DNA of 64,000 nucleotides. Source: Streptomyces oryzae (lineage in GTDB: Bacteria > Actinomycetota > Actinomycetes > Streptomycetales > Streptomycetaceae). This document shows positions 1 to 64,000 of the stretch, piece by piece. Under the pieces are notes generated by a model. It was not told where the DNA came from, did no database searches, and was given only the letters and a program-made list of their open reading frames with translations. Where the stretch lies: the NCBI RefSeq assembly GCF_017676365.1, contig NZ_JADKMA010000012.1, positions 1 through 64,000 of the forward strand. Direction: 5' to 3'. Position 1 is the first letter of the stretch. Each line of letters opens with the position of its first letter. Both the position numbers and the translations under genes were made by a program.

Positions 1-257
1 GCGCCTCGGCGTCGGCCGCCACCGTGCAGGTTCCGTCGCCGGGTGCGCCACCGTTCGGGCCGCAGGGGGCGCCCGGCATCGCGGCGCCACCGCCCCAGCC
101 CGGTTACGGCTACCCGCAGCCGCCGCACCACCCGCCCCAGCAGCCACCTGCCACGCAACCCGCCTACGGCTACCCCCAGCCCACCTACGGCTACCCGCAG
201 CCGGACCCGGCGTTCGCGCTGCCGCCCCAGGGTCCGCAGTTCCTCACCAACCGCTGA
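1..257 (+). CDS. 3' end of a protein with a Pro/Tyr/Gly-rich tail (truncated by window start)
   Basis: The reading frame is open from the first bases and stops at the TGA at 255-257, so only the last 84 or so residues are visible. They are a low-complexity tail with repeated YGYPQP units and the end PPQGPQFLTNR. No catalytic or folded domain is visible. The next genes are TerD/TerC family, and some actinobacterial TerD-like proteins carry such Pro/Gln/Tyr-rich tails, so a Ter-related protein is a reasonable guess, but this is inference from position only. Confidence 0.6.
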   Translation, partial: ASASAATVQVPSPGAPPFGPQGAPGIAAPPPQPGYGYPQPPHHPPQQPPATQPAYGYPQPTYGYPQPDPAFALPPQGPQFLTNR

Positions 258-322
258 GCAGCCGACGGGCGCACGGGCTCGCACCCCGCAGGGGATGAGA
301 GGCGGCTCCGCGCCCGGAACGC

Positions 323-357
323 AACGGGCCCCGGCCGATCACCGGCCGGGGCCCGTT
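323..357. terminator. Bidirectional hairpin terminator
   Basis: Perfect 15-bp inverted repeat (arms 323-337 and 343-357) with a 5-nt loop. It lies between two genes that converge on it, so it can stop transcription from both sides. There is no long T tract, which is common for terminators in high-GC actinobacteria. Confidence 0.8.
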
Positions 358-376
358 CGCGGGTCGTCGCCCAGGG

Positions 377-1138
377 TCAGACCTTCTGCGTCTTGTAGGC
401 CCGTCCCCACTGCAGCCCCCAGCCGTAGAGCCGGTCCAGCTCGGCCTGGAAGCCGTAGACGTAGCGCACCTCGCGGCGCACCTTCAGCTCGCCCTTGACG
501 TTCTCCATCAGCAGCACGGCGCACGAGCGCGCCTGCGGGGCACGCTCGTCCAGCCCCACCTCCACATGGGGGCCGTTACTGGGGATGAGCGTGACGACAG
601 CGTGCGTACGGTCGAAGGCCGGCGTGCCGTCGTAGATGTAGACGAAGAAGAGCAGTCGCCTGATCTCTTCGCGGTGGTCGAGATTGACGTAGAGCGTCTC
701 ACCGGACGGGGAACCGAACCGGTCGTCCCCGGTGAGCTTGACGTAGGGCGGCGCGTTCCAGTCCCCCAGGAAGTTGCCGAGCGGCTGGACGACGCCCTTG
801 CTGCCGTCCGTCAGCTCGTACATACAGGCCAGATCGAGGTCCACGTTGACGACGCCCTGGGTGTGCGCCTGCACCACTGTGGGCTTGAATGCCCGCAGCG
901 GGTGCCGCAGCGAGCCGCCGGTGCGCCTGCCGACGTCCTCCACGTCCGAACTGCGCATCCGCCAGGAGAGGTTGACCTGCAAGCTGCCGGTGTCGGCCCC
1001 CTGTTTGGTCAGCGACAGCTCGGAGTGCCGTCTGGTCAGCTCCATCGCATACGTCGACGGACCGCCGACCGTGTCGAACTTGGGTCCGCGGCGGGACATG
1101 CCCACGCCCCGCCGCCAGTTCTCCCACAGGGAGACCAT
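377..1138 (-). CDS. TerD-family protein (long form)
   Basis: A 253-residue protein. The central and C-terminal part has TerD character: LDLACMYELTDGSKG, a stretch with hydrophobic and acidic strands, and LLFFVYIYDG, matching the beta-sandwich of TerD proteins, which bind calcium and are linked to tellurite and stress resistance. The N-terminal ~90 residues (SRRGPKFDTVGG and following) are not TerD-like. An in-frame ATG lies further upstream at 1165, but the ATG at 1138 has a GGGGGTG ribosome site at good spacing, so I chose it. It is the last gene of a leftward cluster with TerC and two short TerD genes and ends at a shared terminator. The cellular role is inferred from the family only. Confidence 0.8.
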   Translation of the reverse strand: MVSLWENWRRGVGMSRRGPKFDTVGGPSTYAMELTRRHSELSLTKQGADTGSLQVNLSWRMRSSDVEDVGRRTGGSLRHPLRAFKPTVVQAHTQGVVNVDLDLACMYELTDGSKGVVQPLGNFLGDWNAPPYVKLTGDDRFGSPSGETLYVNLDHREEIRRLLFFVYIYDGTPAFDRTHAVVTLIPSNGPHVEVGLDERAPQARSCAVLLMENVKGELKVRREVRYVYGFQAELDRLYGWGLQWGRAYKTQKV

Positions 1139-1286
1139 GCCGCACCCCCACTCGTGTCCGAGCATCCGTAACCGAGCCCGACTTGCTCACCACTGCGGGG
1201 CGGCTCGGGGAGGGCGGCGCGGGCCGGTGGGCCCGCGCCGTCACTTCAAGCCGCCCCGCTGGGAGCGTTCCTCGTTCGGCAGGCGG

Positions 1287-2429
1287 TCACACGCGCGCGG
1301 TGACCTCGGATTGTTCGGACTCGCCCCCGTCTTCCCCCTCAGCCTCGAGCGCACGGTTGCGGCGCAGCGAGGACCAGAAGGAGAGGGCGATCAGCGCAAC
1401 ACCGACGAGGCCCGTGATGACCTCGTGGATCTCGTACTTGATGGTGACGAGCAGGATCACGGCGAGGGCGCCGATCGCGTAGTGCGCGCCGTGCTCCAGA
1501 TAGACGTAGTCGTCCAGGGTGCCCTGGCGCACCAGGTAGACCGTGAGCGACCGGACGTACATCGCGCCGATGCCCAGGCCGAGCGCCATCCAGAAGATCT
1601 GGTTGGTGACCGCGAAGGCGCCGATCACACCGTCGAAGGAGAACGAGGCATCCAGCACCTCGAGGTAGAGGAACATGAAGAAGGCCGCCTTGCCCGCCAA
1701 GCCGACGGCGGTGGGCTGTTTCCCGGACTTCTTGGCCGCCTCCTCCTCTTCCTGCTCGCGCTCTTCCTCCTCCTCGAGTTTGTCCTCGAAGTGGCCGGAT
1801 AGACCGCCGACGATCAAGTAGGTGATGAGTCCGGCGATGCCGGAGAGCAGGACCGTGCCGGACTTGTCGGCGTGCCCGGCGTGCTGGTGCGCGGCGGTGG
1901 CGAGCGTCATGGCCGTCACCAGCAGGCCGATCAGCGCGATGCAGACGGAAAGGCCGTCGATCCTGCCGAGCTTGGAGAGCGGACGCTCCAGCCAGCCGAC
2001 CCACTTCTCGTCCCGCTCCTCGAAGATGAAGTCGAGGAAGATCATCAGCAGGAACATCCCGCCGAACGCGGCAATGGCCGGATGTGCGTCGGTGACCAGC
2101 TGTTCGTAGCGGTCGGGGTTGTCGAGCGCGACCTGTACGGCCTCGATCGGGCCGACTTTCGCGCTGATGGCGACGATAATGACCGGGAAGATCAGCCGCA
2201 TGCCGAATACCGCGATCAGAATGCCGATGGTGAGGAAGATCCTCTGCCAGAAGGCGTTCATCTTCTTCAGTACGCCGGCGTTGACGACTGCGTTGTCGAA
2301 GGACAACGAAATCTCGAGGACGGAAAGGATCGCCACGAGGGCGAACGCCTCCCACCCCCAGAAGAACGCCGCTGCGGCCAACCCGACGGCGGTGACGCCG
2401 AAGGACCAACCAAAGGTTTTCAGGAGCAC
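1287..2429 (-). CDS. TerC/DUF475-type integral membrane protein
   Basis: 380 residues, starting at a GTG with a GGGAAG ribosome site. Several membrane segments are evident, with the TerC-like motifs EISLSFDNAVVNAG near residue 40 and DASFSFDGVIGAF near 260, whose paired acidic residues in membrane helices are the hallmark of TerC/DUF475 proteins. TerC-type proteins are proposed metal (manganese) exporters and tellurium-resistance partners of TerD; DUF475 members are less studied. A strongly acidic cytoplasmic loop (DKLEEEEEREQEEEEAAKK) near residue 225 separates two membrane halves. The neighbours are three TerD genes on the same strand, which supports a membrane-associated stress complex, but its substrate cannot be told from the sequence. 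Confidence 0.88.
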   Translation of the reverse strand: MLLKTFGWSFGVTAVGLAAAAFFWGWEAFALVAILSVLEISLSFDNAVVNAGVLKKMNAFWQRIFLTIGILIAVFGMRLIFPVIIVAISAKVGPIEAVQVALDNPDRYEQLVTDAHPAIAAFGGMFLLMIFLDFIFEERDEKWVGWLERPLSKLGRIDGLSVCIALIGLLVTAMTLATAAHQHAGHADKSGTVLLSGIAGLITYLIVGGLSGHFEDKLEEEEEREQEEEEAAKKSGKQPTAVGLAGKAAFFMFLYLEVLDASFSFDGVIGAFAVTNQIFWMALGLGIGAMYVRSLTVYLVRQGTLDDYVYLEHGAHYAIGALAVILLVTIKYEIHEVITGLVGVALIALSFWSSLRRNRALEAEGEDGGESEQSEVTARV

Positions 2430-2626
2430 TGGCTTCCCAATCCGGTATCCGGTCTACTTAGGTTTACAAAGGGGGTGAGAGGCCCGGAACGACTACGGCC
2501 TCGGAGCCCTCCAGGCACTTGGCCGCGGCCAGGCGACCGTAGCGATCAAGCGGCATCGACGACATCGACCCGACTGGTTACGTTCACCCACCGAGCGACG
2601 TTTCCCTCACCGGGCGCGTTCACCTA

Positions 2627-3205
2627 TCAGGCGACGTTGACGCCGAAGTCTAGAGCGATGCCCCTCAGCCCCGACGCGTACCCCTGGCCAACTGCACGGA
2701 ACTTCCATTCTCCGTTGTAGCGGTACAGCTCTCCGAAGATCATTGCCGTTTCCGAGGAGGCGTCCTCGGTGAGGTCGTAACGCGCCAGCTCGACCCCGTC
2801 CTCCTGGTTGACGACGCGGATGTACGCCTCGCCGACCTGGCCGAAGGTCTGGTGCCGGGTCTCGGCGTCGTAGATCGAGACCGGGAAGACGATCTTGTCC
2901 ACCTGCGCGGGGACCAGCGAGAGGTCCACCAGCACCGTCTCGTCGTCCTGGGCGCCAGTGCCGCCGACCAGCTCGTCACCGGTGTGCTCGACGGAGCCCT
3001 CGGGGCTCTTGAGGTTGTTGTAGAAGATGAAGTACTCGTCGCCGAGGACCCGGCCGCCGGAGCACAGCAGCGCGCTCGCGTCGAGGTCGAAGTCGGCGCC
3101 CGTGGTGGAACGGGCCTTCCAGCCCAGACCGACCTGTACCTGAGTCAGGTTCGGTGCGGCCTTCGAGAGGGAGACATTTCCCCCCTTGGCGAGCGTCACG
3201 CTCAT
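2627..3205 (-). CDS. TerD-family calcium-binding stress protein
   Basis: 192 residues covering one TerD domain: N-terminal MSVTLAKGGNVSLSK, then [38 protein letters not shown] and the C-terminal [25 protein letters not shown]. The Asp/Glu-rich loops are the calcium sites known in the family. The open frame continues upstream, but the ATG at 3205 with GAGAGGA upstream gives the canonical family N-terminus. It is about 60% similar by eye to the next gene (3394-3969), so the pair is a tandem duplication. No enzymatic activity is established for the family; tellurite, phage and oxidative stress roles are known in other bacteria. Confidence 0.93.
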   Translation of the reverse strand: MSVTLAKGGNVSLSKAAPNLTQVQVGLGWKARSTTGADFDLDASALLCSGGRVLGDEYFIFYNNLKSPEGSVEHTGDELVGGTGAQDDETVLVDLSLVPAQVDKIVFPVSIYDAETRHQTFGQVGEAYIRVVNQEDGVELARYDLTEDASSETAMIFGELYRYNGEWKFRAVGQGYASGLRGIALDFGVNVA

Positions 3206-3393
3206 GTGTTCTGGTCCTCTCCCCGGCTTGTGGCGCGACGGTGCGGCGCGCCACGGTGCATCCAAGTGTCTCCGTACCACCGGGCGCCGCACACCTCCGG
3301 GTCACGGAAGTCTGCGGCGCCCCTGGCTGCCGGTCCCCGGCAGACGTGCCCCACCGGCCCGCGAACGGGCCGGCAGGGCGCCCGTCGGTTCCC

Positions 3394-3969
3394 TCAGACG
3401 TTCACGCCGAAGTCCTGCGCGATACCGCGCAGACCCGAGGCGTAACCCTGGCCGATAGCGCGGAACTTCCACTCCGCACCGTGACGGTAGAGCTCACCGA
3501 AGACCATCGCCGTCTCGGTCGATGCGTCCTCGCTGAGGTCGTAACGTGCCAGCTCGGTGTTGTCGGCCTGGTTGACGACGCGGATGTAGGCGTTCCGCAC
3601 CTGGCCGAAGCTCTGCTGGCGGCTCTCCGCCTCGTAGATCGAGACGGGGAAGACGATCTTCTCGACGTCGGCGGGCACCCCGGCGAGGTTCACCTTGATG
3701 ACCTCGTCGTCGCCTTCGCCCTCGCCGGTGAGGTTGTCACCGGTGTGCTCAACGGAGCCGTCGGGGCTCTTGAGGTTGTTGAAGAACACGAAGTTCTGGT
3801 CGTTGGCGACCTTGCCCTCCGCGTTCGTCAGCAGGGCACTCGCATCGAGGTCGAAGTCGCTGCCGGTGGTCGTACGGGCGTCCCAGCCCAGACCGACGAT
3901 GACCGCGGTCAGGTTGGGCGCTTCCTTGGTCAGCGAGACGTTGCCGCCCTTGCTGAGGCTGACTCCCAC
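3394..3969 (-). CDS. TerD-family calcium-binding stress protein
   Basis: 191 residues, GTG start with an AGGAGG ribosome site 6 nt upstream. It is a full-length TerD domain: [56 protein letters not shown], then [25 protein letters not shown]. The acidic segment GEGEGDDE and the DxDxxA loop correspond to metal-binding regions of the family. It is a close paralogue of 2627-3205 and the most family-typical of the three TerD proteins here. It precedes the other Ter genes, so it is probably the first gene of that leftward cluster, although the ~190-bp gap to the next gene leaves room for separate promoters. Confidence 0.95.
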
Positions 3970-4184
3970 GAGTCCTCCTGGTCAATTGTTTCGTGATTCG
4001 CGAGGAGCACCGCGTGCCCCCGTTTTTGTGGATGCCATAGGATCAACGACTCGATCCTAGTGAGCGGTTCCCCCGGACACAGCCCTCTTACGGAGCGGAA
4101 TCGGGGTTGTTCCAAGCGTCGCCGGGAGCGCCCGGAAGCGCCCCCCGGCGCGGCGGCCCGGCAGCGCCGGACACTCTCGAGCAC

Positions 4185-4643
4185 TCAGAGCTTCTCGAGC
4201 GCCTTGACATAGTCCTTGAGGTCCCGTGCGTCGGGCAGCCCGTTGACCACAGTCCAGCGCACGGTGCCCTCCTTGTCGATGATGAAGGTGCCGCGCACGG
4301 CGCAGCCCTTCTCCTCGTCGAAGACCCCGTAGGCGCGGGACGCCTCACCGTGCGGCCAGAAGTCGGACAGCAGCGGGTACTCGAGCCCCTCCTGCTCGGC
4401 GAAGACGCGCAGCGCGAACGGCGAGTCGTTGGAGACCGCCAGCAGCTGCACGTCGTCGTTGACGAACCGGGGCAGCTCATCGCGCAGAGCGCACAGCTCG
4501 CCGGTGCACACACCGGTGAAGGCGAAGGGGTAGAAGAGCAGGACGACGTTCTTCTTGCCCTGGTAGTCGGAGAGTCGCACGGCCTGGCCGTGCTGGTCCT
4601 TCAGCTCGATGTCGGGCGCCTTGGTACCGGCCTCGATCGCCAT
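4185..4643 (-). CDS. Peroxiredoxin (AhpE/BCP-type thiol peroxidase)
   Basis: 152 residues with the thioredoxin-fold peroxiredoxin layout: APDIELKDQHGQAVRLSDY at the N-terminus and the active site PFAFTGVCTGELC, giving the peroxidatic Cys46 within the PxxxTxxC motif. A second cysteine, Cys51, follows closely. There is no obvious distant resolving cysteine, which fits the 1-Cys/AhpE class that reduces hydrogen and organic peroxides with help from mycoredoxin or thioredoxin. The ATG start has GGGAA upstream. Lying next to the TerD/TerC cluster, it may share an oxidative-stress role. It is separated from the upstream DUF3052 gene by a hairpin, so it is probably transcribed on its own. Confidence 0.92.
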   Translation of the reverse strand: MAIEAGTKAPDIELKDQHGQAVRLSDYQGKKNVVLLFYPFAFTGVCTGELCALRDELPRFVNDDVQLLAVSNDSPFALRVFAEQEGLEYPLLSDFWPHGEASRAYGVFDEEKGCAVRGTFIIDKEGTVRWTVVNGLPDARDLKDYVKALEKL

Positions 4644-5012
4644 AGGGGTTCCCTTCGGTGGGCGGACACGGACGCCCCCACCCTATGCACCGAGCCCCTG
4701 CCGGCCATGGGCCGGTCAGGGGCTCGTCGAACACCCGCAGGAGCGGGTCGGGTACACACCGGAAGCAGCCGGATCGCGGTGCCGGACAACGTGATCGCGG
4801 CACCGGCCAAGGCAACCGGTACGGGACGGATCAACCGGGACGGAACGGATCCCGGAGAGGGCGGAACGGATCCCGGAAACGGATCCCGAAGGGGAAGCCA
4901 CCGGGGAGCGGCGCCAGCCGCGGAGCGCGGGGTGCGCCGGTGCGGTGGACGCCGAGGCGGCGGACACCGGGGCGGCCGTCCGCGGCATGCGGCCGGAGCG
5001 CAGCAGCGCGCC
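4644..5012. other. Intergenic stretch with hairpin and short direct repeats
   Basis: No credible gene is visible. Besides the hairpin at 4692-4725, there is a cluster of short direct repeats at 4841-4893 built on CGGAACGGATCCCGGA. The two full copies are adjacent and a third is partial. The rest is GC-rich sequence that must include the peroxiredoxin promoter, but I cannot point to its boxes. Confidence 0.6.
4692..4725 (-). terminator. Hairpin downstream of the DUF3052 gene
   Basis: A ~15-bp GC-rich inverted repeat with one bulged base. The left arm is 4692-4706 and the right arm 4710-4725. It lies between the DUF3052 gene and the peroxiredoxin gene, both leftward, so it most likely ends the DUF3052 transcript. 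Confidence 0.55.
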
Positions 5013-5450
5013 TCAGCGCTTGTTCGGGGCGCCCTTGGGGGTGACCAGGCGGCTGCCCGTCCAGTCCTTGGCGGCGTTGAAGCTCTTGGTCTGGGAGAGA
5101 CCCGCGGTCTGGGACGCCTCGCCGATGTCGCTGGGCTCCACATAGCCCTCGCGGCCGGTCTTGGGGGTCAGCAGCCAGACGGGGGCGCCCTCGTCGATCA
5201 TCGTGGTCGCGTCCACCAGCGCGTCCGTCAGATCGCCGTCCTCGTCGCGGAACCACAGCACCACGGCGTCGGCCACATCGCCGTAATCCTCGTCGACCAG
5301 CTCCGTGCCGGTGATCTCCTCGATGGACTCGCGGAGCTCCTGGTCGACGTCGTCGTCGTAGCCGATCTCCTGGACCACCTGTCCGGGCTGGAAACCCAGC
5401 CTTGCGGCGGGGTTGGTCCGCTCCTCCGCGTGGTCCGCGGTCGCGCTCAC
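5013..5450 (-). CDS. DUF3052 domain protein
   Basis: 145 residues. It begins MSATADHAEERTNPAARLGF from a GTG at 5450 that has GGAGG 7 nt upstream; a longer open frame exists but has no ribosome site. Acidic region GYDDDVDQELRESIEEITG, then VVLWFRDEDGDLTDALVDA and PVWLLTPKTGREG, which is the actinobacterial DUF3052 pattern. No signal peptide, membrane segment or catalytic motif is visible. Proteins of this family sit next to aceE in many streptomycetes, as here, divergently transcribed from it. The function is unknown. Confidence 0.88.
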   Translation of the reverse strand: MSATADHAEERTNPAARLGFQPGQVVQEIGYDDDVDQELRESIEEITGTELVDEDYGDVADAVVLWFRDEDGDLTDALVDATTMIDEGAPVWLLTPKTGREGYVEPSDIGEASQTAGLSQTKSFNAAKDWTGSRLVTPKGAPNKR

Positions 5451-5955
5451 GGATTGCCTCCAGTCATGTCTTGCGAATATGGGGTTGCCACCCCGCGCGT
5501 ACGCGAGGCATGAGCCGTAGTCCACACGGGCGGGCCGGATCACGCAAGTACCCGGCCTTCCATCCCGCCCAAACGTTGACGTCTCCTCCCACAATGCCTG
5601 ATCGAGAGTGATTCAGGCCACATTGCGGTCGCCGGGATCTGCCAGGTTTGCCCCGGCTGAGCCGGGGGAGCCGTAGGGTGCCTCCCCAGGCCGAACGGAT
5701 GTTTGGGGTGATCGGAGCAGAGTGCGGACCCCGCCCCGGAACGGGCGTAAGGTTGCGGTTCGACCGCCTCATCGTCCCTGCGTACGCCGCCCTTCCGGCC
5801 CGCCTCGAGAGGTGCTGGGTTACTCAACGGTAGAGGTGACGTCACAGCGGCGGCGGTACACGATGGAAGCGGCACGCCACCCGCCGAGCTCGACTTGTGG
5901 CGCCGCCACCGCCCGGCCCCAGAGCACCACCCGACCGATACAGCGAAGGAACAGC
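5451..5955. promoter_or_regulatory. Divergent DUF3052/aceE intergenic region with two dyads
   Basis: 505 bp with no gene that I can support, so it must hold both promoters. Two symmetrical elements are visible: GCCTGA-N11-TCAGGC at 5596-5618, a plausible operator, and a 7-bp GC stem with a TGA loop at 5651-5667. I cannot assign clear -35/-10 boxes. Confidence 0.45.
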
Positions 5956-8703
5956 GTGGCTTCCGGATCCGATCGCAACCCGATCATCATTGGCGGCCTT
6001 CCCAGCCAGGTCCCGGATTTCGATCCTGAAGAGACCCAGGAATGGCTCGACTCTCTCGACGCCGCCGTCGACGAGCGCGGACGGGAACGCGCCCGCTATC
6101 TCATGCTCCGGCTCATCGAGCGCGCCCGCGAGAAGCGCGTCGCCGTCCCGGAGATGCGCAGCACGGACTACGTCAACACCATCGCGACCAAGGACGAGCC
6201 GTTCTTCCCCGGCAACGAGGAGATCGAACGCAAGATCCTGAACGCGACCCGCTGGAACGCTGCGGTCATGGTCTCGCGCGCCCAGCGCCCCGGGATCGGG
6301 GTCGGCGGCCACATCGCCACCTTCGCCTCCTCCGCCTCCCTCTATGACGTGGGCTTCAACCACTTCTTCCGCGGCAAGGACGAGGGCGACGGCGGGGACC
6401 AGATCTTCTTCCAGGGCCACGCCTCTCCCGGCATCTACGCCCGCGCCTATCTGCTCGACCGGCTCAGCGAGGCACAGCTCGACGGCTTCCGGCAGGAGAA
6501 GAGCAAGGCGCCGCACGGGCTTTCCAGCTATCCGCACCCGCGGCTGATGCCGGACTTCTGGGAGTTCCCCACCGTCTCCATGGGCCTGGGCCCGATCGGT
6601 GCGATCCACCAGGCGCGGATGAACCGCTACATGGAGGCCCGCGGCATTGCCGACACCTCCAAATCGCGGGTGTGGGCCTTCCTCGGCGACGGCGAGATGG
6701 ACGAGCCCGAGTCGCTCGGCCAGCTCTCCCTGGCCGCCCGTGAAGGGCTGGACAACCTCACCTTCGTCATCAACTGCAACCTCCAGCGGCTGGACGGGCC
6801 GGTCCGGGGCAACGGCAAGGTCATCCAGGAGCTGGAGTCCTACTTCCGGGGCGCCGGCTGGAACGTGATCAAGCTGGTGTGGGACCGCTCCTGGGACCCG
6901 CTGCTGGCGCAGGACCGGGACGGCGTGCTGGTCAACAAGCTCAACACCACGCCGGACGGTCAGTTCCAGACCTACGCGACCGAGAGCGGCGCCTACATCC
7001 GGGAGCACTTCTTCGGCGGCGACCAGCGGCTGCGCAAGATGGTCGAGGGCATGACCGACGACCAGCTCCTGCACCTGGGCCGTGGCGGTCACGACCACCG
7101 GAAGGTCTATGCGGCCTACAAGGCGGCGGCCGAGCACAAGGGGCAGCCGACCGTCATCCTGGCGCAGACGATCAAGGGCTGGACCCTGGGCCCCAACTTC
7201 GAGGGCCGCAACGCCACCCACCAGATGAAGAAGCTGACGGTCGACGACCTGAAGGGATTCCGCGACCGGCTGCATCTGCCGATCCTCGACAGCGAGCTGG
7301 AATCGGGCCTGCCGCCCTACTACCACCCGGGCCGCGACTCGGAAGAGATCCAGTACATGCACGACCGCCGCAAGGAATGCGGCGGCTACGTGCCGACGCG
7401 GGTCAACCGGGCCAAGCCGCTGCAGCTGCCGGACGAGAAGGCGTACGCCACGCTGAAGAAGGGCTCGGGGCAGCAGCAGATCGCCACCACGATGGCGTTC
7501 GTCCGGCTGCTGAAGGACCTGATGCGGGACAAGGAGATCGGCAAGCGCTTCGTGCCGATCGCCCCCGACGAGTACCGCACCTTCGGAATGGACTCCTTCT
7601 TCCCCTCGGCCAAGATCTACAACCCGCTGGGGCAGCTCTACGAGTCCGTCGACCGCGAACTGCTGCTCGCCTACAAGGAGTCGCCGACCGGGCAGATGCT
7701 GCACGACGGCATCTCGGAGGCGGGCTGCACGGCCGCCGCCATCGCCGCGGGCTCCGCCTACGCCACCCACGGCGAGCCGCTGATCCCCATCTACGTCTTC
7801 TACTCGATGTTCGGCTTCCAGAGGACCGGCGACCAGTTCTGGCAGATGGCCGACCAGATGGCGCGCGGCTTCGTACTGGGCGCCACCGCGGGACGCACCA
7901 CGCTCACCGGTGAGGGCCTCCAGCACGCCGACGGCCACTCGCAACTGCTCGCCTCCACCAACCCGGCGGTGGTCGCCTACGACCCGGCATTCGGCTTCGA
8001 GATCGCCCATATCGTCCGGGACGGGCTCCGCAGGATGTACGGCGCCGACGAAGAGCACCCGCAGGGCGAGGACGTCTTCTACTACCTGACCGTCTACAAC
8101 GAGCCGATCCAGCAGCCGGCCGAGCCGGAGAACGTGGACGTCGAGGGCATCCTCAAGGGGCTCTACCGCTACCAGGCGGGCGAGCGGGGCACCCACGCCG
8201 CGCAGATCCTGGCCTCCGGTGTGGCACTGCCGTGGGCGCTGGAGGCACAGCAGATCCTCGCCGACGAGTGGGACGTGAAGGCCGACGTGTGGTCGGCGAC
8301 TTCGTGGAACGAGCTGCGGCGCGAGGCGGTCGAGGTGGAGGAGCACAACCTTCTGCACCCCGAGGAGGAACAGCGCCTCCCCTACGTCACCCGGAAGCTG
8401 CAGGGCTCCGAGGGCCCCAAGCTGGCGGTCTCGGACTGGATGCGGGCCGTGCCCGACCAGATCGCCCGCTGGGTGCCGGGCAGCTACCAGTCGCTGGGCG
8501 CCGACGGGTTCGGCTTCGCCGACACCCGGGGCGCAGCGCGCCGCTACTTCCACATCGACGCGCAGTCGATCGTGCTGGGTGTGCTGACCGAGCTGGCCAA
8601 GGAGGGGAAGGTGGACCGCTCCGCGCTGAAGCAGGCCATCGACCGCTACCGGCTGCTGGAGGTCGCGGCGGCCGACCCGGGCACCGCCGGCGGCGACGCC
8701 TGA
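5956..8703 (+). CDS. aceE: Pyruvate dehydrogenase E1 component, homodimeric type
   Basis: 915 residues, the usual length of AceE. It performs thiamine-diphosphate-dependent decarboxylation of pyruvate and passes the acetyl group to the E2 lipoyl domain, feeding acetyl-CoA to the TCA cycle and fatty acid synthesis. The TPP site is visible as [10 protein letters not shown] at about residue 243, followed by [17 protein letters not shown]. Other AceE landmarks are [35 protein letters not shown] and [15 protein letters not shown]. The start is the GTG at 5956 ([14 protein letters not shown]) with GAAGGA 8 nt upstream; the frame is open further upstream but the composition there is not coding. E2 and E3 genes are not in this window. 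Confidence 0.97.
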
Positions 8704-8762
8704 GCCGGGCCCCGGGCGCCGGGAGCCGTACCGCTCCCCGCCCGGGCCGGGCGGCCGGCATC

Positions 8763-9197
8763 TCAGTGCTCCCAGACCTTGAACGCGCGTGCGCGGTAGG
8801 GCAGCTCGGGCGTCCAGGAGCCTGAGGGATGGGTGTCGAACTCGGCCGTCTCCGCGCACTCCGCGCTCTGATAGAGCGTGACGGGGCGCCCTGTGCGGTT
8901 CGCCGCCGAAGTGGCCGAGGCACCGCCGGGCAATGGCGTGCAGCTCTCGATGTCGATGCCGCTCAGCTCGTGGACGCGGCGCTTCCCCTTGAACCGCGGG
9001 CGCTCCCACAGACACAGCTCGCCCGGCCCGCACTTCCCCAGGCGGCTGCCCGCACTTTCCTTCGCGACCCCCTGCCGCAGTGCGTGGCGACTCTGCGCCC
9101 CTACCGGCTGCGCTGCGGCGGTGAGCGCCGCAGCGAGCGCTGTCACGGCCAGGATTCCGGCCGCCGTCCTCGGACCTCGTCCGAACATGCCTTTCAT
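8763..9197 (-). CDS. Secreted peptidase-inhibitor I36-like protein
   Basis: 144 residues. The N-terminal 35 form a Sec signal peptide (basic start, then AAGILAVTALAAALTAAA, cleavage near VGAQS). The mature part contains CGPGELCLWERPRFKGKR, which matches the beta-gamma-crystallin-like fold of Streptomyces metalloproteinase inhibitor (family I36), with later Cys residues (ESC, SAEC) for disulfides. A gggggag ribosome site precedes the first ATG; a second ATG is 3 codons in. It probably inhibits an extracellular protease or is a structural crystallin-like protein. It stands alone, with DnaA-box-like sequences upstream. Confidence 0.75.
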   Translation of the reverse strand: MKGMFGRGPRTAAGILAVTALAAALTAAAQPVGAQSRHALRQGVAKESAGSRLGKCGPGELCLWERPRFKGKRRVHELSGIDIESCTPLPGGASATSAANRTGRPVTLYQSAECAETAEFDTHPSGSWTPELPYRARAFKVWEH

Positions 9198-9316
9198 GGC
9201 TGATCACTCCCCCCGCTGAAGGCCGGACACCTTCTCGCCCGGCCTGACCAGCATGTCCGCGCCGCCGCGGGGCCGCCAAGCACAAACGGCCCGGTTCACC
9301 GGGACAGGTGGCGGAG

Positions 9317-9343
9317 TTGTCCACAACTCGCGAGTTATCCACC
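9317..9343. promoter_or_regulatory. Two DnaA-box-like 9-mers flanking a palindrome
   Basis: TTGTCCACA (9317-9325) equals the streptomycete DnaA-box consensus and TTATCCACC (9335-9343) differs at one or two positions. They overlap the ends of the 12-bp palindrome AACTCGCGAGTT (9325-9336). The site is upstream of the secreted inhibitor gene. Two boxes alone are far too few for an origin; DnaA titration or regulation is possible. Confidence 0.4.
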
Positions 9344-9438
9344 GTCCCGGCGCTACCGGGCCGGGAAAATGCCGGAACTCGCCCTATTTTGTCCGGCAGT
9401 TGCCTACCAACGGGCCGTCAGCCGCGCGCGAGCGGCCG

Positions 9439-11052
9439 TCAGACGTGCACGGACGGCCCGGCGTCGTTCTTACCGCGGCTGGTGAAGACGGCGACGCCCG
9501 CGGCCAGGACCGAGACGATGCCCGCGCAGACGAACGCGAGGCTCATGCCGGAGACGAAGGAGTCGTGCACCACGTGCTTGATCGCCTCGGCCATCTGCTC
9601 GGGCGTGCCCTTGGGTACGGGGGCGATGCCGACCTCGGCGGCGTTCTTGAGGGCGGCCTCCTTCGTCTCGTCCAGCGGCGGCAGTTTGGCCTCGGCCCAC
9701 TTGTGGGGGAGTTCGCTGCCGACCCGGGAGGCCATCACGGCACCGAGGACAGCCGTACCGAGGCTGCCGCCCACCTGCATGGCGGCCTGCTGGAGACCGC
9801 CCGCGACACCGGCGTGCTGCAACGGGGCGTTCCCGACGATGACTTCGGTGGCACCGACCATCACCGGGGCGAGTCCCAGCCCCAGGAGCACGAACCACAG
9901 GGAGGTGACACCCATCCCGCTGTCCGCCTCCAGGGTGGAGAGGCCGAACATCGCGACGGCGGCCAGCGCCATGGCGGCGACCAGCGGAATGCGCGGGCCC
10001 ACCTTGGTGATGACGGCGCCGGCCAGCGGCGAGGCGACGATCATCGACGCGGTCAGCGGCAGCAGCCGCAGGCCGCTGTCCACCGGCGAGAGCCCGTTGA
10101 CGTTCTGCAGGTAGAAGGTGACGAAGAAGATGCCGCCCATGAAGCCGAAGGCCATGAGCACCATCAGTACGGTGCCGGCGGTCAGCGGCACCGAGCGGAA
10201 CATGCTCATCGGCAGCAGCGGTTCCCTGACCTTGGTCTCCCAGAAGCCGAAGACGGCGAAGGCCACCACGGAGGCCGTCAGGAACCCGAGCGTCTTGGCG
10301 TCCCCCCAGTGCCAGTCGGGAGCCTTGATGATCGCCCAGACGAGGCAGAACATCGCGCCCGACAGCAGGACGATGCCCAGCAGGTCGAAGGAGCGGGGTG
10401 CGTCCTCGGCGCGCCGGTCGAGCAGCAGCACGAGCCCCATCACCAGCGCGAGAGCGCCGACGGGGACGTTGATGAAGAAGACCGACTCCCAGCCCTTGTG
10501 CTCGACCAGCAGTCCGCCGACGATCGGTCCGGCCGCCGTCGAGGCGCCGATGACCGCGCCCCAGATACCGATGGCCGCGTTCAGCCGCTCGGCGGGGAAG
10601 GAGGCGCGCAGCAGTCCGAGCGCGGCGGGCATCAGAAGGGCGCCGCATATGCCCTGGAGTACACGGAAGGTGATGACGAGGGCGACGCTGCCGGACAGGC
10701 CGATGGCCGCGGAGGCGGCCGCGAAGCCGATGACGCCGCCGAGGAAGGTCTGGCGGTGCCCGAAGCGGTCACCCAGCTTGCCCGCTGTGATCAGCGAGAC
10801 CGCTAGCGCGAGCAGATAGCCGTTGGTGATCCACTGAACGTCGGCGAGGGAGGCGTCGAGGTCGTCCTGGATGGCTGGGTTGGCGATGGCGACGATCGTC
10901 CCGTCGAGGGCAACCATCGCGACGCCGAAGGCGACGGTGACGAGGGTCAGCCACGGGTGCCCGCGCAGCCCGCTGCGGGCCTGTCGGCCACCGCCCTCGG
11001 GGCTTGCCCGGTCCGGCGCGTCGTGCGCGACGGTGCTGGTCTGGGTGGTCAT
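9439..11052 (-). CDS. MFS drug-efflux transporter, DHA2 (EmrB/QacA) family
   Basis: 537 residues with about 14 membrane helices. Motif A-like GKLGDRFGHRQTFLGG lies after helix 2, and the first helix carries VAMVALDGTIVAIANPAIQ, typical of DHA2 transporters that exchange protons for lipophilic drugs. The ATG at 11052 (MTTQTSTVAHD) has no convincing ribosome site; the upstream TTG frame is less likely. A TetR regulator (11165-11794) is transcribed divergently across a 112-bp region with a palindromic element, so export is probably induced by a ligand of that regulator. The substrate is unknown. A weak hairpin (GGCCGTC/GACGGCC, 9434-9458) overlaps the stop codon. Confidence 0.93.
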   Translation of the reverse strand: MTTQTSTVAHDAPDRASPEGGGRQARSGLRGHPWLTLVTVAFGVAMVALDGTIVAIANPAIQDDLDASLADVQWITNGYLLALAVSLITAGKLGDRFGHRQTFLGGVIGFAAASAAIGLSGSVALVITFRVLQGICGALLMPAALGLLRASFPAERLNAAIGIWGAVIGASTAAGPIVGGLLVEHKGWESVFFINVPVGALALVMGLVLLLDRRAEDAPRSFDLLGIVLLSGAMFCLVWAIIKAPDWHWGDAKTLGFLTASVVAFAVFGFWETKVREPLLPMSMFRSVPLTAGTVLMVLMAFGFMGGIFFVTFYLQNVNGLSPVDSGLRLLPLTASMIVASPLAGAVITKVGPRIPLVAAMALAAVAMFGLSTLEADSGMGVTSLWFVLLGLGLAPVMVGATEVIVGNAPLQHAGVAGGLQQAAMQVGGSLGTAVLGAVMASRVGSELPHKWAEAKLPPLDETKEAALKNAAEVGIAPVPKGTPEQMAEAIKHVVHDSFVSGMSLAFVCAGIVSVLAAGVAVFTSRGKNDAGPSVHV

Positions 11053-11082
11053 GCCGGGGAGGATAATGACAGCGACTGACAA

Positions 11083-11116
11083 TTGACAAACCAAATTATT
11101 AGCCGGTAAATGTCAA
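11083..11116 (+). promoter_or_regulatory. Promoter of the tetR gene and likely TetR operator
   Basis: TTGACA (11083-11088), 17-bp spacer, GTAAAT (11106-11111): a good sigma-70-type promoter directed at the regulator gene. The outer hexamers also form an inverted pair TTGACA...TGTCAA (11111-11116), so the same stretch could hold the operator controlling both the exporter and its regulator. Confidence 0.55.
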
Positions 11117-11164
11117 GTGGCGCTCACGTATCGTGAGTATCCCGAACCAGGAGAGGAAGCCACT

Positions 11165-11794
11165 TTGACCGGTCTGCGTGAGCGGAAGAAGCAGCGCACA
11201 AGGGATGCGCTGGTCGTGGCGGCCCACGAGCTCTTCGTCACGCAGGGCTACGAAACGACCACGGTCGACCAGATTGCCGAAGCCGTGGACGTCTCCCAGC
11301 GCACCTTCTTCCGCTATTTCGCGAACAAGGAAGAAGTAGCGCTGTTCGTGCAGGACATGGTGGAGCGGTTCTACTACGAGGCCGTCTGTGCCCGCCCGGC
11401 CGGTGAAGCTCCACTGGAGTGTCTGCGCAACACTCTCGACGACATATGGGACGACGTCGGAGCGGCCGTGGAGGAGATCACCCCCATCGACCTGCACCTG
11501 AAGATGTGCCAGGTGATCGAGATGACCCCCGCGCTGCTCGCTGCACGCCTGAGGCACTCGCTGCTGCTGGAGGAGAAACTCGTCCAGGAGATGGCCCGGC
11601 GCACCGGTGTGGACGCCGACAAGGACCCACGGCCACGCGTTCTGGTCGCGGCGTTCACCGGGGTGACGCTCACCGCGTCCAGGCAATGGAGCATGCGCAA
11701 CGACGCCTCCCTGGCGATGGCGCGCGAGGTCACCCGTGATTACTTGGCGCAACTGGGACCCGCTCTCTGCGCGGACTGGACCCGGCAGAGCTGA
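11165..11794 (+). CDS. TetR-family transcriptional regulator
   Basis: 209 residues. The N-terminal TetR helix-turn-helix is clear: TGLRERKKQRTRDALVVAAHELF, then GYETTTVDQIAEAVDVSQRTFFRYFANKEEV. The C-terminal ligand-binding part is unrelated to named groups that I recognise. The start is the TTG at 11165, just after AGGAGAGG; a GTG at 11117 would add 16 residues but has no ribosome site. It is divergent from the DHA2 exporter and is the obvious candidate for its repressor. Confidence 0.93.
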   Translation: MTGLRERKKQRTRDALVVAAHELFVTQGYETTTVDQIAEAVDVSQRTFFRYFANKEEVALFVQDMVERFYYEAVCARPAGEAPLECLRNTLDDIWDDVGAAVEEITPIDLHLKMCQVIEMTPALLAARLRHSLLLEEKLVQEMARRTGVDADKDPRPRVLVAAFTGVTLTASRQWSMRNDASLAMAREVTRDYLAQLGPALCADWTRQS

Positions 11795-11961
11795 ACCCGG
11801 CTGCCCGACTGCCGTACCAGGCACGGCAGTTGCGCACGGTGACCAGTAGGCCATACGGACGCGCCGGGGTGACCTGACGGCTGAATACGAAACGTGAGAT
11901 GACTCACGGGACGCCCATGGATGCGGGCCCACCGCGCGGCATCTCCTAGGGTGTCGCTCCA

Positions 11962-13221
11962 GTGACTCACTTCTCCGCACTAGGCAACCCGCTGTCCGGA
12001 TCAGGCGTCCCCACGTCGGGCGCCCCGGGCATCACGGCCTGGCGTGCGCTGCTCGCCCTGGCCGTCGTCTTCGTGCTGCTGGCGACCACCGGCTGGACAG
12101 CGGTCCGCAAGCATCAGGCCGACGCCGGGCCCCGCGCGGCAGCACTGCACGCCTGGGAGAAGGGCTCCTTCGCCGGCCGCCCGCTGCCCGACCCCGACGC
12201 CTCGCCCAGCCGCATCGCGCGCTACTTCGCCGGGCTGAACGCGGCACAGCAGCGCACCCTCGCCGCGCGCTATCCGCTGGTCGTGGGCAACCTCGGCGGT
12301 GCCCCCCTGGCGCTGCGCTACCGGTCCAACCACACGGCGCTGCTCCAGGCACGCGAGACCGAGCACAAACGGATGCGGGACCAGCGGCTGACGGACGAGG
12401 GCCGTCTCCAGGCCGGGCAGCGGATGCACCGCTTCGAGTCGATGCTGCGCCCCGGGCGGCAGATCCTGGCCTTCGACCCGACAGGACGCGGCAGGGCAGC
12501 CGAGGTCTTCGGCGACCTGCGGGACGCCCAGCGCGTCTCGGTGGTCGTCCCCGGGGTCGACACCGACCTGCTGACCTTCGAGAAGTCGGCACGGCCGTAC
12601 GCCGCTCCGGTCGGCATGGCCGACTCGCTGCAGCATCAGCAGCGCACCGCCCGCCCCGGTCTGCGCACGGCGACGATCGCCTGGGCCGACTACACCGCGC
12701 CCGCAGGGCTCGGCGTGGACGCCGCCTCCGGCGGCCCGGCCGAGGACGGTGCGGTACGGCTCAACCGGCTGCTGCGGGCCCTGCCCGACACATCGGTGGG
12801 CCACACCCCCAAGGTCGCGCTGTTCTGCCACAGCTACGGCTCGGTGGTGTGCGGCGTAGCAGCACACCAGCTGCCGGACAGCGTCACCGACATCGCCGTG
12901 GCGGGCAGCCCGGGGATGCGCGCCGACAACACGTCGCAGCTGGGCACCCGCGCCCGTATCTGGGCGATGCGGGACGGCGACGACTGGATCGCCGATGTGC
13001 CCCACATGGATGTCGGCGGGCTCGGGCACGGCGCCGACCCGGTCGCGGACGCCTTCGGTGCCCGGCACCTGTCGGCGCGGGGCGCCGTCGGGCACACCGG
13101 CTACTTCGTGCCGCACACCGACAGCCTCGAGAACTTCGCCGCGATCGGCACCGGCTCCTACCAGGACGTCTCCTGCGACTCCACCGACCCGAAGTGCTCC
13201 TTCGTCCCAGGCGCGCCCTGA
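11962..13221 (+). CDS. Membrane-anchored alpha/beta-hydrolase, DUF1023
   Basis: 419 residues. One membrane segment near residues 30-46 (ALLALAVVFVLLATTGW) anchors an extracytoplasmic domain. The nucleophile motif is CHSYGSVVCG with Ser291; a later GSPGMRADN and GLGHGADP contain candidate acidic and histidine partners, and the extreme C-terminus has cysteines (CDSTDPKC). This is the DUF1023 alpha/beta-hydrolase pattern; no substrate is known for the family. GTG start. A paralogue with the same blocks is encoded at 16884-18071, on the far side of a two-component system. Confidence 0.85.
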   Translation: MTHFSALGNPLSGSGVPTSGAPGITAWRALLALAVVFVLLATTGWTAVRKHQADAGPRAAALHAWEKGSFAGRPLPDPDASPSRIARYFAGLNAAQQRTLAARYPLVVGNLGGAPLALRYRSNHTALLQARETEHKRMRDQRLTDEGRLQAGQRMHRFESMLRPGRQILAFDPTGRGRAAEVFGDLRDAQRVSVVVPGVDTDLLTFEKSARPYAAPVGMADSLQHQQRTARPGLRTATIAWADYTAPAGLGVDAASGGPAEDGAVRLNRLLRALPDTSVGHTPKVALFCHSYGSVVCGVAAHQLPDSVTDIAVAGSPGMRADNTSQLGTRARIWAMRDGDDWIADVPHMDVGGLGHGADPVADAFGARHLSARGAVGHTGYFVPHTDSLENFAAIGTGSYQDVSCDSTDPKCSFVPGAP

Positions 13222-13355
13222 CGTCCCGCGAGGGCGCACCAGGCGTCCCGCCACGCCGTACCCAAGACCACCCGAGTCCCCCTACGCCCCGAATCAGCGC
13301 GCGTAGCGTTGCAGAGAGCGGCGGAGGGGGGACGGAGAGCCGACCGGCGCATACG

Positions 13356-14243
13356 ATGGCCCACATGGGTGACGTACTGGCTGGAATTCACTCCACCTGG
13401 GAGTTCGATTCAGACTCCGTGCTCATCCGCTTCGAACGGGGGATTCGCACGCCGAAGCTCTTCCAGGTGCTCGGGGAGCGGCGTATTCCGTACGAGGCGC
13501 TGAGCGCCGTCGAGCTGGCCCCGGGCGGCAAACGCGGCACCGTCGTGCTGCGCGCCGTGCCCCGCGAGGGCGCCGACCCGCTGCTGGAAGCGGCTGCCGG
13601 GCAGCTCAAGGAGAGCAGCGACCCCTACCGCCTGGTGCTGCCCGCGGAGCGCGAGACGCTGGCGGACTACTACGCGACCGAACTGCGCTCCGCGCTGCCA
13701 GAGGAGGCGGCGAAACCCGCCGAGCACCATCTGGTCGCCGCGCCGGCAGCGCCGCAGAGCTTCAAGGCGTACGACGGCAAGGCCTCCTTCGACGGCAAGG
13801 TCGTCGCCTTCCGCTGGTTCTGGACGGGAGCCTCGACGGCCAAATGGAAAGCCGGCGACCAGTTCTTCCCCGTAGCAGAGCTGGAAGACGTCGAATGGCG
13901 CTCCCCGGAGGGGCTCAGCGGCCACCTGCGGCTGCGCCCGCGCGGAGCCGAGATGCTCGCGGAGGCCGACCAGGACCCGGCCTCCGTGGTTTTCGGTCTC
14001 GGCTACGGCCCCGTCTACGAATCGCTCCCCTTCGCCGCCTCGGTCCTGGAGGCGGTGCGCGCGGCCGGTCCGGTGCGGGAGCTGGAGAGCATCCGCACAC
14101 CTCCCGCGGCGCCGCAGCCGCACCGCTCGGACCCGGCCGACGTGGCCGAGCGCATCCGGCACCTCGGTGAACTGCACGACGCCGGGCTGCTGACCGATGA
14201 CGAGTTCACCGCCAAGAAGGCGGAGCTGCTGGCGGAGCTGTGA
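13356..14243 (+). CDS. DUF4429 protein with C-terminal SHOCT motif
   Basis: 295 residues (292 if the second ATG at 13365 is used, giving MGDVLAGIHSTWEFDSD; neither has a strong ribosome site). Two related beta-rich halves are visible: residues ~10-110 (WEFDSDSVLIRFERG ... ERETLADYYATELR) and ~130-235 (YDGKASFDGKVVAFRW ... FGPVYESL-like), matching the duplicated DUF4429 domain. The last 30 residues (RIRHLGELHDAGLLTDDEFTAKKAELL) form a SHOCT motif, usually an oligomerisation module. No signal peptide. It overlaps the following histidine kinase by GTGA, so translation is coupled and it may act with that two-component system. Confidence 0.85.
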   Translation: MAHMGDVLAGIHSTWEFDSDSVLIRFERGIRTPKLFQVLGERRIPYEALSAVELAPGGKRGTVVLRAVPREGADPLLEAAAGQLKESSDPYRLVLPAERETLADYYATELRSALPEEAAKPAEHHLVAAPAAPQSFKAYDGKASFDGKVVAFRWFWTGASTAKWKAGDQFFPVAELEDVEWRSPEGLSGHLRLRPRGAEMLAEADQDPASVVFGLGYGPVYESLPFAASVLEAVRAAGPVRELESIRTPPAAPQPHRSDPADVAERIRHLGELHDAGLLTDDEFTAKKAELLAEL

Positions 14244-15889
14244 GCGTGCGCACCGTGGTGCCCCGCCTGCGCGGTGAGCTGCGCTCCCTGGGCACCGCAC
14301 TGGCCACGCCCGCCGCCTCGCACGAGCCGCTACTGGGCCACGCCTCGTCCCGCTGGGTGCGGCGGCTGCCCTATGTACTGGCGTTCGGCTTCACCGTCTC
14401 GCTCCTCCCGTCCACCATCCAGGTGCTGACGAACGACTACGGGATGCACGCAGCACTGGCCGGTGCCCTGGGGGTGGCACAGACCGCGCCGCTGATGCTG
14501 CTGGCCGTCACCAGGCCGCTGCCCGCCTGGTGGATCATCTTCGCCGCCGACCTGCTGGGCGCCCTGACCCTGCTCGCGGCGGACGGGACCGCAGGCCGCC
14601 CCTGGCCGTGGCCGCCCACGGTGATCGTGGGCTATCTGGTGCTGTGCCTGGCGCTGGCGCTGCGCGAGAGCCGTCGCACCCTGCTTGCCGTCTGGCTCAC
14701 CACGGTGACCGCCTCACTTGTGCTCGGTTTCGTCTCACCAGCGCTCAGTGAGGGAACGAACGTCCTGCTGATCGTGCTCAGCGGCGCCGTCCTGCTGCTC
14801 GGCGCCACGCTGCGGGAACGGGCGGAGGCCCAGCGGCGACTGGCCGAGCAGGAGACCATCAGCGAGGCGGAGCGCGCACAGCGCACCCTGCTGGAGGAGC
14901 GTGCCCGTATCGCGAGGGAACTGCACGACGTTGTGGCACACCACATGTCGGTCATCACGGTCCAGGCGGACAGTGCGCCCTACCGGATCGCTGAGATGCC
15001 GCAGGCGGCGCGCGAGGAGTTCGACACCATCGCCGCCACGGCACGCGAGTCGCTGACCGAGATGCGCCGCCTGCTGGGCGTCCTGAGGAGCGAGAAAACC
15101 CGCGGCGAGCGAGCGCCACAGCCCGGCCTGGAGAGGCTGGAACAGCTCGTGGAGGCCACCGTACGCGCCGGAGTACCGGCCGAACTGAACATCTCCCTCC
15201 CCGAGGGCGGGGACGGTGCAGCAGACGCGTTTTCCGCGGCAGACGGACTTCCCGGGGCCGCGCCGACCGTGACGCTGTCGGCGTACCGGATCGTCCAGGA
15301 GGCGCTCGCCAATGTCGTACGGCACGCGCCCGGCGCACAGACCCGCGTTTCGGTGACGGCACCGGAGGGCTTCCTTTCCGTACTGGTCGTCAACGGTCCC
15401 TCCCCGGAGCCGGAGGCCGCGCCGCTGGAGACGGCCGGCACCGGACACGGGCTGGTCGGGATGCGGGAGCGGGTGCGGCTGGTCGGCGGCAGCCTGGAGG
15501 TCGGCCCGCTGCCCGACGGCGGCTTCCGCGTCGCCGCCCGGCTCCCGCTGAGCCCGCCGGTCGCGGGCCTGGACGAGCCGCACGACGCCGCGGGGGAGGG
15601 CGGAGGCGCAGAGGCTTATGGCGACGCGGAGGCGCACGGCAGCGCCGAGGCGGACGGCACACAGGGCGAGAGCGCTCAGGAGCAGGTCATCCAGGAGCAG
15701 ACCGCCCAGGGCGTCGGCGGGCCGGACAGCGGACAGGACAGCGAGCTGGCGCAGCAGCGCGCGCCCCGCAGGCGGGCTCGGCGCAAGCGGGACGAGCAAC
15801 AGCAGGGCAAGCGCAAAAAAACCAGCAAACAGACCAGCAAACAGACCAATAACGACTCGAAGGACACAAGGGGTTCCGCGACCGCATGA
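14240..15889 (+). CDS. Two-component sensor histidine kinase (NarL/LuxR-partner class)
   Basis: 549 residues. About six membrane helices occupy residues 35-195, followed by a short coiled coil and the HisKA_3 dimerisation domain: ARELHDVVAHHMSVI with phospho-acceptor His229. The ATPase domain shows AYRIVQEALANVVRHA and GTGHGLVGMRERVRLVGGSL. There is no periplasmic sensor domain, so the signal is probably read in or near the membrane. An unusual ~105-residue tail follows the kinase, first Ala/Gly/Glu/Gln-rich and then strongly basic (RRRARRKRDEQQQGKRKKTSKQ). GTG start overlaps the previous stop; its own stop overlaps the response regulator (ATGA). Confidence 0.93.
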   Translation: MSVRTVVPRLRGELRSLGTALATPAASHEPLLGHASSRWVRRLPYVLAFGFTVSLLPSTIQVLTNDYGMHAALAGALGVAQTAPLMLLAVTRPLPAWWIIFAADLLGALTLLAADGTAGRPWPWPPTVIVGYLVLCLALALRESRRTLLAVWLTTVTASLVLGFVSPALSEGTNVLLIVLSGAVLLLGATLRERAEAQRRLAEQETISEAERAQRTLLEERARIARELHDVVAHHMSVITVQADSAPYRIAEMPQAAREEFDTIAATARESLTEMRRLLGVLRSEKTRGERAPQPGLERLEQLVEATVRAGVPAELNISLPEGGDGAADAFSAADGLPGAAPTVTLSAYRIVQEALANVVRHAPGAQTRVSVTAPEGFLSVLVVNGPSPEPEAAPLETAGTGHGLVGMRERVRLVGGSLEVGPLPDGGFRVAARLPLSPPVAGLDEPHDAAGEGGGAEAYGDAEAHGSAEADGTQGESAQEQVIQEQTAQGVGGPDSGQDSELAQQRAPRRRARRKRDEQQQGKRKKTSKQTSKQTNNDSKDTRGSATA

Positions 15890-16620
15890 ACGGCATCAGC
15901 GCACCCGGCGCCTATTCGACGGACCGGGTGACCCGCGTGGTCATCGTCGACGACCAGGCCATGGTCCGCGCGGGGTTCGCCGCCCTGCTGGCCGCCCAGA
16001 GCGACATCGACGTGGTGGGCGAGGCGGCCGACGGTGTGGCCGGCGTCGAACTGTGCCGCCGCGCGCACCCGGACGTCGTACTGATGGACGTACGCATGCC
16101 ACGGCTGAACGGCCTGGAGGCGGCGCAGCAGTTGCTCGATCCGCCGCCCGGCGTCACCCATCAGCCCAAGGTGCTGATGCTGACCACGTTCGATGTGGAC
16201 GACTACGTGTACGAGGCCCTGCGCCTCGGGGCGAGCGGCTTTCTGCTCAAGGACGCGCCACCGGCCGACCTGATCGCGGCGGTGCGGGTCGTGGCCGAGG
16301 GTGAGGCGCTGCTGGCGCCCTCGGTGACCCGGCGGCTGATCGCGGAGTTCGCCCGGCAGCGGTCCGGTCCCGCCCCGCGCAAGGGGCGCGCCTCAGCTCC
16401 AGAGCTGCGGCTGAAGGCGCTGACCGAGCGGGAGACCGAGGTGCTGGAGCTGGTGGCCCGCGGGCAGTCCAACTCCGAGATCGCCGCATCGCTGGTGCTG
16501 GCCGAGCAGACGGTGAAGACCCATGTGAGCCGCATCTTCGGCAAGCTGGGGCTGCGGGACCGCGCTCAAGCCGTCATCTTCGCCTACGAGTCGGGGCTTG
16601 TCGCACCGGGCGACCAGTAA
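15886..16620 (+). CDS. LuxR-type response regulator
   Basis: 244 residues. The receiver domain has the acidic pair Asp22/Asp23, phospho-acceptor Asp68 (VLMDVRMPRLNG), Thr in LTTFD, and the conserved Lys in FLLKDAPP. The C-terminal LuxR helix-turn-helix is LTEREREVLEL-like: LTERETEVLELVARGQSNSEIA ending VKTHVSRIFGKLGL. A ~12-residue N-terminal extension precedes the receiver. It is translated with the kinase through an ATGA overlap and so is its cognate partner. The nearest candidates for its regulon are the flanking DUF1023 hydrolases. Confidence 0.96.
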   Translation: MNGISAPGAYSTDRVTRVVIVDDQAMVRAGFAALLAAQSDIDVVGEAADGVAGVELCRRAHPDVVLMDVRMPRLNGLEAAQQLLDPPPGVTHQPKVLMLTTFDVDDYVYEALRLGASGFLLKDAPPADLIAAVRVVAEGEALLAPSVTRRLIAEFARQRSGPAPRKGRASAPELRLKALTERETEVLELVARGQSNSEIAASLVLAEQTVKTHVSRIFGKLGLRDRAQAVIFAYESGLVAPGDQ

Positions 16621-16883
16621 CGCCCTTTTCCGGCTCCCAGCGGCTTCCAGGGGCTTCCAGGGGCTCCAGCAACGCCCGCTGCCCTGCCGATAGCGCCGTC
16701 GCCTTCCCGGCTCCCGAAGGCTCGCACAGCGCTTTTCGCTGGTAGCGCCCTCCGCCACCCCCTACCCCAGTAGCACGCGCGGGTTGGCTCCGCAGGGTGA
16801 CGCCCGGGTCACAGCCGGAGCCGCACTCTCCTTCTGCCGCCACCAGAGACTCCGTTCGGGCGGCGGGAGGAGGGACACCCCAC

Positions 16884-18071
16884 ATGAAGCGCCGCCGCAA
16901 GCGTGCTCTGCTCGTCGCCCCGCTCGTCGCGGCCGTGTTCGCCACGACAGCAGGCGTGACCAGCGGAACGGAGCAGACCCCGGTAACCGGGCCAGCGCCC
17001 GGCGCCGCCGCCTGGCGTGCGGACCGATCGCTGGGGCGCACGCTGCCCGACCCCGCAACCGCGAACCCCGAACGAGTCGCCGACTTCTTCGCGGGGCTGA
17101 ACGGGAGGGAGCGGCGGGCGCTGGTGCGGCGGCATCCGATGACGGTGGGGAATCTGGACGGCGCCCCCCTACGGGACCGTTACCAGGCGAACCGGTTGGC
17201 GCTCAAGGCGGAGCGGCGGGCGGAGTTGGGGCGGGTGCGGGATGCCGGGCTGACGCTGGAGGACCACCGGGAGGCCAGGAGGAAGGCGGAGCGGTACGCC
17301 GAACTGCTCGCTCGGGGCCGGCAGATTCTCGCCTTCGATCCGCGTGGCCGGGGCCAGGTCGCCGAGGTCTACGGGGATTTGGCGCACGCCACCCGCACCG
17401 CGGTCGTCGTTCCCGGCTCCGACATCGATCTGGCCACCTTCGACGGCGACGGCAAGAACCGCTACGGCAAGCCCGCGGGCATGGCCACCGCGCTGCGCGA
17501 CCGGATGGCCGCGCGCGCCCCGCGCACGCGTACCGCGGTGATCGCGTGGGTCGGTTACACCACCCCCGTCGGCCTCGGCCCCGACGCCGCCACCGGGCGG
17601 CTCGCGAAGGCGGGCGCCCCGCGGCTGGCGCGCTTCCTGCACGGGCTGTCGCAGACGGGCGCCCCGGCCCCTGCCGTGCTGTGCCACAGCTACGGCTCGG
17701 TGGTGTGCGGCCGGGCGGCGGCGCGGCTCGGCCGGTCCGACGCCGCCGACCTGATCGTCTTCGGTTCCCCCGGGATGCGGGCCGGCTCGGTGGCGGGACT
17801 GCACACCAGGGTGCCGGTGTGGGCCGCCCGCGCGGACGAGGACTGGATCGGGCGGGTGCCCAATGTCGAGCTGTTCGGCCTGGGACACGGCGCCGACCCC
17901 ACAGCTGCCGGGTTCGGCGCCCGGGTCGTCACCGCGGCACAGGCCGACGGACACAGCGGCTATCTGAAGCCGGGCACCGACTCGCTGGACAACTTCGCCG
18001 CTGTCGCGCTGCGCGCCTACGGCTCCGTGCAGTGCGCCCCCGCCTCCCAGGAGTGCGCCGATGCCCGCTGA
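16884..18071 (+). CDS. Secreted alpha/beta-hydrolase, DUF1023 paralogue
   Basis: 395 residues from the ATG at 16884, which follows GGAGGAGG; the open frame upstream is not coding. The basic start MKRRRKRALLVAPLVAAVFATTAG is a signal peptide or anchor. It shares all key blocks with 11962-13221: CHSYGSVVCG (Ser269), GSPGMRAGS, GLGHGADPTAAGFGAR, GYLKPGTDSLDNFAA and a C-terminal cysteine pair. The two are therefore paralogues separated by the DUF4429 and two-component genes. It overlaps the next gene by 11 bp, suggesting joint expression with the acyltransferase. Substrate unknown. Confidence 0.85.
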   Translation: MKRRRKRALLVAPLVAAVFATTAGVTSGTEQTPVTGPAPGAAAWRADRSLGRTLPDPATANPERVADFFAGLNGRERRALVRRHPMTVGNLDGAPLRDRYQANRLALKAERRAELGRVRDAGLTLEDHREARRKAERYAELLARGRQILAFDPRGRGQVAEVYGDLAHATRTAVVVPGSDIDLATFDGDGKNRYGKPAGMATALRDRMAARAPRTRTAVIAWVGYTTPVGLGPDAATGRLAKAGAPRLARFLHGLSQTGAPAPAVLCHSYGSVVCGRAAARLGRSDAADLIVFGSPGMRAGSVAGLHTRVPVWAARADEDWIGRVPNVELFGLGHGADPTAAGFGARVVTAAQADGHSGYLKPGTDSLDNFAAVALRAYGSVQCAPASQECADAR

Positions 18072-19320
18072 ATCAGGTGCTCGTAGCGCCTCACTCGCCG
18101 GCCCTCTGGTGCGCAGGTTCCGGTCCGCTGTCCGCACCGTGGAGGAGCGCACTCCCCCGCACCGCGACCGGGCCGTGGACGGGCTGCGTGCGCTGGCGCT
18201 GCTCGCCGTCCCTCTGGGGCACTGGCTGCTCGGCGGCTTCACCCGTGGCCCGGACGGGGCCCTGCACAACGCGAGCCCTCTGGCCACGCTGGGTTTCTTC
18301 GCGCCGCTGAGCTGGATGCTGCAACTGCTGGGCATTTTCTTCCTGGTGGGCGGCTACTCCTCGGTTCTCTCACTGCGGCGTGCGACCGCGCGGGGTGGGA
18401 CAACGGGGCGCTGGCTGCGTGGGCGGCTGCTGCGGCTGGGCCGTCCCGTGCTGGGCGTCACGGCGGTGTGGGCGGCGCTGCTGCCCGTGCTGTCGCTTCT
18501 GGGCGTACCGGATACGACGCTGCGGACAGGCGCTGTACTGGTGGTGCAGCCGCTGTGGTTCGTCGCTGTCTATGCGGGCGTCACCGCGCTCACGCCGTAC
18601 TGCGTGCGTGCGGCGCAGCGGTGGGGTGGATGGACAGCTGTGCCGTTGCTGGCGACGGTCGCGATGGTGGACTTCCTGCGGTACGGGCCGTACGCGCAGC
18701 AGGTGCCGTCCTGGCTGGGCCTGGTCAATCTGCTGCCGGGGTGGCTTTTCGGCTATCAGCTGGGCGCCTGCTGGGGTGTGGGCAAGTTGCGCCGCAGGGG
18801 CGCTGCTGTGCTGCTCTTCGGGGGCGCTGTGCTGTTCGCCGTACTGCTGGCCGTCTTCGGCTATCCGGCGTCCATGGTGGGTGTCCCGGGGGAGGCGCGT
18901 ACCAATTCGCATCCGCCCTCGCTGCTGGTGTTGGCGCTCGCGTCGGTGCAGTGCGGTGCTGCTGTGCTGTTGCACGAGCGGATCGGCCGGCTGCTGCGCC
19001 GCCCGGGACTGTGGGCGCCGGTGGTGGCGGTGAATCTGTCGGCGATGACGATTCTGTGCTGGCATCAGACGGCGATGCTGGCCGCGGCCGTGCCCACCGC
19101 ACGGCTGGGTACGGTGGCCGGTCTGACCACGCCGCCGGATTCGCTGGGCTGGTTGGTCGCCCGGCTGGCGTGGCTGCCGGTGTTCGTGGTGGCGCTGGTG
19201 GCGGTCGGCAGTGTCACGCGCCGGTTCGAGCCGCCGTGGCGCGGCGCGGGGCGGGGTGCGCGGGCGGCGGCCGGTGCGCTGGCCGCCGCGTTCGCTCTCT
19301 ACGCGTTCGCCGTGGTGTGA
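18061..19320 (+). CDS. Integral membrane acyltransferase (type 3, OafA-like)
   Basis: 419 residues with about ten membrane helices. The N-terminal RDRAVDGLRALALLAVPLGHWLLGG has the family's RaxxALR-H arrangement (His near residue 54), and GIFFLVGGYSS follows in the position of the conserved FFxxSGF segment. Enzymes of this family transfer acyl groups from the cytoplasm to sugars or lipids outside. The gene overlaps the upstream hydrolase by 11 bp, so the pair may modify and de-modify the same surface molecule. Its 3' end overlaps the convergent MerR gene by 22 bp. Confidence 0.82.
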   Translation: MPAESGARSASLAGPLVRRFRSAVRTVEERTPPHRDRAVDGLRALALLAVPLGHWLLGGFTRGPDGALHNASPLATLGFFAPLSWMLQLLGIFFLVGGYSSVLSLRRATARGGTTGRWLRGRLLRLGRPVLGVTAVWAALLPVLSLLGVPDTTLRTGAVLVVQPLWFVAVYAGVTALTPYCVRAAQRWGGWTAVPLLATVAMVDFLRYGPYAQQVPSWLGLVNLLPGWLFGYQLGACWGVGKLRRRGAAVLLFGGAVLFAVLLAVFGYPASMVGVPGEARTNSHPPSLLVLALASVQCGAAVLLHERIGRLLRRPGLWAPVVAVNLSAMTILCWHQTAMLAAAVPTARLGTVAGLTTPPDSLGWLVARLAWLPVFVVALVAVGSVTRRFEPPWRGAGRGARAAAGALAAAFALYAFAVV

Positions 19321-19850
19321 GCCGAGGGGATGGGGGCTTCGACAGTGCGGGGCACAGGTTGGGGCGCTGGTTGGTTGCCGGTCTTCCGGGAATAGTGGTC
19401 GATCTTGTAGTCGAGCACGGCGAGGGTGTCGTGCAGTTCCGCTATCCGTTCGAGCACGTTCCTGCGGGTCTCCTCCAGCAGTTCCTGGCGCTCCTGGAAC
19501 GTCTGCTCGCCCTGGCGCACCATCTCGGCGTAGCGCACCATGTCCGCGACCGGCATTCCGGTCAGCCGCAGTTTGCCGACCAGTTCCAGCCAGTCGAGAT
19601 CGCGGTTGGAGAAGCGCCGCTGCCCGGTGTGGGACCTGTCCACGTGGGGCATCAGGCCGATCCGCTCGTACCAGCGCAGCGTGTGGGCGCTCAGGCCGCT
19701 GAGCGCCGCCACCTCGCTGATGGTGTACCTGTCCTGTCCGTCGGGCCGCGGGTGGCGGCCCGGGGTGTCGGCACACTGCGCGGGCTTCTCGAGCTGGGGC
19801 GGCCGGTGGAGGGCGGGCGTGCGTGGTCTCTCCGTCTGCGTCACGGTCAC
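19299..19850 (-). CDS. MerR-family transcriptional regulator
   Basis: 183 residues. An unstructured N-terminal ~40 residues precedes the MerR winged helix: YTISEVAALSGLSAHTLRWYERIGLM and RRFSNRDLDWLELVGKLRLTGMPVADM. A dimerisation coiled coil follows (QERQELLEETRRNVLERIAELHDTLAVLDYKIDHY). There are no cysteines in the usual metal-binding places, so it belongs to the group sensing organic ligands or redox change through other means. GTG start. A perfect operator-like palindrome lies about 18 bp upstream. Confidence 0.93.
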   Translation of the reverse strand: MTVTQTERPRTPALHRPPQLEKPAQCADTPGRHPRPDGQDRYTISEVAALSGLSAHTLRWYERIGLMPHVDRSHTGQRRFSNRDLDWLELVGKLRLTGMPVADMVRYAEMVRQGEQTFQERQELLEETRRNVLERIAELHDTLAVLDYKIDHYSRKTGNQPAPQPVPRTVEAPIPSAHTTANA

Positions 19851-19867
19851 AAGTGAACGCTACGGAG

Positions 19868-19883
19868 TTGGAGCGCACTCCAA
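19868..19883. promoter_or_regulatory. MerR-type operator palindrome
   Basis: TTGGAG-CGCA-CTCCAA, a perfect 6-bp inverted repeat between the divergent merR-like gene and the serine hydrolase gene. Its form and position match operators of MerR regulators that twist an over-long promoter spacer. It may control both directions. Confidence 0.65.
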
Positions 19884-19929
19884 GCAAGGGCAAATTCGAC
19901 GGCAATTCGCTGCCGTTAGGCTCGTTCCC

Positions 19930-20745
19930 ATGGACAGCCTGCGGATGATCGAGACCTGGCCGGTGCCGACAGCGGCGGCTGCCGTCGTACGCGCCGACGG
20001 CAGCCTGGCCGGGACATACGGTGTGGCCACGCAGCCTTTCGCGCTGGCCTCCGTCACCAAGCCGCTGACTGCCTACGCGGCGCTGATGGCGCTGGAGGAA
20101 GGGGCCGTGGAGCTGGATGAGCCGGCCGGTCCCGAGGGTGCGACAGTGCGGCATCTGCTGGCGCACACCTCCGGGCTCGCCTTCGACGAGCACCGGTCGA
20201 TGGCCGAGCCGGGCACGCGCCGGATCTACTCGAACGCGGGTTTCGAGGCTCTGGCGGATCATCTGGCCAAGGCGACCGAGATGCCTTTTCCGCAGTACCT
20301 GCGCGAGGGGGTGCTGGATCCGCTGGGCATGGCCGGCACCGAACTGAACGGCTCGGCCGCCAAGGACGCCGTCTCCACGCTCGCGGACCTGACCCGCTTC
20401 GCCGCTGAACTGCAGTCCCCCACACTGCTGGACGCCTCCACGGTGCGGGAGGCGACCTCGGTGGTCTTTCCGGGGCTCAGCGGCGTGCTGCCCGGATACG
20501 GGCACCAGAAGCCGAACGACTGGGGCCTGGGCTTCGAGATCCGCGGCACCAAGTCGCCGCACTGGACGGGCGAGACCTCCTCGCCGGACACGTACGGGCA
20601 TTTCGGCCAGTCCGGGACGTTCCTGTGGGTCGACCCGCAGGCGGGAGCCGCATGTGTGGCCCTCACCGACCGCGCCTTCGGCCCGTGGGCCGTGGAGGCG
20701 TGGACACCGTTCACCGACGCGGTACTCGCGGAGCTGAGGGAGTAA
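19930..20745 (+). CDS. Serine hydrolase of the class C beta-lactamase/PBP4* family
   Basis: 271 residues with the three penicillin-binding motifs: SVTK (Ser41, Lys44), YSN (Tyr100) and HFGQSG near residue 220. There is no signal peptide, so it is likely a cytoplasmic esterase or peptidase rather than a true beta-lactamase. Family members include EstB-type esterases and D-aminopeptidases. Start: ATG at 19930 (MDSLRMIETW). It is divergent from the MerR gene with a shared operator, which suggests MerR control. It is followed by a short tandem repeat. Confidence 0.88.
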   Translation: MDSLRMIETWPVPTAAAAVVRADGSLAGTYGVATQPFALASVTKPLTAYAALMALEEGAVELDEPAGPEGATVRHLLAHTSGLAFDEHRSMAEPGTRRIYSNAGFEALADHLAKATEMPFPQYLREGVLDPLGMAGTELNGSAAKDAVSTLADLTRFAAELQSPTLLDASTVREATSVVFPGLSGVLPGYGHQKPNDWGLGFEIRGTKSPHWTGETSSPDTYGHFGQSGTFLWVDPQAGAACVALTDRAFGPWAVEAWTPFTDAVLAELRE

Positions 20746-20751
20746 GCGGAA

Positions 20752-20823
20752 CCCTTTGGGTGTCCGGTCCCCTTTGGGTCTCCGGTCCCCCTCTGGGCGT
20801 CCAATCCCCCTCTGGTCGTTCCG
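20752..20823. repeat. Four degenerate copies of an 18-19-bp tandem repeat
   Basis: Units CCCTTTGGGTGTCCGGTC, CCCTTTGGGTCTCCGGTC and two CCCCTCTGG-type variants fill the space between the convergent serine hydrolase and pirin genes. CCCTTTGGG is itself close to a palindrome. Function unknown; termination of both genes is possible. Confidence 0.75.
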
Positions 20824-20828
20824 CGGGT

Positions 20829-21503
20829 TCAGCCGTAGACGGGCTCCGCGTGCATCTCCCACAGCAGGAGTTCCGCGCCACCCTCGGCACGCAATTCCCC
20901 GGCTTCCCCTCCGGTGAGCCGCACCGCGTCGCCCTCCCGCAGTGCCACACCGTCCAGTAGTGCCCGGCCGCGCGCTACATGGACGTACACAAACGGCGCC
21001 TGCGGCACAGCAGTGCGCTCCCCGTCGGCCAGCCGCCGTACGTGCAGTACGGCTTCGGTGCGCGGCAGTGCGAAGGGGGTGCTGTCCGCGATGCCGCGGA
21101 CGACCTCGTACTCGGGCTCGGTGCCGAAGGAGCCGGGAACCAGCCACATCTGGATGAAGCGCAGCGGCCCGTCGCCCGCGTTCCGTTCGGTGTGCCGCAC
21201 CCCGCTGCCCGCGCCGAGCCGCTGCACGTCTCCACGGCGCACCACAGAGGTGTGCCCGGCGGAGTCGCGGTGCTCCAGCTCGCCCTCGACAACCCAGGTG
21301 ACGATCTCCACATCGCGGTGCGGGTGCTCGGCGAATCCGGCGCCCGGCGCGAGGCGCTCCTCGTTGCAGGCGACCAGTAGTCCGAAGCCCACGTTGTCGG
21401 GGTCGTAGAAGCCGGAGAAGGAGAAGGCGTGCCATGTGTCGATCCCGGCCTGCTGGTCGCCGCCCCGATACCGGTCCTCGCCCCGCCACACCGTCTGTGC
21501 CAT
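20829..21503 (-). CDS. Pirin-like bicupin (YhhW/quercetinase type)
   Basis: 224 residues. The N-terminal cupin holds the metal site: GFAEHPHRDVEIVTWVVEGELEHRDSAGH gives His residues plus Glu, the pattern of bacterial pirins that bind iron and can oxidise quercetin. The second cupin is degenerate. The start was taken at ATG 21503 (MAQTVWRGEDRYRGGD), since the long frame upstream is not coding. It stands alone between the serine hydrolase and fasR. The physiological role of the family in streptomycetes is unclear; a redox-sensing or quercetinase function are the alternatives. Confidence 0.88.
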   Translation of the reverse strand: MAQTVWRGEDRYRGGDQQAGIDTWHAFSFSGFYDPDNVGFGLLVACNEERLAPGAGFAEHPHRDVEIVTWVVEGELEHRDSAGHTSVVRRGDVQRLGAGSGVRHTERNAGDGPLRFIQMWLVPGSFGTEPEYEVVRGIADSTPFALPRTEAVLHVRRLADGERTAVPQAPFVYVHVARGRALLDGVALREGDAVRLTGGEAGELRAEGGAELLLWEMHAEPVYG

Positions 21504-21592
21504 GCGCCCCACGGTAGTCGCGGGCTGCTGTCCGAAAGGTGCCCCTCCGCCCCCGCGCCCGGAGAGGACATCCGGTAAGGCAGGCTTGTTCC

Positions 21593-22780
21593 GTGCCCGA
21601 AGCCACAGAACCACCACCCCAGCACCCCCACCTGGCCACACTGCGCAGGCTGGAGCAGTCGTCAGGGAAGCTCGCCGCCGCCGCCATCGCGCGCATGGAT
21701 GAGCAGCTGCCCTGGTACCGCGCCATGCCGCCGGAGAACCGCTCCTGGATCGGCCTGGTGGCGCAGGCGGGCATCGCGGCCTTCACCGAGTGGTTCCGGC
21801 ACCCGGAGACGCCGCAGGCCATCAGCACGGATGTGTTCGGCACCGCGCCGCGCGAGCTGACGCGGGCGATCACCCTGCGGCAGACCGTGGAGATGGTGCG
21901 CACCACGATCGAGGTCGTCGAGTCGGCCATCGACGAGGTGGCGGCCCCCGGTGACGAGGCGGTGCTGCGGGAGGCGCTGCTGGTGTACGCGCGGGAGATC
22001 GCGTTCGCCACCGCGCAGGTGTACGCGCAGGCCGCCGAGGCACGCGGCGCCTGGGACGCCCGGCTGGAGTCTCTGGTCGTCAACGCGGTGCTCTCCGGTG
22101 AGGCGGACGAGGGAGCGGTCTCGCGCGCCGCCGCACTGGGCTGGAACTCACCCGAGCATGTGGCCGTTGTCCTGGGTACGGCACCCGACGGCGACAGCGA
22201 GCTGACGGTCGAGGCGATCCGGCGCGCCTCCCGGCAGGCCAAGCTCCAGGTGCTCACCGGTGTGCTCGGCAGCCGGCTTGTGGTGATCGCGGGCGGTTCG
22301 AACGACCCGTTGAAGGCGGCGAAGTCGCTGATCGGGCCGTTCGCGGCGGGCCCGGTGGTCGCCGGGCCCGTGGTGGGCGACCTGCTGGCGGCCACCCGCT
22401 CAGCGCAGGCGGCGATGGCGGGCCTGAAGGCGTGTGCGGCCTGGCCGGACGCCCCGCGTCCGGTGCTGGCCGACGATCTTCTTCCCGAGCGAGCGATGGC
22501 GGGTGACCCGGTCGCGCGGGACCTGTTGGTGGAGGAGATCTACAGACCACTGGAGGAGGCCGGGTCGGCGCTGCTGGAGACGCTCAGCGTCTATCTGGAA
22601 CAGGCCAGCAGCCTCGAGGGCGCCGCGCGGATGCTGTTCGTACACCCCAACACCGTCCGCTACCGGCTGCGACGTGTGACGGACGTCACCGGCTGGTCGC
22701 CTTCGGATGTACGTTCCGCTTTCACGCTCCGTATCGCGCTGATCCTGGGGCGTCTCGCCGACTTCCCGGGGCAGCCGTAA
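21593..22780 (+). CDS. fasR: PucR-type activator of fatty acid synthesis (FasR)
   Basis: 395 residues. The C-terminal PucR helix-turn-helix is VYLEQASSLEGAARMLFVHPNTVRYRLRRV; the central part is the GGDEF-derived fold seen in this class, and the N-terminal region (RRLEQSSGKLAAAAIARM) is helical. In Streptomyces coelicolor the regulator immediately upstream of fabD-fabH-acpP-fabF is FasR, a characterised activator of that operon. Position, strand and domain layout all agree here. GTG start at 21593. The 100 bp to fabD contain a palindrome suitable as its target or as a leader hairpin. Confidence 0.92.
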   Translation: MPEATEPPPQHPHLATLRRLEQSSGKLAAAAIARMDEQLPWYRAMPPENRSWIGLVAQAGIAAFTEWFRHPETPQAISTDVFGTAPRELTRAITLRQTVEMVRTTIEVVESAIDEVAAPGDEAVLREALLVYAREIAFATAQVYAQAAEARGAWDARLESLVVNAVLSGEADEGAVSRAAALGWNSPEHVAVVLGTAPDGDSELTVEAIRRASRQAKLQVLTGVLGSRLVVIAGGSNDPLKAAKSLIGPFAAGPVVAGPVVGDLLAATRSAQAAMAGLKACAAWPDAPRPVLADDLLPERAMAGDPVARDLLVEEIYRPLEEAGSALLETLSVYLEQASSLEGAARMLFVHPNTVRYRLRRVTDVTGWSPSDVRSAFTLRIALILGRLADFPGQP

Positions 22781-22830
22781 GCTGACGGGCGTCTTTTGTC
22801 GAGGGCCCACAATTCCCCTCACCGTTCTTC

Positions 22831-22854
22831 GTCTCGGTCCCCACCGGCCGAGAC
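22831..22854 (+). promoter_or_regulatory. Palindrome in the fabD promoter/leader
   Basis: GTCTCGG-N10-CCGAGAC, perfect 7-bp arms, 26 bp before the fabD start. It could be an operator for FasR or a hairpin in the leader RNA. I cannot place -35/-10 boxes with confidence. Confidence 0.5.
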
Positions 22855-22880
22855 CCCTGCCCACAGGAGAGAGTGAAAGA

Positions 22881-23828
22881 GTGCTCGTACTCGTCGCTCC
22901 CGGCCAAGGCGCCCAGAAGCCTGGCCTTCTGACCCCCTGGCTCGAACTCCCCGGCGCCGCCGACCGGCTCGCCCAGTGGTCGGCCGCCATCGACCTGGAC
23001 CTCGTGCACTACGGCACCGAGGCCGACGCCGAGGCGATCCGTGACACCGCGGTGGCCCAGCCGCTGCTGGTCGCCACCAGCCTGCTGTCCGGCTACGAAC
23101 TGCTGGAGGGCGAGCCCACGCAGGACGCCCCCGGCCGGGCCGCCACCGTCGGCGCGTTCGCCGGGCACAGCGTGGGCGAGCTGGCCGCCGCCGCGCTGAC
23201 CGGTGTCCTCACCCCGCTGGAGGCGCTGCGTATCGTCCGCGCCCGGGGCACGGCGATGGCCGAGGCCGCCGCCACGGCCGAGACCGGTATGTCCGCCGTG
23301 CTGGGCGGCGACCCGGAGGCCGTCACCGGTCAGCTGGAAAAGCTCGGTCTGACCCCCGCGAACATGAACGGCGCGGGCCAGATCGTGGCCGCAGGCACCG
23401 CCGAGCAGCTCGCGGCGCTGACCGAGAACAAGCCCGAGAAGGCCCGGGTCATCCCGCTGAAGGTCGCGGGAGCCTTCCACACCGCGCACATGGCGAGCGC
23501 GCTGCCCGCCATGGAGACGGCTGTGCAGGACGTGACCCCCGGTGCCCCGCTCACCCGTTACGTCTCCAACTTCGACGGCCAGGTCGTGGAGTCGGGGCCG
23601 GAGGTCGTACGCCGCCTCGTCAACCAGATCTCGGCTCCGGTCCGCTGGGACCTGTGCATGGAGACCTTCCAGCAGCTGGGAGTCACGGCCCTGATCGAGC
23701 TGTGCCCCGGCGGCACCCTGACCGGCCTGGCCAAGCGTGCCCTGCCGGACGTCCGGACGCTGGCGCTGAAGTCGCCCGACGACCTCGCCGCGGCGCGGGA
23801 CCTCGTCGCCGCCCACACGTCCGCCTGA
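22881..23828 (+). CDS. fabD: Malonyl-CoA:ACP transacylase
   Basis: 315 residues. It loads malonyl groups from CoA onto AcpP for both initiation (FabH) and elongation (FabF). The nucleophile elbow is GHSVGE with Ser97; the catalytic His is His200 in GAFHTAHM, and the N-terminal GQGAQ (residues 8-12) forms the oxyanion region. GTG start with AGGAGAGAG upstream. First gene of the fabDHPF operon, 23 bp before fabH. In streptomycetes this transacylase also serves some type II polyketide synthases. Confidence 0.97.
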   Translation: MLVLVAPGQGAQKPGLLTPWLELPGAADRLAQWSAAIDLDLVHYGTEADAEAIRDTAVAQPLLVATSLLSGYELLEGEPTQDAPGRAATVGAFAGHSVGELAAAALTGVLTPLEALRIVRARGTAMAEAAATAETGMSAVLGGDPEAVTGQLEKLGLTPANMNGAGQIVAAGTAEQLAALTENKPEKARVIPLKVAGAFHTAHMASALPAMETAVQDVTPGAPLTRYVSNFDGQVVESGPEVVRRLVNQISAPVRWDLCMETFQQLGVTALIELCPGGTLTGLAKRALPDVRTLALKSPDDLAAARDLVAAHTSA

Positions 23829-23850
23829 CCTCCAAGGAGTCCCGAGAAGC

Positions 23851-24885
23851 ATGTCCGCGAAGATCAAGCCCGCGCAGGGCTCGCCGTATGCGCGCATTCT
23901 CGGCGTCGGCGGATACCGACCGACCCGTGTGGTACCGAACGAGGAGATCCTCAAGCACATCGACTCCTCCGACGAGTGGATCCGCTCCCGTTCGGGCATC
24001 GCGACCCGGCACTGGGCGGGCCCGGACGAGACCGTCGCCGAGATGACCCTGGAGGCCGCGGGCAAGGCCGTCGCGGACGCCGGGATCACCGCCGACCAGG
24101 TCGGCGCGGTCATCATCTCGACCGTCTCGCACTTCAAGCAGACCCCAGCGGTCGCCACCGAGATCGCCGACCGGATGGGCGCCGGCCGGGCGGCGGCCTT
24201 CGACATCAACGCGGGCTGCGCGGGCTTCGGCTACGGCCTCACCCTCGCCAAGAGCCTGGTCGTCGAGGGCAGCGCGGAGTACGTGCTGGTGGTCGGCGCC
24301 GAGCGGCTGTCGGACCTGACGGACCTGACGGACCGGTCCACCGCGTTCCTGTTCGGGGACGGTGCGGGAGCCGTCATCGTCGGCCCGTCCGACGAGCCCG
24401 GCATCGGCCCCTCGATCTGGGGTTCGGAGGGTGACAAACGGGATGTGATCTCCCAGACCGTCCCCTGGGACGGCTTCCGGGTGGGCGATGTCTCACAGCT
24501 GCCGCTGGCCGAGGACGGTTCGCTGAAGTTCCCCGCGCTCCGCCAGGAGGGCCAGACGGTCTTCCGCTGGGCCGTCTTCGAGATGGCCAAGGTCGCGCAG
24601 CAGGCCCTGGACGCGGCCGGAATAACGGCCGAGGACCTGGACGTCTTCATCCCGCACCAGGCGAACATGCGGATCATCGACTCGATGGTCAAGACTCTCA
24701 AGCTGCCCGAGCACGTCACGGTCGCCCGCGACGTGGAGACCACGGGCAACACGTCGGCCGCCTCCATCCCCCTGGCGATGGAGCGGCTGCTGGCGACGGG
24801 GAAGGCGAAGAGCGGCGACCTCGCCCTCGTCATCGGCTTCGGGGCGGGTCTCGTCTACGCCGCCACGGTCGTTACCCTCCCTTAG
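23851..24885 (+). CDS. fabH: Beta-ketoacyl-ACP synthase III
   Basis: 344 residues, normal length. It starts fatty acid chains by condensing acyl-CoA (branched starters in streptomycetes) with malonyl-ACP. The catalytic triad is Cys123 (NAGCAGFGYG), His269 (PHQANMRI) and Asn300 (TGNTSAAS). ILGVGGYRPTRVV and DEWIRSRSGI are standard N-terminal blocks. ATG with AAGGAG upstream. Lies between fabD and acpP in the operon. Confidence 0.97.
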   Translation: MSAKIKPAQGSPYARILGVGGYRPTRVVPNEEILKHIDSSDEWIRSRSGIATRHWAGPDETVAEMTLEAAGKAVADAGITADQVGAVIISTVSHFKQTPAVATEIADRMGAGRAAAFDINAGCAGFGYGLTLAKSLVVEGSAEYVLVVGAERLSDLTDLTDRSTAFLFGDGAGAVIVGPSDEPGIGPSIWGSEGDKRDVISQTVPWDGFRVGDVSQLPLAEDGSLKFPALRQEGQTVFRWAVFEMAKVAQQALDAAGITAEDLDVFIPHQANMRIIDSMVKTLKLPEHVTVARDVETTGNTSAASIPLAMERLLATGKAKSGDLALVIGFGAGLVYAATVVTLP

Positions 24886-24957
24886 TCAAGATCCGAGCAG
24901 CCCCGTACGACAGGGTCGGGCGCTGCGGACTCACCGCATATACGAAGGAGCGCCGCA

Positions 24958-25206
24958 ATGGCCGCCACTCAGGAAGAGATCGTCTCGGGCCTCGCCGAGA
25001 TCGTGAACGAGATCGCCGGTATCCCGACCGAGGACGTCCAGCTGGAGAAGTCCTTCACCGACGACCTGGACGTGGACTCGCTGTCCATGGTCGAGGTGGT
25101 CGTCGCCGCCGAGGAGCGCTTCGGCGTGAAGATCCCGGACGACGACGTCAAGAACCTCAAGACCGTCGGCGACGCGACCGAATACATCCTCAAGCACCAG
25201 AGCTGA
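24958..25206 (+). CDS. acpP: Acyl carrier protein
   Basis: 82 residues, acidic. It carries growing acyl chains on a phosphopantetheine attached at Ser41 in DVDSLSMVEV. It has the usual helix II recognition surface with acidic residues (AAEERFGVKIPDDD). ATG preceded by AAGGAG. Third gene of the fab operon; a stable intercistronic stem-loop follows it and may raise its relative mRNA level. Confidence 0.98.
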   Translation: MAATQEEIVSGLAEIVNEIAGIPTEDVQLEKSFTDDLDVDSLSMVEVVVAAEERFGVKIPDDDVKNLKTVGDATEYILKHQS

Positions 25207-25220
25207 GACATCCGTTGACG

Positions 25221-25256
25221 CGTTTGTCGCCACCCGGCCTGCGGGTGGCTCAAACG
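25221..25256 (+). promoter_or_regulatory. Intercistronic stem-loop between acpP and fabF
   Basis: GCCACCCG (25229-25236) and CGGGTGGC (25242-25249) form a perfect 8-bp stem with a GCCTG loop; the outer CGTTTG and CAAACG pair as well, extending it to 14 bp with a one-base asymmetry. It could be an attenuator or a 3' stabiliser of the fabD-acpP part of the mRNA. Confidence 0.6.
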
Positions 25257-25285
25257 AGTCACCCCCTACCGTGGAGAGTATTCCA

Positions 25286-26551
25286 GTGAACGCGACCAAC
25301 ACTTCCGTGGTCGTCACCGGTATCGGCGCAACCACACCGCTGGGTGGCGACAGCGCATCGACCTGGGAAGGGCTCGTCGCCGGGCGCTCGGGCGTGGCAC
25401 TCCTCGAGGAGGAGTGGGCTGCCGACATGCCGGTACGTATCGCGGCGAAGGCCGCGGTCGAGCCGGGCGAGAGCATCCCCCGCCCCCAGGCCAGGCGACT
25501 GGACCGCTCGGCGCAGTTCGCGCTGATCGCGGCCCGTGAGGCGTGGGCGGACGCGGGCTTCACCGCCCGGGCCGGCGAGGACGCCTCCGTCAACCCGGAC
25601 CGGCTGGGCGCCGTCGTGGCGTCCGGTATCGGTGGTGTCACCACGCTGCTGGACCAGTACGACGTGCTGCGCGAGAAGGGCTCTCGCCGCGTCTCGCCGC
25701 ACACGGTGCCGATGCTGATGCCGAACGGCCCCTCGGCCAACGTGGGCCTGGAGGTCAACGCCCGGGCCGGGGTGCACACTCCGGTCAGCGCCTGCGCCTC
25801 CGGCTCGGAGGCGGTGGGGTACGCGATCGAGATGATCCGCACCGGCCGCGCCGACATCGTGGTCGCCGGCGGCACCGAGGCGGCCATACACCCGCTGCCG
25901 GTCGCCGCGTTCGCCAACATGATGGCGATGTCCAAGAACAACGACGACCCACAGGGCGCCTCCCGCCCCTTCGACGTGGACCGCAACGGGTTCGTGCTCG
26001 GCGAGGGTGCCGGGGTGATCGTGCTGGAGTCGGCCGAGCACGCCCGGCGGCGCGGCGCGCGGATCTACGCGGAAGCGGTCGGCCAGGGCATCTCCGCGGA
26101 CAGCCACGACATCGTGCAGCCGGAGCCCTCGGGCAACGGAATCGCACACGCGCTGCAGAACCTGATCTCCCGGTCCGACCTGGACCCCGCCGAGATCATG
26201 CACATCAACGCGCACGCCACCTCGACCCCGCAGGGCGACCTGGCGGAGCTGAAGGCGCTGCGCAAGGTGTTCGGCGACGACGTCGACCACATGGGCATCT
26301 CGGCGACCAAGTCGATGACCGGCCATCTGCTGGGCGGCGCCGGAGGTGTCGAGACGGTGGCCTCGCTGCTGGCGCTGCACCACCGCACGGCCCCGCCGAC
26401 CATCAACATCGCGAAGCTCGACCCGGAGGCCGACGCCGACATCGTGCGCGACACCGCGCGCGAGCTGCCGGCCGAGGGCCGGATCGCCGCGCTGAACAAC
26501 TCCTTCGGCTTCGGCGGCCACAACGTGGTGCTGGCGTTCCGCACGGTGTGA
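25286..26551 (+). CDS. fabF: Beta-ketoacyl-ACP synthase II
   Basis: 421 residues. It elongates acyl-ACP chains with malonyl-ACP. Active-site residues: Cys170 in VSACASGSEA, His310 in NAHATSTP and His347 in MTGHLLGGAGG; the C-terminal NNSFGFGGHN loop is intact. The GTG at 25286 (MNATNTSVVVTGIG) has GGAGAG 9 nt upstream and was preferred over the in-frame GTG at 25271. Last gene of the fab operon, ended by the strong terminator at 26568-26600. The intact Cys rules out a chain-length factor. Confidence 0.97.
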   Translation: MNATNTSVVVTGIGATTPLGGDSASTWEGLVAGRSGVALLEEEWAADMPVRIAAKAAVEPGESIPRPQARRLDRSAQFALIAAREAWADAGFTARAGEDASVNPDRLGAVVASGIGGVTTLLDQYDVLREKGSRRVSPHTVPMLMPNGPSANVGLEVNARAGVHTPVSACASGSEAVGYAIEMIRTGRADIVVAGGTEAAIHPLPVAAFANMMAMSKNNDDPQGASRPFDVDRNGFVLGEGAGVIVLESAEHARRRGARIYAEAVGQGISADSHDIVQPEPSGNGIAHALQNLISRSDLDPAEIMHINAHATSTPQGDLAELKALRKVFGDDVDHMGISATKSMTGHLLGGAGGVETVASLLALHHRTAPPTINIAKLDPEADADIVRDTARELPAEGRIAALNNSFGFGGHNVVLAFRTV

Positions 26552-26567
26552 GTCGATGACGTTCCAG

Positions 26568-26600
26568 TAAGGGGCGCCCTCCCATGGAGGGCGCCCCTTA
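26568..26600. terminator. Strong bidirectional terminator after fabF
   Basis: Perfect 15-bp inverted repeat (arms 26568-26582, 26586-26600) with a 3-nt loop and CTTTG following. It lies between the convergent fabF and dehydrogenase genes and can serve both. Confidence 0.9.
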
Positions 26601-26623
26601 CTTTGTCCCCGGCAACGTGCCCG

Positions 26624-27529
26624 CTAGGCAGTGCCCCGGGTGTCGCCCCTGCCGTAGTCGGAGGCGTCATAGCTGGCGTAGTAGGAAGCTGCGGCGTCGT
26701 CCGTGCCGTGCCCCTGAGCCTCCGCGCGCCGCAGCCGCTGGGCGATCGCGGGGGTGGCGTCGAGCCGGACGCCGGCGTTGCCGGCGGCATCGGCGATGAG
26801 TTCCGCGTCCTTGCGGGCGCCCGAGAGGGGGAAGCTCGCCTCGTAGGCGCCCTCCAGGATGAGCTTGGCCTTCGCCTGGAGATACGGAACATCCAGCGGG
26901 CCCCCGGCGACGGCTCCGAGGAAGTCGCCCGGTTCGACACCGAGTCCTTCGGCGAGGGCGAGAGTTTCGGCCGTTCCGTTGATGAGTGTGAGGACCCAGT
27001 TGTTGACGACCAGCTTGAGACGGCTTGCGGCACCCGGCTGTTCACCGAGCCACAGGGTCTTGGCGCCGATCGCGTCGAACACCGGAGTGACACGCCGCCG
27101 CAGCCCGGGGTCCCCGGAGGCGAGGACGGTCAGCTCTCCGGCCTCGGCGGGCGCTCTGGTGCCCAGGACGGGCGCGTCCAGGAAGCGCAGCGCGTGCGCC
27201 TCGGCGAACTCGGCCAGCAGCTCGAGCCCGTCCGGTCCGACGGTGCCGGTCTGCACCCATACGGTTCCGGCCGCCAGCCCGGGCGCTGCGGCACGCATGG
27301 CCGCCAGTGCGGCAGGACCGTCGTAGAGGGAGGTCAGGACGGTATCGGCACCGCGTACCGCCTCCGCGGCCTCGTCCGTGACGGTGATGCCATGGCCGGT
27401 CAGCGGCTCGGCCCTGGCGCGGGTGCGGTTCCAGGCGCGTACCCGGAGCCCGGCCGCGGCGAGATTGCGGGCCATGGCGGCCCCCATGGTGCCGGTGCCG
27501 AGGACTGCGACTGAGGTTTCGTCAGGCAT
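26624..27529 (-). CDS. NAD(P)-dependent beta-hydroxyacid dehydrogenase family oxidoreductase
   Basis: 301 residues. The N-terminal Rossmann motif is VAVLGTGTMGAAMARNLAAAG (GxGxMG). The substrate loop appears as FLDAPVLGTRAPAEAGELTVLASGD and the catalytic lysine region as AASRLKLVVNNWVL, as in 3-hydroxyisobutyrate dehydrogenase and imine-reductase-like proteins. The ATG at 27529 gives the family N-terminus. Monocistronic and convergent to fabF. The substrate cannot be decided between hydroxyacid and imine classes. Confidence 0.9.
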   Translation of the reverse strand: MPDETSVAVLGTGTMGAAMARNLAAAGLRVRAWNRTRARAEPLTGHGITVTDEAAEAVRGADTVLTSLYDGPAALAAMRAAAPGLAAGTVWVQTGTVGPDGLELLAEFAEAHALRFLDAPVLGTRAPAEAGELTVLASGDPGLRRRVTPVFDAIGAKTLWLGEQPGAASRLKLVVNNWVLTLINGTAETLALAEGLGVEPGDFLGAVAGGPLDVPYLQAKAKLILEGAYEASFPLSGARKDAELIADAAGNAGVRLDATPAIAQRLRRAEAQGHGTDDAAASYYASYDASDYGRGDTRGTA

Positions 27530-27658
27530 GCGGGAACCGTAGGACGTCGAGAGCCCCCCAAGGCAAGCGGCACGCAAGCAGAAGCGGAGCTTCAGACGGC
27601 GTTGCGGACGGCGTTCGACGTTGCGGGCGGCACATCGGACCGCGCTTCGGACGGTGCG

Positions 27659-28153
27659 TCAGACAACCTGGTGCAGCCAGCGGACGGGGGCACCCTCTCC
27701 CGCGTAGCGGAACGGCTCCAGTTCGTCGTCCCAGGGCTTGCCCAGCAGCTTGGAGATCTCGGCCTCCAGCTCGCTCTCTCCCCGTCCCGCGCGGGCGACG
27801 GCGGCCCGCAGCCGGTCCTCGGGGATGAGGATGTCGCCGTGCATGCCCGTGACGGCGTGGAAGATGCCGAGGTCCGGAGTGGAGCTGTAGCGCTCGCCCT
27901 CCGCCGTCGCACACGGCTCAGCCGTCACCTCGAAGCGGAGCAGGTGCCAGCCGCGCAGCGCCGAGGCGAGCTTGGAGGCGGTGCCGGGATCGCCCTGCCA
28001 GGAGAACTCGGCACGCCAGGTGCCGGGCGAGGCGGGCTGTCTGATCCAGTCGAGGCTGACGCGGGCGCCCAGCACGCCCGCGACGGCCCACTCGACGTGC
28101 GGGCACAGGGCGCGGGGCGCCGAGTGGACGTACAGAACTCCACGTGTCGTCAC
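27659..28153 (-). CDS. DUF3145 domain protein
   Basis: 164 residues starting MTTRGVLYVHSAPRALCPHVEWAVAG, with SLDWIRQP, TWRAEFSWQGD, RFEVTAEP and a C-terminal WDDELEPFRYAGEGAPVRWLHQVV. This pattern matches the actinobacterial DUF3145 family. No signal peptide, membrane segment or catalytic motif is evident. In streptomycetes it typically lies near the fab operon, as here. The function is unknown. Confidence 0.9.
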   Translation of the reverse strand: MTTRGVLYVHSAPRALCPHVEWAVAGVLGARVSLDWIRQPASPGTWRAEFSWQGDPGTASKLASALRGWHLLRFEVTAEPCATAEGERYSSTPDLGIFHAVTGMHGDILIPEDRLRAAVARAGRGESELEAEISKLLGKPWDDELEPFRYAGEGAPVRWLHQVV

Positions 28154-28457
28154 CGGGACCTCCAGTGCGCTCCGAGGGTCGCCACCGGGCGGCCTCGATC
28201 ACCTACCGGTCACGCGCCGGGAAAGCGCCTGACATTTTGCACCACCGGTCACTTCCCTACCAGCTCCCGAGGTTACGAATAGTAAACACCATTGCGCCCA
28301 ATTCTCCCCGAAAGGGACAGGACGTGACGCGAGGTAATATTTACCAGTCGCTGTGCCGGTCGCCTCATCCGCTCACCGACCACGGCACAAGCTATCGCGA
28401 GGCGGCGCACGGCGGGTGACGTACCGTCGGTCGGACAGGGGCGAAACAGGGGGTCGG
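28154..28457. promoter_or_regulatory. Divergent intergenic region with two A/T-rich dyads
   Basis: No gene is visible. Two related palindromes lie in an unusually A/T-rich patch: GTTAC-GAATA-GTAAAC at 28272-28287 and GGTAA-TAT-TTACC at 28333-28345. Both have GTTAC/GTAA half-sites and may be operators or promoter elements for the DUF3145 gene or the SGNH lipoprotein gene. Confidence 0.4.
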
Positions 28458-29426
28458 ATGACGGAGAGCCACCAGCCGGGGAACGCACGTCCAGCGCGTT
28501 CGCACCCGGGCCCGCCGAAACGGTCCCGCACCGTCGCCATCTGCGCTGTCGTCCTGATGACCGTAGCGGGCCTGGCGCTCGCCGTCGCGTGTGGCGGCTC
28601 TTCGGGTGGAGGCGACAAGCACGGCGCGCAGCGCGCCGAGGACTCCTCGCGCCCCCACCCCAGACCCACTCCGCGGCGGATCTGGGACCGCAGCCCCGAC
28701 TCCCTGGCCGCCGTCGGCGACTCCATCACCCGTGGGTTCGACGCGTGTTCCCTGCTGGCCGACTGCACCAAGGTGTCGTGGGCCACCGGCACGGCGGACG
28801 GTGTGGACAGCCTCGCGCGGCGGCTGCTGAGCGATCCGAAGGCGGAGAGCTGGAACTACGCCGCCAGCGGTGCGGTGATGGCCGACCTGCCCGCCCAGAT
28901 GCGCAGGGCAGCGGCCCGGAAGCCGGACATGGTGACCGTCATGAGCGGCGCCAACGACGCCTGCCGCTCCACCGTCGGACAGATGACCTCCGTCGAGGAG
29001 TTCCGCACCGACTTCCGCGAGGGGCTGCGGACACTGCGCACCGAGGCGCCCAAGACGCAGGTGTACGTCTCCAGCGTGCCCAACCTCAAACGGCTGTGGC
29101 AGGAGGGCAGGAAGAACCCGATAGGGCAACGGGTGTGGGGGCTGGGCATCTGCCAGTCGATGCTCAAGGACCCGCAGTCGATGAGCGCGGCCGACCAGGA
29201 TCGGCGGCAGCAGGTCCACGACCGGGTGGTGGCCTACAACGCCGTGCTCAAGCAGGAGTGCGCCAAGGATCTGCGCTGCCGCTACGACAACGGGACGGTC
29301 TTCAACTACCGGTTCACCGGGGCCGAGCTGAGCAACTGGGACTGGTTCCACCCCAGCAAGGAGGGCCAGCGCCGACTCGCCGAACTGGCGTACGGACAGA
29401 TCACCGCGCGGCGCCCTGCCAGGTAG
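28458..29426 (+). CDS. SGNH/GDSL hydrolase lipoprotein
   Basis: 322 residues. A basic N-terminus and hydrophobic stretch (VAICAVVLMTVAGLALAVAC) end in a lipobox-like LAVAC, so it is probably lipid-anchored. The hydrolase blocks are AVGDSITRGFD (Ser89), SGANDAC (block III Asn) and DWFHPSKEG (Asp295, His298), giving the catalytic triad of esterases and lipases of this superfamily. Several cysteines (CSLLADC, CRST, CQS, CAKDLRC) suggest disulfides, as in streptomycete lipases. ATG with AGGGGG upstream. Substrate unknown. Confidence 0.88.
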   Translation: MTESHQPGNARPARSHPGPPKRSRTVAICAVVLMTVAGLALAVACGGSSGGGDKHGAQRAEDSSRPHPRPTPRRIWDRSPDSLAAVGDSITRGFDACSLLADCTKVSWATGTADGVDSLARRLLSDPKAESWNYAASGAVMADLPAQMRRAAARKPDMVTVMSGANDACRSTVGQMTSVEEFRTDFREGLRTLRTEAPKTQVYVSSVPNLKRLWQEGRKNPIGQRVWGLGICQSMLKDPQSMSAADQDRRQQVHDRVVAYNAVLKQECAKDLRCRYDNGTVFNYRFTGAELSNWDWFHPSKEGQRRLAELAYGQITARRPAR

Positions 29427-29522
29427 CCACAGGGGGCGCCGCGGCAGGCGGACGCGCGGGCGTGTCGGAGCCCGGACCGCGGCGCCGCCCACGCTGCGGC
29501 GTCCGCGGTCCGGGGACGAGCC

Positions 29523-29951
29523 TCAGGCGACCTGCAGCGTGACCTCGATGTTGCCGCGCGTGGCGTTGGAGTACGGGCAGACCTGGTGGGCCTTCTCCAG
29601 CAGGTCCTTGGCCGTGGCCTCGTCCACGTTCGGGATCGTCGCCCGCAGCGCGACGGTGAGGCCGAAGCCGCCCTTAGGGGTGTTGCCTATGCCGACCTCG
29701 GCGGTGACCGTCGAGCCGGATATGTCGGCGCCCTCCTTGCGGGCCACGACACCGAGCGCGCCCTGGAAGCAGGCGCTGTACCCCGCGGCGAAGAGCTGCT
29801 CGGGGTTGGTGCCCGCGCCGCTGCCGCCCATCGCCTTGGGCGGGTTGACGACGACGTCGAGCTGCCCGTCGTCGCTGGCCACGCGGCCGTCACGGCCGTT
29901 CTCCGCGGTGGCGACGGCGGTGTACTTGACGTCGATCGGCTGTATTGCCAT
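29523..29951 (-). CDS. ohr: Organic hydroperoxide resistance protein (OsmC/Ohr)
   Basis: 142 residues. It reduces organic and fatty acid hydroperoxides using a reactive cysteine pair: Cys61 in AAGYSACFQGAL and Cys125 in VCPYSNATRGN. Arg20/Arg23-type residues in GRDGRVASDDG provide the catalytic arginine. ATG with AGGAGG at ideal spacing. No ohrR-type regulator is directly beside it; the nearest MarR-type gene (31210) lies beyond an oxidoreductase gene and is better placed to control that gene. Confidence 0.94.
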   Translation of the reverse strand: MAIQPIDVKYTAVATAENGRDGRVASDDGQLDVVVNPPKAMGGSGAGTNPEQLFAAGYSACFQGALGVVARKEGADISGSTVTAEVGIGNTPKGGFGLTVALRATIPNVDEATAKDLLEKAHQVCPYSNATRGNIEVTLQVA

Positions 29952-30070
29952 GGATTTCCTCCTGTTGACGGCACGACCGGGGGAACTCGCGCCCACGCTC
30001 CCGTCGGTCCGGTGACAAGCGTATGTGTTCGGTTCTCAGGCGGGGCAGCCAGCCCGGTCGGGCGATGGGC

Positions 30071-31120
30071 TCAGGCCCCGAGAGTGACGATCATCTTGCC
30101 GACGTTCTCCCCCCGCAGCAGACCGAGGAAGGCGTCCAGGTTGTTCTCGATGCCCTCGACCACGGTCTCCCGGTACTTCAGTTCGCCGGAGCGGATCCAG
30201 GGGGCCACCTCCTGGACGAACTGCGGCTGGAGGTCGTAGTGGTCCATGACCAGAAGCCCTTCCATACGGAAGCGCTTGGCGATGATCTGGGCGAGATTGC
30301 GCGGGGCCGGGGTCGGCTCGGTGGCGTTGTACTGCGAGATCATGCCGCACACGGCGATGCGGCCGTGCAGGTTCATGGCGGAGATGGCGGCCTCCAGGTG
30401 TTCGCCGCCGACGTTGTCGAAGTAGACGTCGATGCCGCTCGGTGCCGCCTCCTTGAGCTGTTCGGCAACGGGGCCGTTCTTGTAGTTGAACGCCGCGTCG
30501 AAGCCGTACTCGTCGGTCAGCACCTTGACCTTCTCGTCCGAGCCTGCCGAGCCGATCACCCGGGCGGCGCCCTTGAGCCGGGCGAGCTGGCCCACCTCGC
30601 TGCCGACCGCGCCGGCCGCGCCGGAGACGAAGACGGTGTCGCCCGGCTGGAAGCCGGCCACCCGCAGCAGACCCGCGTACGCGGTCAGGCCCGGCATGCC
30701 CAGCACACCGAGATAGGTGGAGAGCGGGGCGGCCTCGGCGTCGACCTTGGTGGCGTACTTGGCACGGAGCGTGGCGTACTCCCGCCAGCCCAGCTCGTGC
30801 AGCACATGGTCGCCGGGCGCGAAGTCGGGGTGCTCCGAGGCGAGGACGACACCGATGGCGCCGCCGGTCATCGGCTCGTTCAGCTTGTACGGCTCCACAT
30901 AGGACTTCGCCGCGCTCATCCTGCCGCGCATGTACGGGTCCACGGAGAGGTGGATGTTGCGCACCAGGATCTGCCCCTCAGCCGGGGCCTGGACCGGCAC
31001 CTCCCGCAGCGCGAAGTCGTCCGGGGTGGGCCAGCCCTCCGGCCGGGCGGTCAGGTGCCAGGCCCGCCCGGTGGCCGGGATCCGGTCCGCGGCGGCGTCG
31101 GGGGATACGGATGAGGTCAC
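30071..31120 (-). CDS. NADP-dependent oxidoreductase (MDR, CurA/leukotriene B4 dehydrogenase-like)
   Basis: 349 residues. A zinc-free medium-chain reductase: N-terminal LTARPEGWPTPDDFALREVP, SVDPYMRGRM, then the cofactor motif VSGAAGAVGSEVGQLARLKGAARVIGSAGS (AxxGxxG) and VYFDNVGGEHLEAA. Members reduce alkenals and enones, a detoxification role. GTG start with GGAGG 8 nt upstream. It is divergent from a MarR regulator with a palindrome lying between, so reactive compounds probably induce it. Confidence 0.93.
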   Translation of the reverse strand: MTSSVSPDAAADRIPATGRAWHLTARPEGWPTPDDFALREVPVQAPAEGQILVRNIHLSVDPYMRGRMSAAKSYVEPYKLNEPMTGGAIGVVLASEHPDFAPGDHVLHELGWREYATLRAKYATKVDAEAAPLSTYLGVLGMPGLTAYAGLLRVAGFQPGDTVFVSGAAGAVGSEVGQLARLKGAARVIGSAGSDEKVKVLTDEYGFDAAFNYKNGPVAEQLKEAAPSGIDVYFDNVGGEHLEAAISAMNLHGRIAVCGMISQYNATEPTPAPRNLAQIIAKRFRMEGLLVMDHYDLQPQFVQEVAPWIRSGELKYRETVVEGIENNLDAFLGLLRGENVGKMIVTLGA

Positions 31121-31138
31121 GGTGTCGCCTCCAGGAAA

Positions 31139-31159
31139 TTGCTTCAGGTACTGAAACAA
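31139..31159. promoter_or_regulatory. Likely MarR operator
   Basis: TTGCTTCAG-GTA-CTGAAACAA: 9-bp arms with a single mismatch, 18 bp upstream of the oxidoreductase start. A TTGACA box for the leftward gene lies at 31182-31187, so bound protein would block transcription of the oxidoreductase gene. Confidence 0.65.
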
Positions 31160-31209
31160 CCATGCGCCTGGATATTTCATGTTGTCAAGCATTGCGCTAG
31201 GCTGGTCGC

Positions 31210-31650
31210 ATGGCAGCAGAAAGTCACGTTCCTGACGCGCTCACCGTCGAGGTGGCCGAGCTGATCGGCACGGTGGTCGCGCGCTACCACGAGGAGTACG
31301 AACTGGCGGCTGCCGAGCACGCGCTGACCGGCGCGCAGGCCCGAGTCCTCGCTCTGCTGGCGCGCGAGCCCAAACCGATGCGGCAGCTCGCCCGCCACCT
31401 CAAGTGCGAGCCCTCGAATGTGACGGGGATAGTCGACCGCCTGGAGTCGCGCGGCCTGGTCGAGCGCCGGCCCGACCCCGCCGACCGCCGGGTCAAGGTC
31501 GCCGCCGCCACCGAAGAGGGACGCTCCACGGCGGCCCGGCTGCGCGGCGAGCTGGATTTCGCGGGCGAACCGCTCCAGGAGCTCACGCTCGCCGAGCGAA
31601 GACTGCTGCGCGATCTCCTCAAGCGGATGCTGGGCGAGCCTGAGCACTGA
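31210..31650 (+). CDS. MarR-family transcriptional regulator
   Basis: 146 residues. Winged-helix MarR core: LTGAQARVLALLAREPKPMRQLARHLKCEPSNVTGIVDRLESRGLVERRPDPADRR-type wing, followed by dimerisation helices. One cysteine (KCEPS) sits at the recognition helix, not at the redox position of OhrR proteins. It is divergent from the oxidoreductase and shares the palindrome at 31139-31159. Its 3' end overlaps the convergent TetR gene by 32 bp. Confidence 0.94.
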   Translation: MAAESHVPDALTVEVAELIGTVVARYHEEYELAAAEHALTGAQARVLALLAREPKPMRQLARHLKCEPSNVTGIVDRLESRGLVERRPDPADRRVKVAAATEEGRSTAARLRGELDFAGEPLQELTLAERRLLRDLLKRMLGEPEH

Positions 31651-32272
31651 GTCCGGCCACCAGCAGATCGAGCCCCGCCCGGAACTCCTCGGCGCGGTCG
31701 CCCTGCGCCGAGGCCGTGGCGATCTCCACCACCCTGGGATAGCGCTCCGCCGGGAGCGTGCGGCCGCGCTCGATCACCTCGTCCGCCGAGCCGCCCACCA
31801 GGCTGAACGTCTCACCTGCCGCCTCGCCCTGCGCGAAGCCGACGATGAACCCGGTGACCAGCCGGAAGGCCACCAGCAGATCCCGGCCTGATCTGCCGCT
31901 CCTTGCCAGCGCCTCCAGCATCCGCTCCCCGAAGTCGAGGGTCGGCTCGTCAGTCGTTCGGCGCGCCACCATCAGCGGCACCACCTGGGGATGCCTGCGG
32001 ATGGTCGTCCAGTAGGACTCGGCGAGCGTGCGCACCTCCTCGCGCCAGTCCGCCGCGGGCTCGGGAGGGTACGCGGCGTGCCGGACGACCGCCTCGATGA
32101 CCAGCGACTCCAGCCCGTCGCGGCCGTCCACGTAGTTGTAGAGGGTCATAGGGCCGGTTCCCAGCCGGGCCGCCAGGGAGCGCATCGACAGCGCGTCCAG
32201 CCCCTTCTCGTCCGCCAATTCGAGGGCCGTCGAGGCGAGTTGGTCTCTGCTGAACTTCTTGGATGCCGGCAC
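31619..32272 (-). CDS. TetR-family transcriptional regulator
   Basis: 217 residues. The HTH is FSRDQLASTALELADEKGLDALSMRSLAARLGTGPMTLYNYVDGRDGLESLV, followed by a TetR_C-type helical domain (SYWTTIRRHPQVVPLM ... GFIVGFAQGEAAGE). It is divergent from a small cupin gene, and two GTAC-rich palindromes stand between them. ATG start at 32272. It probably represses the cupin gene and itself. Confidence 0.94.
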   Translation of the reverse strand: MPASKKFSRDQLASTALELADEKGLDALSMRSLAARLGTGPMTLYNYVDGRDGLESLVIEAVVRHAAYPPEPAADWREEVRTLAESYWTTIRRHPQVVPLMVARRTTDEPTLDFGERMLEALARSGRSGRDLLVAFRLVTGFIVGFAQGEAAGETFSLVGGSADEVIERGRTLPAERYPRVVEIATASAQGDRAEEFRAGLDLLVAGLSAQARPASA

Positions 32273-32331
32273 CGGAGCTCCGCCTTTCCGAGGTTCGCCC
32301 CCTCGTGTGCCCGAGAGGACCGGGGTTGACT

Positions 32332-32380
32332 ACGTACGGCGTACGTGTTCCACTGGAAGCACGATCACGTACACCGTACT
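32332..32380. promoter_or_regulatory. Two TetR-type operators between tetR and cupin genes
   Basis: Site 1, ACGTACG-G-CGTACGT (32332-32346), is a perfect palindrome starting directly after TTGACT (32326-32331), so it lies in the promoter spacer. Site 2 (32367-32380, ACGTACACCGTACT) matches 11 of 14 positions and lies 17 bp before the cupin start codon. Confidence 0.7.
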
Positions 32381-32396
32381 TGATGAGGGGGCGGCC

Positions 32397-32789
32397 ATGA
32401 CCGCGGTAGATCTGTTCTCGTCCATGTTCCGGCTCGGGCCGGCCGGGGATGCCTGTGCCGAGGAGCGCCGGATGTCGCCCGATCTCGACGGGTGGACGGT
32501 GATGACCCTGCATGTCGAGGAGGACGCGGACGCTCACCCCGAGTCATGGGAGCAGCACACGGACGGCGAAGAGGTGCTGTGCGTGCTGACCGGCGCGGTG
32601 CGGGTCTACTTCCGCAGGGAGGACGACCCCCAGGACCCGGAGGGAGAACTGGCCGCCCGGCTCACCCCGGGCACGGCCTGTGTGATACCGAGAGGCCGCT
32701 GGCACCGTACGACGATCGAGGAGCCGAGCGACATCATGGCGTTCTCGCGAATCGCCGGTACGCAGATGGAGCGACGGGCCGGATGGTGA
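32397..32789 (+). CDS. Small cupin-domain protein
   Basis: 130 residues. Single cupin: MTLHVEEDADAHPESWEQHTDGEEVLCVLTG provides His/Glu ligands of motif 1 and GTACVIPRGRWHRTTIEEPSD provides His of motif 2. ATG with GAGGGGGC upstream. No other domain. Divergent from a TetR gene and covered by two operator-like palindromes, so it is probably an inducible small-molecule-modifying or binding protein. The substrate is unknown. Confidence 0.88.
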   Translation: MTAVDLFSSMFRLGPAGDACAEERRMSPDLDGWTVMTLHVEEDADAHPESWEQHTDGEEVLCVLTGAVRVYFRREDDPQDPEGELAARLTPGTACVIPRGRWHRTTIEEPSDIMAFSRIAGTQMERRAGW

Positions 32790-32811
32790 GCGGGCGGTAG
32801 GGGCGCAGGCG

Positions 32812-34038
32812 CTAAGGCGGGCCCAGCTCGCCGCGCAACCGCATCGTGCGCAGCACCAGTTCGAGCTCGAAGCGGCTGTCGGGGTCGTCGATCTCGTCGC
32901 CCCACAGCTCGCGGATCTGGCGCAGCCGGTAGCGCACCGTCTGCGGATGCACGCCGAGGCGCCCCGCCACCTCCGGTGCGCCGCCGCGGGTCTCCAGCCA
33001 GGCCAGCAGCGTCTCGGCCAGCCGGCGGCTGTGCGCGGGACCGCAGGACTCCAGCGGCGCGAGCCTGCGCCGGGTCAGCCCGGCGATCAGTTCCTCGGGC
33101 GGCAGCAGCACCAGTGCCTCGGTGTGCTCCGTGCAGTGGAGCAACTCCCCGCCCGGCAGCAGGCCTCGCTCCATCAGTCCGACGGCGGACTGGGCCCAGC
33201 GCAGTGACTTGGCGGCCTCGGCCAGCGGCACGGGAGGTCCCACGGCGCCGGACCAGCCCGCGGTGGCACGGCGCAGCAGCTCAGGTCTGCCGGGCGACTC
33301 CGGCTCGGGCACCACCATGCGGGGCTGTTCGCACTCCATGTCGAGAAGGACCTCGTCGCCCACGGCGGGCGGTACGGCCGAGCGGGCGGGACGCACCAGG
33401 ACGGCGACGGCGACGGTCTGCGGCACCCGCCAGCCGATGCGGGCGGCGCGGTCGGCGAGCAGGTCGGCGCGGTCTGCTCCGCCGCGCGGCGGATGGTCGG
33501 ACAGCAGCAGATCCAGCAGCCGCCGCTGGAGCCGCAGCCGCTCCCCGGCCTGCCGTGCCGCCGCCTCCGCGTAGCCCCGCACGGACTCGGCCACCAGCCC
33601 GTCGAGGTACTGGAAGCCGGACTCGGCCAGCTCGTACATCGCAGGTGGCGGGATCTCCATCTGGGTGCCGATCTCGGCGAACCGGCGCCAGGCCAGCCGG
33701 ATGCCGAGCCGGTAGATGGCCTGCAACGAGTCGAGACTGCGTCCGTGGAGGACCTCGCCCCGGCCGAACTCCTGGAAGACCTGCGGCGGCACGTGCGGGG
33801 CCTCCAGCCCGGTGGCCAGGTTCTCCACGAAGTGCTCCAGCGCGCGCCGGATGCCGATGAGCGCCATCGGTTCGCCCGAGTCGTCCAGCACCAGGGGCAG
33901 GGCAGGGTACTCCCGGCGGATGCCCGCGAGGATGTCCTGGGCGAGCACGGGCACCTCGGCCATGGCGCGCTCGGCGAACTGCCGTACGCGCAGCGGTGGT
34001 ACGTCCTGCCAGGCCGAGCGGACGGGCGCGGACGTCAC
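32812..34038 (-). CDS. PucR/CdaR-type helix-turn-helix regulator
   Basis: 408 residues. The C-terminal HTH is APEVAGRLGVHPQTVRYRLRQIRELWGDEIDD; the N-terminal part (residues ~20-170) is the helical sensor seen in this class (SLDSLQAIYRLGIRLAWRRF). GTG at 34038 has GGGGGAG 5 nt upstream; a GTG at 34044 overlaps the previous stop as GTGA but lies too close to the ribosome site. The gene is coupled to the small protein gene upstream. Both face away from the glycan operon starting at 34775, so control of that operon is possible but unproven. Confidence 0.9.
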   Translation of the reverse strand: MTSAPVRSAWQDVPPLRVRQFAERAMAEVPVLAQDILAGIRREYPALPLVLDDSGEPMALIGIRRALEHFVENLATGLEAPHVPPQVFQEFGRGEVLHGRSLDSLQAIYRLGIRLAWRRFAEIGTQMEIPPPAMYELAESGFQYLDGLVAESVRGYAEAAARQAGERLRLQRRLLDLLLSDHPPRGGADRADLLADRAARIGWRVPQTVAVAVLVRPARSAVPPAVGDEVLLDMECEQPRMVVPEPESPGRPELLRRATAGWSGAVGPPVPLAEAAKSLRWAQSAVGLMERGLLPGGELLHCTEHTEALVLLPPEELIAGLTRRRLAPLESCGPAHSRRLAETLLAWLETRGGAPEVAGRLGVHPQTVRYRLRQIRELWGDEIDDPDSRFELELVLRTMRLRGELGPP

Positions 34039-34040
34039 CG

Positions 34041-34463
34041 TCACTCCCCCGGCGCGGCGGCGGAGCCCGAGGGCCCGGCCCCGTCCCGGGTTCCGCCCCG
34101 GGGCCCGCGCTGGGCGCTGTCCGGAGCGCCGTCTTCGGCACCGTTCGCGGAGTCCGGGGTCGCCGAACGCGCGGTGGTGCCGGGTGCGTTGTCCGCGGGC
34201 TCCTCCGCGTCCCTGGCGGAGCCGGGGCTGGAGGCCGGGTCGGAGGCGGGGCTCTTGGACGGGCCCGCCGCTCCGCTGGGCGAGGCGGACGGCAGCGCGG
34301 ACCCGAGGCCGGGGATCTCGTCCGGCGACGAATGGAAGTGCACCAGCGGCACGTTGGGCTGCTCGGGGGTGGCGGCGAGGGCGGCGACGATGCCGAGGCC
34401 CGCGCCGACGGCTAGACCGGCGGCGACCACGCAGGTGAGCGCGGCGGCGAGGAGTCTGTGCAT
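34041..34463 (-). CDS. Small membrane-anchored or secreted protein, DUF2613-like
   Basis: 140 residues. The N-terminal MHRLLAAALTCVVAAGLAVGAGLGIVAALAA is a signal anchor or uncleaved signal; PEQPNVPLVHF follows, and the remaining ~95 residues are an Ala/Ser/Pro/Gly-rich disordered stalk (SPSGAAGPSKSPASDPASS). The N-terminal part resembles the actinobacterial DUF2613 family. The ATG at 34463 was taken instead of the longer frame. Its stop overlaps the next regulator gene. It is divergent from the DUF3068 gene and may be an accessory of the same envelope system. Confidence 0.7.
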   Translation of the reverse strand: MHRLLAAALTCVVAAGLAVGAGLGIVAALAATPEQPNVPLVHFHSSPDEIPGLGSALPSASPSGAAGPSKSPASDPASSPGSARDAEEPADNAPGTTARSATPDSANGAEDGAPDSAQRGPRGGTRDGAGPSGSAAAPGE

Positions 34464-34774
34464 GGCGGAGGCGAACCTCTCTTCGTCGGTGCCGTGGTGG
34501 CCGTATCCGCCGTGCTGTGGCGCGCGGCGGTTCGGTGCTACGGCCCCGCCCCAGGAGCCAACCCCTTGTGAGTTGCTGAGTGTCGGTGGGCATTGACTCC
34601 GTGTCAAGGGACGGCCTACGGTTTCCGGCCCATACGGACCGTCCGGACGAACCGACCGTTCCCTTCACGTGGTTGGGCGGCCCGTCCTCGAACGTGCACT
34701 TCCCCGTCGTAGCGCCGCACCTGCCGCAGGGCCACCCTGCGTGCGGGCCGAGACCACCTTCGGAGTGCCCCGTC
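34464..34774 (+). promoter_or_regulatory. Intergenic region with promoter toward the glycan operon
   Basis: No gene is visible in these 311 bp. TTGACT (34593-34598), 18-bp spacer and TACGGT (34617-34622) form a plausible promoter directed at the DUF3068 gene, leaving a leader of ~145 nt. The -35 box is part of a small inverted repeat TTGAC-TCCGT-GTCAA (34593-34607). Confidence 0.45.
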
Positions 34775-35758
34775 ATGCGCCGTACCGCATCGCCTCTCGC
34801 CCTGATTCTGCTGGGCCTCGGCGTCTTCCTGCTCGTGCTCTCGCCGATGCTCGCCTGGTACGTCGAACCGCGGGCCAAGCGCACCCCCACCGACGTGAAC
34901 ATCACCTCGGTCTTCACCGGCAAGGGCAAGTACTTCGACCAGCAGGAACTCAAGACCAAGAGCGGCCAGAAGCTCACCGTCACCCGGCGTGTGCTGGGCG
35001 ATGTCGCGGCCAGTGAGAAGAGCGGGCGGGCCGTGTGGAACGTCTCGCAGGCCATCGACAACCCCAAGACCCGCAAGCTGGACGACCCGCGCAAGTCGTT
35101 CCAGTGGACGACCGAGCGTCTGGTGACCGACCGCAAGAACAACCGGCCGGTCAACTGCTGCCGCTCCAAGCCGAAGGACATCGCCGGAGAGGCGTATCTG
35201 AAGTGGCCCTTCGACGTGGAGAAGCGCGACTACGCCTGGTGGGACAGCAGCCTGGGCGCGACCGTTCCGCTGCACTACAAGGGCGAGGCGAAGGTGCGCG
35301 GCCACCAGGGGCTGCGCTTCTCCGGCACGGTGCGGCCCACCCGGGCCGGAACGCGGCAGGTTCCCGGCGTGCTGGTGGACCGTCCCGACAGCGGGCAGGT
35401 CAATGCCGAGGAGTGGTACTCGAACTCGGGCCTGGACTTCATTGTCGACCAGCGCACCGGCCGCATCCTCTACGCCGCGACCGGGCCGAAGCTCGTCCTG
35501 CGCGCACCCGGCGGCAAGGCCGACAAGGTGACGCTGCTGCAGAGCGACAAGCTGGCGTTCACCAAGAAGACCCAGCAGGAGGCCGTGGACCTGGCCAGGG
35601 ACGACAACTCCCGGCTGCGGCTGGTCGGCAGCGTCGCCCCGGTCGGCACAGCGTCGGCCGGCGGAGTGTGTGCTGCGGCCGGTGCCGTGCTGGTCGTCAG
35701 GGGCCGCCCCGCTCCCGCCCGTGCCCGGCACGCCCCCGCTCACCCGGCAGAGGGGTGA
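34775..35758 (+). CDS. DUF3068 (PorA-family-like) envelope protein
   Basis: 327 residues. An N-terminal membrane helix (LALILLGLGVFLLVLSPMLAW) is followed by a large extracytoplasmic beta-rich domain (YFDQQELKTKSGQKLTVTRRVLGD ... KWPFDVEKRDYAWWDSSLG) and a weak C-terminal hydrophobic stretch. This is the DUF3068 layout, common in mycolic-acid actinobacteria and also in streptomycetes. CC in VNCCRSK may be functional. ATG with CGGAG upstream. First gene of the putative glycan operon, though 385 bp separate it from the next gene. Role unknown. Confidence 0.82.
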   Translation: MRRTASPLALILLGLGVFLLVLSPMLAWYVEPRAKRTPTDVNITSVFTGKGKYFDQQELKTKSGQKLTVTRRVLGDVAASEKSGRAVWNVSQAIDNPKTRKLDDPRKSFQWTTERLVTDRKNNRPVNCCRSKPKDIAGEAYLKWPFDVEKRDYAWWDSSLGATVPLHYKGEAKVRGHQGLRFSGTVRPTRAGTRQVPGVLVDRPDSGQVNAEEWYSNSGLDFIVDQRTGRILYAATGPKLVLRAPGGKADKVTLLQSDKLAFTKKTQQEAVDLARDDNSRLRLVGSVAPVGTASAGGVCAAAGAVLVVRGRPAPARARHAPAHPAEG

Positions 35759-35764
35759 CGGGGG
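35733..35764 (+). terminator. Hairpin at the DUF3068 stop codon
   Basis: About 11 paired bases with one bulge (arms 35733-35745 and 35753-35764) overlapping the stop codon at 35756-35758. Partial termination here would separate the DUF3068 gene from the rest of the glycan genes. Confidence 0.5.
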
Positions 35765-36143
35765 CATGTGCGTGTCCGTGCGCGCGGCGAACTCGGCTCC
35801 TGCTGTGCACTGATGGTTGAACACGCGACAGAGCGCGAAGTGATGAAGCCTCAGGCGCATTCCGGAGCAAAATTGTCACTCCGGTGAGTAGCCACCCGCG
35901 AACGCTGCGGCGAACACTGAGCCTCCAACGCGCACCGCCCCGCAACAACCCCCGCGCACGGCCCCCGCAAAGCCTTCGCACCGCCTTCGCACGGCATGAG
36001 CCCCCTCTGCAACGCGCACCGCACCCGCAATGGCTCCACCGCAAGGCACGGCCCCACCCCGGAAAGCCGCACCGACAAGCCCCCGCCGAAGCGGCCCCCA
36101 CCGCTTCGGTCCCTACCGCACCCTGAGACGAGTTGGAGCACCG
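35759..36143. promoter_or_regulatory. Intergenic region before the glycosyltransferase gene
   Basis: 385 bp. An 80-codon open frame (35884-36126) is highly biased and has no ribosome site, so I reject it as a gene. The palindrome CCGGAG-N11-CTCCGG (35862-35884) surrounds the A/T-rich AAAATTGT and is a possible operator or promoter for the downstream eight-gene block. Confidence 0.45.
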
Positions 36144-37448
36144 ATGCCCCAGCACGTACGACCCTCCCTGGTCCCCCCACACGACCAGCACGCCGCCCTC
36201 GCGCCTGCCGCCACCGCCGGGCAGGACTCCGCCCCGCGCAGGCAGCGTCCGGCCGATCCAGGGTCCCCCCGCCGCATCGTCTTTCTGGCGCGGCGGGATC
36301 TCGGCAATCCGGCCGCGGGCGGCTCCGAGCTGCTGATCGACCGGATCGCCGAGGGACTCACCCACCATGGCCACCAAGTCACCCTGTTGTGCGGTGGCCC
36401 TGCCGCCTATCGCGACTACCGCGTCGTGTCGGCCGGCGGTGACGCCACACACTTCCTGCGTGCCCGCAGCGCCTTCGCCCGGCAGGTGGGCGACTGCGAC
36501 CTGCTGGTGGAGGTGTGCAACGGCATGCCCTACCTCGCGCCCCTGTGGTACCGGGGGCCGACGCTCTGCTTCGTCAATCATGTGCACACCGACCTGTGGG
36601 GCATGCGCTACCCGGCTCCCGCAGCACGGCTGGGCCGGCAGCTCGAGCACTGGGCGCTGGCGCGCAACCACCGGCGCAATCTGAAGGTCGCCGTCTCCGG
36701 ATCGACCGCGCGGGCACTGACCGGGATCGGGGTGCCCGAGGAAGAGATCCGCATCGTGCACAACGGTGTCGAGGAGCCCGGCCCGCCGCATCCCAAGGCG
36801 GCCGAGCCGCTGTTCCTGGCGATGGGACGGCTGGTGGAGTACAAGCGGGTCGATCTGCTGCTGCGCCTGTGGGAGCGGGTCAGGCCGGTCACCGGGGGCC
36901 GGCTGGTCATCGTCGGTGACGGCCCGGAACGGCCGGCGCTGGAGGCCATGGCCGGCCCTGGCGTCACGTTCACCGGGCACATCAGCGAAGGTGAAAAGCA
37001 CCGACTGCTGTGCCGTTCCTGGTTACTGCTGCACCCCTCTCTGGTGGAGGGGTGGGGGCTGGTCGTCATGGAGGCGGCGGCACGCGGCACCCCGGCGATC
37101 GGTTTCGACATCCCCGGGCTGCGCGACTCCGTCGAGGACGGGGTGACCGGGCTGCTGGCGCGCGGGGAGAGTTCGTTCGCGGCGCACTGGTGCGCGCTCG
37201 CGCTGTCGGCGGAACGGCGGCTGGCACTGGGCCGCGCGGCAGAGCGCAGGGCGGCCCAGTTCCGCTGGGCACAGACGGTGCGCGGCTTCCGGGCCGTCGC
37301 TGCAGAGGCGTACGCGCGCGCAGCCGGCAGCCCGGCTGCAGGCGGCAATCCGGCTGCTGGCGGCACCCCGGCGCCGCCCGTCCCTGGGTGCGGCGAGGTG
37401 GACGGCGCCTCCCGTACCGGTCCGCGCCCTGTTCCCGTAGGGCGGTGA
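36144..37448 (+). CDS. Glycosyltransferase family 4
   Basis: 434 residues. GT-B fold: N-terminal domain RRIVFLARRDLGNPAAGGSE (glycine-rich acceptor loop) and C-terminal donor site LFLAMGRLVEYKRVDLLL, LVIVGDGPERPALE, and LHPSLVEGWGLVVMEAAARGTPAIGFD with the EX7E glutamates. Retaining enzymes of this family use nucleotide sugars in the cytoplasm. Start ATG 36144 with TTGGAG upstream. It begins a run of eight genes overlapping or nearly so. A Gly/Ala/Pro repeat (AGGNPAAGGTPAPP) lies near the C-terminus. Confidence 0.93.
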   Translation: MPQHVRPSLVPPHDQHAALAPAATAGQDSAPRRQRPADPGSPRRIVFLARRDLGNPAAGGSELLIDRIAEGLTHHGHQVTLLCGGPAAYRDYRVVSAGGDATHFLRARSAFARQVGDCDLLVEVCNGMPYLAPLWYRGPTLCFVNHVHTDLWGMRYPAPAARLGRQLEHWALARNHRRNLKVAVSGSTARALTGIGVPEEEIRIVHNGVEEPGPPHPKAAEPLFLAMGRLVEYKRVDLLLRLWERVRPVTGGRLVIVGDGPERPALEAMAGPGVTFTGHISEGEKHRLLCRSWLLLHPSLVEGWGLVVMEAAARGTPAIGFDIPGLRDSVEDGVTGLLARGESSFAAHWCALALSAERRLALGRAAERRAAQFRWAQTVRGFRAVAAEAYARAAGSPAAGGNPAAGGTPAPPVPGCGEVDGASRTGPRPVPVGR

Positions 37449-37455
37449 TAGGGCC

Positions 37456-38184
37456 GTGCGGGACCCCTCCATCAGACGATCCGTCGCACTCTTCCGTGCG
37501 TTTCTGCGCGAGCAGTCCGACCCCGAGTTCTGCTACGGCCTCCTCGCGCGGGACGCGGTGCGACAGGTGGAGCGTTACGTCCCGCTGGAGGGCCGCACTG
37601 TCGTGGACGTCGGCGGCGGCAGCGGGCACTTCACCGAGGAGTTCCGCCGCCGGGGAGCGCACTGCTTCCTGTTCGAGCCGGACCCGGAGGAGCTGCACGC
37701 GGGCGGGCGGGAGCCCGAAGGCGCGGTGCTGGCCGACGGTTATCTGCTGCCACTGGCCGACGGAGTGGCGGACGTGTGCTTCTCCTCCAATGTGCTCGAG
37801 CACGTGGCCGATCCACAGACCTTCCTGTCCGAGATGGTCCGGGTGACCCGCCACGGCGGGCTGATCTATGTGTCGTTCACCAACTGGTACTCCCCCTGGG
37901 GCGGCCACGAGACGGCGCCCTGGCACTACTTGGGGGCCGAACGCGCCCGCTCCCGCTACCGGCGCCGTACCGGCCGCCCCGCCAAGCACACCCTCGGCGA
38001 GAACCTGTTCGCCGTGCACATCGGGCCGACTCTCCGTCACGTGCGCGCCCGGGACGACGTGGAGATCGTCGCTGCCCGCTCCCGCTACTGGCCGTTCCTG
38101 GCGGGCGCGATCACCCGTGTACCCGGAGTGCGCGAGTTCGCCACCTGGAACCTCCTCCTCATCCTCCGGCGGTGTCCCTCATGA
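37456..38184 (+). CDS. Class I SAM-dependent methyltransferase
   Basis: 242 residues. Motif I is VVDVGGGSGHFTEEF, motif II acidic LFEPDPEEL, and motif IV-like CFSSNVLEHVADPQTFLSEMVRVTRHGG. GTG start 8 bp after the glycosyltransferase. Its stop overlaps the AftD-like gene by ATGA. The likely substrate is a sugar or lipid-linked sugar made by its neighbours. WYSPWGGHETAPWHYLG in the C-terminal half is characteristic of this branch. Confidence 0.93.
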   Translation: MRDPSIRRSVALFRAFLREQSDPEFCYGLLARDAVRQVERYVPLEGRTVVDVGGGSGHFTEEFRRRGAHCFLFEPDPEELHAGGREPEGAVLADGYLLPLADGVADVCFSSNVLEHVADPQTFLSEMVRVTRHGGLIYVSFTNWYSPWGGHETAPWHYLGAERARSRYRRRTGRPAKHTLGENLFAVHIGPTLRHVRARDDVEIVAARSRYWPFLAGAITRVPGVREFATWNLLLILRRCPS

Positions 38185-41100
38185 CCACGACCGTCCAGGC
38201 ACCACCCCAGACCCCGGCTCCTTCCGCGCGGCCCGTTCCTCCCCCGGAGGGGCCCAGGAGCCGACGCTGGCTGTTCGGCTTCTGGGCAGTCGTCCTGGTC
38301 GCCTTCCTGGCCAAGTCGCCGGGGAAGATGACGTTCGAGACCAAGCTGGGCGTGGCTGCCGACCCCTGGCAGTTCCTGGGCGACCTGGGGCAGTTGTGGC
38401 ACGACCGCGGCGGCTTCGGCGGAATCGCCGACCAGTACGCCGGCTACCTCTTCCCGGCACTGCCGTACTACGGGCTGACCGATCTGCTCCAGATACCGAC
38501 CTGGCTGGCCGAGCGGCTGTGGATGTCGCTGATCGTCTCGGCGGCGTTCTGGGGCGCCCTGCGGCTGGCCGAGCGGCTCGGCGTGGGCAACGGCGCCACC
38601 AGGCTGCTCGCCGCTGTGGTGTACGCGCTGTGGCCCACCTACACCATCGTCATCGGCTCCACCTCGGCCGCCGCGCTGCCGGGCGCCGTACTGCCGTGGG
38701 TGCTGCTGCCGCTGACCTCAGCCCTGGTGGCGCCCCGTGTCGCGGCGGCCCGCTCGGCGCTGGCGATCCCCTTCATGGGAGGCGTGAACGCCGCCTCCAC
38801 GCTGGCTGCGCTGCTGCCCGCGCTGCTGTACGTCGCCACCCGCACCGGACGCACCCGCCGCACCCTGCTGGCCTGGTGGCTGCCGGGCGTCATGCTGGCC
38901 ACTATCTGGTGGTGGGTGCCGCTGCTGCTGCTCGGCACGTACGGCGAGGACTTCATGCCGTACGTGGAGAACGCCCGGACCACCACAGGCACCATGTCGG
39001 CCACCGAGATGCTGCGCGGCGGCGGCAACTGGACGGCCTATCTGCACTTCGGGGAGGCCTGGCTGCCGGCCGGCTGGACGGTGGCGGCCGACTGGCTCGC
39101 CATCCTGGGCGGTGCTTTCGCCGCAGCGCTGGGGCTGGCCGGGCTGGCACGCCGCGACCTGCCGGAGCGGCGCTGGCTGGTGCTGACGGCTGTGACCGTC
39201 AGCGGCGTCATGCTCGCCGGTTACGCGGGCGCGCTGGGCGCGCCGTTCGCCGAGCAGGTCCAGGACTGGCTGGACGGCCGGCTGCGCCCGTTCCGCAACA
39301 TCTACAAGTTCCAGCCGGGCCTCGCACTGGCGCTCGTCTTCGGGCTCGCCCACCTGCTCGCCGTCGCCGCCAGGACCCGCGGCACCAGGGCGCTGCCGGG
39401 CCGCGGACTGGTGCTGTGGGTGGCGACGCTGGCGGTGCTGCCCGGGCTGTGTCTGCCGTACGTCAACGGGGACGTCCTCCAGCCTGGCGCCTTCGGCAAG
39501 CTGCCCAAGCACTGGCAGCAGACGGCCGACTGGCTGGAGAAACACAGCCCGCACACCCGCGCCTACGTCACCCCCGCGACGGCGCACGGCATCTACACCT
39601 GGGGCTCTCCCATCGACCAGCCGCTGGACGTGCTCGCCAAGTCCCCCTGGGCACAGCGCGACTATGTGCCGTTCGGCACCCCGGGCAACCGCAGGGCGAC
39701 CGACGCGGTGGAGCAGGCCCTGATGAGCGGCGGCGAGGTCCCCGGGCTGGCCGACTTCCTGGCCCGCGCGGGTCTCTACAACGTCGTCGTACGCAACGAC
39801 CTCGACCCCGACCAGGTGGGCTACGTACCGCCGCAGACCGTCAAGCGCACCCTGGAGGCGTCCGGCTACCGGAAGGTGAAGGGTTTCGGGCCGACCCTGA
39901 CCGGGGGCCGTATCCCCGAGGGAACGCCCGTACAGGTCGCCGGTTTCTATCCGCGCCAGCGGGCCGTGGAGATCTACCAGCCGACCGGTACGGCGCGCCC
40001 GCAGCGGGCCGCGCTCAAGCCCATCTCGCAGACGGCACAGGTCAGCGGCGGCCCCGAGGCGCTGCTGCCGCTGGCGGGCGACGACCGGATCAAGGGCAGG
40101 CCGACCGTGCTGACCGGGGACAACCATCCCGGCCTGGGCACCCCGTCGCTGCAGGTCAAGGGCGACGGGCTGCGGCGCGCCGACACCCGGTTCGGGCTGG
40201 TGAACACCAACACCTCGTACACCTACACCGCCGGCGAACGGAACCATCCGGACAGCCTCCAGCAGCCCGGAGAGAAGCCGAAGCAGATCCTGCCGGCCAA
40301 GGGCACCCGGCACCAGACGACGTCCGTGCTGCGCGGTGCGAAGTCCGTGACGGCCTCCAGCAGCGGCAACTGGCTCTTCCACCTGCCGCAGTACGAGCCC
40401 GTGGGCGCCTTCGACGGCAACCCGGACACCGCGTGGGCGGAGGGCTCGGCAGGTGAGCCCGAAGGCCAGTGGATCAAGGCGGAGTTCCGGAAGCGGGTGG
40501 ACATCCCCCGCACGATCGAGGTGACGCCGCTGCCCGGTGACGCGACCCGCGCGGCACCCACCCGGGTGCGGGTGGAGACCGAGAACGGCAGCACCTCCGG
40601 TTTTCTGCGTCCTACAGGGGAACGGCAGCAGATCAAGGCACCGCAGGGCACGTCCCGCTGGCTGAAGCTGACCATCACCGAGGCGCAGCCGCCGCGCGCC
40701 GGACTGTCGGGCGCCGGCTTCGCCGAAATCAGCATCCCTGGGGTGCAGGTGACCCGACTGCTGAAGCTCCCGGCAGACGCCGATGGTGACGGTGCGGACA
40801 GTGAGCTGGTTTCGCTGCACCGGGGCGACGATCCCGGCGGCCTCTCCCCCGTCTCCGCCGAGGTGGGGCTGCACCGCAAATTCACCACTGCTGCGAGCTC
40901 CGACTACGGCATAAGGGCACGAGCACTGCCCGTACCGGGCGGCGAACTCGACCGGCTGCTGGACGAGGCGGCCCCCGGATCGCGCGACCGGATCACCGCA
41001 TCGGTGGACTCGACTGCCAGAACCGGTACCGCGTTGAGCGCACGCAATCTGGTGGACGGAAATCTCTCCACAGCGTGGATCGCCGGTGACAAGCCGACCA

Positions 41101-42593
41101 TCCGCCTCAAGTGGCCCGAGAAGCGGGAGATCGGCGAAATCGTGCTCGCCCCGGCCGGCGGCATCTCGGCGGCCGCCAAGGAAGTGCGGATCAGCTCACC
41201 GGACGGAGCGACGACAGCCGGGGTCGACAAGTTCGGCCAGGCGCGCTTCGAGTCGATCGAGACGGACCAGATGACGCTCACCGTCACCAAAACGAAGCCA
41301 CTGACGGTGCACAATCCCCTCGCCGACCGGCAGCTCCAGCTTCCGGTCGGGCTCAACGAGGTCTATCTGCCCGCACTGGACGACTTCCGGGTGCCGGCAC
41401 CCGATCCGGACCAGAAGTTCGAACTCCCCTGTGGCAAAGGCCCGATGCTCGCCGTGGACGGCACCCTGCACGCCACCGAGGCCGCCGGGAAAGTCCGCGA
41501 CCTGACCGAGCGCCGCCCCATCGATGTGCGCCTGTGCGCCGGTGAGGCGGAGGACGGCAGCCTGGAACTGGACGCCGGCGGCCACACCGTGGAAGCCGGT
41601 GACACCGGCCCACTGGCCATCACCGACGTCACCCTGGGCAGCGGCGACGAGGGCACGGCAGGCGCCGAAGGCGCGTCCGGTGCCGGTTCCGGGCAGCGTC
41701 CTGCCGACCGTAAGAGCGTCGCCCGCGACTGGGCGGGCGACGAACGCGCTGTCGAGGTGGGCGACGGACCAGCCGCCTACCTGCAGACGTACGAGAACGC
41801 CAACGACGGCTGGAGGGCCACCCTCAACGGCAAACAGCTGCGCCCGCTGCGGCTCGACGGCTGGCAGCAGGGCTTCCTCGTGCCCGCCGGAGAGACGGGC
41901 ACGGTCAAGCTCGAGTACCAGCCCGCCACTTGGTACAAGGCCGGGCTGATCGCGGGCGGACTGGGCATCGTCGCACTGCTGTGCCTGGCCTTCATCGGTA
42001 TGCGGCGCGGTACGCCGCTGGGCGCCGGGGATGAACGGGATCCGGTGCCGCCGCCCGGCCCGGTACTCGGCACGGTGGCGCTCACCCTGGTGGTCGCGCT
42101 GGTCGCGGGCCCGTATGCGCTGGTCGTCCCGGCGCTGGCGGTGGCCGCCCGGCTCCGGCCCGGCGTGCTGGCACCGGTGGCGCTGGTGGCCATGGCGGGT
42201 GCCGGAGTGGTCGCCGCGCTCGGTGCCGGGTCAGCGCTCGCGGACGGGCAGGGGGCCTTCGGACACGTGGCACAGGCTCTGGCCCTGCTGGCGCTGGCGG
42301 CCGCACTGGTGACGCTGCCCGCGCGGCAGCAGGAGCCCGCCATCGCAGCGGAGCCGGGGCCGTGGGGGCCCGAGGCGGGACCGGAGCCACCGGACGCGCC
42401 GACCGCGCAGCAGCCGAAGCCGGAGCAGCCTCCGCAGCCGTCCTCGCCGTACGCCGCGGAGGCCGCGACGGCGCCCCTGCCGCCCGTGCCGCCCGCACCG
42501 CACCGCGGACCCGTCCAGAGCCCGCCCGATGAGCAGCCCGGCCCGCACCAGGCCCGGCGGCACCCGCACGAAGGGGAGGAACCCGCCCCATGA
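38181..42593 (+). CDS. AftD-like alpha-(1->3)-arabinofuranosyltransferase homologue (GT-C, DUF3367)
   Basis: 1470 residues. The N-terminal ~430 residues hold about ten membrane helices, with the first extracytoplasmic loop ETKLGVAADPWQFLGDL (from Glu53; Asp61) in the place where GT-C enzymes carry catalytic acids. A long extracytoplasmic part follows with two discoidin-like carbohydrate-binding modules, near 730 (VGAFDGNPDTAW) and 950 (NLVDGNLSTAWI). Further helices lie at ~1250-1400, then a Pro-rich tail. This is the architecture of mycobacterial AftD, which branches arabinan using decaprenyl-phosphoarabinose. Streptomycetes have no arabinogalactan, so the sugar and acceptor are unknown. Coupled at both ends by ATGA overlaps. 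Confidence 0.88.
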   Translation: MTTTVQAPPQTPAPSARPVPPPEGPRSRRWLFGFWAVVLVAFLAKSPGKMTFETKLGVAADPWQFLGDLGQLWHDRGGFGGIADQYAGYLFPALPYYGLTDLLQIPTWLAERLWMSLIVSAAFWGALRLAERLGVGNGATRLLAAVVYALWPTYTIVIGSTSAAALPGAVLPWVLLPLTSALVAPRVAAARSALAIPFMGGVNAASTLAALLPALLYVATRTGRTRRTLLAWWLPGVMLATIWWWVPLLLLGTYGEDFMPYVENARTTTGTMSATEMLRGGGNWTAYLHFGEAWLPAGWTVAADWLAILGGAFAAALGLAGLARRDLPERRWLVLTAVTVSGVMLAGYAGALGAPFAEQVQDWLDGRLRPFRNIYKFQPGLALALVFGLAHLLAVAARTRGTRALPGRGLVLWVATLAVLPGLCLPYVNGDVLQPGAFGKLPKHWQQTADWLEKHSPHTRAYVTPATAHGIYTWGSPIDQPLDVLAKSPWAQRDYVPFGTPGNRRATDAVEQALMSGGEVPGLADFLARAGLYNVVVRNDLDPDQVGYVPPQTVKRTLEASGYRKVKGFGPTLTGGRIPEGTPVQVAGFYPRQRAVEIYQPTGTARPQRAALKPISQTAQVSGGPEALLPLAGDDRIKGRPTVLTGDNHPGLGTPSLQVKGDGLRRADTRFGLVNTNTSYTYTAGERNHPDSLQQPGEKPKQILPAKGTRHQTTSVLRGAKSVTASSSGNWLFHLPQYEPVGAFDGNPDTAWAEGSAGEPEGQWIKAEFRKRVDIPRTIEVTPLPGDATRAAPTRVRVETENGSTSGFLRPTGERQQIKAPQGTSRWLKLTITEAQPPRAGLSGAGFAEISIPGVQVTRLLKLPADADGDGADSELVSLHRGDDPGGLSPVSAEVGLHRKFTTAASSDYGIRARALPVPGGELDRLLDEAAPGSRDRITASVDSTARTGTALSARNLVDGNLSTAWIAGDKPTIRLKWPEKREIGEIVLAPAGGISAAAKEVRISSPDGATTAGVDKFGQARFESIETDQMTLTVTKTKPLTVHNPLADRQLQLPVGLNEVYLPALDDFRVPAPDPDQKFELPCGKGPMLAVDGTLHATEAAGKVRDLTERRPIDVRLCAGEAEDGSLELDAGGHTVEAGDTGPLAITDVTLGSGDEGTAGAEGASGAGSGQRPADRKSVARDWAGDERAVEVGDGPAAYLQTYENANDGWRATLNGKQLRPLRLDGWQQGFLVPAGETGTVKLEYQPATWYKAGLIAGGLGIVALLCLAFIGMRRGTPLGAGDERDPVPPPGPVLGTVALTLVVALVAGPYALVVPALAVAARLRPGVLAPVALVAMAGAGVVAALGAGSALADGQGAFGHVAQALALLALAAALVTLPARQQEPAIAAEPGPWGPEAGPEPPDAPTAQQPKPEQPPQPSSPYAAEAATAPLPPVPPAPHRGPVQSPPDEQPGPHQARRHPHEGEEPAP

Positions 42594-44332
42594 CACCACC
42601 GCACAAGGGCCCGGGCAGCACACCCGCACAGGAAGCCGCCCACGGCGCTACGGCCGGCCCGCAGGACGAGGCACCCGAGCGGGCGGTCGTATCGGCCGGG
42701 TCGGCGCCACAGGTGAGCTCCCCCCGTGCGCACGACAGTCGGGCAGGAACGGAGAGCAAAGTCGGCGCCGCGAACCGGGGCGAGGCGCCCGGCGCGGGAG
42801 GCACTGCGCCCCGCGCGGGAGTCACGGCGCCCGGCGCGGGAGTCACCAAATCCGGCGCGGGAGTCACCGAATCCGGCGCAGAAGCCCCAGCACCCGGCCC
42901 TGGAGTCACCTCACCCGGCGCAGGCGCCCCCGCAGCCGGCGCAGGGGTCCCCGCATCCGCCGGTCAGGAGCGCCGCATTCCGTTCCCCACAGTGGACGAG
43001 ATAACCCGGCACTGTCTGGACGACGACGAGCCGGAGACGGTGCATGTGGAGATCCATCTGCCCGCGCGGCCCGACCCCGACCGGCTGCGGGCCGCGTTCG
43101 CCGAGGCGATGCGGCGGCATCCGCGCATCCTGCTGCGGCAGGCGCCCAACCGCTGGTGGCGGCGCCGGTACGCGTGGGTGCTGACCGGGGAGCCGGACCG
43201 GGACCCGGTCTCCTTCCCGGGCGGCACCCTGGAGGAGGCGCGGCAGCGGGCCCTGACGGAGTGCCCGCCACTGGACGCCTCGCCGCCGTTCCGCGCGGAG
43301 GTGATCGAGCACGGCGACGGATGCGTGCTCCTGGTGACGATCAACCACACGGCGCTCGACGGCCCGGCGTGCTTGCGGGTGGTGGCGACAGCGGCCGAGC
43401 TGTACGGGGGCGCGGACAACTCCCCCGCGCCGCCGCCCGTGAGAGCGCCCGCCGAGCAGCGCGATGCGGACCTGCAGTCCGTATCGGGCGGACGGCTGTG
43501 GCCGCGTCCGGCCCGTATCGCCGCAGACACCCGCCATCCGGGAACGCCCCGCAACGGCATGCTGATCGCCGACCTCCCGGTGCCCGCCCGGCCGCCGCGC
43601 GCTCCCGGAGAGCAGGCTCCGTACACCGTCAACGACCAACTGCTGGTCGCCACCTGGCTGATGGTGGCCCGCTGGAACAGCGCACACCAGAAGCGCGTTC
43701 GGCCCGTGCGGATCACCATGCCGGTGGACGACCGGCCCCGCACCGCCGATATGCCCATCGGGAACGGCACCCGGCTGGTGGAGGTCACCTTCGGCGCACA
43801 GGAACGAGAACTGCACCAGGCACTGACGGCGCACGGCCCGGCCGACCGGAAGGAAATAGAGCGACTGCTGCGCACGACGGCCGCCCGTACCCGCGCCCTC
43901 AAGTCCGCCGACCGTCCCCAACTGGGCTTCAGCGGCGACCTGCTGACCGCTCCGCTGCTGCCCGTGGGAGTGCGCGCAGCAGTGATCCGTACGCTGCGCA
44001 GGGCGGCAGGACCGTGGGCGTCCACCACGCTGCTGTCCAACATCGGCCGGGTTCCCTACCCGCTGGACTTCGGTGACGCTGGACGTGCCGGCGCTGTCTG
44101 GTTCTCTGCCCCGGCCCGGATGCCGCGCGGGCTGTCCGTGACGACCGTCTCGACAGGCGGGCGGCTCCAGTTGGCGCTGCGCTGGTCGCACGCCCGGCTG
44201 GACGACAGTGCGGGGGACCGCCTCGGCGCGCTGTTCGCCGAGGCGCTGGCCGCCACCTCGTACGCCCCCCAGGAGCAGGTGCCCGAGGTCCCGCAGCGAG
44301 CGGCAGGACCGGACGAGGAGCCCTCGGCATGA
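42590..44332 (+). CDS. Condensation-fold acyltransferase (PapA/wax-ester-like)
   Basis: 580 residues. The first ~125 are disordered and contain eight 7-residue repeats; the rest is a two-lobed condensation-type domain. The active-site motif is NHTALDG (His253, Asp257), a variant of HHxxxDG in which the first His is Asn. DDRPRTADMPIGNGTRLVEVTF and LGFSGDLLTAPLLPVG fit the second lobe. There is no carrier protein or adenylation domain near it, so it probably transfers an acyl group from CoA to a hydroxyl, as PapA enzymes do for mycobacterial glycolipids. ATG with AGGGGAGG, overlapping the previous stop. Confidence 0.8.
   Translation: MTPPHKGPGSTPAQEAAHGATAGPQDEAPERAVVSAGSAPQVSSPRAHDSRAGTESKVGAANRGEAPGAGGTAPRAGVTAPGAGVTKSGAGVTESGAEAPAPGPGVTSPGAGAPAAGAGVPASAGQERRIPFPTVDEITRHCLDDDEPETVHVEIHLPARPDPDRLRAAFAEAMRRHPRILLRQAPNRWWRRRYAWVLTGEPDRDPVSFPGGTLEEARQRALTECPPLDASPPFRAEVIEHGDGCVLLVTINHTALDGPACLRVVATAAELYGGADNSPAPPPVRAPAEQRDADLQSVSGGRLWPRPARIAADTRHPGTPRNGMLIADLPVPARPPRAPGEQAPYTVNDQLLVATWLMVARWNSAHQKRVRPVRITMPVDDRPRTADMPIGNGTRLVEVTFGAQERELHQALTAHGPADRKEIERLLRTTAARTRALKSADRPQLGFSGDLLTAPLLPVGVRAAVIRTLRRAAGPWASTTLLSNIGRVPYPLDFGDAGRAGAVWFSAPARMPRGLSVTTVSTGGRLQLALRWSHARLDDSAGDRLGALFAEALAATSYAPQEQVPEVPQRAAGPDEEPSA
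42789..42956 (+). repeat. Eight 21-bp tandem repeats in the condensation-protein gene
   Basis: 168 bp made of eight 21-bp units of the form CCGGCGCGGGAGTCACC-NNNN, encoding seven-residue units such as SGAGVTK/SGAGVTE. The repeat keeps frame, so copy number can vary without inactivating the gene. Confidence 0.88.
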
Positions 44333-45129
44333 GCGGTGCCACCAGCAGCCTCCAGGAGCTCTACGAGGACCCGGCGACCCCGGTCGCCTCCGGACCCGAC
44401 CGGGCGCGCCGCCAGGCGGCGTTACTGGCGCGGGCCCTGGGCGCCACCCCGGCCACGGTCCTGGACATCGGCTGTGGCGACGGCACTGCGGCGGCCGTCG
44501 CGGCGCGTGCGCTGCCCGGGCACCGTCTGGTGGGCGTCGACTGGTCGCAGGACGCGCTGCGCCGCGCCTCGGCGCGTCTGACGGCCGTACGGGGCGAGCT
44601 CTCGGCGCCCGGCCTGCCGTTCGCCACCGGGTCGGCCGACGCGGTGCTCTTCTCGGAGGTGATCGAGCACCTCGTCGACCCGGACGCCGCGCTGGACGAA
44701 CTGCACCGGGTGCTGCGTCCGGGCGGGCATCTGCTGCTGTCCACACCGAACCTGGCCGCCTGGTACAACCGCGCACTGCTGCTGCTGGGCACCCAGCCGG
44801 TGTTCTCCGAGGTGTCGCTGCGCGGTATCCACGGCCGCCCCGGGTCGCAAGTGGTGGGTCACCTGCGGCTGTTCACGGCGCGTGCGCTGCGCTCGATGCT
44901 GCCCGCGGCCGGTTTCCGCGTCGTACGGGTCACCGGGGCGCCGTACCACGATGTGCCCCGCCCGCTGCGCCCGCTGGACCGCGCCGCCTGTCATCTGCCG
45001 TCCCTGGCCTCCATCCTGCTGGTGCACGCGCGCGCGGTGCCGCGGCAGGGCGGGAGGCCACGGCAGGACGGGAGGCCCCGGCAGGGCGCGGCGCCGCACC
45101 GTGAGCCGCCCGCGGAGGAGGGCAGCTGA
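44329..45129 (+). CDS. Class I SAM-dependent methyltransferase
   Basis: 266 residues. Motif I VLDIGCGDGTAAAVAAR, acidic GVDWSQDALRRA, and FSEVIEHLVDPDAALDELHRVLRPGGHLLLSTPN, a standard ubiE/Methyltransf_11 pattern. The C-terminus ends in an Arg/Gly/Pro-rich segment. ATGA overlap with the condensation gene and a one-base TGATG overlap with the membrane protein downstream show strong translational coupling. It is distinct from the methyltransferase at 37456, so the product may carry two or three methyl groups. Confidence 0.92.
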   Translation: MSGATSSLQELYEDPATPVASGPDRARRQAALLARALGATPATVLDIGCGDGTAAAVAARALPGHRLVGVDWSQDALRRASARLTAVRGELSAPGLPFATGSADAVLFSEVIEHLVDPDAALDELHRVLRPGGHLLLSTPNLAAWYNRALLLLGTQPVFSEVSLRGIHGRPGSQVVGHLRLFTARALRSMLPAAGFRVVRVTGAPYHDVPRPLRPLDRAACHLPSLASILLVHARAVPRQGGRPRQDGRPRQGAAPHREPPAEEGS

Positions 45130-46139
45130 TGCTCTGGGGCGTCGCGGCGGCACTGCTGGCCAACCTGCTGTTCAGCGCGGGCTTCGTCATCGAGAAGCGG
45201 GCGCTGTCCGCGCTGCCGCCGCTGTCCGCCGGGCACCCGGCACGGCTCGTTGTGCATCTGCTGCGCAGCCCGCTGTGGATCGCGGGGGCCGCCTCGCTGC
45301 TGCTCGGCTTCGCCGCACAGCTCACCGTCTACCGCACGCTCCCTCTCGTCGCGGCCCAAGGGCTGTTCGTCACCGGTCTGGTGATGCTCCTGCTGCTGTC
45401 GGCCCTCTTCCTCGGCGAGCGGTCCAGCGGGCGCGAGCGGCAGGGAATGCTGGCCATTCTGGCGGCACTGCTGATGATTGTCTTCTCGCTGCACAACAGC
45501 TCCGAGACGATCAGCAAGCTGGCGCCCGTGCCCCTGCTGCTCGGCATCTGTCTGCCCTCACTGGCGCTGGGTCTCGCGCTGTTCCTGTCTGCCGAGCGGC
45601 GCTCCCGACGGCGCCACCGGCTGCCCACTGCAGGTGTGCCCTACGGGGTGGCGGTGGGGTTCCTGTACGGGGTCAGCTCGCTGGCCATCAAGGGCGTCGC
45701 CGGACTGCTGGACCCAGGTGACCTGGGCAGCACTCTGGTGGCCCTGCTCAGCTCGCCGTATCCGTACCTCCTGGCGTTCACCGGATCGACGGGGCTGGTG
45801 CTGTCGCAGACAGCGCTGCAGCGGTGCCGCGCCTCACTGGTCGTACCGGTGTGCACCACAGTGAACTTCCTCTACGCCACAGTCAGCGGCACCGTCGCCT
45901 TCGCCGAGCCACTGCCCGAGCAGCCGCTGCGGCTCGCGCTGCGGCTGGGCGGTGCCGCACTCGCCGTCTGCGTCCTGGTCACCCTGCCCCGCCACGAACC
46001 GGACCCGGGGTCCGGAGCCGGGGACGCAGACCACGAGCCCGTACCCGAGCCCGTGCCGAAGAGTCTCCCGCCCGCTGGGCGCCCACTGTCGGCGACGCTG
46101 CCGCCCGGGCGCCCGGAAGAGCCCCCGGAAAGGCAGTGA
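45129..46139 (+). CDS. EamA/DMT-type integral membrane transporter
   Basis: 336 residues with about ten membrane helices in two repeated halves: MLWGVAAALLANLLFSAGFVIEKRAL at the start and TGLVLSQTALQRCRASLVVPVCTTVNFLYA in the second half, as in drug/metabolite transporters of the EamA type. The last ~50 residues are a soluble acidic/proline tail. In a glycan locus such a protein may flip a lipid-linked sugar or export a precursor, as ArnE/F and undecaprenyl-phosphate flippases of this superfamily do. The substrate is inference. Confidence 0.82.
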   Translation: MLWGVAAALLANLLFSAGFVIEKRALSALPPLSAGHPARLVVHLLRSPLWIAGAASLLLGFAAQLTVYRTLPLVAAQGLFVTGLVMLLLLSALFLGERSSGRERQGMLAILAALLMIVFSLHNSSETISKLAPVPLLLGICLPSLALGLALFLSAERRSRRRHRLPTAGVPYGVAVGFLYGVSSLAIKGVAGLLDPGDLGSTLVALLSSPYPYLLAFTGSTGLVLSQTALQRCRASLVVPVCTTVNFLYATVSGTVAFAEPLPEQPLRLALRLGGAALAVCVLVTLPRHEPDPGSGAGDADHEPVPEPVPKSLPPAGRPLSATLPPGRPEEPPERQ

Positions 46140-46141
46140 CT

Positions 46142-46375
46142 ATGACCCGCTTCACCGCCGACGATCCCCTGCTGAAGATCCTCGCCTGCCCGCTGGACAA
46201 GGGCCCGCTCACCCTGCTGGAGCCGGAGGAAGCGCTCTACAACCCGCGGCTGCGCCGCCGCTACCCCATCGTGGACGGGATTCCCCAGCTGCTTCCCTCC
46301 TCCGGTGAGCAGGTCGGTGACGAGGAGCACCAGCGGCTGCTCAAACGCCTCTCCGAGCCGGAGGCCCCCTCCTGA
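46142..46375 (+). CDS. Trm112-like small protein
   Basis: 77 residues: LLKILACPLDKGPLTLLEPEEALYNPRLRRRYPIVDGIPQLLP. The CPLxKG and YPIxDGIPxLLP blocks are those of the Trm112/YcaR family, whose eukaryotic and archaeal members bind and activate methyltransferases. Only the first of the zinc cysteines is present, as usual in bacterial members. It starts 2 bp after the EamA gene and its stop overlaps the FkbM methyltransferase start, so a role as a methyltransferase partner is plausible. Confidence 0.9.
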   Translation: MTRFTADDPLLKILACPLDKGPLTLLEPEEALYNPRLRRRYPIVDGIPQLLPSSGEQVGDEEHQRLLKRLSEPEAPS

Positions 46376-47142
46376 TGACTCTCGCCTCCCGCATCGGCCC
46401 GCATCTGCCGGCACGCCTGCTGACCGCCGCGACCGACCTGCTGTACCCGCACTTCGAACCGGAACTGGCGCGGCTGGCCGACTTCTGCCCGTATGGCGGC
46501 ACAGCTGTCGACATCGGCGGCTGGTACGGGCCCTGGACGCGCAGGCTGGCCCGGCGCGCCGACCGTGTGGTCACCCTCGAGCCCGTCCCGCATCTGGCAC
46601 GTCTGCTGCGCGCTGCTGCACCGCCGCACACGGAGGTGCTACAGGCCGCGGCCAGCGACCGCCCGGGCACGGCGACACTGTGGCTGCCGCCCGACGGGCG
46701 CGGCGACCGCGGCGTCTCCTCACTGGTGCGGCGCGAAGTGCACCAGGCGACGCTGGACGTGCCCTGTCTGCCGCTGGACGAGCTGGCGCTGACGGATGTC
46801 ACCCTGCTCAAGATCGACGTGGACGGCAGCGAGCTGGCCGTGCTGCACGGTGCGGAGGCGACCGTCGTACGCGAACGGCCCGCCCTCTTCATCGAGCTGG
46901 AGCTGCGCATCCAGCCGCTCGCACCGGTGCTCTCCCTGTTGTCGTCGCTCGGCTACACCGGCTGGGTACTGCCCGCCCGCACCTGGGTGCCACTGGCCGA
47001 CTTCGACCTGGCCGCACATCAGCGGCGCACAGCACACGTCGCCGAACACGGACTGCTGCGGCGCTCGCTCGCGCCGCACCGGAGGTATGTCAACTCGGTG
47101 CTGTTCCTCCCTGCCGGCCGCACGCCGGGGCGGCAACCGTAA
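46375..47142 (+). CDS. FkbM-family methyltransferase
   Basis: 255 residues. SAM site AVDIGGWYGPWTRRLARRADRVVTLEPVPHLARLL and the FkbM hallmark LLKIDVDGSELAVLHGAEATVV near residue 145, followed by FIELELR. FkbM enzymes methylate hydroxyl groups of sugars or polyketides. Start codon overlaps the Trm112-like stop by one base. Last gene of the operon; convergent with ku. Confidence 0.92.
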   Translation: MTLASRIGPHLPARLLTAATDLLYPHFEPELARLADFCPYGGTAVDIGGWYGPWTRRLARRADRVVTLEPVPHLARLLRAAAPPHTEVLQAAASDRPGTATLWLPPDGRGDRGVSSLVRREVHQATLDVPCLPLDELALTDVTLLKIDVDGSELAVLHGAEATVVRERPALFIELELRIQPLAPVLSLLSSLGYTGWVLPARTWVPLADFDLAAHQRRTAHVAEHGLLRRSLAPHRRYVNSVLFLPAGRTPGRQP

Positions 47143-47207
47143 GGGGCGCGGGAAACGGTCCCCCCAAAGCTCTTCGAGCAGGAGGTGCCCCCTCTCCAGC
47201 ACAGTGC

Positions 47208-48221
47208 TCAGGCAGTCTTGCGGGACCGCGGGCTCTTCTTGGCTGCCGTCTTCTTTGCCGTCGTCTTCTTGGCGGCGGTCTTCTTCGGGGCGGCTGCCTT
47301 GGAACCCGTCTTCTTGGCGGTGGATTTCGCAGCCTTCTGGGCCTCCGCCTTCTTGGCCGGTGCCTTCTTCTCCGCCGCCTTCTTCCGGGCCGGCCGGCGT
47401 TCCGGCAGCTCGTGGACGGTCGCCTCGCCCTCCTGGCGCCCGCTTCTGGCCTCCTGCACGCTGCGTTCCAGTACGGACATCAGGTCCACCAGCTTGCCGC
47501 CGCCCGCCTCGGCCCTGCGGCGCAGCTCCTCGGGCGGGGGCCCGACGCCCTCCGCCTTCGCCCTGACGAGCTCTTCCAGCGCCTCCCGGTACTCGTCGCG
47601 CAGATCGTTCCAGTCCAGCTCCCCGAGCGTCTCCATGAGGGTGTCGGCCAGATCGAGTTCGGCGTCCCGCACCTCGACCTGCCCCTCGGGGGCCACCCCG
47701 CTGACGGAGCGGATCTCGTCGGGCCACAGCATGGTGTGCAGGGCCAGCGCGTCCTCGTAGACGCGCAGCATTCCCAGGCTCTCCCGGGCCCGCAGCGCCA
47801 GCTTGGCGACGGCGACCTTGCCGGATCTTCGCAGCGCCTCGCGCAGCAGCACATAGGGCTTGTCGGCCCGCTTGCCGTCCGCGGCCAGGTAGTAGGAGCG
47901 GTCGAGCTGGAGGGGGTCGATCTCCTCGGCGGGTACGAAGCCGAGGATCTCCACGGTCTTGGCGGTGGGGAGCGGGAGGGCCGCCATGTCGTCGTCCGTC
48001 AGCAGTACGGTGTGGCCCTCTTCGGTCTCGAAACCCCGGCCGATCTCCTCACGCGGCACCTCCTCCTCGTCCAGCTCGCACACCTTGCGGTAGCGGATTC
48101 GGCCCCCGTCGGCAGTGTGCACCTGGTGGAAGGAGACGCTGTGGTTCTCGGTGGCGGCCACCACCTTGATCGGGATCGAGACCAGCCCGAAGGAAATGGT
48201 CCCTTTCCAGATTGAACGCAT
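47208..48221 (-). CDS. ku: Ku DNA end-binding protein (NHEJ)
   Basis: 337 residues. It begins MRSIWKGTISFGLVSIPIKVV, the invariant bacterial Ku start, and has the beta-barrel core through RESLGMLRVYEDALALHTMLWPDEIR. It binds DNA ends as a dimer and recruits LigD. The C-terminal ~75 residues are a Lys/Ala-rich tail with AAKKT-type repeats, similar to histone-like tails in other actinobacterial Ku proteins, adding DNA binding. The start has GAAGGGA upstream. The ligD-polymerase gene is divergent, 30 bp away. Confidence 0.96.
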   Translation of the reverse strand: MRSIWKGTISFGLVSIPIKVVAATENHSVSFHQVHTADGGRIRYRKVCELDEEEVPREEIGRGFETEEGHTVLLTDDDMAALPLPTAKTVEILGFVPAEEIDPLQLDRSYYLAADGKRADKPYVLLREALRRSGKVAVAKLALRARESLGMLRVYEDALALHTMLWPDEIRSVSGVAPEGQVEVRDAELDLADTLMETLGELDWNDLRDEYREALEELVRAKAEGVGPPPEELRRRAEAGGGKLVDLMSVLERSVQEARSGRQEGEATVHELPERRPARKKAAEKKAPAKKAEAQKAAKSTAKKTGSKAAAPKKTAAKKTTAKKTAAKKSPRSRKTA

Positions 48222-48251
48222 ACTTTGTCCCTTCTATGGGACTCTCAGGGT
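48222..48251. promoter_or_regulatory. 30-bp divergent ku/ligD control region
   Basis: Only 30 bp separate the two start codons. It contains GTCCC-N6-GGGAC (48227-48242). The ku ribosome site (GAAGGGA) is inside it, so at least the ku promoter must overlap the ligD coding start, e.g. TACCCT on the minus strand. Confidence 0.5.
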
Positions 48252-49151
48252 ATGCCGTATACGGAGATCGGGGGCCACCGCTTGGCCCTCAGCAACCTCG
48301 ACAAGGTGCTCTATCCGGCAACGGGTTTCACCAAGGGCGAGGCGATCCACTACTACGCCTCGATCGCCGACGTTCTCCTGCCCCACCTCGACGGACGCCC
48401 CCTCTCCTTCCTGCGCTACCCGGACGGCGTGGAGGGCGAGAAGTTCTTCACCAAGCACGTTCCGCCCGGCACCCCCGACTGGGTGACCAGACGCAAGATC
48501 ACCGTCGTCAGCAGAGAACCGCTGCACCAGGTCCTCATCCAGGACGAGGCGACGCTGGTGTGGGCGGCGAACCTGGCAGCGCTGGAACTGCACACCCCGC
48601 AGTGGCAGTCGGACCACCAGGCCGAGGCCGACCGACTGGTCTTCGACCTCGACCCGGGCGAGGGCGCCGACGTCCTGGACTGCCGCCGGCTCGCCGACTG
48701 GCTCCGCGAACGGGCGGGCGAGGACGGCATCACGCTGCTGCCCAAGACCTCAGGCTCCAAGGGTCTGCACCTGATCGCACCGATCGAGCGCACCCCCTCC
48801 GACCAGGTCTCGGCGTACGCGAAGAAGCTCGCCCAGGAGGCGGAGGCGGACCTGCCCCGGCACGCGGTCAGCAAGATGGCCAAGAACCTGCGCCCGGGGA
48901 AGGTTTTCGTCGACTGGTCGCAGAACAACCAGGCCAAGACGACAGCAGCGCCCTACACGCTGCGTGCCAAGGAGCGCCCCACCGTCTCCACACCGCTGAC
49001 GTGGGACGAGCTGGCCGACGCGAAGCAGGCCAAGGACCTGGTGTTCCTCAGCTCCGACCTGCCGCAGCGGATCGAGGAGTGCGGAGACCTGCTGGCCCCG
49101 CTGCTGGAGGGCAGCGGGACGAAGAGCGGCCGGGGCCGCATCCCCGGGTAG
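48252..49151 (+). CDS. LigD-type polymerase/primase domain protein (NHEJ)
   Basis: 299 residues, only the POL domain of LigD, without ligase or phosphoesterase. Catalytic acids Asp132 and Asp134 in VFDLDPGEG; LPKTSGSKGLHLIAPI contains the conserved His; third acidic residue in VFVDWSQNN. Family members fill gaps with ribonucleotides during end joining. Start ATG 48252; a TTG at 48225 in frame is less likely. Streptomycetes typically supply the ligase from a separate gene. Divergent from ku. Confidence 0.94.
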   Translation: MPYTEIGGHRLALSNLDKVLYPATGFTKGEAIHYYASIADVLLPHLDGRPLSFLRYPDGVEGEKFFTKHVPPGTPDWVTRRKITVVSREPLHQVLIQDEATLVWAANLAALELHTPQWQSDHQAEADRLVFDLDPGEGADVLDCRRLADWLRERAGEDGITLLPKTSGSKGLHLIAPIERTPSDQVSAYAKKLAQEAEADLPRHAVSKMAKNLRPGKVFVDWSQNNQAKTTAAPYTLRAKERPTVSTPLTWDELADAKQAKDLVFLSSDLPQRIEECGDLLAPLLEGSGTKSGRGRIPG

Positions 49152-49202
49152 CGGCCGAGGGCTGCCACCGGGAACGGCCCCGGCCCACAGGCGCCGGAAA
49201 AC

Positions 49203-49490
49203 TCAGTGCGCCTCGGCGCCCCAGTCGCTGCCCACCCGGGCGCGGTAGTCACGCGCCGTACGGACGCGGTCACTCACCGAGGAGGGGAGCCGGTCCTGGA
49301 CCGCGTCGGCCGCCTTGGCCGCCGCCTGCCGCCCGCTGAGTGCCGCGGCCTCCCCCGCGTTGCGTACCGCCGGGTTCTCCGCGATCCTGCGCACGGCCTT
49401 CCTGATCTGCTCGTACCGCTCGCGTCCCGCGCGGGCGCCGAGCACATAGCCGACGGCCAGTCCGGACACGAACGTGAGCCGGTAGCGCAT
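49203..49490 (-). CDS. Small YtxH-like membrane protein
   Basis: 95 residues: MRYRLTFVSGLAVGYVLGARAGRERYEQIRKAVRRIAENPAVRNA. One N-terminal hydrophobic segment with the GxxxGxxxGARAGRERYEQI pattern typical of actinobacterial YtxH-like proteins, then an Ala/Arg-rich helical tail. ATG at 49490 with AAGAAGGGG upstream; the longer frame through the tRNA is not coding. Function unknown. Confidence 0.85.
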   Translation of the reverse strand: MRYRLTFVSGLAVGYVLGARAGRERYEQIRKAVRRIAENPAVRNAGEAAALSGRQAAAKAADAVQDRLPSSVSDRVRTARDYRARVGSDWGAEAH

Positions 49491-49682
49491 AGCTTGCCCC
49501 TTCTTTCGGCTGATGGTCCTGCTGCCGGTGCCCCGGCGGCTGCAACCGCCGTCGGGGTGCCTGAAGGGGTACCGCGGATGGGCGGCGGCAATACCGATTT
49601 CGGAGCACCCCCTGGCATGCGCTAATGTATTCCTCGCCGCAAGGGAGCGCCCCGGAGTTCCGGAGCGTGACCGACGAAACGG

Positions 49683-49755
49683 TCCCGTGTAGCTCAATCG
49701 GCAGAGCAGCCGGCTGTTAACCGGCAGGTTACTGGTTCGAGTCCAGTCGCGGGAG
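49683..49755 (+). tRNA. tRNA-Asn (GTT)
   Basis: Cloverleaf: acceptor TCCCGTG/CGCGGGA, D arm GCTC...GAGC, anticodon stem GCCGG/CCGGC around CTGTTAA (anticodon GTT), T arm with TTCGAGT. Discriminator G; CCA not encoded. Followed by a terminator. Confidence 0.96.
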
Positions 49756-49764
49756 CAGTACCTG

Positions 49765-49790
49765 AAAGGGCCCCTTCCTGGGGGCCCTTT
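49765..49790 (+). terminator. Terminator of tRNA-Asn
   Basis: Perfect 10-bp stem (AAAGGGCCCC at 49765-49774 with GGGGCCCTTT at 49781-49790), 6-nt loop and T-run. Confidence 0.92.
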
Positions 49791-49988
49791 TTCCATGCCG
49801 TCACTCGTCCGGGGCTCTCGCGGGGACGTTCTGCCGTGATCCGCACGGAAGTTGACCACGAACGGGAACCGATCACCCTTGGTTTGCGGTCCTCACCTGC
49901 GTAGATCTCCCCCGGCGCGGGCGGCAGATCCTATGAACGGTTATGCTGCGGCAGACGGCGCGCACAGATGTGCGCGGTGCACCGTTAC

Positions 49989-50065
49989 GGGGCGGTAGCT
50001 CAGCCGGTTAGAGCAGCGGACTCATAATCCGTCGGCCGTGGGTTCGAGTCCCACCCGCCCCACCA
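49989..50065 (+). tRNA. tRNA with CAT anticodon (elongator Met or Ile2)
   Basis: Acceptor GGGGCGG/CCGCCCC, D arm GCTC...GAGC, anticodon loop CTCATAA, T arm GTGGG/CCCAC, discriminator A and encoded CCA (50063-50065). A paired G1-C72 excludes the initiator. Telling elongator Met from lysidine-modified Ile2 needs comparison with the other CAT tRNAs of the genome. Confidence 0.9.
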
Positions 50066-50102
50066 CAGCACAACCACGCAAAATCGTTCCAGGCTGCATC
50101 TT

Positions 50103-50137
50103 CGGCGGGGCGCTCCGGATGACCGGGCGCCCCGCCG
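50103..50137 (+). terminator. Hairpin after the CAT tRNA
   Basis: Perfect 11-bp inverted repeat (CGGCGGGGCGC and complement, arms 50103-50113 and 50127-50137) 38 bp after the tRNA. Confidence 0.75.
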
Positions 50138-50294
50138 GACGTTTCAGGCGCCCGCCCGCACGCCCGCGCCCGCCGCCGAGCGTCGCGCGGGCCACAGACG
50201 AGGGCGCCAGGACGACCCCGTGCGCCCTCTCCCGCACACCTTCCCCTCCCTGACTGGCCGTCCCTCCATCCGCTTGCCCATCCGTCAACCAATG

Positions 50295-50329
50295 TTGACA
50301 TCTCCGTGCTGTCATCCTAAGTTGACAGC
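50295..50329 (+). promoter_or_regulatory. Promoter and operator palindrome for the HTH/Clp-N pair
   Basis: TTGACA (50295-50300), 17-bp spacer, TAAGTT (50318-50323). The expected start site falls on or next to the ATG at 50330, so the mRNA is probably leaderless. GCTGTCA-N8-TGACAGC (50308-50329) is a perfect palindrome covering the -10 box; a TGTCA half-site pairs with TGACA of the -35 box as well. Confidence 0.7.
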
Positions 50330-50572
50330 ATGGCTGGAACGGAAGCGCACGAAGCCGACGAGGCCGTGCACACCGCACAGGACGCCCTGAACGGCGATCC
50401 GTCGGTCGGACTGCGGGCCGTCGCCGCGCTGCGGCGGCTCACGGAGCGACTGGAGGCGCTTCAGGTCGACAGCGCGCGCCGTAAGGGCTGGTCCTGGGAC
50501 GAGATCGGCGCCGCGCTGGGAGTCAGCAGGCAGGCCGTACACAAGAAGCACGCGAAGCGGACAGGGAGGTAG
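50330..50572 (+). CDS. Small helix-turn-helix protein
   Basis: 80 residues. The C-terminal half is an HTH: KGWSWDEIGAALGVSRQAVHKKHAKR; the N-terminal half is helical (LRAVAALRRLTERLEALQVDSARR). No ribosome site is seen and the promoter implies a leaderless message. The next gene starts 5 bp downstream. It probably binds the palindrome over its own promoter. Confidence 0.9.
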   Translation: MAGTEAHEADEAVHTAQDALNGDPSVGLRAVAALRRLTERLEALQVDSARRKGWSWDEIGAALGVSRQAVHKKHAKRTGR

Positions 50573-50577
50573 GGCCG

Positions 50578-51195
50578 GTGTTCGAACGGTTCAGCAAAGA
50601 GGCGCGGGACGTGGTGATCCGCGCGCAGGACGAGGCCAACTCGCTCGGGCACGACTGGATCGGCACCGAGCACCTGCTGCTCGCGGCGCTGCACCACCCG
50701 GAGCAGCCGGGAGCGGCGACGCTCGCGCGGCTCGGCATCACCATCGCGTCCTGCCGGGCGGCGGTCGCGGGTGTGGTGCCCGGGCCGCAGGAGGACCTCG
50801 GCCCGGAGGACGCGGAGGCGCTGCGGGCCCTGGGGATCGACCTGGAGGCCGTCCGCAGGCGCGCGGAGGCGTCGTTCGGCGAGGGCGCGCTGGACGCCGC
50901 ACCGGACGCGGACCGCACAAAGCGCGAGGGCGGGCGGGGGCGCGGCCGTGGACGCGGCAGGGGCGAAGGGGCGCTCACCCGGCATGTGCCGTTCGCCGCA
51001 CGAGCCAAGAAGGTGCTGAAGGAGGCGCTGCGGGAGGCGCTGGCACGTAAGGACCGTGGCATCGGGGTGGAGCACGTCGTACTCGGAGTGCTGGATTCCG
51101 AGGACAACATCTCCCTCGCCCTCTTCACGCGGCTCGGCATAGAGCCGGGGGTGGTGCGCGAGCTGGTGCTCGACGATCTGCGGGCAGCCGCCTGA
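50578..51195 (+). CDS. Clp N-domain (ClpC-like) protein without ATPase
   Basis: 205 residues. Two Clp-N repeats: MFERFSKEARDVVIRAQDEANSLGHDWIGTEHLLLAALH and VPFAARAKKVLKEALREALARKDRGIGVEHVVLGVL, split by an Arg/Gly linker (GGRGRGRGRGRGEG). This is the substrate/adaptor-binding module of ClpC, without Walker motifs, so it cannot unfold proteins by itself; an adaptor or decoy role is likely. GTG start with GGGAGG upstream, co-transcribed with the HTH gene. Confidence 0.93.
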   Translation: MFERFSKEARDVVIRAQDEANSLGHDWIGTEHLLLAALHHPEQPGAATLARLGITIASCRAAVAGVVPGPQEDLGPEDAEALRALGIDLEAVRRRAEASFGEGALDAAPDADRTKREGGRGRGRGRGRGEGALTRHVPFAARAKKVLKEALREALARKDRGIGVEHVVLGVLDSEDNISLALFTRLGIEPGVVRELVLDDLRAAA

Positions 51196-51403
51196 GGCGA
51201 CGAGGAGTCTTCCGGGGCACCCGCGTCAACCGACCGCCCGCGTCAACTGACCGCAGTTTGACGGGTGATGGCGTACAACCCCGCGCGGTACCAACGTGTC
51301 GTACTGGGTATCCGGCGCATCGATCCCATACCACCGATGCCGGGGATATCTGGAATCGGACCGTTCTCAGACCGTTCTTCGCCAAAGAGGGGGAAAAATC
51401 ACT

Positions 51404-51940
51404 ATGCATTCCAACCGCTTCTCCAAGGGCGCACTGGTTGCCGCCACCACGGCACTGGTGCTGCTGCCCGCCGGTGCGGCGTACGCCGGCAGCGGTCCGG
51501 CCACTCCGCCGTCGCACCCGCAGAAGTCGGCTCGCTCCACGGCTCCCTCTCCCGAGGGGAACCCGGCGAGCAAACTGGCGCAGGCGACGGGCGTCTGCGA
51601 CGACGCCGTGCCGATCGGCGAACGCGGACTGATCAAGCGGGGCTCGGAGACCATCGCCTCGGTCAAGCAGTTCTACTCGAAGAAGTGCAACGAGAACTAC
51701 GGCTATGTGTGGGTGTGGGAGAGCTTCCGCAAGACCGCGGCTCCCTACGACATCACCGCCGGTGTCTACAGCTACAGCGACGACTCCGTACACGCCGCCA
51801 AGGCGTGGAAGGCCACCAAGCAGCAGGAGTTCTGGACGGACGGGGCGAACACGGTCGCGGACTGCACCTCCGCTGTGGGCAGTCTGCGTCCGGCGGGCTC
51901 GCCGCAGAGCTACCAGGCGTTCTCCCAGAAGCGCTGCTGA
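51404..51940 (+). CDS. Secreted protein of unknown function
   Basis: 178 residues. Signal peptide MHSNRFSKGALVAATTALVLLPAGAAYA with cleavage before GSG. The mature domain has four cysteines (GVCDD, KKCNE, ADCTS, KRC at the end), suggesting two disulfides, and aromatic-rich strands (NENYGYVWVWESF, YDITAGVYSYSDD). I do not recognise the family. ATG preceded by GAGGGGGAAAA. Monocistronic. Confidence 0.8.
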   Translation: MHSNRFSKGALVAATTALVLLPAGAAYAGSGPATPPSHPQKSARSTAPSPEGNPASKLAQATGVCDDAVPIGERGLIKRGSETIASVKQFYSKKCNENYGYVWVWESFRKTAAPYDITAGVYSYSDDSVHAAKAWKATKQQEFWTDGANTVADCTSAVGSLRPAGSPQSYQAFSQKRC

Positions 51941-51987
51941 GCCGACGGCGCGGCTGACCGGTTGCGGTCAGCCTGAGCGCAAGGCCC

Positions 51988-52020
51988 GGGGCCCGGCGTC
52001 ACTTGGTGGCACCGGGCCCC
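51988..52020 (+). terminator. Terminator after the secreted-protein gene
   Basis: Perfect 9-bp arms GGGGCCCGG (51988-51996) and CCGGGCCCC (52012-52020). Confidence 0.8.
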
Positions 52021-52179
52021 TTCCGTATACCGCTCCGTCTCCGTGCGACATACCGATCCGTCTCCGTACGACCCGCCGTCGCGGGCCAATACCTGCCACT
52101 GGTGCCGCAGCCTCTTACCGTGAGGCCCCGGTTCGGCCGATATGACCGGGAACTCACATTCTTCCGCCAGGAGACATCC

Positions 52180-52401
52180 ATGCGCACTCTCTCTCCCGCC
52201 TCTCCCGCCACTCCCGCCTCCCCCGCCAAAGGCGTTCTCGCCGTGGCCGTCTGCGCGATGGCGCTGCTGCCTGCCGCCGGTTCGGCTCAGGCCGACAGCA
52301 CCGGGCCTTCGGCCCCCACGTCGACGGCCGGCGATGTGACGGCCACCACCGTGCCGATCACCGCTGCCGTCCCAGGGCTGCTGACGCCCCGGCATCGGTG
52401 A
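52180..52401 (+). CDS. Very small secreted protein
   Basis: 73 residues. Long signal peptide (SPAKGVLAVAVCAMALLPAAGSAQA) and only ~33 mature residues, rich in Ser/Thr/Pro (TGPSAPTSTAGDVTATTVP). ATG with GGAGA upstream. No homologue recognised; a secreted peptide or a decayed longer gene are both possible. The coding call rests on the signal peptide and ribosome site. Confidence 0.55.
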   Translation: MRTLSPASPATPASPAKGVLAVAVCAMALLPAAGSAQADSTGPSAPTSTAGDVTATTVPITAAVPGLLTPRHR

Positions 52402-52483
52402 GGCTCTCCGCGACGGTGCGGCGTGGGTCACGGCGACGGGGTAGCGGGCCCGGTACGGGTGGCTATGAGGCATCATTCCGGCC

Positions 52484-53995
52484 ATGGGGATAGTCGCCGG
52501 ACTGGACAGTTCAGCCGAATACACAAGCATCGTCGTCTGTGACGCGGAGACGGGCGCGGTCGTCAGGCACGGCCACGCCGAGCACCCGGACGAGCGCGAC
52601 GACCCGCAGTCGTGGCTGCTCTCCCTCGGTACGGCGGCGGGCGGCGGGCAGCTCGCCGATGTGCAGGCGATCGGCGTCTCCGCGCAGCAGCAGGGCCTCC
52701 TCGCACTGGACGGCACAGGGGCGCCGGTCGGGCCCGCGCTGCTCGGCAACGACCAGCGGGTGCAGACGGCGGCGGCCGACCTGGTGGACGCGCTCGGGGG
52801 GCGCGAGGCGTGGGCGCAGGCCGTCGGTACCGTCCCGCAGGCCGGGCACCCGGTCTCCAAGCTGCGCTGGCTGGCCCGTGAGCAGCCGGAAGCCGCGCGG
52901 CAGGTCGCCGAGATCATGCAGCCGCACGACTGGCTGGTCTGGCAGCTGCTGGGCCGCCCGGCGCGGCGGGTCACCGACCGCGGGGACGCCTCGGGCACCG
53001 GCTACTGGTCAGCGGCGGCCGAGGCGTACCGGCCCGATCTGGTCGAGCTGGCGCTCGGCCACCAGGTGGGGCTCCCGGAGGTGATCGGTCCGGCGCAGCC
53101 CGCCGGGCACACCCCCGAGGGGCTGCTGATCTCGGCCGGTACGGGCCAGACGATGGCCGCCGCCTTCGGGCTGGGCGTCGGCCTCGGCGACGTGGTGATC
53201 TCGCTGGGCGCGACGGGCTCGGTGTGCGCCGTGCACCACGAGGCGCTGGTCGACCCCTCCGGCACCATCACCTCCTACGCCGACGCGACCGGACTGCACC
53301 TGCCTGTGGTCCGTACCCTCAACGCGACGCGGGTGCTGCGCGGGGCCGCCGGGATGCTCGGCACCGATCTGGAGGGCCTCTCCGAGCTGGCGCTGACCTC
53401 CACCCCCGGCTCCTCGGGGCTGGTGCTCCTGCCGTATCTGGAGGGCGAGCAGACACCGCAGCTGCCGCACACCGCGGGCTCGCTGCACGGGCTGCGGCGG
53501 GAGAGCATGAAGCCCGAGTTCCTGGCACGCGCCGCGGTCGAAGGGATGCTGTGCGGGCTGGCCGACGCGCTGGACGTACTGCGCGGCCGCGGGGTCTCCG
53601 TACGGCGGGTCTTCCTGCTGGGCCAGGCCGCTGGGCTGGCCGCTGTCCGCGATGCGGCGCCCCCGCTGCTGGACGCGCAGATCGTGGTGCCCGAGCCCGC
53701 CGACTACGCCGCGATCGGCGCCGCACGGCAGGCGGCGTGGGCCCTTTCGGGCTCAGGCCATCCGCCCCAGTGGCCCGCCGCTGCCTGCCAGGTTTTCGAG
53801 GCCGGCGAGGACCGGCCCGTCGGACAGGCGGTGCGGCAGCAGTACGCGACCGTGCGCGAGGAGATGTATCCGGGCGCGCTGGCACCGACGTACCAGGGGA
53901 CTGCGCCCGGGTACCAGGAGAACGTGCCCGAGCATCAAGGGACCGTGCCCGAGTACCAAGGGACCGTGCCCGCTCAGGGGAGCGCGCCCGCGTAG
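52484..53995 (+). CDS. FGGY-family sugar kinase (xylulokinase-like)
   Basis: 503 residues. N-terminal AGLDSSAEYTSIVVCDAETG phosphate loop, then IGVSAQQQGLLALDGTG (xylulokinase-like QQH region), NDQR, DASGTGYW, and the second ATPase half SLGATGSVCAVHHEAL; FLLGQAAGLAAVRDA near residue 370. It probably phosphorylates D-xylulose or a related ketose. ATG 52484. The last ~40 residues are four YQGTVPE-type repeats not seen in typical kinases. Monocistronic, with no sugar transporter nearby. Confidence 0.9.
   Translation: MGIVAGLDSSAEYTSIVVCDAETGAVVRHGHAEHPDERDDPQSWLLSLGTAAGGGQLADVQAIGVSAQQQGLLALDGTGAPVGPALLGNDQRVQTAAADLVDALGGREAWAQAVGTVPQAGHPVSKLRWLAREQPEAARQVAEIMQPHDWLVWQLLGRPARRVTDRGDASGTGYWSAAAEAYRPDLVELALGHQVGLPEVIGPAQPAGHTPEGLLISAGTGQTMAAAFGLGVGLGDVVISLGATGSVCAVHHEALVDPSGTITSYADATGLHLPVVRTLNATRVLRGAAGMLGTDLEGLSELALTSTPGSSGLVLLPYLEGEQTPQLPHTAGSLHGLRRESMKPEFLARAAVEGMLCGLADALDVLRGRGVSVRRVFLLGQAAGLAAVRDAAPPLLDAQIVVPEPADYAAIGAARQAAWALSGSGHPPQWPAAACQVFEAGEDRPVGQAVRQQYATVREEMYPGALAPTYQGTAPGYQENVPEHQGTVPEYQGTVPAQGSAPA
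53891..53974 (+). repeat. Four 21-bp repeats at the 3' end of the kinase gene
   Basis: Seven-residue units YQGTAPG, YQENVPE, HQGTVPE, YQGTVPA, encoded in frame. The 21-bp period equals that of the repeat in the condensation-protein gene, although the sequence differs. Confidence 0.85.
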
Positions 53996-54060
53996 TCCGT
54001 GGCCTTTGCCAGGACTTGGGACTGGAAGCACCGGAAACCATCAAAAAGACAGGCGGCCTC

Positions 54061-54081
54061 GAGCCGTACGCTTGTACGCTC
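54061..54081 (+). promoter_or_regulatory. Imperfect palindrome upstream of the ABC exporter
   Basis: GAGC-C-GTAC-GCTT-GTACGCTC (one extra base in the left arm), which also contains the direct repeat GTACGCT-T-GTACGCT. It lies 54 bp before the exporter operon. Confidence 0.4.
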
Positions 54082-54134
54082 TTTCACTTCCGCCCGCATT
54101 GACCTCCCCCCACAGACCGACCGAGGAAATCCGT

Positions 54135-55868
54135 GTGCTGATCCGCCTCCTCAGCGCCCGGCTGCGCCACTACCGCCGGCCGATCGCGCTGCTCGTCCTG
54201 CTGCAGCTCATACAGACGAGCGCCACGCTCTATCTGCCCACGCTCAACGCCGACATCATCGACAACGGTGTCGTACGCGGCGACACCGGCTACATCCTGC
54301 GGTACGGCAGCCTCATGCTGGCCGTCTCGGTGGTGCAGGTGGTCTGCAACATCGGTGCCGTCTACCTGGGTGCGCGGACCGCCGCAGCAGTCGGCCGCGA
54401 CATCCGTGCCGGCGTCTTCGACCGGGTGCAGTCCTTCTCCGCGCGCGAGGTGGGCCAGTTCGGCGCCCCCTCGCTGATCACGCGCACCACCAACGATGTG
54501 CAGCAGGTGCAGATGGTCACGCTGATGGCCTTCACGCTGCTGGTCTCCGCGCCGATCATGTGCTTCGGCGGCATCTTCATGGCGCTGGGCCAGGATGTGC
54601 CGCTCTCCACCGTGCTGTTGGGCGTGGTTCCGGTGCTCGGGATCACCGTCGCGCTGATCGTCCGCCGGATGCGGCCGCTGTTCCGGTCCATGCAGCAGCG
54701 GCTGGACAACGTCAACCGCATTCTGCGCGAGCAGATCACCGGTGTCCGCGTCATCCGCGCCTTCGTCAAGGACGACTACGAGCGGCGCCGCTTCCACGAG
54801 GCCAACACCGAGCTGTCCCATGTGCAGCTGCGCACCGGGCAGCTGATGGCGCTGATGTTCCCCGTCGTGATGACCGTGGTGAACGTCTCCAGCGTCGTCG
54901 TGGTCTGGTTCGGCGCGCACCGCATCAGCAGCGGTGACATGGAGATCGGCTCGCTCACCGCGTTTCTCGCGTATCTGATGCAGATTGTGATGGCGGTCAT
55001 GATGGCCACCTTCATGTTCATGATGGTGCCCCGCGCCGAGGTGTGCGCCGAGCGCATCCAGGAGGTGCTGGACACCGACTCCAGCGTCGTACCGCCCGCC
55101 GCACCGGTCACCGCGCTGCGCCGGCACGGCCATCTGGAGCTGCGCGGCGCCGGATTCGGCTACCCCGGGGCCGAGGCGCCGGTGCTGCACGGCATCGACC
55201 TGGTGGCGCGGCCCGGCGAGACCACTGCCGTGATCGGCTCCACAGGCAGCGGCAAGTCGACGCTGCTGGGCCTGGTGCCGCGGCTGTTCGACGCGACAGC
55301 GGGCCAGGTTCTGGTGGACGGCGAGGATGTGCGCGCCCTGGACCCGGACCTGCTGGCGGGCACCGTGGGCCTGGTGCCGCAGCGCCCGTATCTCTTCTCC
55401 GGCACCGTCGCCTCCAATCTGCGCTACGGCCGCCCGGAGGCGAGTGACGAGGAGCTGTGGCACGCCCTGGAGGTCGCGCAGGCCAAGGACTTCGTGGAGC
55501 GGATGGACGGCGGCCTCCAGGCGCCGATCACCCAGGGCGGCAGCAATGTCTCCGGCGGGCAGCGGCAGCGGCTTGCCATCGCCCGGGTGCTGGTGCACCG
55601 GCCGGAGATCTATCTGTTCGACGACTCCTTCTCAGCGCTGGACTACGCGACCGACGCGGCGCTGCGGGCAGCGCTGGCCCGGGAGACCGAGCACGCGACG
55701 GTCGTCATCGTCGCCCAGCGCGTGGCGACCATCAGGAACGCCGACCGCATCCTCGTCCTGGACGAGGGCCGTGCGGTGGGCGTCGGACGACATCACGAAC
55801 TGATGGAGAGCAACGAGACCTACAGGGAGATCGTGCTCTCGCAGCTGACGGAAAGTGAGGCCGCATGA
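54135..55868 (+). CDS. ABC exporter half (permease-ATPase), degenerate ATPase site
   Basis: 577 residues: six-helix membrane domain (~1-310) and C-terminal ATPase. Walker A GSTGSGKST, Q-loop VPQRPYLFSGT, signature NVSGGQRQR, Walker B IYLFDDSFS. Asp replaces the catalytic Glu after Walker B, the mark of the non-hydrolysing subunit in heterodimeric exporters such as TmrAB and BmrCD. GTG at 54135 with GAGGAAA upstream. It overlaps the second half by ATGA. Confidence 0.94.
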   Translation: MLIRLLSARLRHYRRPIALLVLLQLIQTSATLYLPTLNADIIDNGVVRGDTGYILRYGSLMLAVSVVQVVCNIGAVYLGARTAAAVGRDIRAGVFDRVQSFSAREVGQFGAPSLITRTTNDVQQVQMVTLMAFTLLVSAPIMCFGGIFMALGQDVPLSTVLLGVVPVLGITVALIVRRMRPLFRSMQQRLDNVNRILREQITGVRVIRAFVKDDYERRRFHEANTELSHVQLRTGQLMALMFPVVMTVVNVSSVVVVWFGAHRISSGDMEIGSLTAFLAYLMQIVMAVMMATFMFMMVPRAEVCAERIQEVLDTDSSVVPPAAPVTALRRHGHLELRGAGFGYPGAEAPVLHGIDLVARPGETTAVIGSTGSGKSTLLGLVPRLFDATAGQVLVDGEDVRALDPDLLAGTVGLVPQRPYLFSGTVASNLRYGRPEASDEELWHALEVAQAKDFVERMDGGLQAPITQGGSNVSGGQRQRLAIARVLVHRPEIYLFDDSFSALDYATDAALRAALARETEHATVVIVAQRVATIRNADRILVLDEGRAVGVGRHHELMESNETYREIVLSQLTESEAA

Positions 55869-57790
55869 GTGGGCCGGGGGGAATGGCGGGGGCGGCGCCG
55901 CCCCGGCGGTCGATGGACTTCAAGGGGTCGGGCAAACGGTTGCTGCGGCAGTTCCGGCCGGAGCGTGCCCGGCTGCTGCTGATGCTGTCCGTGCTCGTCG
56001 TCAGCGTGGGGCTGAGCGTCGTCGGCCCGAAGATCCTCGGGCACGCCACCGACCTGGTCTTCGGCGGCTTCATCGGGGCCAAGCTGCCCGACGGGCTCAC
56101 CAAGGAGCAGGCGCTGGAGGGCCTGCGGCAGCGCGGGGACGACGGCGTGGCCGACATGCTCTCCGGGATGGACTTCACCCCCGGCCAGGGCATCGACTTC
56201 GGCGCTGTCGGCGGGGTGCTGCTGACGGTCGTGGCCGTCTACGCCGCGGCCGGGCTGCTGATGCTGTGGGCGGGGCGCATATCGTCCCGCGTCATCACCC
56301 GCACCGTCTTCAGGCTGCGGGAGCGGGTGGAGGCCAAGCTGGGCCGGCTGCCGCTGTCCTATCTGGACGGGCAGTCGCGCGGCGAGGTGCTCTCGCGGGT
56401 CACCAACGACATCGACAATCTGGGCCAGACGCTGCAGCAGACCATGGGCCAGCTCACCAACTCGCTGCTGACGATCATCGGTGTGCTGGGTGTGATGTTC
56501 TGGATCTCGCCGCTGCTGGCGCTGGTCGCGCTGGTGACGGTGCCGCTGTCGGCGCTGGTCGCCACGCGGGTGGGCAAGCGCGCGCAGCCGCAGTTCGTCG
56601 ACCAGTGGAAGTCGACGGGCGCTCTGAACGCACACGTCGAGGAGATGTACACCGGGCATGCGCTGGTGAAGGTCTTCGGGCGGCAGCGGGAGTCGGCCGA
56701 GGTCTTCGCCGAGCAGAACGAGAAATTGTACAAGGCCGGTTTCAAGGCGCAGTTCATCAGCGGGATCATGCAGCCGGCGATGATGTTCGTCGGCAACCTC
56801 AACTACGTCCTGGTGGCGGTGGTCGGCGGACTGCGAGTGGCGTCCGGGGCGCTGTCCATCGGTGACGTCCAGGCGTTTGTGCAGTACTCACGGCAGTTCA
56901 GCCAGCCGCTCACCCAGGTCGCCTCGATGGCCAACCTCATCCAGTCCGGAGTGGCCTCGGCGGAGCGGGTCTTCGAGATCATCGACGCGGAGGAGCAGTC
57001 CCCCGACCCGGACGAGGCACACGCCGAGCGGCCGGCAGAGGCACGCGGCCGGGTGGAGCTGAAGAACGTCTCGTTCCGCTACACCGAGGACACCCCGCTG
57101 ATCGAGAACCTGTCACTCGCGGTCGAACCCGGTCAGACGGTGGCGATCGTCGGCCCCACGGGCGCGGGCAAGACCACCCTGGTCAACCTGCTGCTGCGGT
57201 TCTACGAGGTGCGCGACGGCCGCATACTGCTGGACGGTACGGACATCGCCGCGATGTCCCGGGAGGAGCTGCGCACCGGGATCGGCATGGTGCTCCAGGA
57301 CACCTGGCTGTTCGGCGGGACGATCGCGGAGAACATCGCGTACGGCGCACAGGGGACCACCCGCGAACAGGTGGAGGAGGCCGCGCGGGCCGCGCACGCC
57401 GACCGGTTCATCCGCACGCTGCCGGACGGCTACGACACGGTGCTGGACGCCGAGGGCGACAGCGTCAGCGCGGGTGAGAAGCAGCTCATCACCATCGCCC
57501 GCGCCTTTCTCTCGGACCCGGTGATCCTGGTGCTGGACGAGGCGACCAGCTCGGTCGACACCCGCACCGAGGTGCTGATCCAGCGTGCGATGGAGCGCCT
57601 GGCCTCGGACCGCACCAGCTTCGTGATCGCCCACCGGCTCTCCACCATCCGGGACGCCGACGTGATCCTGGTGATGGAGAACGGCTCCATCGTCGAGCAG
57701 GGCACCCACGAGAGCCTGCTGGCCGCGGACGGGGCCTACGCGCGGCTGTACCGCTCCCAGTTCGCGGAGGCGGTGGCGGAGGTGGACTGA
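55865..57790 (+). CDS. ABC exporter half (permease-ATPase), catalytic partner
   Basis: 641 residues. Membrane domain with an ~80-residue insertion between helices 1 and 2 (FGGFIGAKLPDGLTKEQALEGLRQR), as in the larger subunit of these pairs. Walker A GPTGAGKTT, signature SVSAGEKQL (SAGEK variant), Walker B VILVLDEATSSVD with the catalytic Glu. Its partner is the upstream gene. The heterodimer likely exports drugs or lipids. Substrate unknown. Confidence 0.95.
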   Translation: MSGPGGMAGAAPPRRSMDFKGSGKRLLRQFRPERARLLLMLSVLVVSVGLSVVGPKILGHATDLVFGGFIGAKLPDGLTKEQALEGLRQRGDDGVADMLSGMDFTPGQGIDFGAVGGVLLTVVAVYAAAGLLMLWAGRISSRVITRTVFRLRERVEAKLGRLPLSYLDGQSRGEVLSRVTNDIDNLGQTLQQTMGQLTNSLLTIIGVLGVMFWISPLLALVALVTVPLSALVATRVGKRAQPQFVDQWKSTGALNAHVEEMYTGHALVKVFGRQRESAEVFAEQNEKLYKAGFKAQFISGIMQPAMMFVGNLNYVLVAVVGGLRVASGALSIGDVQAFVQYSRQFSQPLTQVASMANLIQSGVASAERVFEIIDAEEQSPDPDEAHAERPAEARGRVELKNVSFRYTEDTPLIENLSLAVEPGQTVAIVGPTGAGKTTLVNLLLRFYEVRDGRILLDGTDIAAMSREELRTGIGMVLQDTWLFGGTIAENIAYGAQGTTREQVEEAARAAHADRFIRTLPDGYDTVLDAEGDSVSAGEKQLITIARAFLSDPVILVLDEATSSVDTRTEVLIQRAMERLASDRTSFVIAHRLSTIRDADVILVMENGSIVEQGTHESLLAADGAYARLYRSQFAEAVAEVD

Positions 57791-57824
57791 GCACCTCCGC
57801 CCCGCCCCCGGGTCGCGGAAGGGG

Positions 57825-58784
<960 letters not shown>

Positions 58785-58888
58785 TCACAGGGGGCCGGTC
58801 CGCGAAATGCTGCCGCGATTATGGTGAGGACTCGAACAAGCTGACAAGTGGGCCTAATCAGTCAGCTTCGATCGCAGGCGGTCGGCAA

Positions 58889-60109
58889 TCAGTCCAAGTA
58901 GCCCCGGAGTTGGTCGGCGAAGGCGTGATCCCGCAGCTTGGTGAGGGTCTTCGACTCGATCTGCCGGATCCGCTCCCGGGTGACGCCGAAGAGCCGGCCG
59001 ATCTCCTCCAGCGTGCGCGGCCTGCCGTCGATGAGTCCGTACCGCAGCTGCACGACCTTGCGCTCGCGCTCGCCGAGCGTGGAGAGCACCGCCTCCAGAT
59101 GCTCACGCAGCAGCAGGAAGGCGGCCGACTCCACCGGGGAGGGCGCGTCGCCGTCCTCGATGAGGTCGCCGAGGTTGACGTCGTCCTCCTCGCCCACCGG
59201 CGCGTGCAGCGACACCGGCTCCTGGGCCAGCCGCAGCACCTCGCTCACCCGCTCCTCCGTGAGGTCGAGCTGCGCTGCGACCTCCTCGGCCGTGGGCTCG
59301 TAGCCGCGCTCCTGCAGCATCCGGCGCTGCATCCGCACCACCCGGTTGATCAGCTCGACGACATGCACCGGAACGCGGATCGTCCGGGCCTGGTCGGCCA
59401 GCGCGCGGGACATCGCCTGGCGGATCCACCAGGTCGCGTACGTGGAGAACTTGTAGCCGCGTGCGTAGTCGAACTTCTCCACCGCGCGGATCAGTCCGAG
59501 GTTCCCCTCCTGGACGAGGTCGAGCATGGTCAGGCCGCGGCCCACATAGCGCTTGCCGACGGAGACGACCAGCCGCAGGTTCGCCTCTATGAGCCGGCGC
59601 TTGGCGACCCTGCCCCGCACCACGAGCCGGTCGAGATCGAGCGCGAGCTGCCCGTCCAGGCTAGGAGTGCCCGCCAGCTTCTCCTCCGCGAACAGCCCCG
59701 CCTCCACGCTGCGGGCCAGCTCCACCTCCTCGGCTGCGGTCAGCAGGGGGATACGGCCGATCTCGCGCAGATACTGCCGGAAGAGGTCCGCCGAGGGCCC
59801 GGTCGCCGACAGCTCCCGCTGCGGCGCGACCGGCTCCGGCTCCGGCTCGGTCTCGGCCTCGGGCGCGCCACCTTGCGGCGGCACGGTACCGGTGGGCACG
59901 GCAGATACGGGCGGCGCCTGGACCGGGACCTCGGCGAGGGCGCCGTCCGGCACCTCGGCGGCCGGCAGGGGCGCGGGCATCTCGAAAGCGGGCTGTTCCG
60001 GTGCGGGGTGTTGCCCCGGACGCACGGGGGGCGCCGAGGGCGCGTGACCCGGGGCCACGGGGGCGGTCGGGGCGGCGAGAGCCGCCGCTTTCAGGGTCTG
60101 GGTCTGCAC
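58889..60109 (-). CDS. hrdA: Sigma-70 family principal-type sigma factor (HrdA-like)
   Basis: 406 residues. After ~100 residues rich in Pro/Ala, region 1.2 is [19 protein letters not shown]; region 2 [39 protein letters not shown], with region 2.4 [17 protein letters not shown]; region 3; region 4.2 [28 protein letters not shown]. It lacks the long Lys-rich N-terminal region of HrdB, so it is a non-essential group-2 type. The GTG at 60109 has GGAGGT 7 nt upstream; earlier ATGs lack a site. Length and dnaG position fit HrdA. Confidence 0.9.
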
Positions 60110-60481
60110 GGGGGCGACCTCCAGTGTGATCGCTGCCGGTTCGGGGGCGGCGTGCATGTCGGGGACGGCTGCGGCCGGGCCGCGCTCCATCCCGTACGAA
60201 ACGTGCGGATCCGCGGGGGATTTTGGCCCGTTCCGGCCAGCACCGCCCCGCTCCGAGGACTCAGGCACCGCCCACCAGTGTGGGGTACGACACATGCCCG
60301 CCACGAGAGGCGTGCGGGCAGTTTTTCCGCCAAACGTCACCCTCAGCACACGGCCCGCTACACACCTTCGGGGCGGCTGTGACAGCTGTTTCCGCTGGGA
60401 CGCCGGAATCGACACCTCCGCCGGGACAGGGCGGGGGCGCGGGGGAGTGCCGACGCGCTCCGGAGCGTGCCCGGCGTGCTG
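60110..60481 (-). other. Intergenic region between dnaG and the sigma factor gene
   Basis: 372 bp. The sigma frame stays open here but lacks coding features and a ribosome site, so I treat it as leader or promoter. No hairpin strong enough to end the dnaG transcript was seen, so read-through into the sigma gene is possible. Otherwise I see nothing in it. Confidence 0.5.
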
Positions 60482-62398
60482 TCAGAGCGCCGCCGCGCCC
60501 CGCTCGCGCAGCGCGATGCCGTACTGCTGGAGCGTCCAGATCTGCTGGCGCACAGCCGCCGACTGTTCGTAGTCCTGCCGGGCCTCCAGGCGCCGTGCAG
60601 TGCCCTCCAAGTCGGCGATGCGGGCGTTGACGGCGGCGCGGCGCACGGCGACCAGCTGCTCGCCCGCGTACGCCGCATCGACCTCGCGGTTGCGGCCGCT
60701 GCGCAGCGGTTCGACGGCCAGCTCGGTGATCAGCGAGCGCACCGTGTCGTCCGGCGCCGCGTCCCGTACCCGGCCCAGATAGCCGCTGTCCCCGGTCCCG
60801 GCCTCGGCGCCGCCGGCCTCCTCAAGGGCCTGCCGCACCACGGCGTACGGCGGCGCGGTGAACTCGTCAGCGCCGTAGGCGTCGAAGGCGGGCGAGACCA
60901 GCTCGGGGCGCTGGAGCGCCAGTTTGAGCAGCTCCCGCTCGACGCGGTGTGCGGGGCTGCGCAGATTCAGGTCGGGACCACGTGGCACGAACGGGGCCTG
61001 TACGGCCGGGCGTTGCGGCGTACGGGAGGCGCGGGCCGCCGCGCCCGGGGGCGCCTGGCCGCGCTCGCGCGCCCACTTGGCGAGCTGGGCGACGCGGCGG
61101 ACGACGAACTCCTCGTCCACGATGCCGAGCAGCCCGGCCAGCCGTACCGCGTAGTCGCGCCGGATGGAGGGGTCCTTGATCTGGGTGACGACCGGCGCCG
61201 CCTCCTCCAGTGCGGCCGAACGGCCCTCCGCCGTATCCACGTTGTGCCGGTCCACGATCGAGCGGATCGCGAAGCCGAAGAGCGGGGTGCGGCTCTCGAC
61301 CACCTTGGCCACCGCCTCGTCGCCCTGCGCGAGGCGCAGATCGCACGGGTCCATACCGCCAGGCGTCAGCGCGATCCAGGTGCGGGCCGCGAACTTCTGG
61401 TCGTCCTCGAAGGCGCGCAGCGCAGCCTTCTGGCCCGCCGCGTCACCGTCGAAGGTGAAGACGACCTCCGACTGGGAGTTGTCCATCAGCACCCGGCGGA
61501 GGATCTTCACATGCTCCCCGCCGAAGGCGGTGCCACAGGTGGCGATGGCCGTGGTGACACCGGCCAGGTGGCAGGCCATCACATCCGTGTAGCCCTCCAC
61601 GACGACGGCGCGATTGGCCTTGGCGATCTCGCGCTTGGCCAGATCGATGCCGTAGAGGACCTGGGACTTGCGGTAGATGGGCGTCTCGGGCGTGTTGAGG
61701 TACTTCGGCCCCTGGTCGTCCTCGCGCAGCTTGCGGGCGCCGAAGCCGACGACGTCCCCGGTGATGTCCCGGATCGGCCACATCAGCCGGCCCCGGAAGC
61801 GGTCGATGGGCCGCCCGTTGCGTGCCTCCTGGGCGAGCCCGGAGAGCGTCATCTCCTTGTCGGTGAAGCCCTGGCCGCGCAGATAGCGCACCAGATGGTC
61901 CCAGCCCGCCGGGGCGTAGCCGATGCCGAAGTGCTGGGCCGCCTCCTGGTCGAAACCGCGGTCGGCGAGGAAGCGGCGGCCGATCTCCGCCTCGGGCCCT
62001 TCCAGCTGTTCGGCGTAGAACCGGGCCGCGATCTTGTGCGCCTCCACCAGCCGGGTGCGCTCCCCCTGCTGCGAGGCGCGGCCGTAGCCGCCCTCCTCAT
62101 AGCGCAGCGTGATCCCAGCGCGGGCCGCGAGCCGCTCGACAGCCTCAGAGAAGGACAGGTGGTCGACCTTCATCACGAAGTCGAGAGTGTCCCCGCCCTC
62201 CTGGCAGCCGAAACAGTGGTAAAGCCCCTTACTCGGGCTCACATGGAAGGAAGGGGACTTCTCATCGTGAAACGGACAGAGCCCCTTCAGGTTGCCGCCG
62301 CCCGCGTTGCGGAGTTGGAGGTACTCGGACACCACGGAGTCGATCGGGACCGCGTCCCTGACCGCCTTCACGTCCTCGTCGTTGATCCTCCCAGCCAC
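60482..62398 (-). CDS. dnaG: DNA primase
   Basis: 638 residues. CHC2 zinc domain: Cys41, His44, Cys62, Cys65 (CPFHDEKSPSF ... HCFGC). Toprim motifs: VVVEGYTDVMA (catalytic Glu) and VVFTFDGDAAGQKA (DxD). The C-terminal helicase-binding domain is present. GTG start MAGRINDEDVKAVRD without an obvious ribosome site, so the message may be leaderless. It makes RNA primers for replication. Followed on the same strand by hrdA. Confidence 0.97.
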   Translation of the reverse strand: MAGRINDEDVKAVRDAVPIDSVVSEYLQLRNAGGGNLKGLCPFHDEKSPSFHVSPSKGLYHCFGCQEGGDTLDFVMKVDHLSFSEAVERLAARAGITLRYEEGGYGRASQQGERTRLVEAHKIAARFYAEQLEGPEAEIGRRFLADRGFDQEAAQHFGIGYAPAGWDHLVRYLRGQGFTDKEMTLSGLAQEARNGRPIDRFRGRLMWPIRDITGDVVGFGARKLREDDQGPKYLNTPETPIYRKSQVLYGIDLAKREIAKANRAVVVEGYTDVMACHLAGVTTAIATCGTAFGGEHVKILRRVLMDNSQSEVVFTFDGDAAGQKAALRAFEDDQKFAARTWIALTPGGMDPCDLRLAQGDEAVAKVVESRTPLFGFAIRSIVDRHNVDTAEGRSAALEEAAPVVTQIKDPSIRRDYAVRLAGLLGIVDEEFVVRRVAQLAKWARERGQAPPGAAARASRTPQRPAVQAPFVPRGPDLNLRSPAHRVERELLKLALQRPELVSPAFDAYGADEFTAPPYAVVRQALEEAGGAEAGTGDSGYLGRVRDAAPDDTVRSLITELAVEPLRSGRNREVDAAYAGEQLVAVRRAAVNARIADLEGTARRLEARQDYEQSAAVRQQIWTLQQYGIALRERGAAAL

Positions 62399-62475
62399 GC
62401 CACGAGTCTACGGGGCGGCGGTGACATGGTTGCTCCCTCCCTTGCGGGTGCTCCCCCGGATTCGGCACGGTGCTG

Positions 62476-62550
62476 CCCCTGTCCGTTGTCTGCGGGCTGA
62501 CCGCCGTCTGTGGCTTGTCGCGCCGTTCCCCGCGCCCCTTCGGGGCGCGG
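62476..62550. repeat. Streptomycete-type intergenic GC-rich element with hairpin
   Basis: It ends in a perfect 9-bp stem CCGCGCCCC-TTC-GGGGCGCGG (62530-62550), preceded by a GTCTGTGGCTTGTCGCGCCGTT-like stretch. I recognise this as similar to a short element scattered between genes in many streptomycetes. Here it also serves as the poxB terminator. Confidence 0.6.
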
Positions 62551-62557
62551 TCAGCTT

Positions 62558-64000
62558 CTATGGCCGTGGGATGTTGCGGAGGTTGGAGCGGGCCATCTGG
62601 ACCATGCGGCCTACGCCGCCGTCCAGGACGGTGCGGCCCGCCGAGAGGGCGAAGCCGCTGAGCTGTTCGCGGGTGATCTTCGGGGGGAGGGAGAGCGCGT
62701 GGGGGTCGGTCACGATGTCGATCAGTGCGGGCCCGTCGTGCTCAAGGATGTCGCGGAGGGCGCCGCGCAGCTGCTTGGGCTTCTCGACGCGGACGGCGTG
62801 CGCGCCAGCGGCCCGGGCGAGGGCCGCGAAGTCCGGGTTGCGGTTGTGCGTACCGTGCGCCGGCATGCCGTCGACCATCATCTCCAGCTCGACCATCCCG
62901 AGCGAGGAGTTGTTGAACAGCACGACCTTGACCGGCAGCTCGTACTGGACCAGCGTCAGGAACTCCCCCATCAGCATCGCGAAGCCGCCGTCCCCCGACA
63001 TGGAGATGACCTGGCGCCGGCGGTCGAGGAACTGGGCGCCGACGGCCTGCGGCACCGCGTTGGCCATCGAGCCGTGGCTGAACGAGCCGATCACCCGGCG
63101 CCGCCCGTTCGGGGTGATGTAGCGGGCCGCCCACACGTTGCACATCCCGGTGTCGACGGTGAAGACGGCGTCGTCGGCCGCCTCCTCGTCCAGTACGGAC
63201 GCCACGTACTCGGGGTGGATGGGAATGTGCTTCTCGACGTTGCGGGTGTACGCCTTGACGACGCCCTCCAGCACGTCGGCGTGCTTCTTGAGCATCCGGT
63301 GCAGGAACGCGCGGCTGGTCTTGGCCCGCACCCGCGGGGTGAGGCAGCGCAGCGTCTCGCGGACGTCGCCCCACACGGCCAGGTCGAGGCTGGTGCGGCG
63401 GCCGAGGTGTTCGGGGCGCACATCGACCTGGACGATCTTGCAGTTCTTGGGCAGGAACGCGTTGTACGGGAAGTCGGTGCCCAGCAGGATCAGCAGATCG
63501 CACTCATGCGTGGCCTCGTAGGCGGCGCCGTAGCCGAGCAGCCCGCTCATGCCGACGTCGTAGGGGTTGTCGTACTGGATCCACTCCTTGCCGCGCAGCG
63601 CGTGCCCCACCGGGGCCTTGAGCCGCTCGGCGAACTCCATGACCTCCTCGTGCGCGCCGGCGGTCCCCGCACCGCAGAACAGGGTGATCTTCTCCGCGTC
63701 GTCGATCATGCGCACCAGTGCGTCGACCTCCGCGTCCCCGGGGCGCACGGTGGGGCGTGAGGTGACCAGCGCGTGCTCCACGGGGCTCTCCGGCGCGGGT
63801 TCGGAGGCCAGATCGCCGGGGAGCGCGACGACGCTGACGCCCTGCTGGCCGACGGCGTGCTGGATGGCCGTCTGGAGCACCCGGGGCATCTGCTGCTGGT
63901 TGGAGATCAGCTCGCTGTAGTGGCTGCACTCGAGAAAGAGCCGGTCGGGGTGGGTCTCCTGGAAGAAGCTGGTGCCGATCTCGCTGCTGGGGATGTGCGA
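62558..64000 (-). CDS. poxB: Pyruvate dehydrogenase (quinone)/pyruvate oxidase, 5' end beyond window
   Basis: At least 480 residues of the C-terminal part; the frame is open to the last base. HIPSSEIGTSFFQETHP and HYSELISNQQQMPRVLQTAI at the window edge are PoxB-specific; DFPYNAFLP binds FAD, and the TPP-binding domain shows SMSGDGGFAMLMGEFLT ... FNNSSLGMVELE. It oxidises pyruvate to acetate and CO2, passing electrons to quinone. The E. coli membrane-binding C-terminal helix is not obvious; the protein ends ARSNLRNIPRP. Confidence 0.95.
   Translation of the reverse strand, partial: SHIPSSEIGTSFFQETHPDRLFLECSHYSELISNQQQMPRVLQTAIQHAVGQQGVSVVALPGDLASEPAPESPVEHALVTSRPTVRPGDAEVDALVRMIDDAEKITLFCGAGTAGAHEEVMEFAERLKAPVGHALRGKEWIQYDNPYDVGMSGLLGYGAAYEATHECDLLILLGTDFPYNAFLPKNCKIVQVDVRPEHLGRRTSLDLAVWGDVRETLRCLTPRVRAKTSRAFLHRMLKKHADVLEGVVKAYTRNVEKHIPIHPEYVASVLDEEAADDAVFTVDTGMCNVWAARYITPNGRRRVIGSFSHGSMANAVPQAVGAQFLDRRRQVISMSGDGGFAMLMGEFLTLVQYELPVKVVLFNNSSLGMVELEMMVDGMPAHGTHNRNPDFAALARAAGAHAVRVEKPKQLRGALRDILEHDGPALIDIVTDPHALSLPPKITREQLSGFALSAGRTVLDGGVGRMVQMARSNLRNIPRP

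Follow-up and report, generated by a model that had tools for sequence, protein, structure and literature searches.

What does an AftD-family protein do in a nine-gene operon of Streptomyces, a genus from which mycolates are not known? The operon lies in the window, a 64,000-nucleotide stretch of DNA from the soil bacterium Streptomyces oryzae, as nine consecutive ORFs on the forward strand (34775-47142). A reading-frame check of the window found all nine open, and their order recurs elsewhere, which bears out the genes and positions given by a first-pass annotation made from the letters alone. The ATGA/TGATG overlaps that it had described were also observed. A 7-base gap separates GT4 from MT1, and six overlaps then follow in series from MT1 through FkbM (ATGA, ATGA, ATGA, TGATG, GTGA and TGATG). 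pgfA lies 385 bases upstream of the GT4 start used here, or 271 bases upstream of the longer alternative, which starts at 36030; given this wide spacing, pgfA may have its own promoter. Most of the family calls stood as well: Pfam matched PorA/DUF3068, GT4, methyltransferases, GT-C_AftD, Trm112p and FkbM, the condensation fold was supported by profile searching as well as structure prediction, and the EamA label was the weak one.

A gene-order survey, which the first-pass annotation had suggested, found pgfA, GT4, MT1, AftD, the condensation-fold gene, MT2 and Trm112 in constant order in all 23 same-genus loci fetched, and Embleya retains all nine genes. Recurrence in 23/23 loci and in Embleya indicates that this order exceeds chance. 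The FkbM gene was not found in seven of the 23 Streptomyces loci. The AftD gene was detected in 47 of 121 Streptomyces genomes; its absence from the other 74 suggests that the operon is probably dispensable. MT2 was present in 45/47 AftD-positive genomes compared to 1/74 AftD-negative genomes, and the two genes agreed in presence or absence in 118/121 genomes, so the Streptomyces extension travels with AftD. The patchy occurrence (47/121), together with the condensation-fold enzyme and several methyltransferases, would also suit a secondary-metabolite cluster that tailors a glycosylated, methylated and acylated small molecule and has recruited an AftD-like protein. We consider this quite improbable, since none of the nine genes was recognised as a core biosynthetic enzyme, two membrane proteins of an envelope locus are present, and the composition is nearly fixed in the 23 loci and Embleya. 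We favour, with moderate confidence, the reading that the operon is the form which an ancient envelope-glycolipid module of actinomycetes takes in Streptomycetaceae.

The Corynebacterineae locus used as the reference comprises NCgl2759-2765, Rv0226c and Rv0227c with their neighbours, and MSMEG_0317. The available portions of three reports (PMC8698533, PMC8972800, PMC9678360) assign tmaT-lmcA-mmpA-mtrP to trehalose-mycolate transport and LM/LAM synthesis. According to parts of PMC8698533, C. glutamicum strains without lmcA are affected in LM/LAM, and those without tmaT, mmpA or mtrP in trehalose corynomycolates. Since the C. glutamicum locus serves two separate pathways, linkage is no proof of a single common product. 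Four gene families are shared with the Streptomyces operon: lmcA (pgfA), GT4 and the mtrP-position methyltransferase are linked in it as in the Corynebacterineae locus, and so is the AftD family, aftD lying near that locus in Corynebacterineae. The linkage extends across actinomycetes. Of the named AftD loci that do not come from mycolic-acid genera, 54 in all, 47 have PgfA within their 10-kb flanks, 46 have MmpA and 44 a TmaT-like gene. An equivalog match to MmpA was also obtained at an Aeromicrobium-like locus. The first-pass annotation had proposed a locus for a methylated, perhaps acylated surface glycan, built around AftD and standing alone. A conserved unit resembling envelope glycan or glycolipid assembly is indeed present, but it does not stand alone: its core corresponds to the Corynebacterineae locus already studied, which is found in many actinomycetes beyond the mycolic-acid genera as well. 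The Streptomyces operon differs from that locus in five added genes, encoding an acyltransferase, a methyltransferase, a DMT-type protein, a Trm112-like protein and an FkbM-family protein. No relatives of the condensation-fold, Trm112 or FkbM proteins were found at E 1e-10 in 80 named loci outside Streptomyces. MmpA was detected in 0/121 same-genus genomes by a search that did detect the positive control, Corynebacterium glutamicum, and none of the nine operon proteins is TmaT-like (acyltransferase-3, PF01757). Much of the Corynebacterineae set is therefore missing in Streptomyces, and the operon has a condensation-fold protein instead of a TmaT-like one.

The first gene (34775..35758, +) encodes a pgfA/lmcA homologue of the DUF3068, PorA family (PF11271, 238.8 bits). 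It scored 293.5 bits against the PgfA equivalog model NF053601 (NCBIfam; cut-off 160). A profile of the family (A4), which includes rows from other genera, matched the solved LmcA chain 7n3v at E 7e-47, whereas the window sequence alone reached only E 0.98. The protein thus combines the PgfA family model with a barrel fold, and with its two hydrophobic stretches, N- and C-terminal membrane helices, it is predicted to be a periplasmic lipid-binding barrel. With its final hydrophobic stretch beginning at about residue 290 of 327, the protein has no long C-terminal tail. In this it resembles LmcA rather than mycobacterial PgfA, which, according to parts of PMC9678360, requires a long cytosolic C-terminal tail that LmcA lacks. 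The same paper questions whether LmcA of C. glutamicum is a true orthologue of PgfA. The GT4 glycosyltransferase (36144..37448, +, with the ORF extending up to 36030; PF13692 95.3 bits, PF00534 92.3 bits) is cytosolic; a membrane segment was looked for in it and none was found. Homologues occur in five of seven mycolata loci fetched, at 33-36% identity. MT1 (37456..38184, +; PF08241 65.9 bits), a class I methyltransferase, is 42-46% identical to the methyltransferase of four of the seven mycolata loci and 51-53% identical to those of loci L072-L074; it was likened by position to the methyltransferase in the mtrP place, not to MtrP by name. Orthology of GT4 and MT1 with the mycobacterial genes is thus putative, drawn from position and from 33-40% and 42-53% identity, respectively, in a one-way comparison.

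The AftD-family GT-C protein (38181..42593, +; 1470 aa) carries discoidin/CBM modules and matched PF11847 (GT-C_AftD) at 716 bits, CBM_AftD at 40.8 and F5_F8_type_C at 40.9. Residues 26-1383 are co-linear, at 462 bits, with chains 6wbx and 6w98, which we take to be mycobacterial AftD structures; the likeness covers the GT-C domain and the CBM/discoidin modules. Six residues (R112, N203, E263, R372, K376 and D540) are invariant across all 135 AftD rows. A motif in the first outer loop differs, being DTKxD in mycobacterial AftD and [D/E]TKxG in Streptomyces. In GT-C enzymes of this class, the catalytic Asp sits in the first outer loop, according to parts of PMC12041299. The second Asp of the motif is D in 33/33 mycolata rows and 57/59 other rows; at this position all 43 Streptomyces rows have G (42) or A (1). 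The window protein accordingly lacks the acidic pair, and its first acid is E. Of the Streptomyces rows, 29 have D as the first acid and 14 have E. All but one of the D rows (28) go with DprE1, whereas the E rows split evenly, seven with DprE1 and seven without. A link between the arabinose donor and this active-site acid was set aside, as there are only four changes on the tree and an independent-pair test is powerless. Recent transfer of AftD from mycobacteria was rejected on a quick tree in which the 43 Streptomyces rows form one clade (SH-aLRT 99) with a long stem branch (1.19); the tree's own check cautions that this branch joins the long one leading to two distant rows.

Whether decaprenyl-phosphate-arabinose genes exist in this genome, a question raised by the first-pass annotation, was answered by a donor cassette on a different contig, outside the operon. 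UbiA (383 bits, cut-off 207), DprE1 (634.6, cut-off 500) and DprE2 (359.6, cut-off 250) all exceeded their equivalog cut-offs, and a PAP2 protein lies between. In the Streptomyces DprE1 rows, the stretch LALDIP, which aligns with NVCVDFP, contains no Cys; this Cys is the target of benzothiazinones. Arabinose transfer by the AftD-like protein is plausible. The operon could then form a true arabinan branch, arabinosylating a Streptomyces glycan from this donor with AftD acting as in mycobacteria. The complete UbiA-PAP2/DprE1-DprE2 cassette and the association of AftD with DprE1 across 121 genomes (both 37, AftD only 10, DprE1 only 28, neither 46; Fisher p 1.3e-5, uncorrected for relatedness) point this way. 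However, a DprE1-class gene is absent from 10/47 AftD-positive Streptomyces and from three further genomes with AftD-family genes (Aeromicrobium-like G214, Kribbella-like G085 and G139), all with a completeness rating of 100%, and DprE1 also occurs in 28/74 AftD-negative Streptomyces. The second Asp of the loop is lost, Emb arabinosyltransferase had no match in 9/9 Streptomyces, this genome included, and MptB, the LM backbone enzyme, had none in this genome. We therefore regard the arabinan branch as doubtful. The absence of Emb and MptB matches in S. oryzae also weakens a LAM-like lipoglycan as the product, yet MptB matched above cut-off in 7/12 Streptomyces tested. A different polyprenyl-phosphate sugar, such as mannose, may be the donor, with arabinose incidental. 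The AftD-positive genomes that lack DprE1 and the changed DTKxD motif would fit this, but the six residues constant in 135/135 rows look as if donor chemistry were shared, and we rate this possibility, too, as rather unlikely. With DprE1 missing in some AftD-positive genomes and the loop motif altered, arabinosyltransferase is an unsafe name for the protein.

The fifth gene (42590..44332, +) encodes a condensation-superfamily (PapA/NRPS-C-like) acyltransferase, as judged by profile, predicted structure and an HxxxD stretch. The protein has a long N-terminal low-complexity stretch and at full length had no Pfam match at E 0.1; its best Pfam score alone was 11.1 bits, under the cut-off of 30.6. 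A family profile (A3) matched NRPS PCP-C didomains at E 6e-6, and the PapA_C model was matched by 2/15 family members (best 3e-6). The AF2 model has moderate confidence (pLDDT 74), with Foldseek matches at TM 0.45-0.60. The HTALD stretch retains its His127 and Asp131 in 15/15 rows. Fold and HxxxD are shared with PapA/NRPS condensation-type acyltransferases, from which the sub-cut-off Pfam score sets the window protein apart as a distant subfamily. Next follow MT2, a class I methyltransferase (44329..45129, +; PF13489 91.5 bits), and a DMT-superfamily membrane protein (45129..46139, +; PF05653 34.8 bits, cut-off 26.2). The latter scored below cut-off against EamA (15.6 bits, cut-off 28.2) and the DMT model NF038012 (34.9, cut-off 50), and DMT/NIPA-like is a better label than EamA. 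It is a candidate flippase for a lipid-linked sugar. The family name of PF05653 is magnesium transporter. The Trm112-like small protein (46136..46375, +; PF03966 48.6 bits) is possibly a methyltransferase partner, and the FkbM-family methyltransferase (46375..47142, +; TIGR01444 72.9 bits, PF05050 50 bits) is expected to O-methylate a sugar.

Collectively, these results suggest that mycobacterial-type envelope machinery predates the waxy glycolipids and makes a surface glycan in this Streptomyces. GT4 would place a sugar onto a lipid carrier in the cytosol; MT1, MT2 and FkbM would methylate the lipid-linked sugar, the condensation-fold enzyme would acylate it, and the DMT-type protein would flip it across the membrane. 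Outside, the AftD-like protein would grip the glycan with its carbohydrate-binding modules and extend it by a sugar from a polyprenyl-phosphate donor, for which polyprenyl-phosphate-arabinose is a possible candidate in this strain. PgfA/LmcA would then carry the glycolipid off the membrane. The flippase, carrier and acyl steps are proposed from family resemblance. More tentatively, and short of thinking it probable, we propose that the PgfA-GT4-MtrP-AftD set forms the core of an envelope-glycolipid machine that predates both mycolic acids and arabinan, and that mycobacteria later added trehalose-mycolate transport and LAM maturation to it. In Streptomyces it would make a surface glycolipid, methylated, acylated and so far undescribed, by means of an AftD-family enzyme whose active-site loop has changed and whose donor may not be arabinose. 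As the first-pass annotation had held, the product appears undescribed: a literature search, mostly at title and abstract level and with few subscription journals, found no title or abstract on the Streptomyces locus and no published product. Work on PgfA, MmpA, MtrP and TmaT concerns mycolate transport or the making of LM/LAM, and AftD is studied for its part in arabinan. Should their core set operate in Nocardioides, Micromonospora, Blastococcus and Streptomyces as well, its basic role would be none of these. The ancestral function would then be testable in Streptomyces, which are harmless, genetically tractable and probably able to do without the operon; in mycobacteria, by contrast, pgfA is reported to be essential (PMC9678360).

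A divergent PucR-family gene beside the operon (32815..34041, -, coordinates of the coding part used, the true start not being fixed; PF13556 HTH_30 67.4 bits) is probably its regulator and would control the unit. An orthologue at 63-81% identity adjoins the operon in 5/5 AftD-positive genomes tested, and in G393 it does so at both copies. Ten AftD-negative genomes had no full-length match above 40% identity; one of these ten (G299) retains a 96-aa remnant of the regulator at 76% identity.

The operon comprises nine genes on the plus strand (34775-47142 of the window), namely pgfA/lmcA, GT4, a methyltransferase like that at the mtrP position (MT1), an AftD-like GT-C gene, a condensation-fold gene (Cond), a second methyltransferase (MT2), and DMT-type, Trm112-like and FkbM genes. 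pgfA lies upstream, 385 bases from GT4 (counted to the GT4 start used here). From GT4 onward the genes are tightly packed, with one 7-base gap followed by six consecutive stop/start overlaps. Pfam agreed with all but one of the gene labels in the first-pass annotation; the protein called EamA fits NIPA/DMT better. The DUF3068 protein scored above threshold on the NCBIfam PgfA equivalog model (293.5 bits, cut-off 160). Residues 26-1383 of the AftD-like protein were co-linear with the solved chains 6wbx and 6w98, which we take to be AftD structures. Its closest named relative in the plasmid collection (70.5% identity) was from Embleya (Streptomycetaceae), which has the full nine-gene set with the order kept.

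An AftD-family gene was present in 47 of 121 Streptomyces genomes, whose listed sizes run from 5.5 to 12.1 Mb. The order pgfA, GT4, MT1, AftD, Cond, MT2, Trm112 was the same in all 23 loci compared, which were drawn from 22 of the 46 other AftD-positive genomes; DMT was not found in two of these loci and FkbM in seven. The presence of MT2 and AftD was concordant in 118/121 genomes (both in 45, neither in 73), and the exceptions, G344, G388 and G402, are all assemblies of 800 to 1,770 contigs. In an in-frame search, a divergent PucR-type regulator adjoined the operon in five of five AftD-positive genomes (63-81% identity), and no full-length match above 40% was detected in ten AftD-negative genomes. 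One of these ten, G299, retains a 96-aa piece of the regulator (76% identity, G299:C1:1000787-1001074, ~4.5 kb from a contig end), which may be a relic of operon loss. Two Streptomyces genomes, G393 and G343, each have two near-complete AftD genes, and in G387 and G296 the second match is partial. Both G393 copies are in operons, each with its own PucR-type regulator, and FkbM was not detected with one of them (L130). In G387, a second MT2 lies ~6 kb from the partial AftD match. In Streptomyces rimosus, aftD has been listed as one of the genes that recombine most often (PMC6437091), as would fit diversifying pressure on a surface structure.

The core of the Streptomyces operon corresponds to a known Corynebacterineae locus, published as containing tmaT, lmcA, mmpA and mtrP (PMC8698533, PMC8972800). 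Within 20 kb around AftD, a GT4 homologue with 33-36% identity to that of the window was found in 5/7 regions from mycolic-acid genera (mycolata), and a methyltransferase 42-46% identical to the window's in 4/7. PgfA and AftD were on the same contig, ~4 to 19 kb apart, in 8/8 mycolata genomes. Corynebacterium glutamicum requires LmcA for full-length LM/LAM, and mycobacterial PgfA has been linked to trehalose-monomycolate transport and polar growth by authors who doubt that it is a true LmcA orthologue (PMC9678360).

The best 80 of 567 confirmed AftD loci, ranked by likeness to an Aeromicrobium-like sequence and forming a named scan rather than a census, were sorted by title into 26 from mycolic-acid genera and 54 others. 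The latter include Nocardioides, Micromonospora, Actinoplanes, Blastococcus, Pseudonocardia, Kribbella, Jiangella, Nocardiopsis, Kineosporia and Nanopelagicales. In flanks of up to 10 kb per side, some shortened by contig ends, the 54 loci had PgfA in 47, GT4 in 50, MmpA in 46, a TmaT-like gene in 44 and a methyltransferase in 39; the corresponding counts for the 26 mycolata loci were 25, 21, 22, 25 and 9, the last for a gene that in mycolata is located at the distal end and often outside the flank. The most frequent order among the 54 was membrane gene, MmpA, GT4, MT, AftD, TmaT, PgfA (16 loci). The Aeromicrobium-like MmpA scored 445 bits on the MmpA equivalog model (cut-off 210). To our knowledge, the non-mycolata genera carrying the linkage do not make mycolates, so the linkage is present where none are known. 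These results suggest that this type of envelope locus has a longer history and a broader distribution than its published role implies. The authors of one study found no MmpA homologues beyond corynebacteria and mycobacteria, and described MmpA as similar to the N-terminal part of AftD (PMC8698533).

In contrast to the Corynebacterineae locus, the Streptomyces operon is without MmpA, which was not found in any of the 121 genomes, and TmaT, with no TmaT-like gene among the nine; it has Cond, MT2, DMT-type, Trm112-like and FkbM genes instead. No relatives of Cond, Trm112 or FkbM were found at E 1e-10 in the best 80 of 567 loci, and weak matches were seen to MT2 in one and to DMT in two. A condensation fold is predicted for Cond because its profile matched NRPS C domains (E 6e-6), some of 15 family members gave weak hits to the Condensation, WS_DGAT and PapA_C models, and a predicted structure of moderate confidence (pLDDT 74, 15-row alignment) agreed. 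The model gave 269 PDB matches at E 0.001 or better. Among the 50 listed, the AzeD dehydratase ranked first, and the others were mostly NRPS condensation, cyclisation or epimerisation domains, with the TRI3 acetyltransferase included (TM-scores by query length 0.45-0.60). In a 135-row AftD tree, the 43 Streptomyces rows grouped as a single clade with a long stem, and the tree carried warnings of long-branch effects. The second Asp of the DTKxD motif in the first outer loop was D in 33/33 mycolata and 57/59 other rows, and in Streptomyces this position was G in 42/43 and A in 1/43. The first loop acid in Streptomyces was D in 29 rows and E in 14, including the window's. R112, N203, E263, R372, K376 and D540 were invariant in 135/135 rows. 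GT-C enzymes of AftD's class are described as having a catalytic Asp at the tip of the first outer loop (PMC12041299); either Asp of DTKxD may be its counterpart in AftD.

Genes for decaprenyl-phosphoarabinose synthesis, which the first-pass annotation had suggested looking for, were found in the same genome on another contig (C196), where UbiA and PAP2 share a strand and DprE1 and DprE2 lie on the opposite one. UbiA, DprE1 and DprE2 each exceeded the equivalog cut-off. DprE1 was present in 65/121 Streptomyces genomes, comprising 37/47 AftD-positive and 28/74 AftD-negative genomes (Fisher p 1.3e-5, relatedness not removed). DprE1 profile scores over 25 genomes were two-peaked, above 700 bits in 6 and below 80 bits in 19; the latter included the ten remaining AftD-positive Streptomyces (one, G344, 82% complete) and the 100%-complete Aeromicrobium-like G214 and Kribbella-like G085 and G139. 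Among six more distant AftD-positive genomes, several incomplete, DprE1 was found in G138 and not in G013, G042, G170, G181 or G279. Since the cassette is in this genome and AftD-positive genomes without DprE1 exist, the arabinose donor is likely present here, and the AftD family appears not to be tied to it. The occurrence of DprE1 in AftD-negative Streptomyces suggests that arabinose probably serves another use in the genus. Emb was absent in 9/9 Streptomyces tested. MptB had no match in the window's genome and a match over cut-off in 7/12 Streptomyces tested. G138, a distant actinobacterium outside the window's class, has UbiA, DprE1 and DprE2 homologues together (L121), and also AftD and PgfA.

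Alongside the observed gene families, order, linkage and donor cassette, we propose that GT4 would begin glycan assembly on a cytosolic lipid, and that the methyltransferases and the condensation-fold enzyme may decorate the glycan. The DMT-type protein would flip the product, and on the outer side the AftD-like enzyme would lengthen it with a polyprenyl-phosphate sugar as donor; PgfA may act as its carrier.

A second pgfA in the genome (L064, contig C41, 6373-7302; NF053601, 321 bits) has an S1-domain gene (rpsA) and coaE as neighbours. The Aeromicrobium-like pgfA (L072) is also in an rpsA neighbourhood, and, on visual inspection, an ORF resembling coaE is close to the sole pgfA of the AftD-negative genome G023. 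The L064 gene appears to be the ancestral copy, possibly with a general function.

Directly downstream of the operon are Ku and LigD primase-polymerase genes (47208-49151), a non-homologous end-joining pair, followed by tRNA-Asn and tRNA-Met. About 8 kb upstream (22881-26551) is presumably a cluster for fatty-acid synthesis, with a gene for an acyl carrier protein among its members; mycobacterial AftD was reportedly solved together with an acyl carrier protein. Another genome compared, G379, keeps the same genes of this cluster together.
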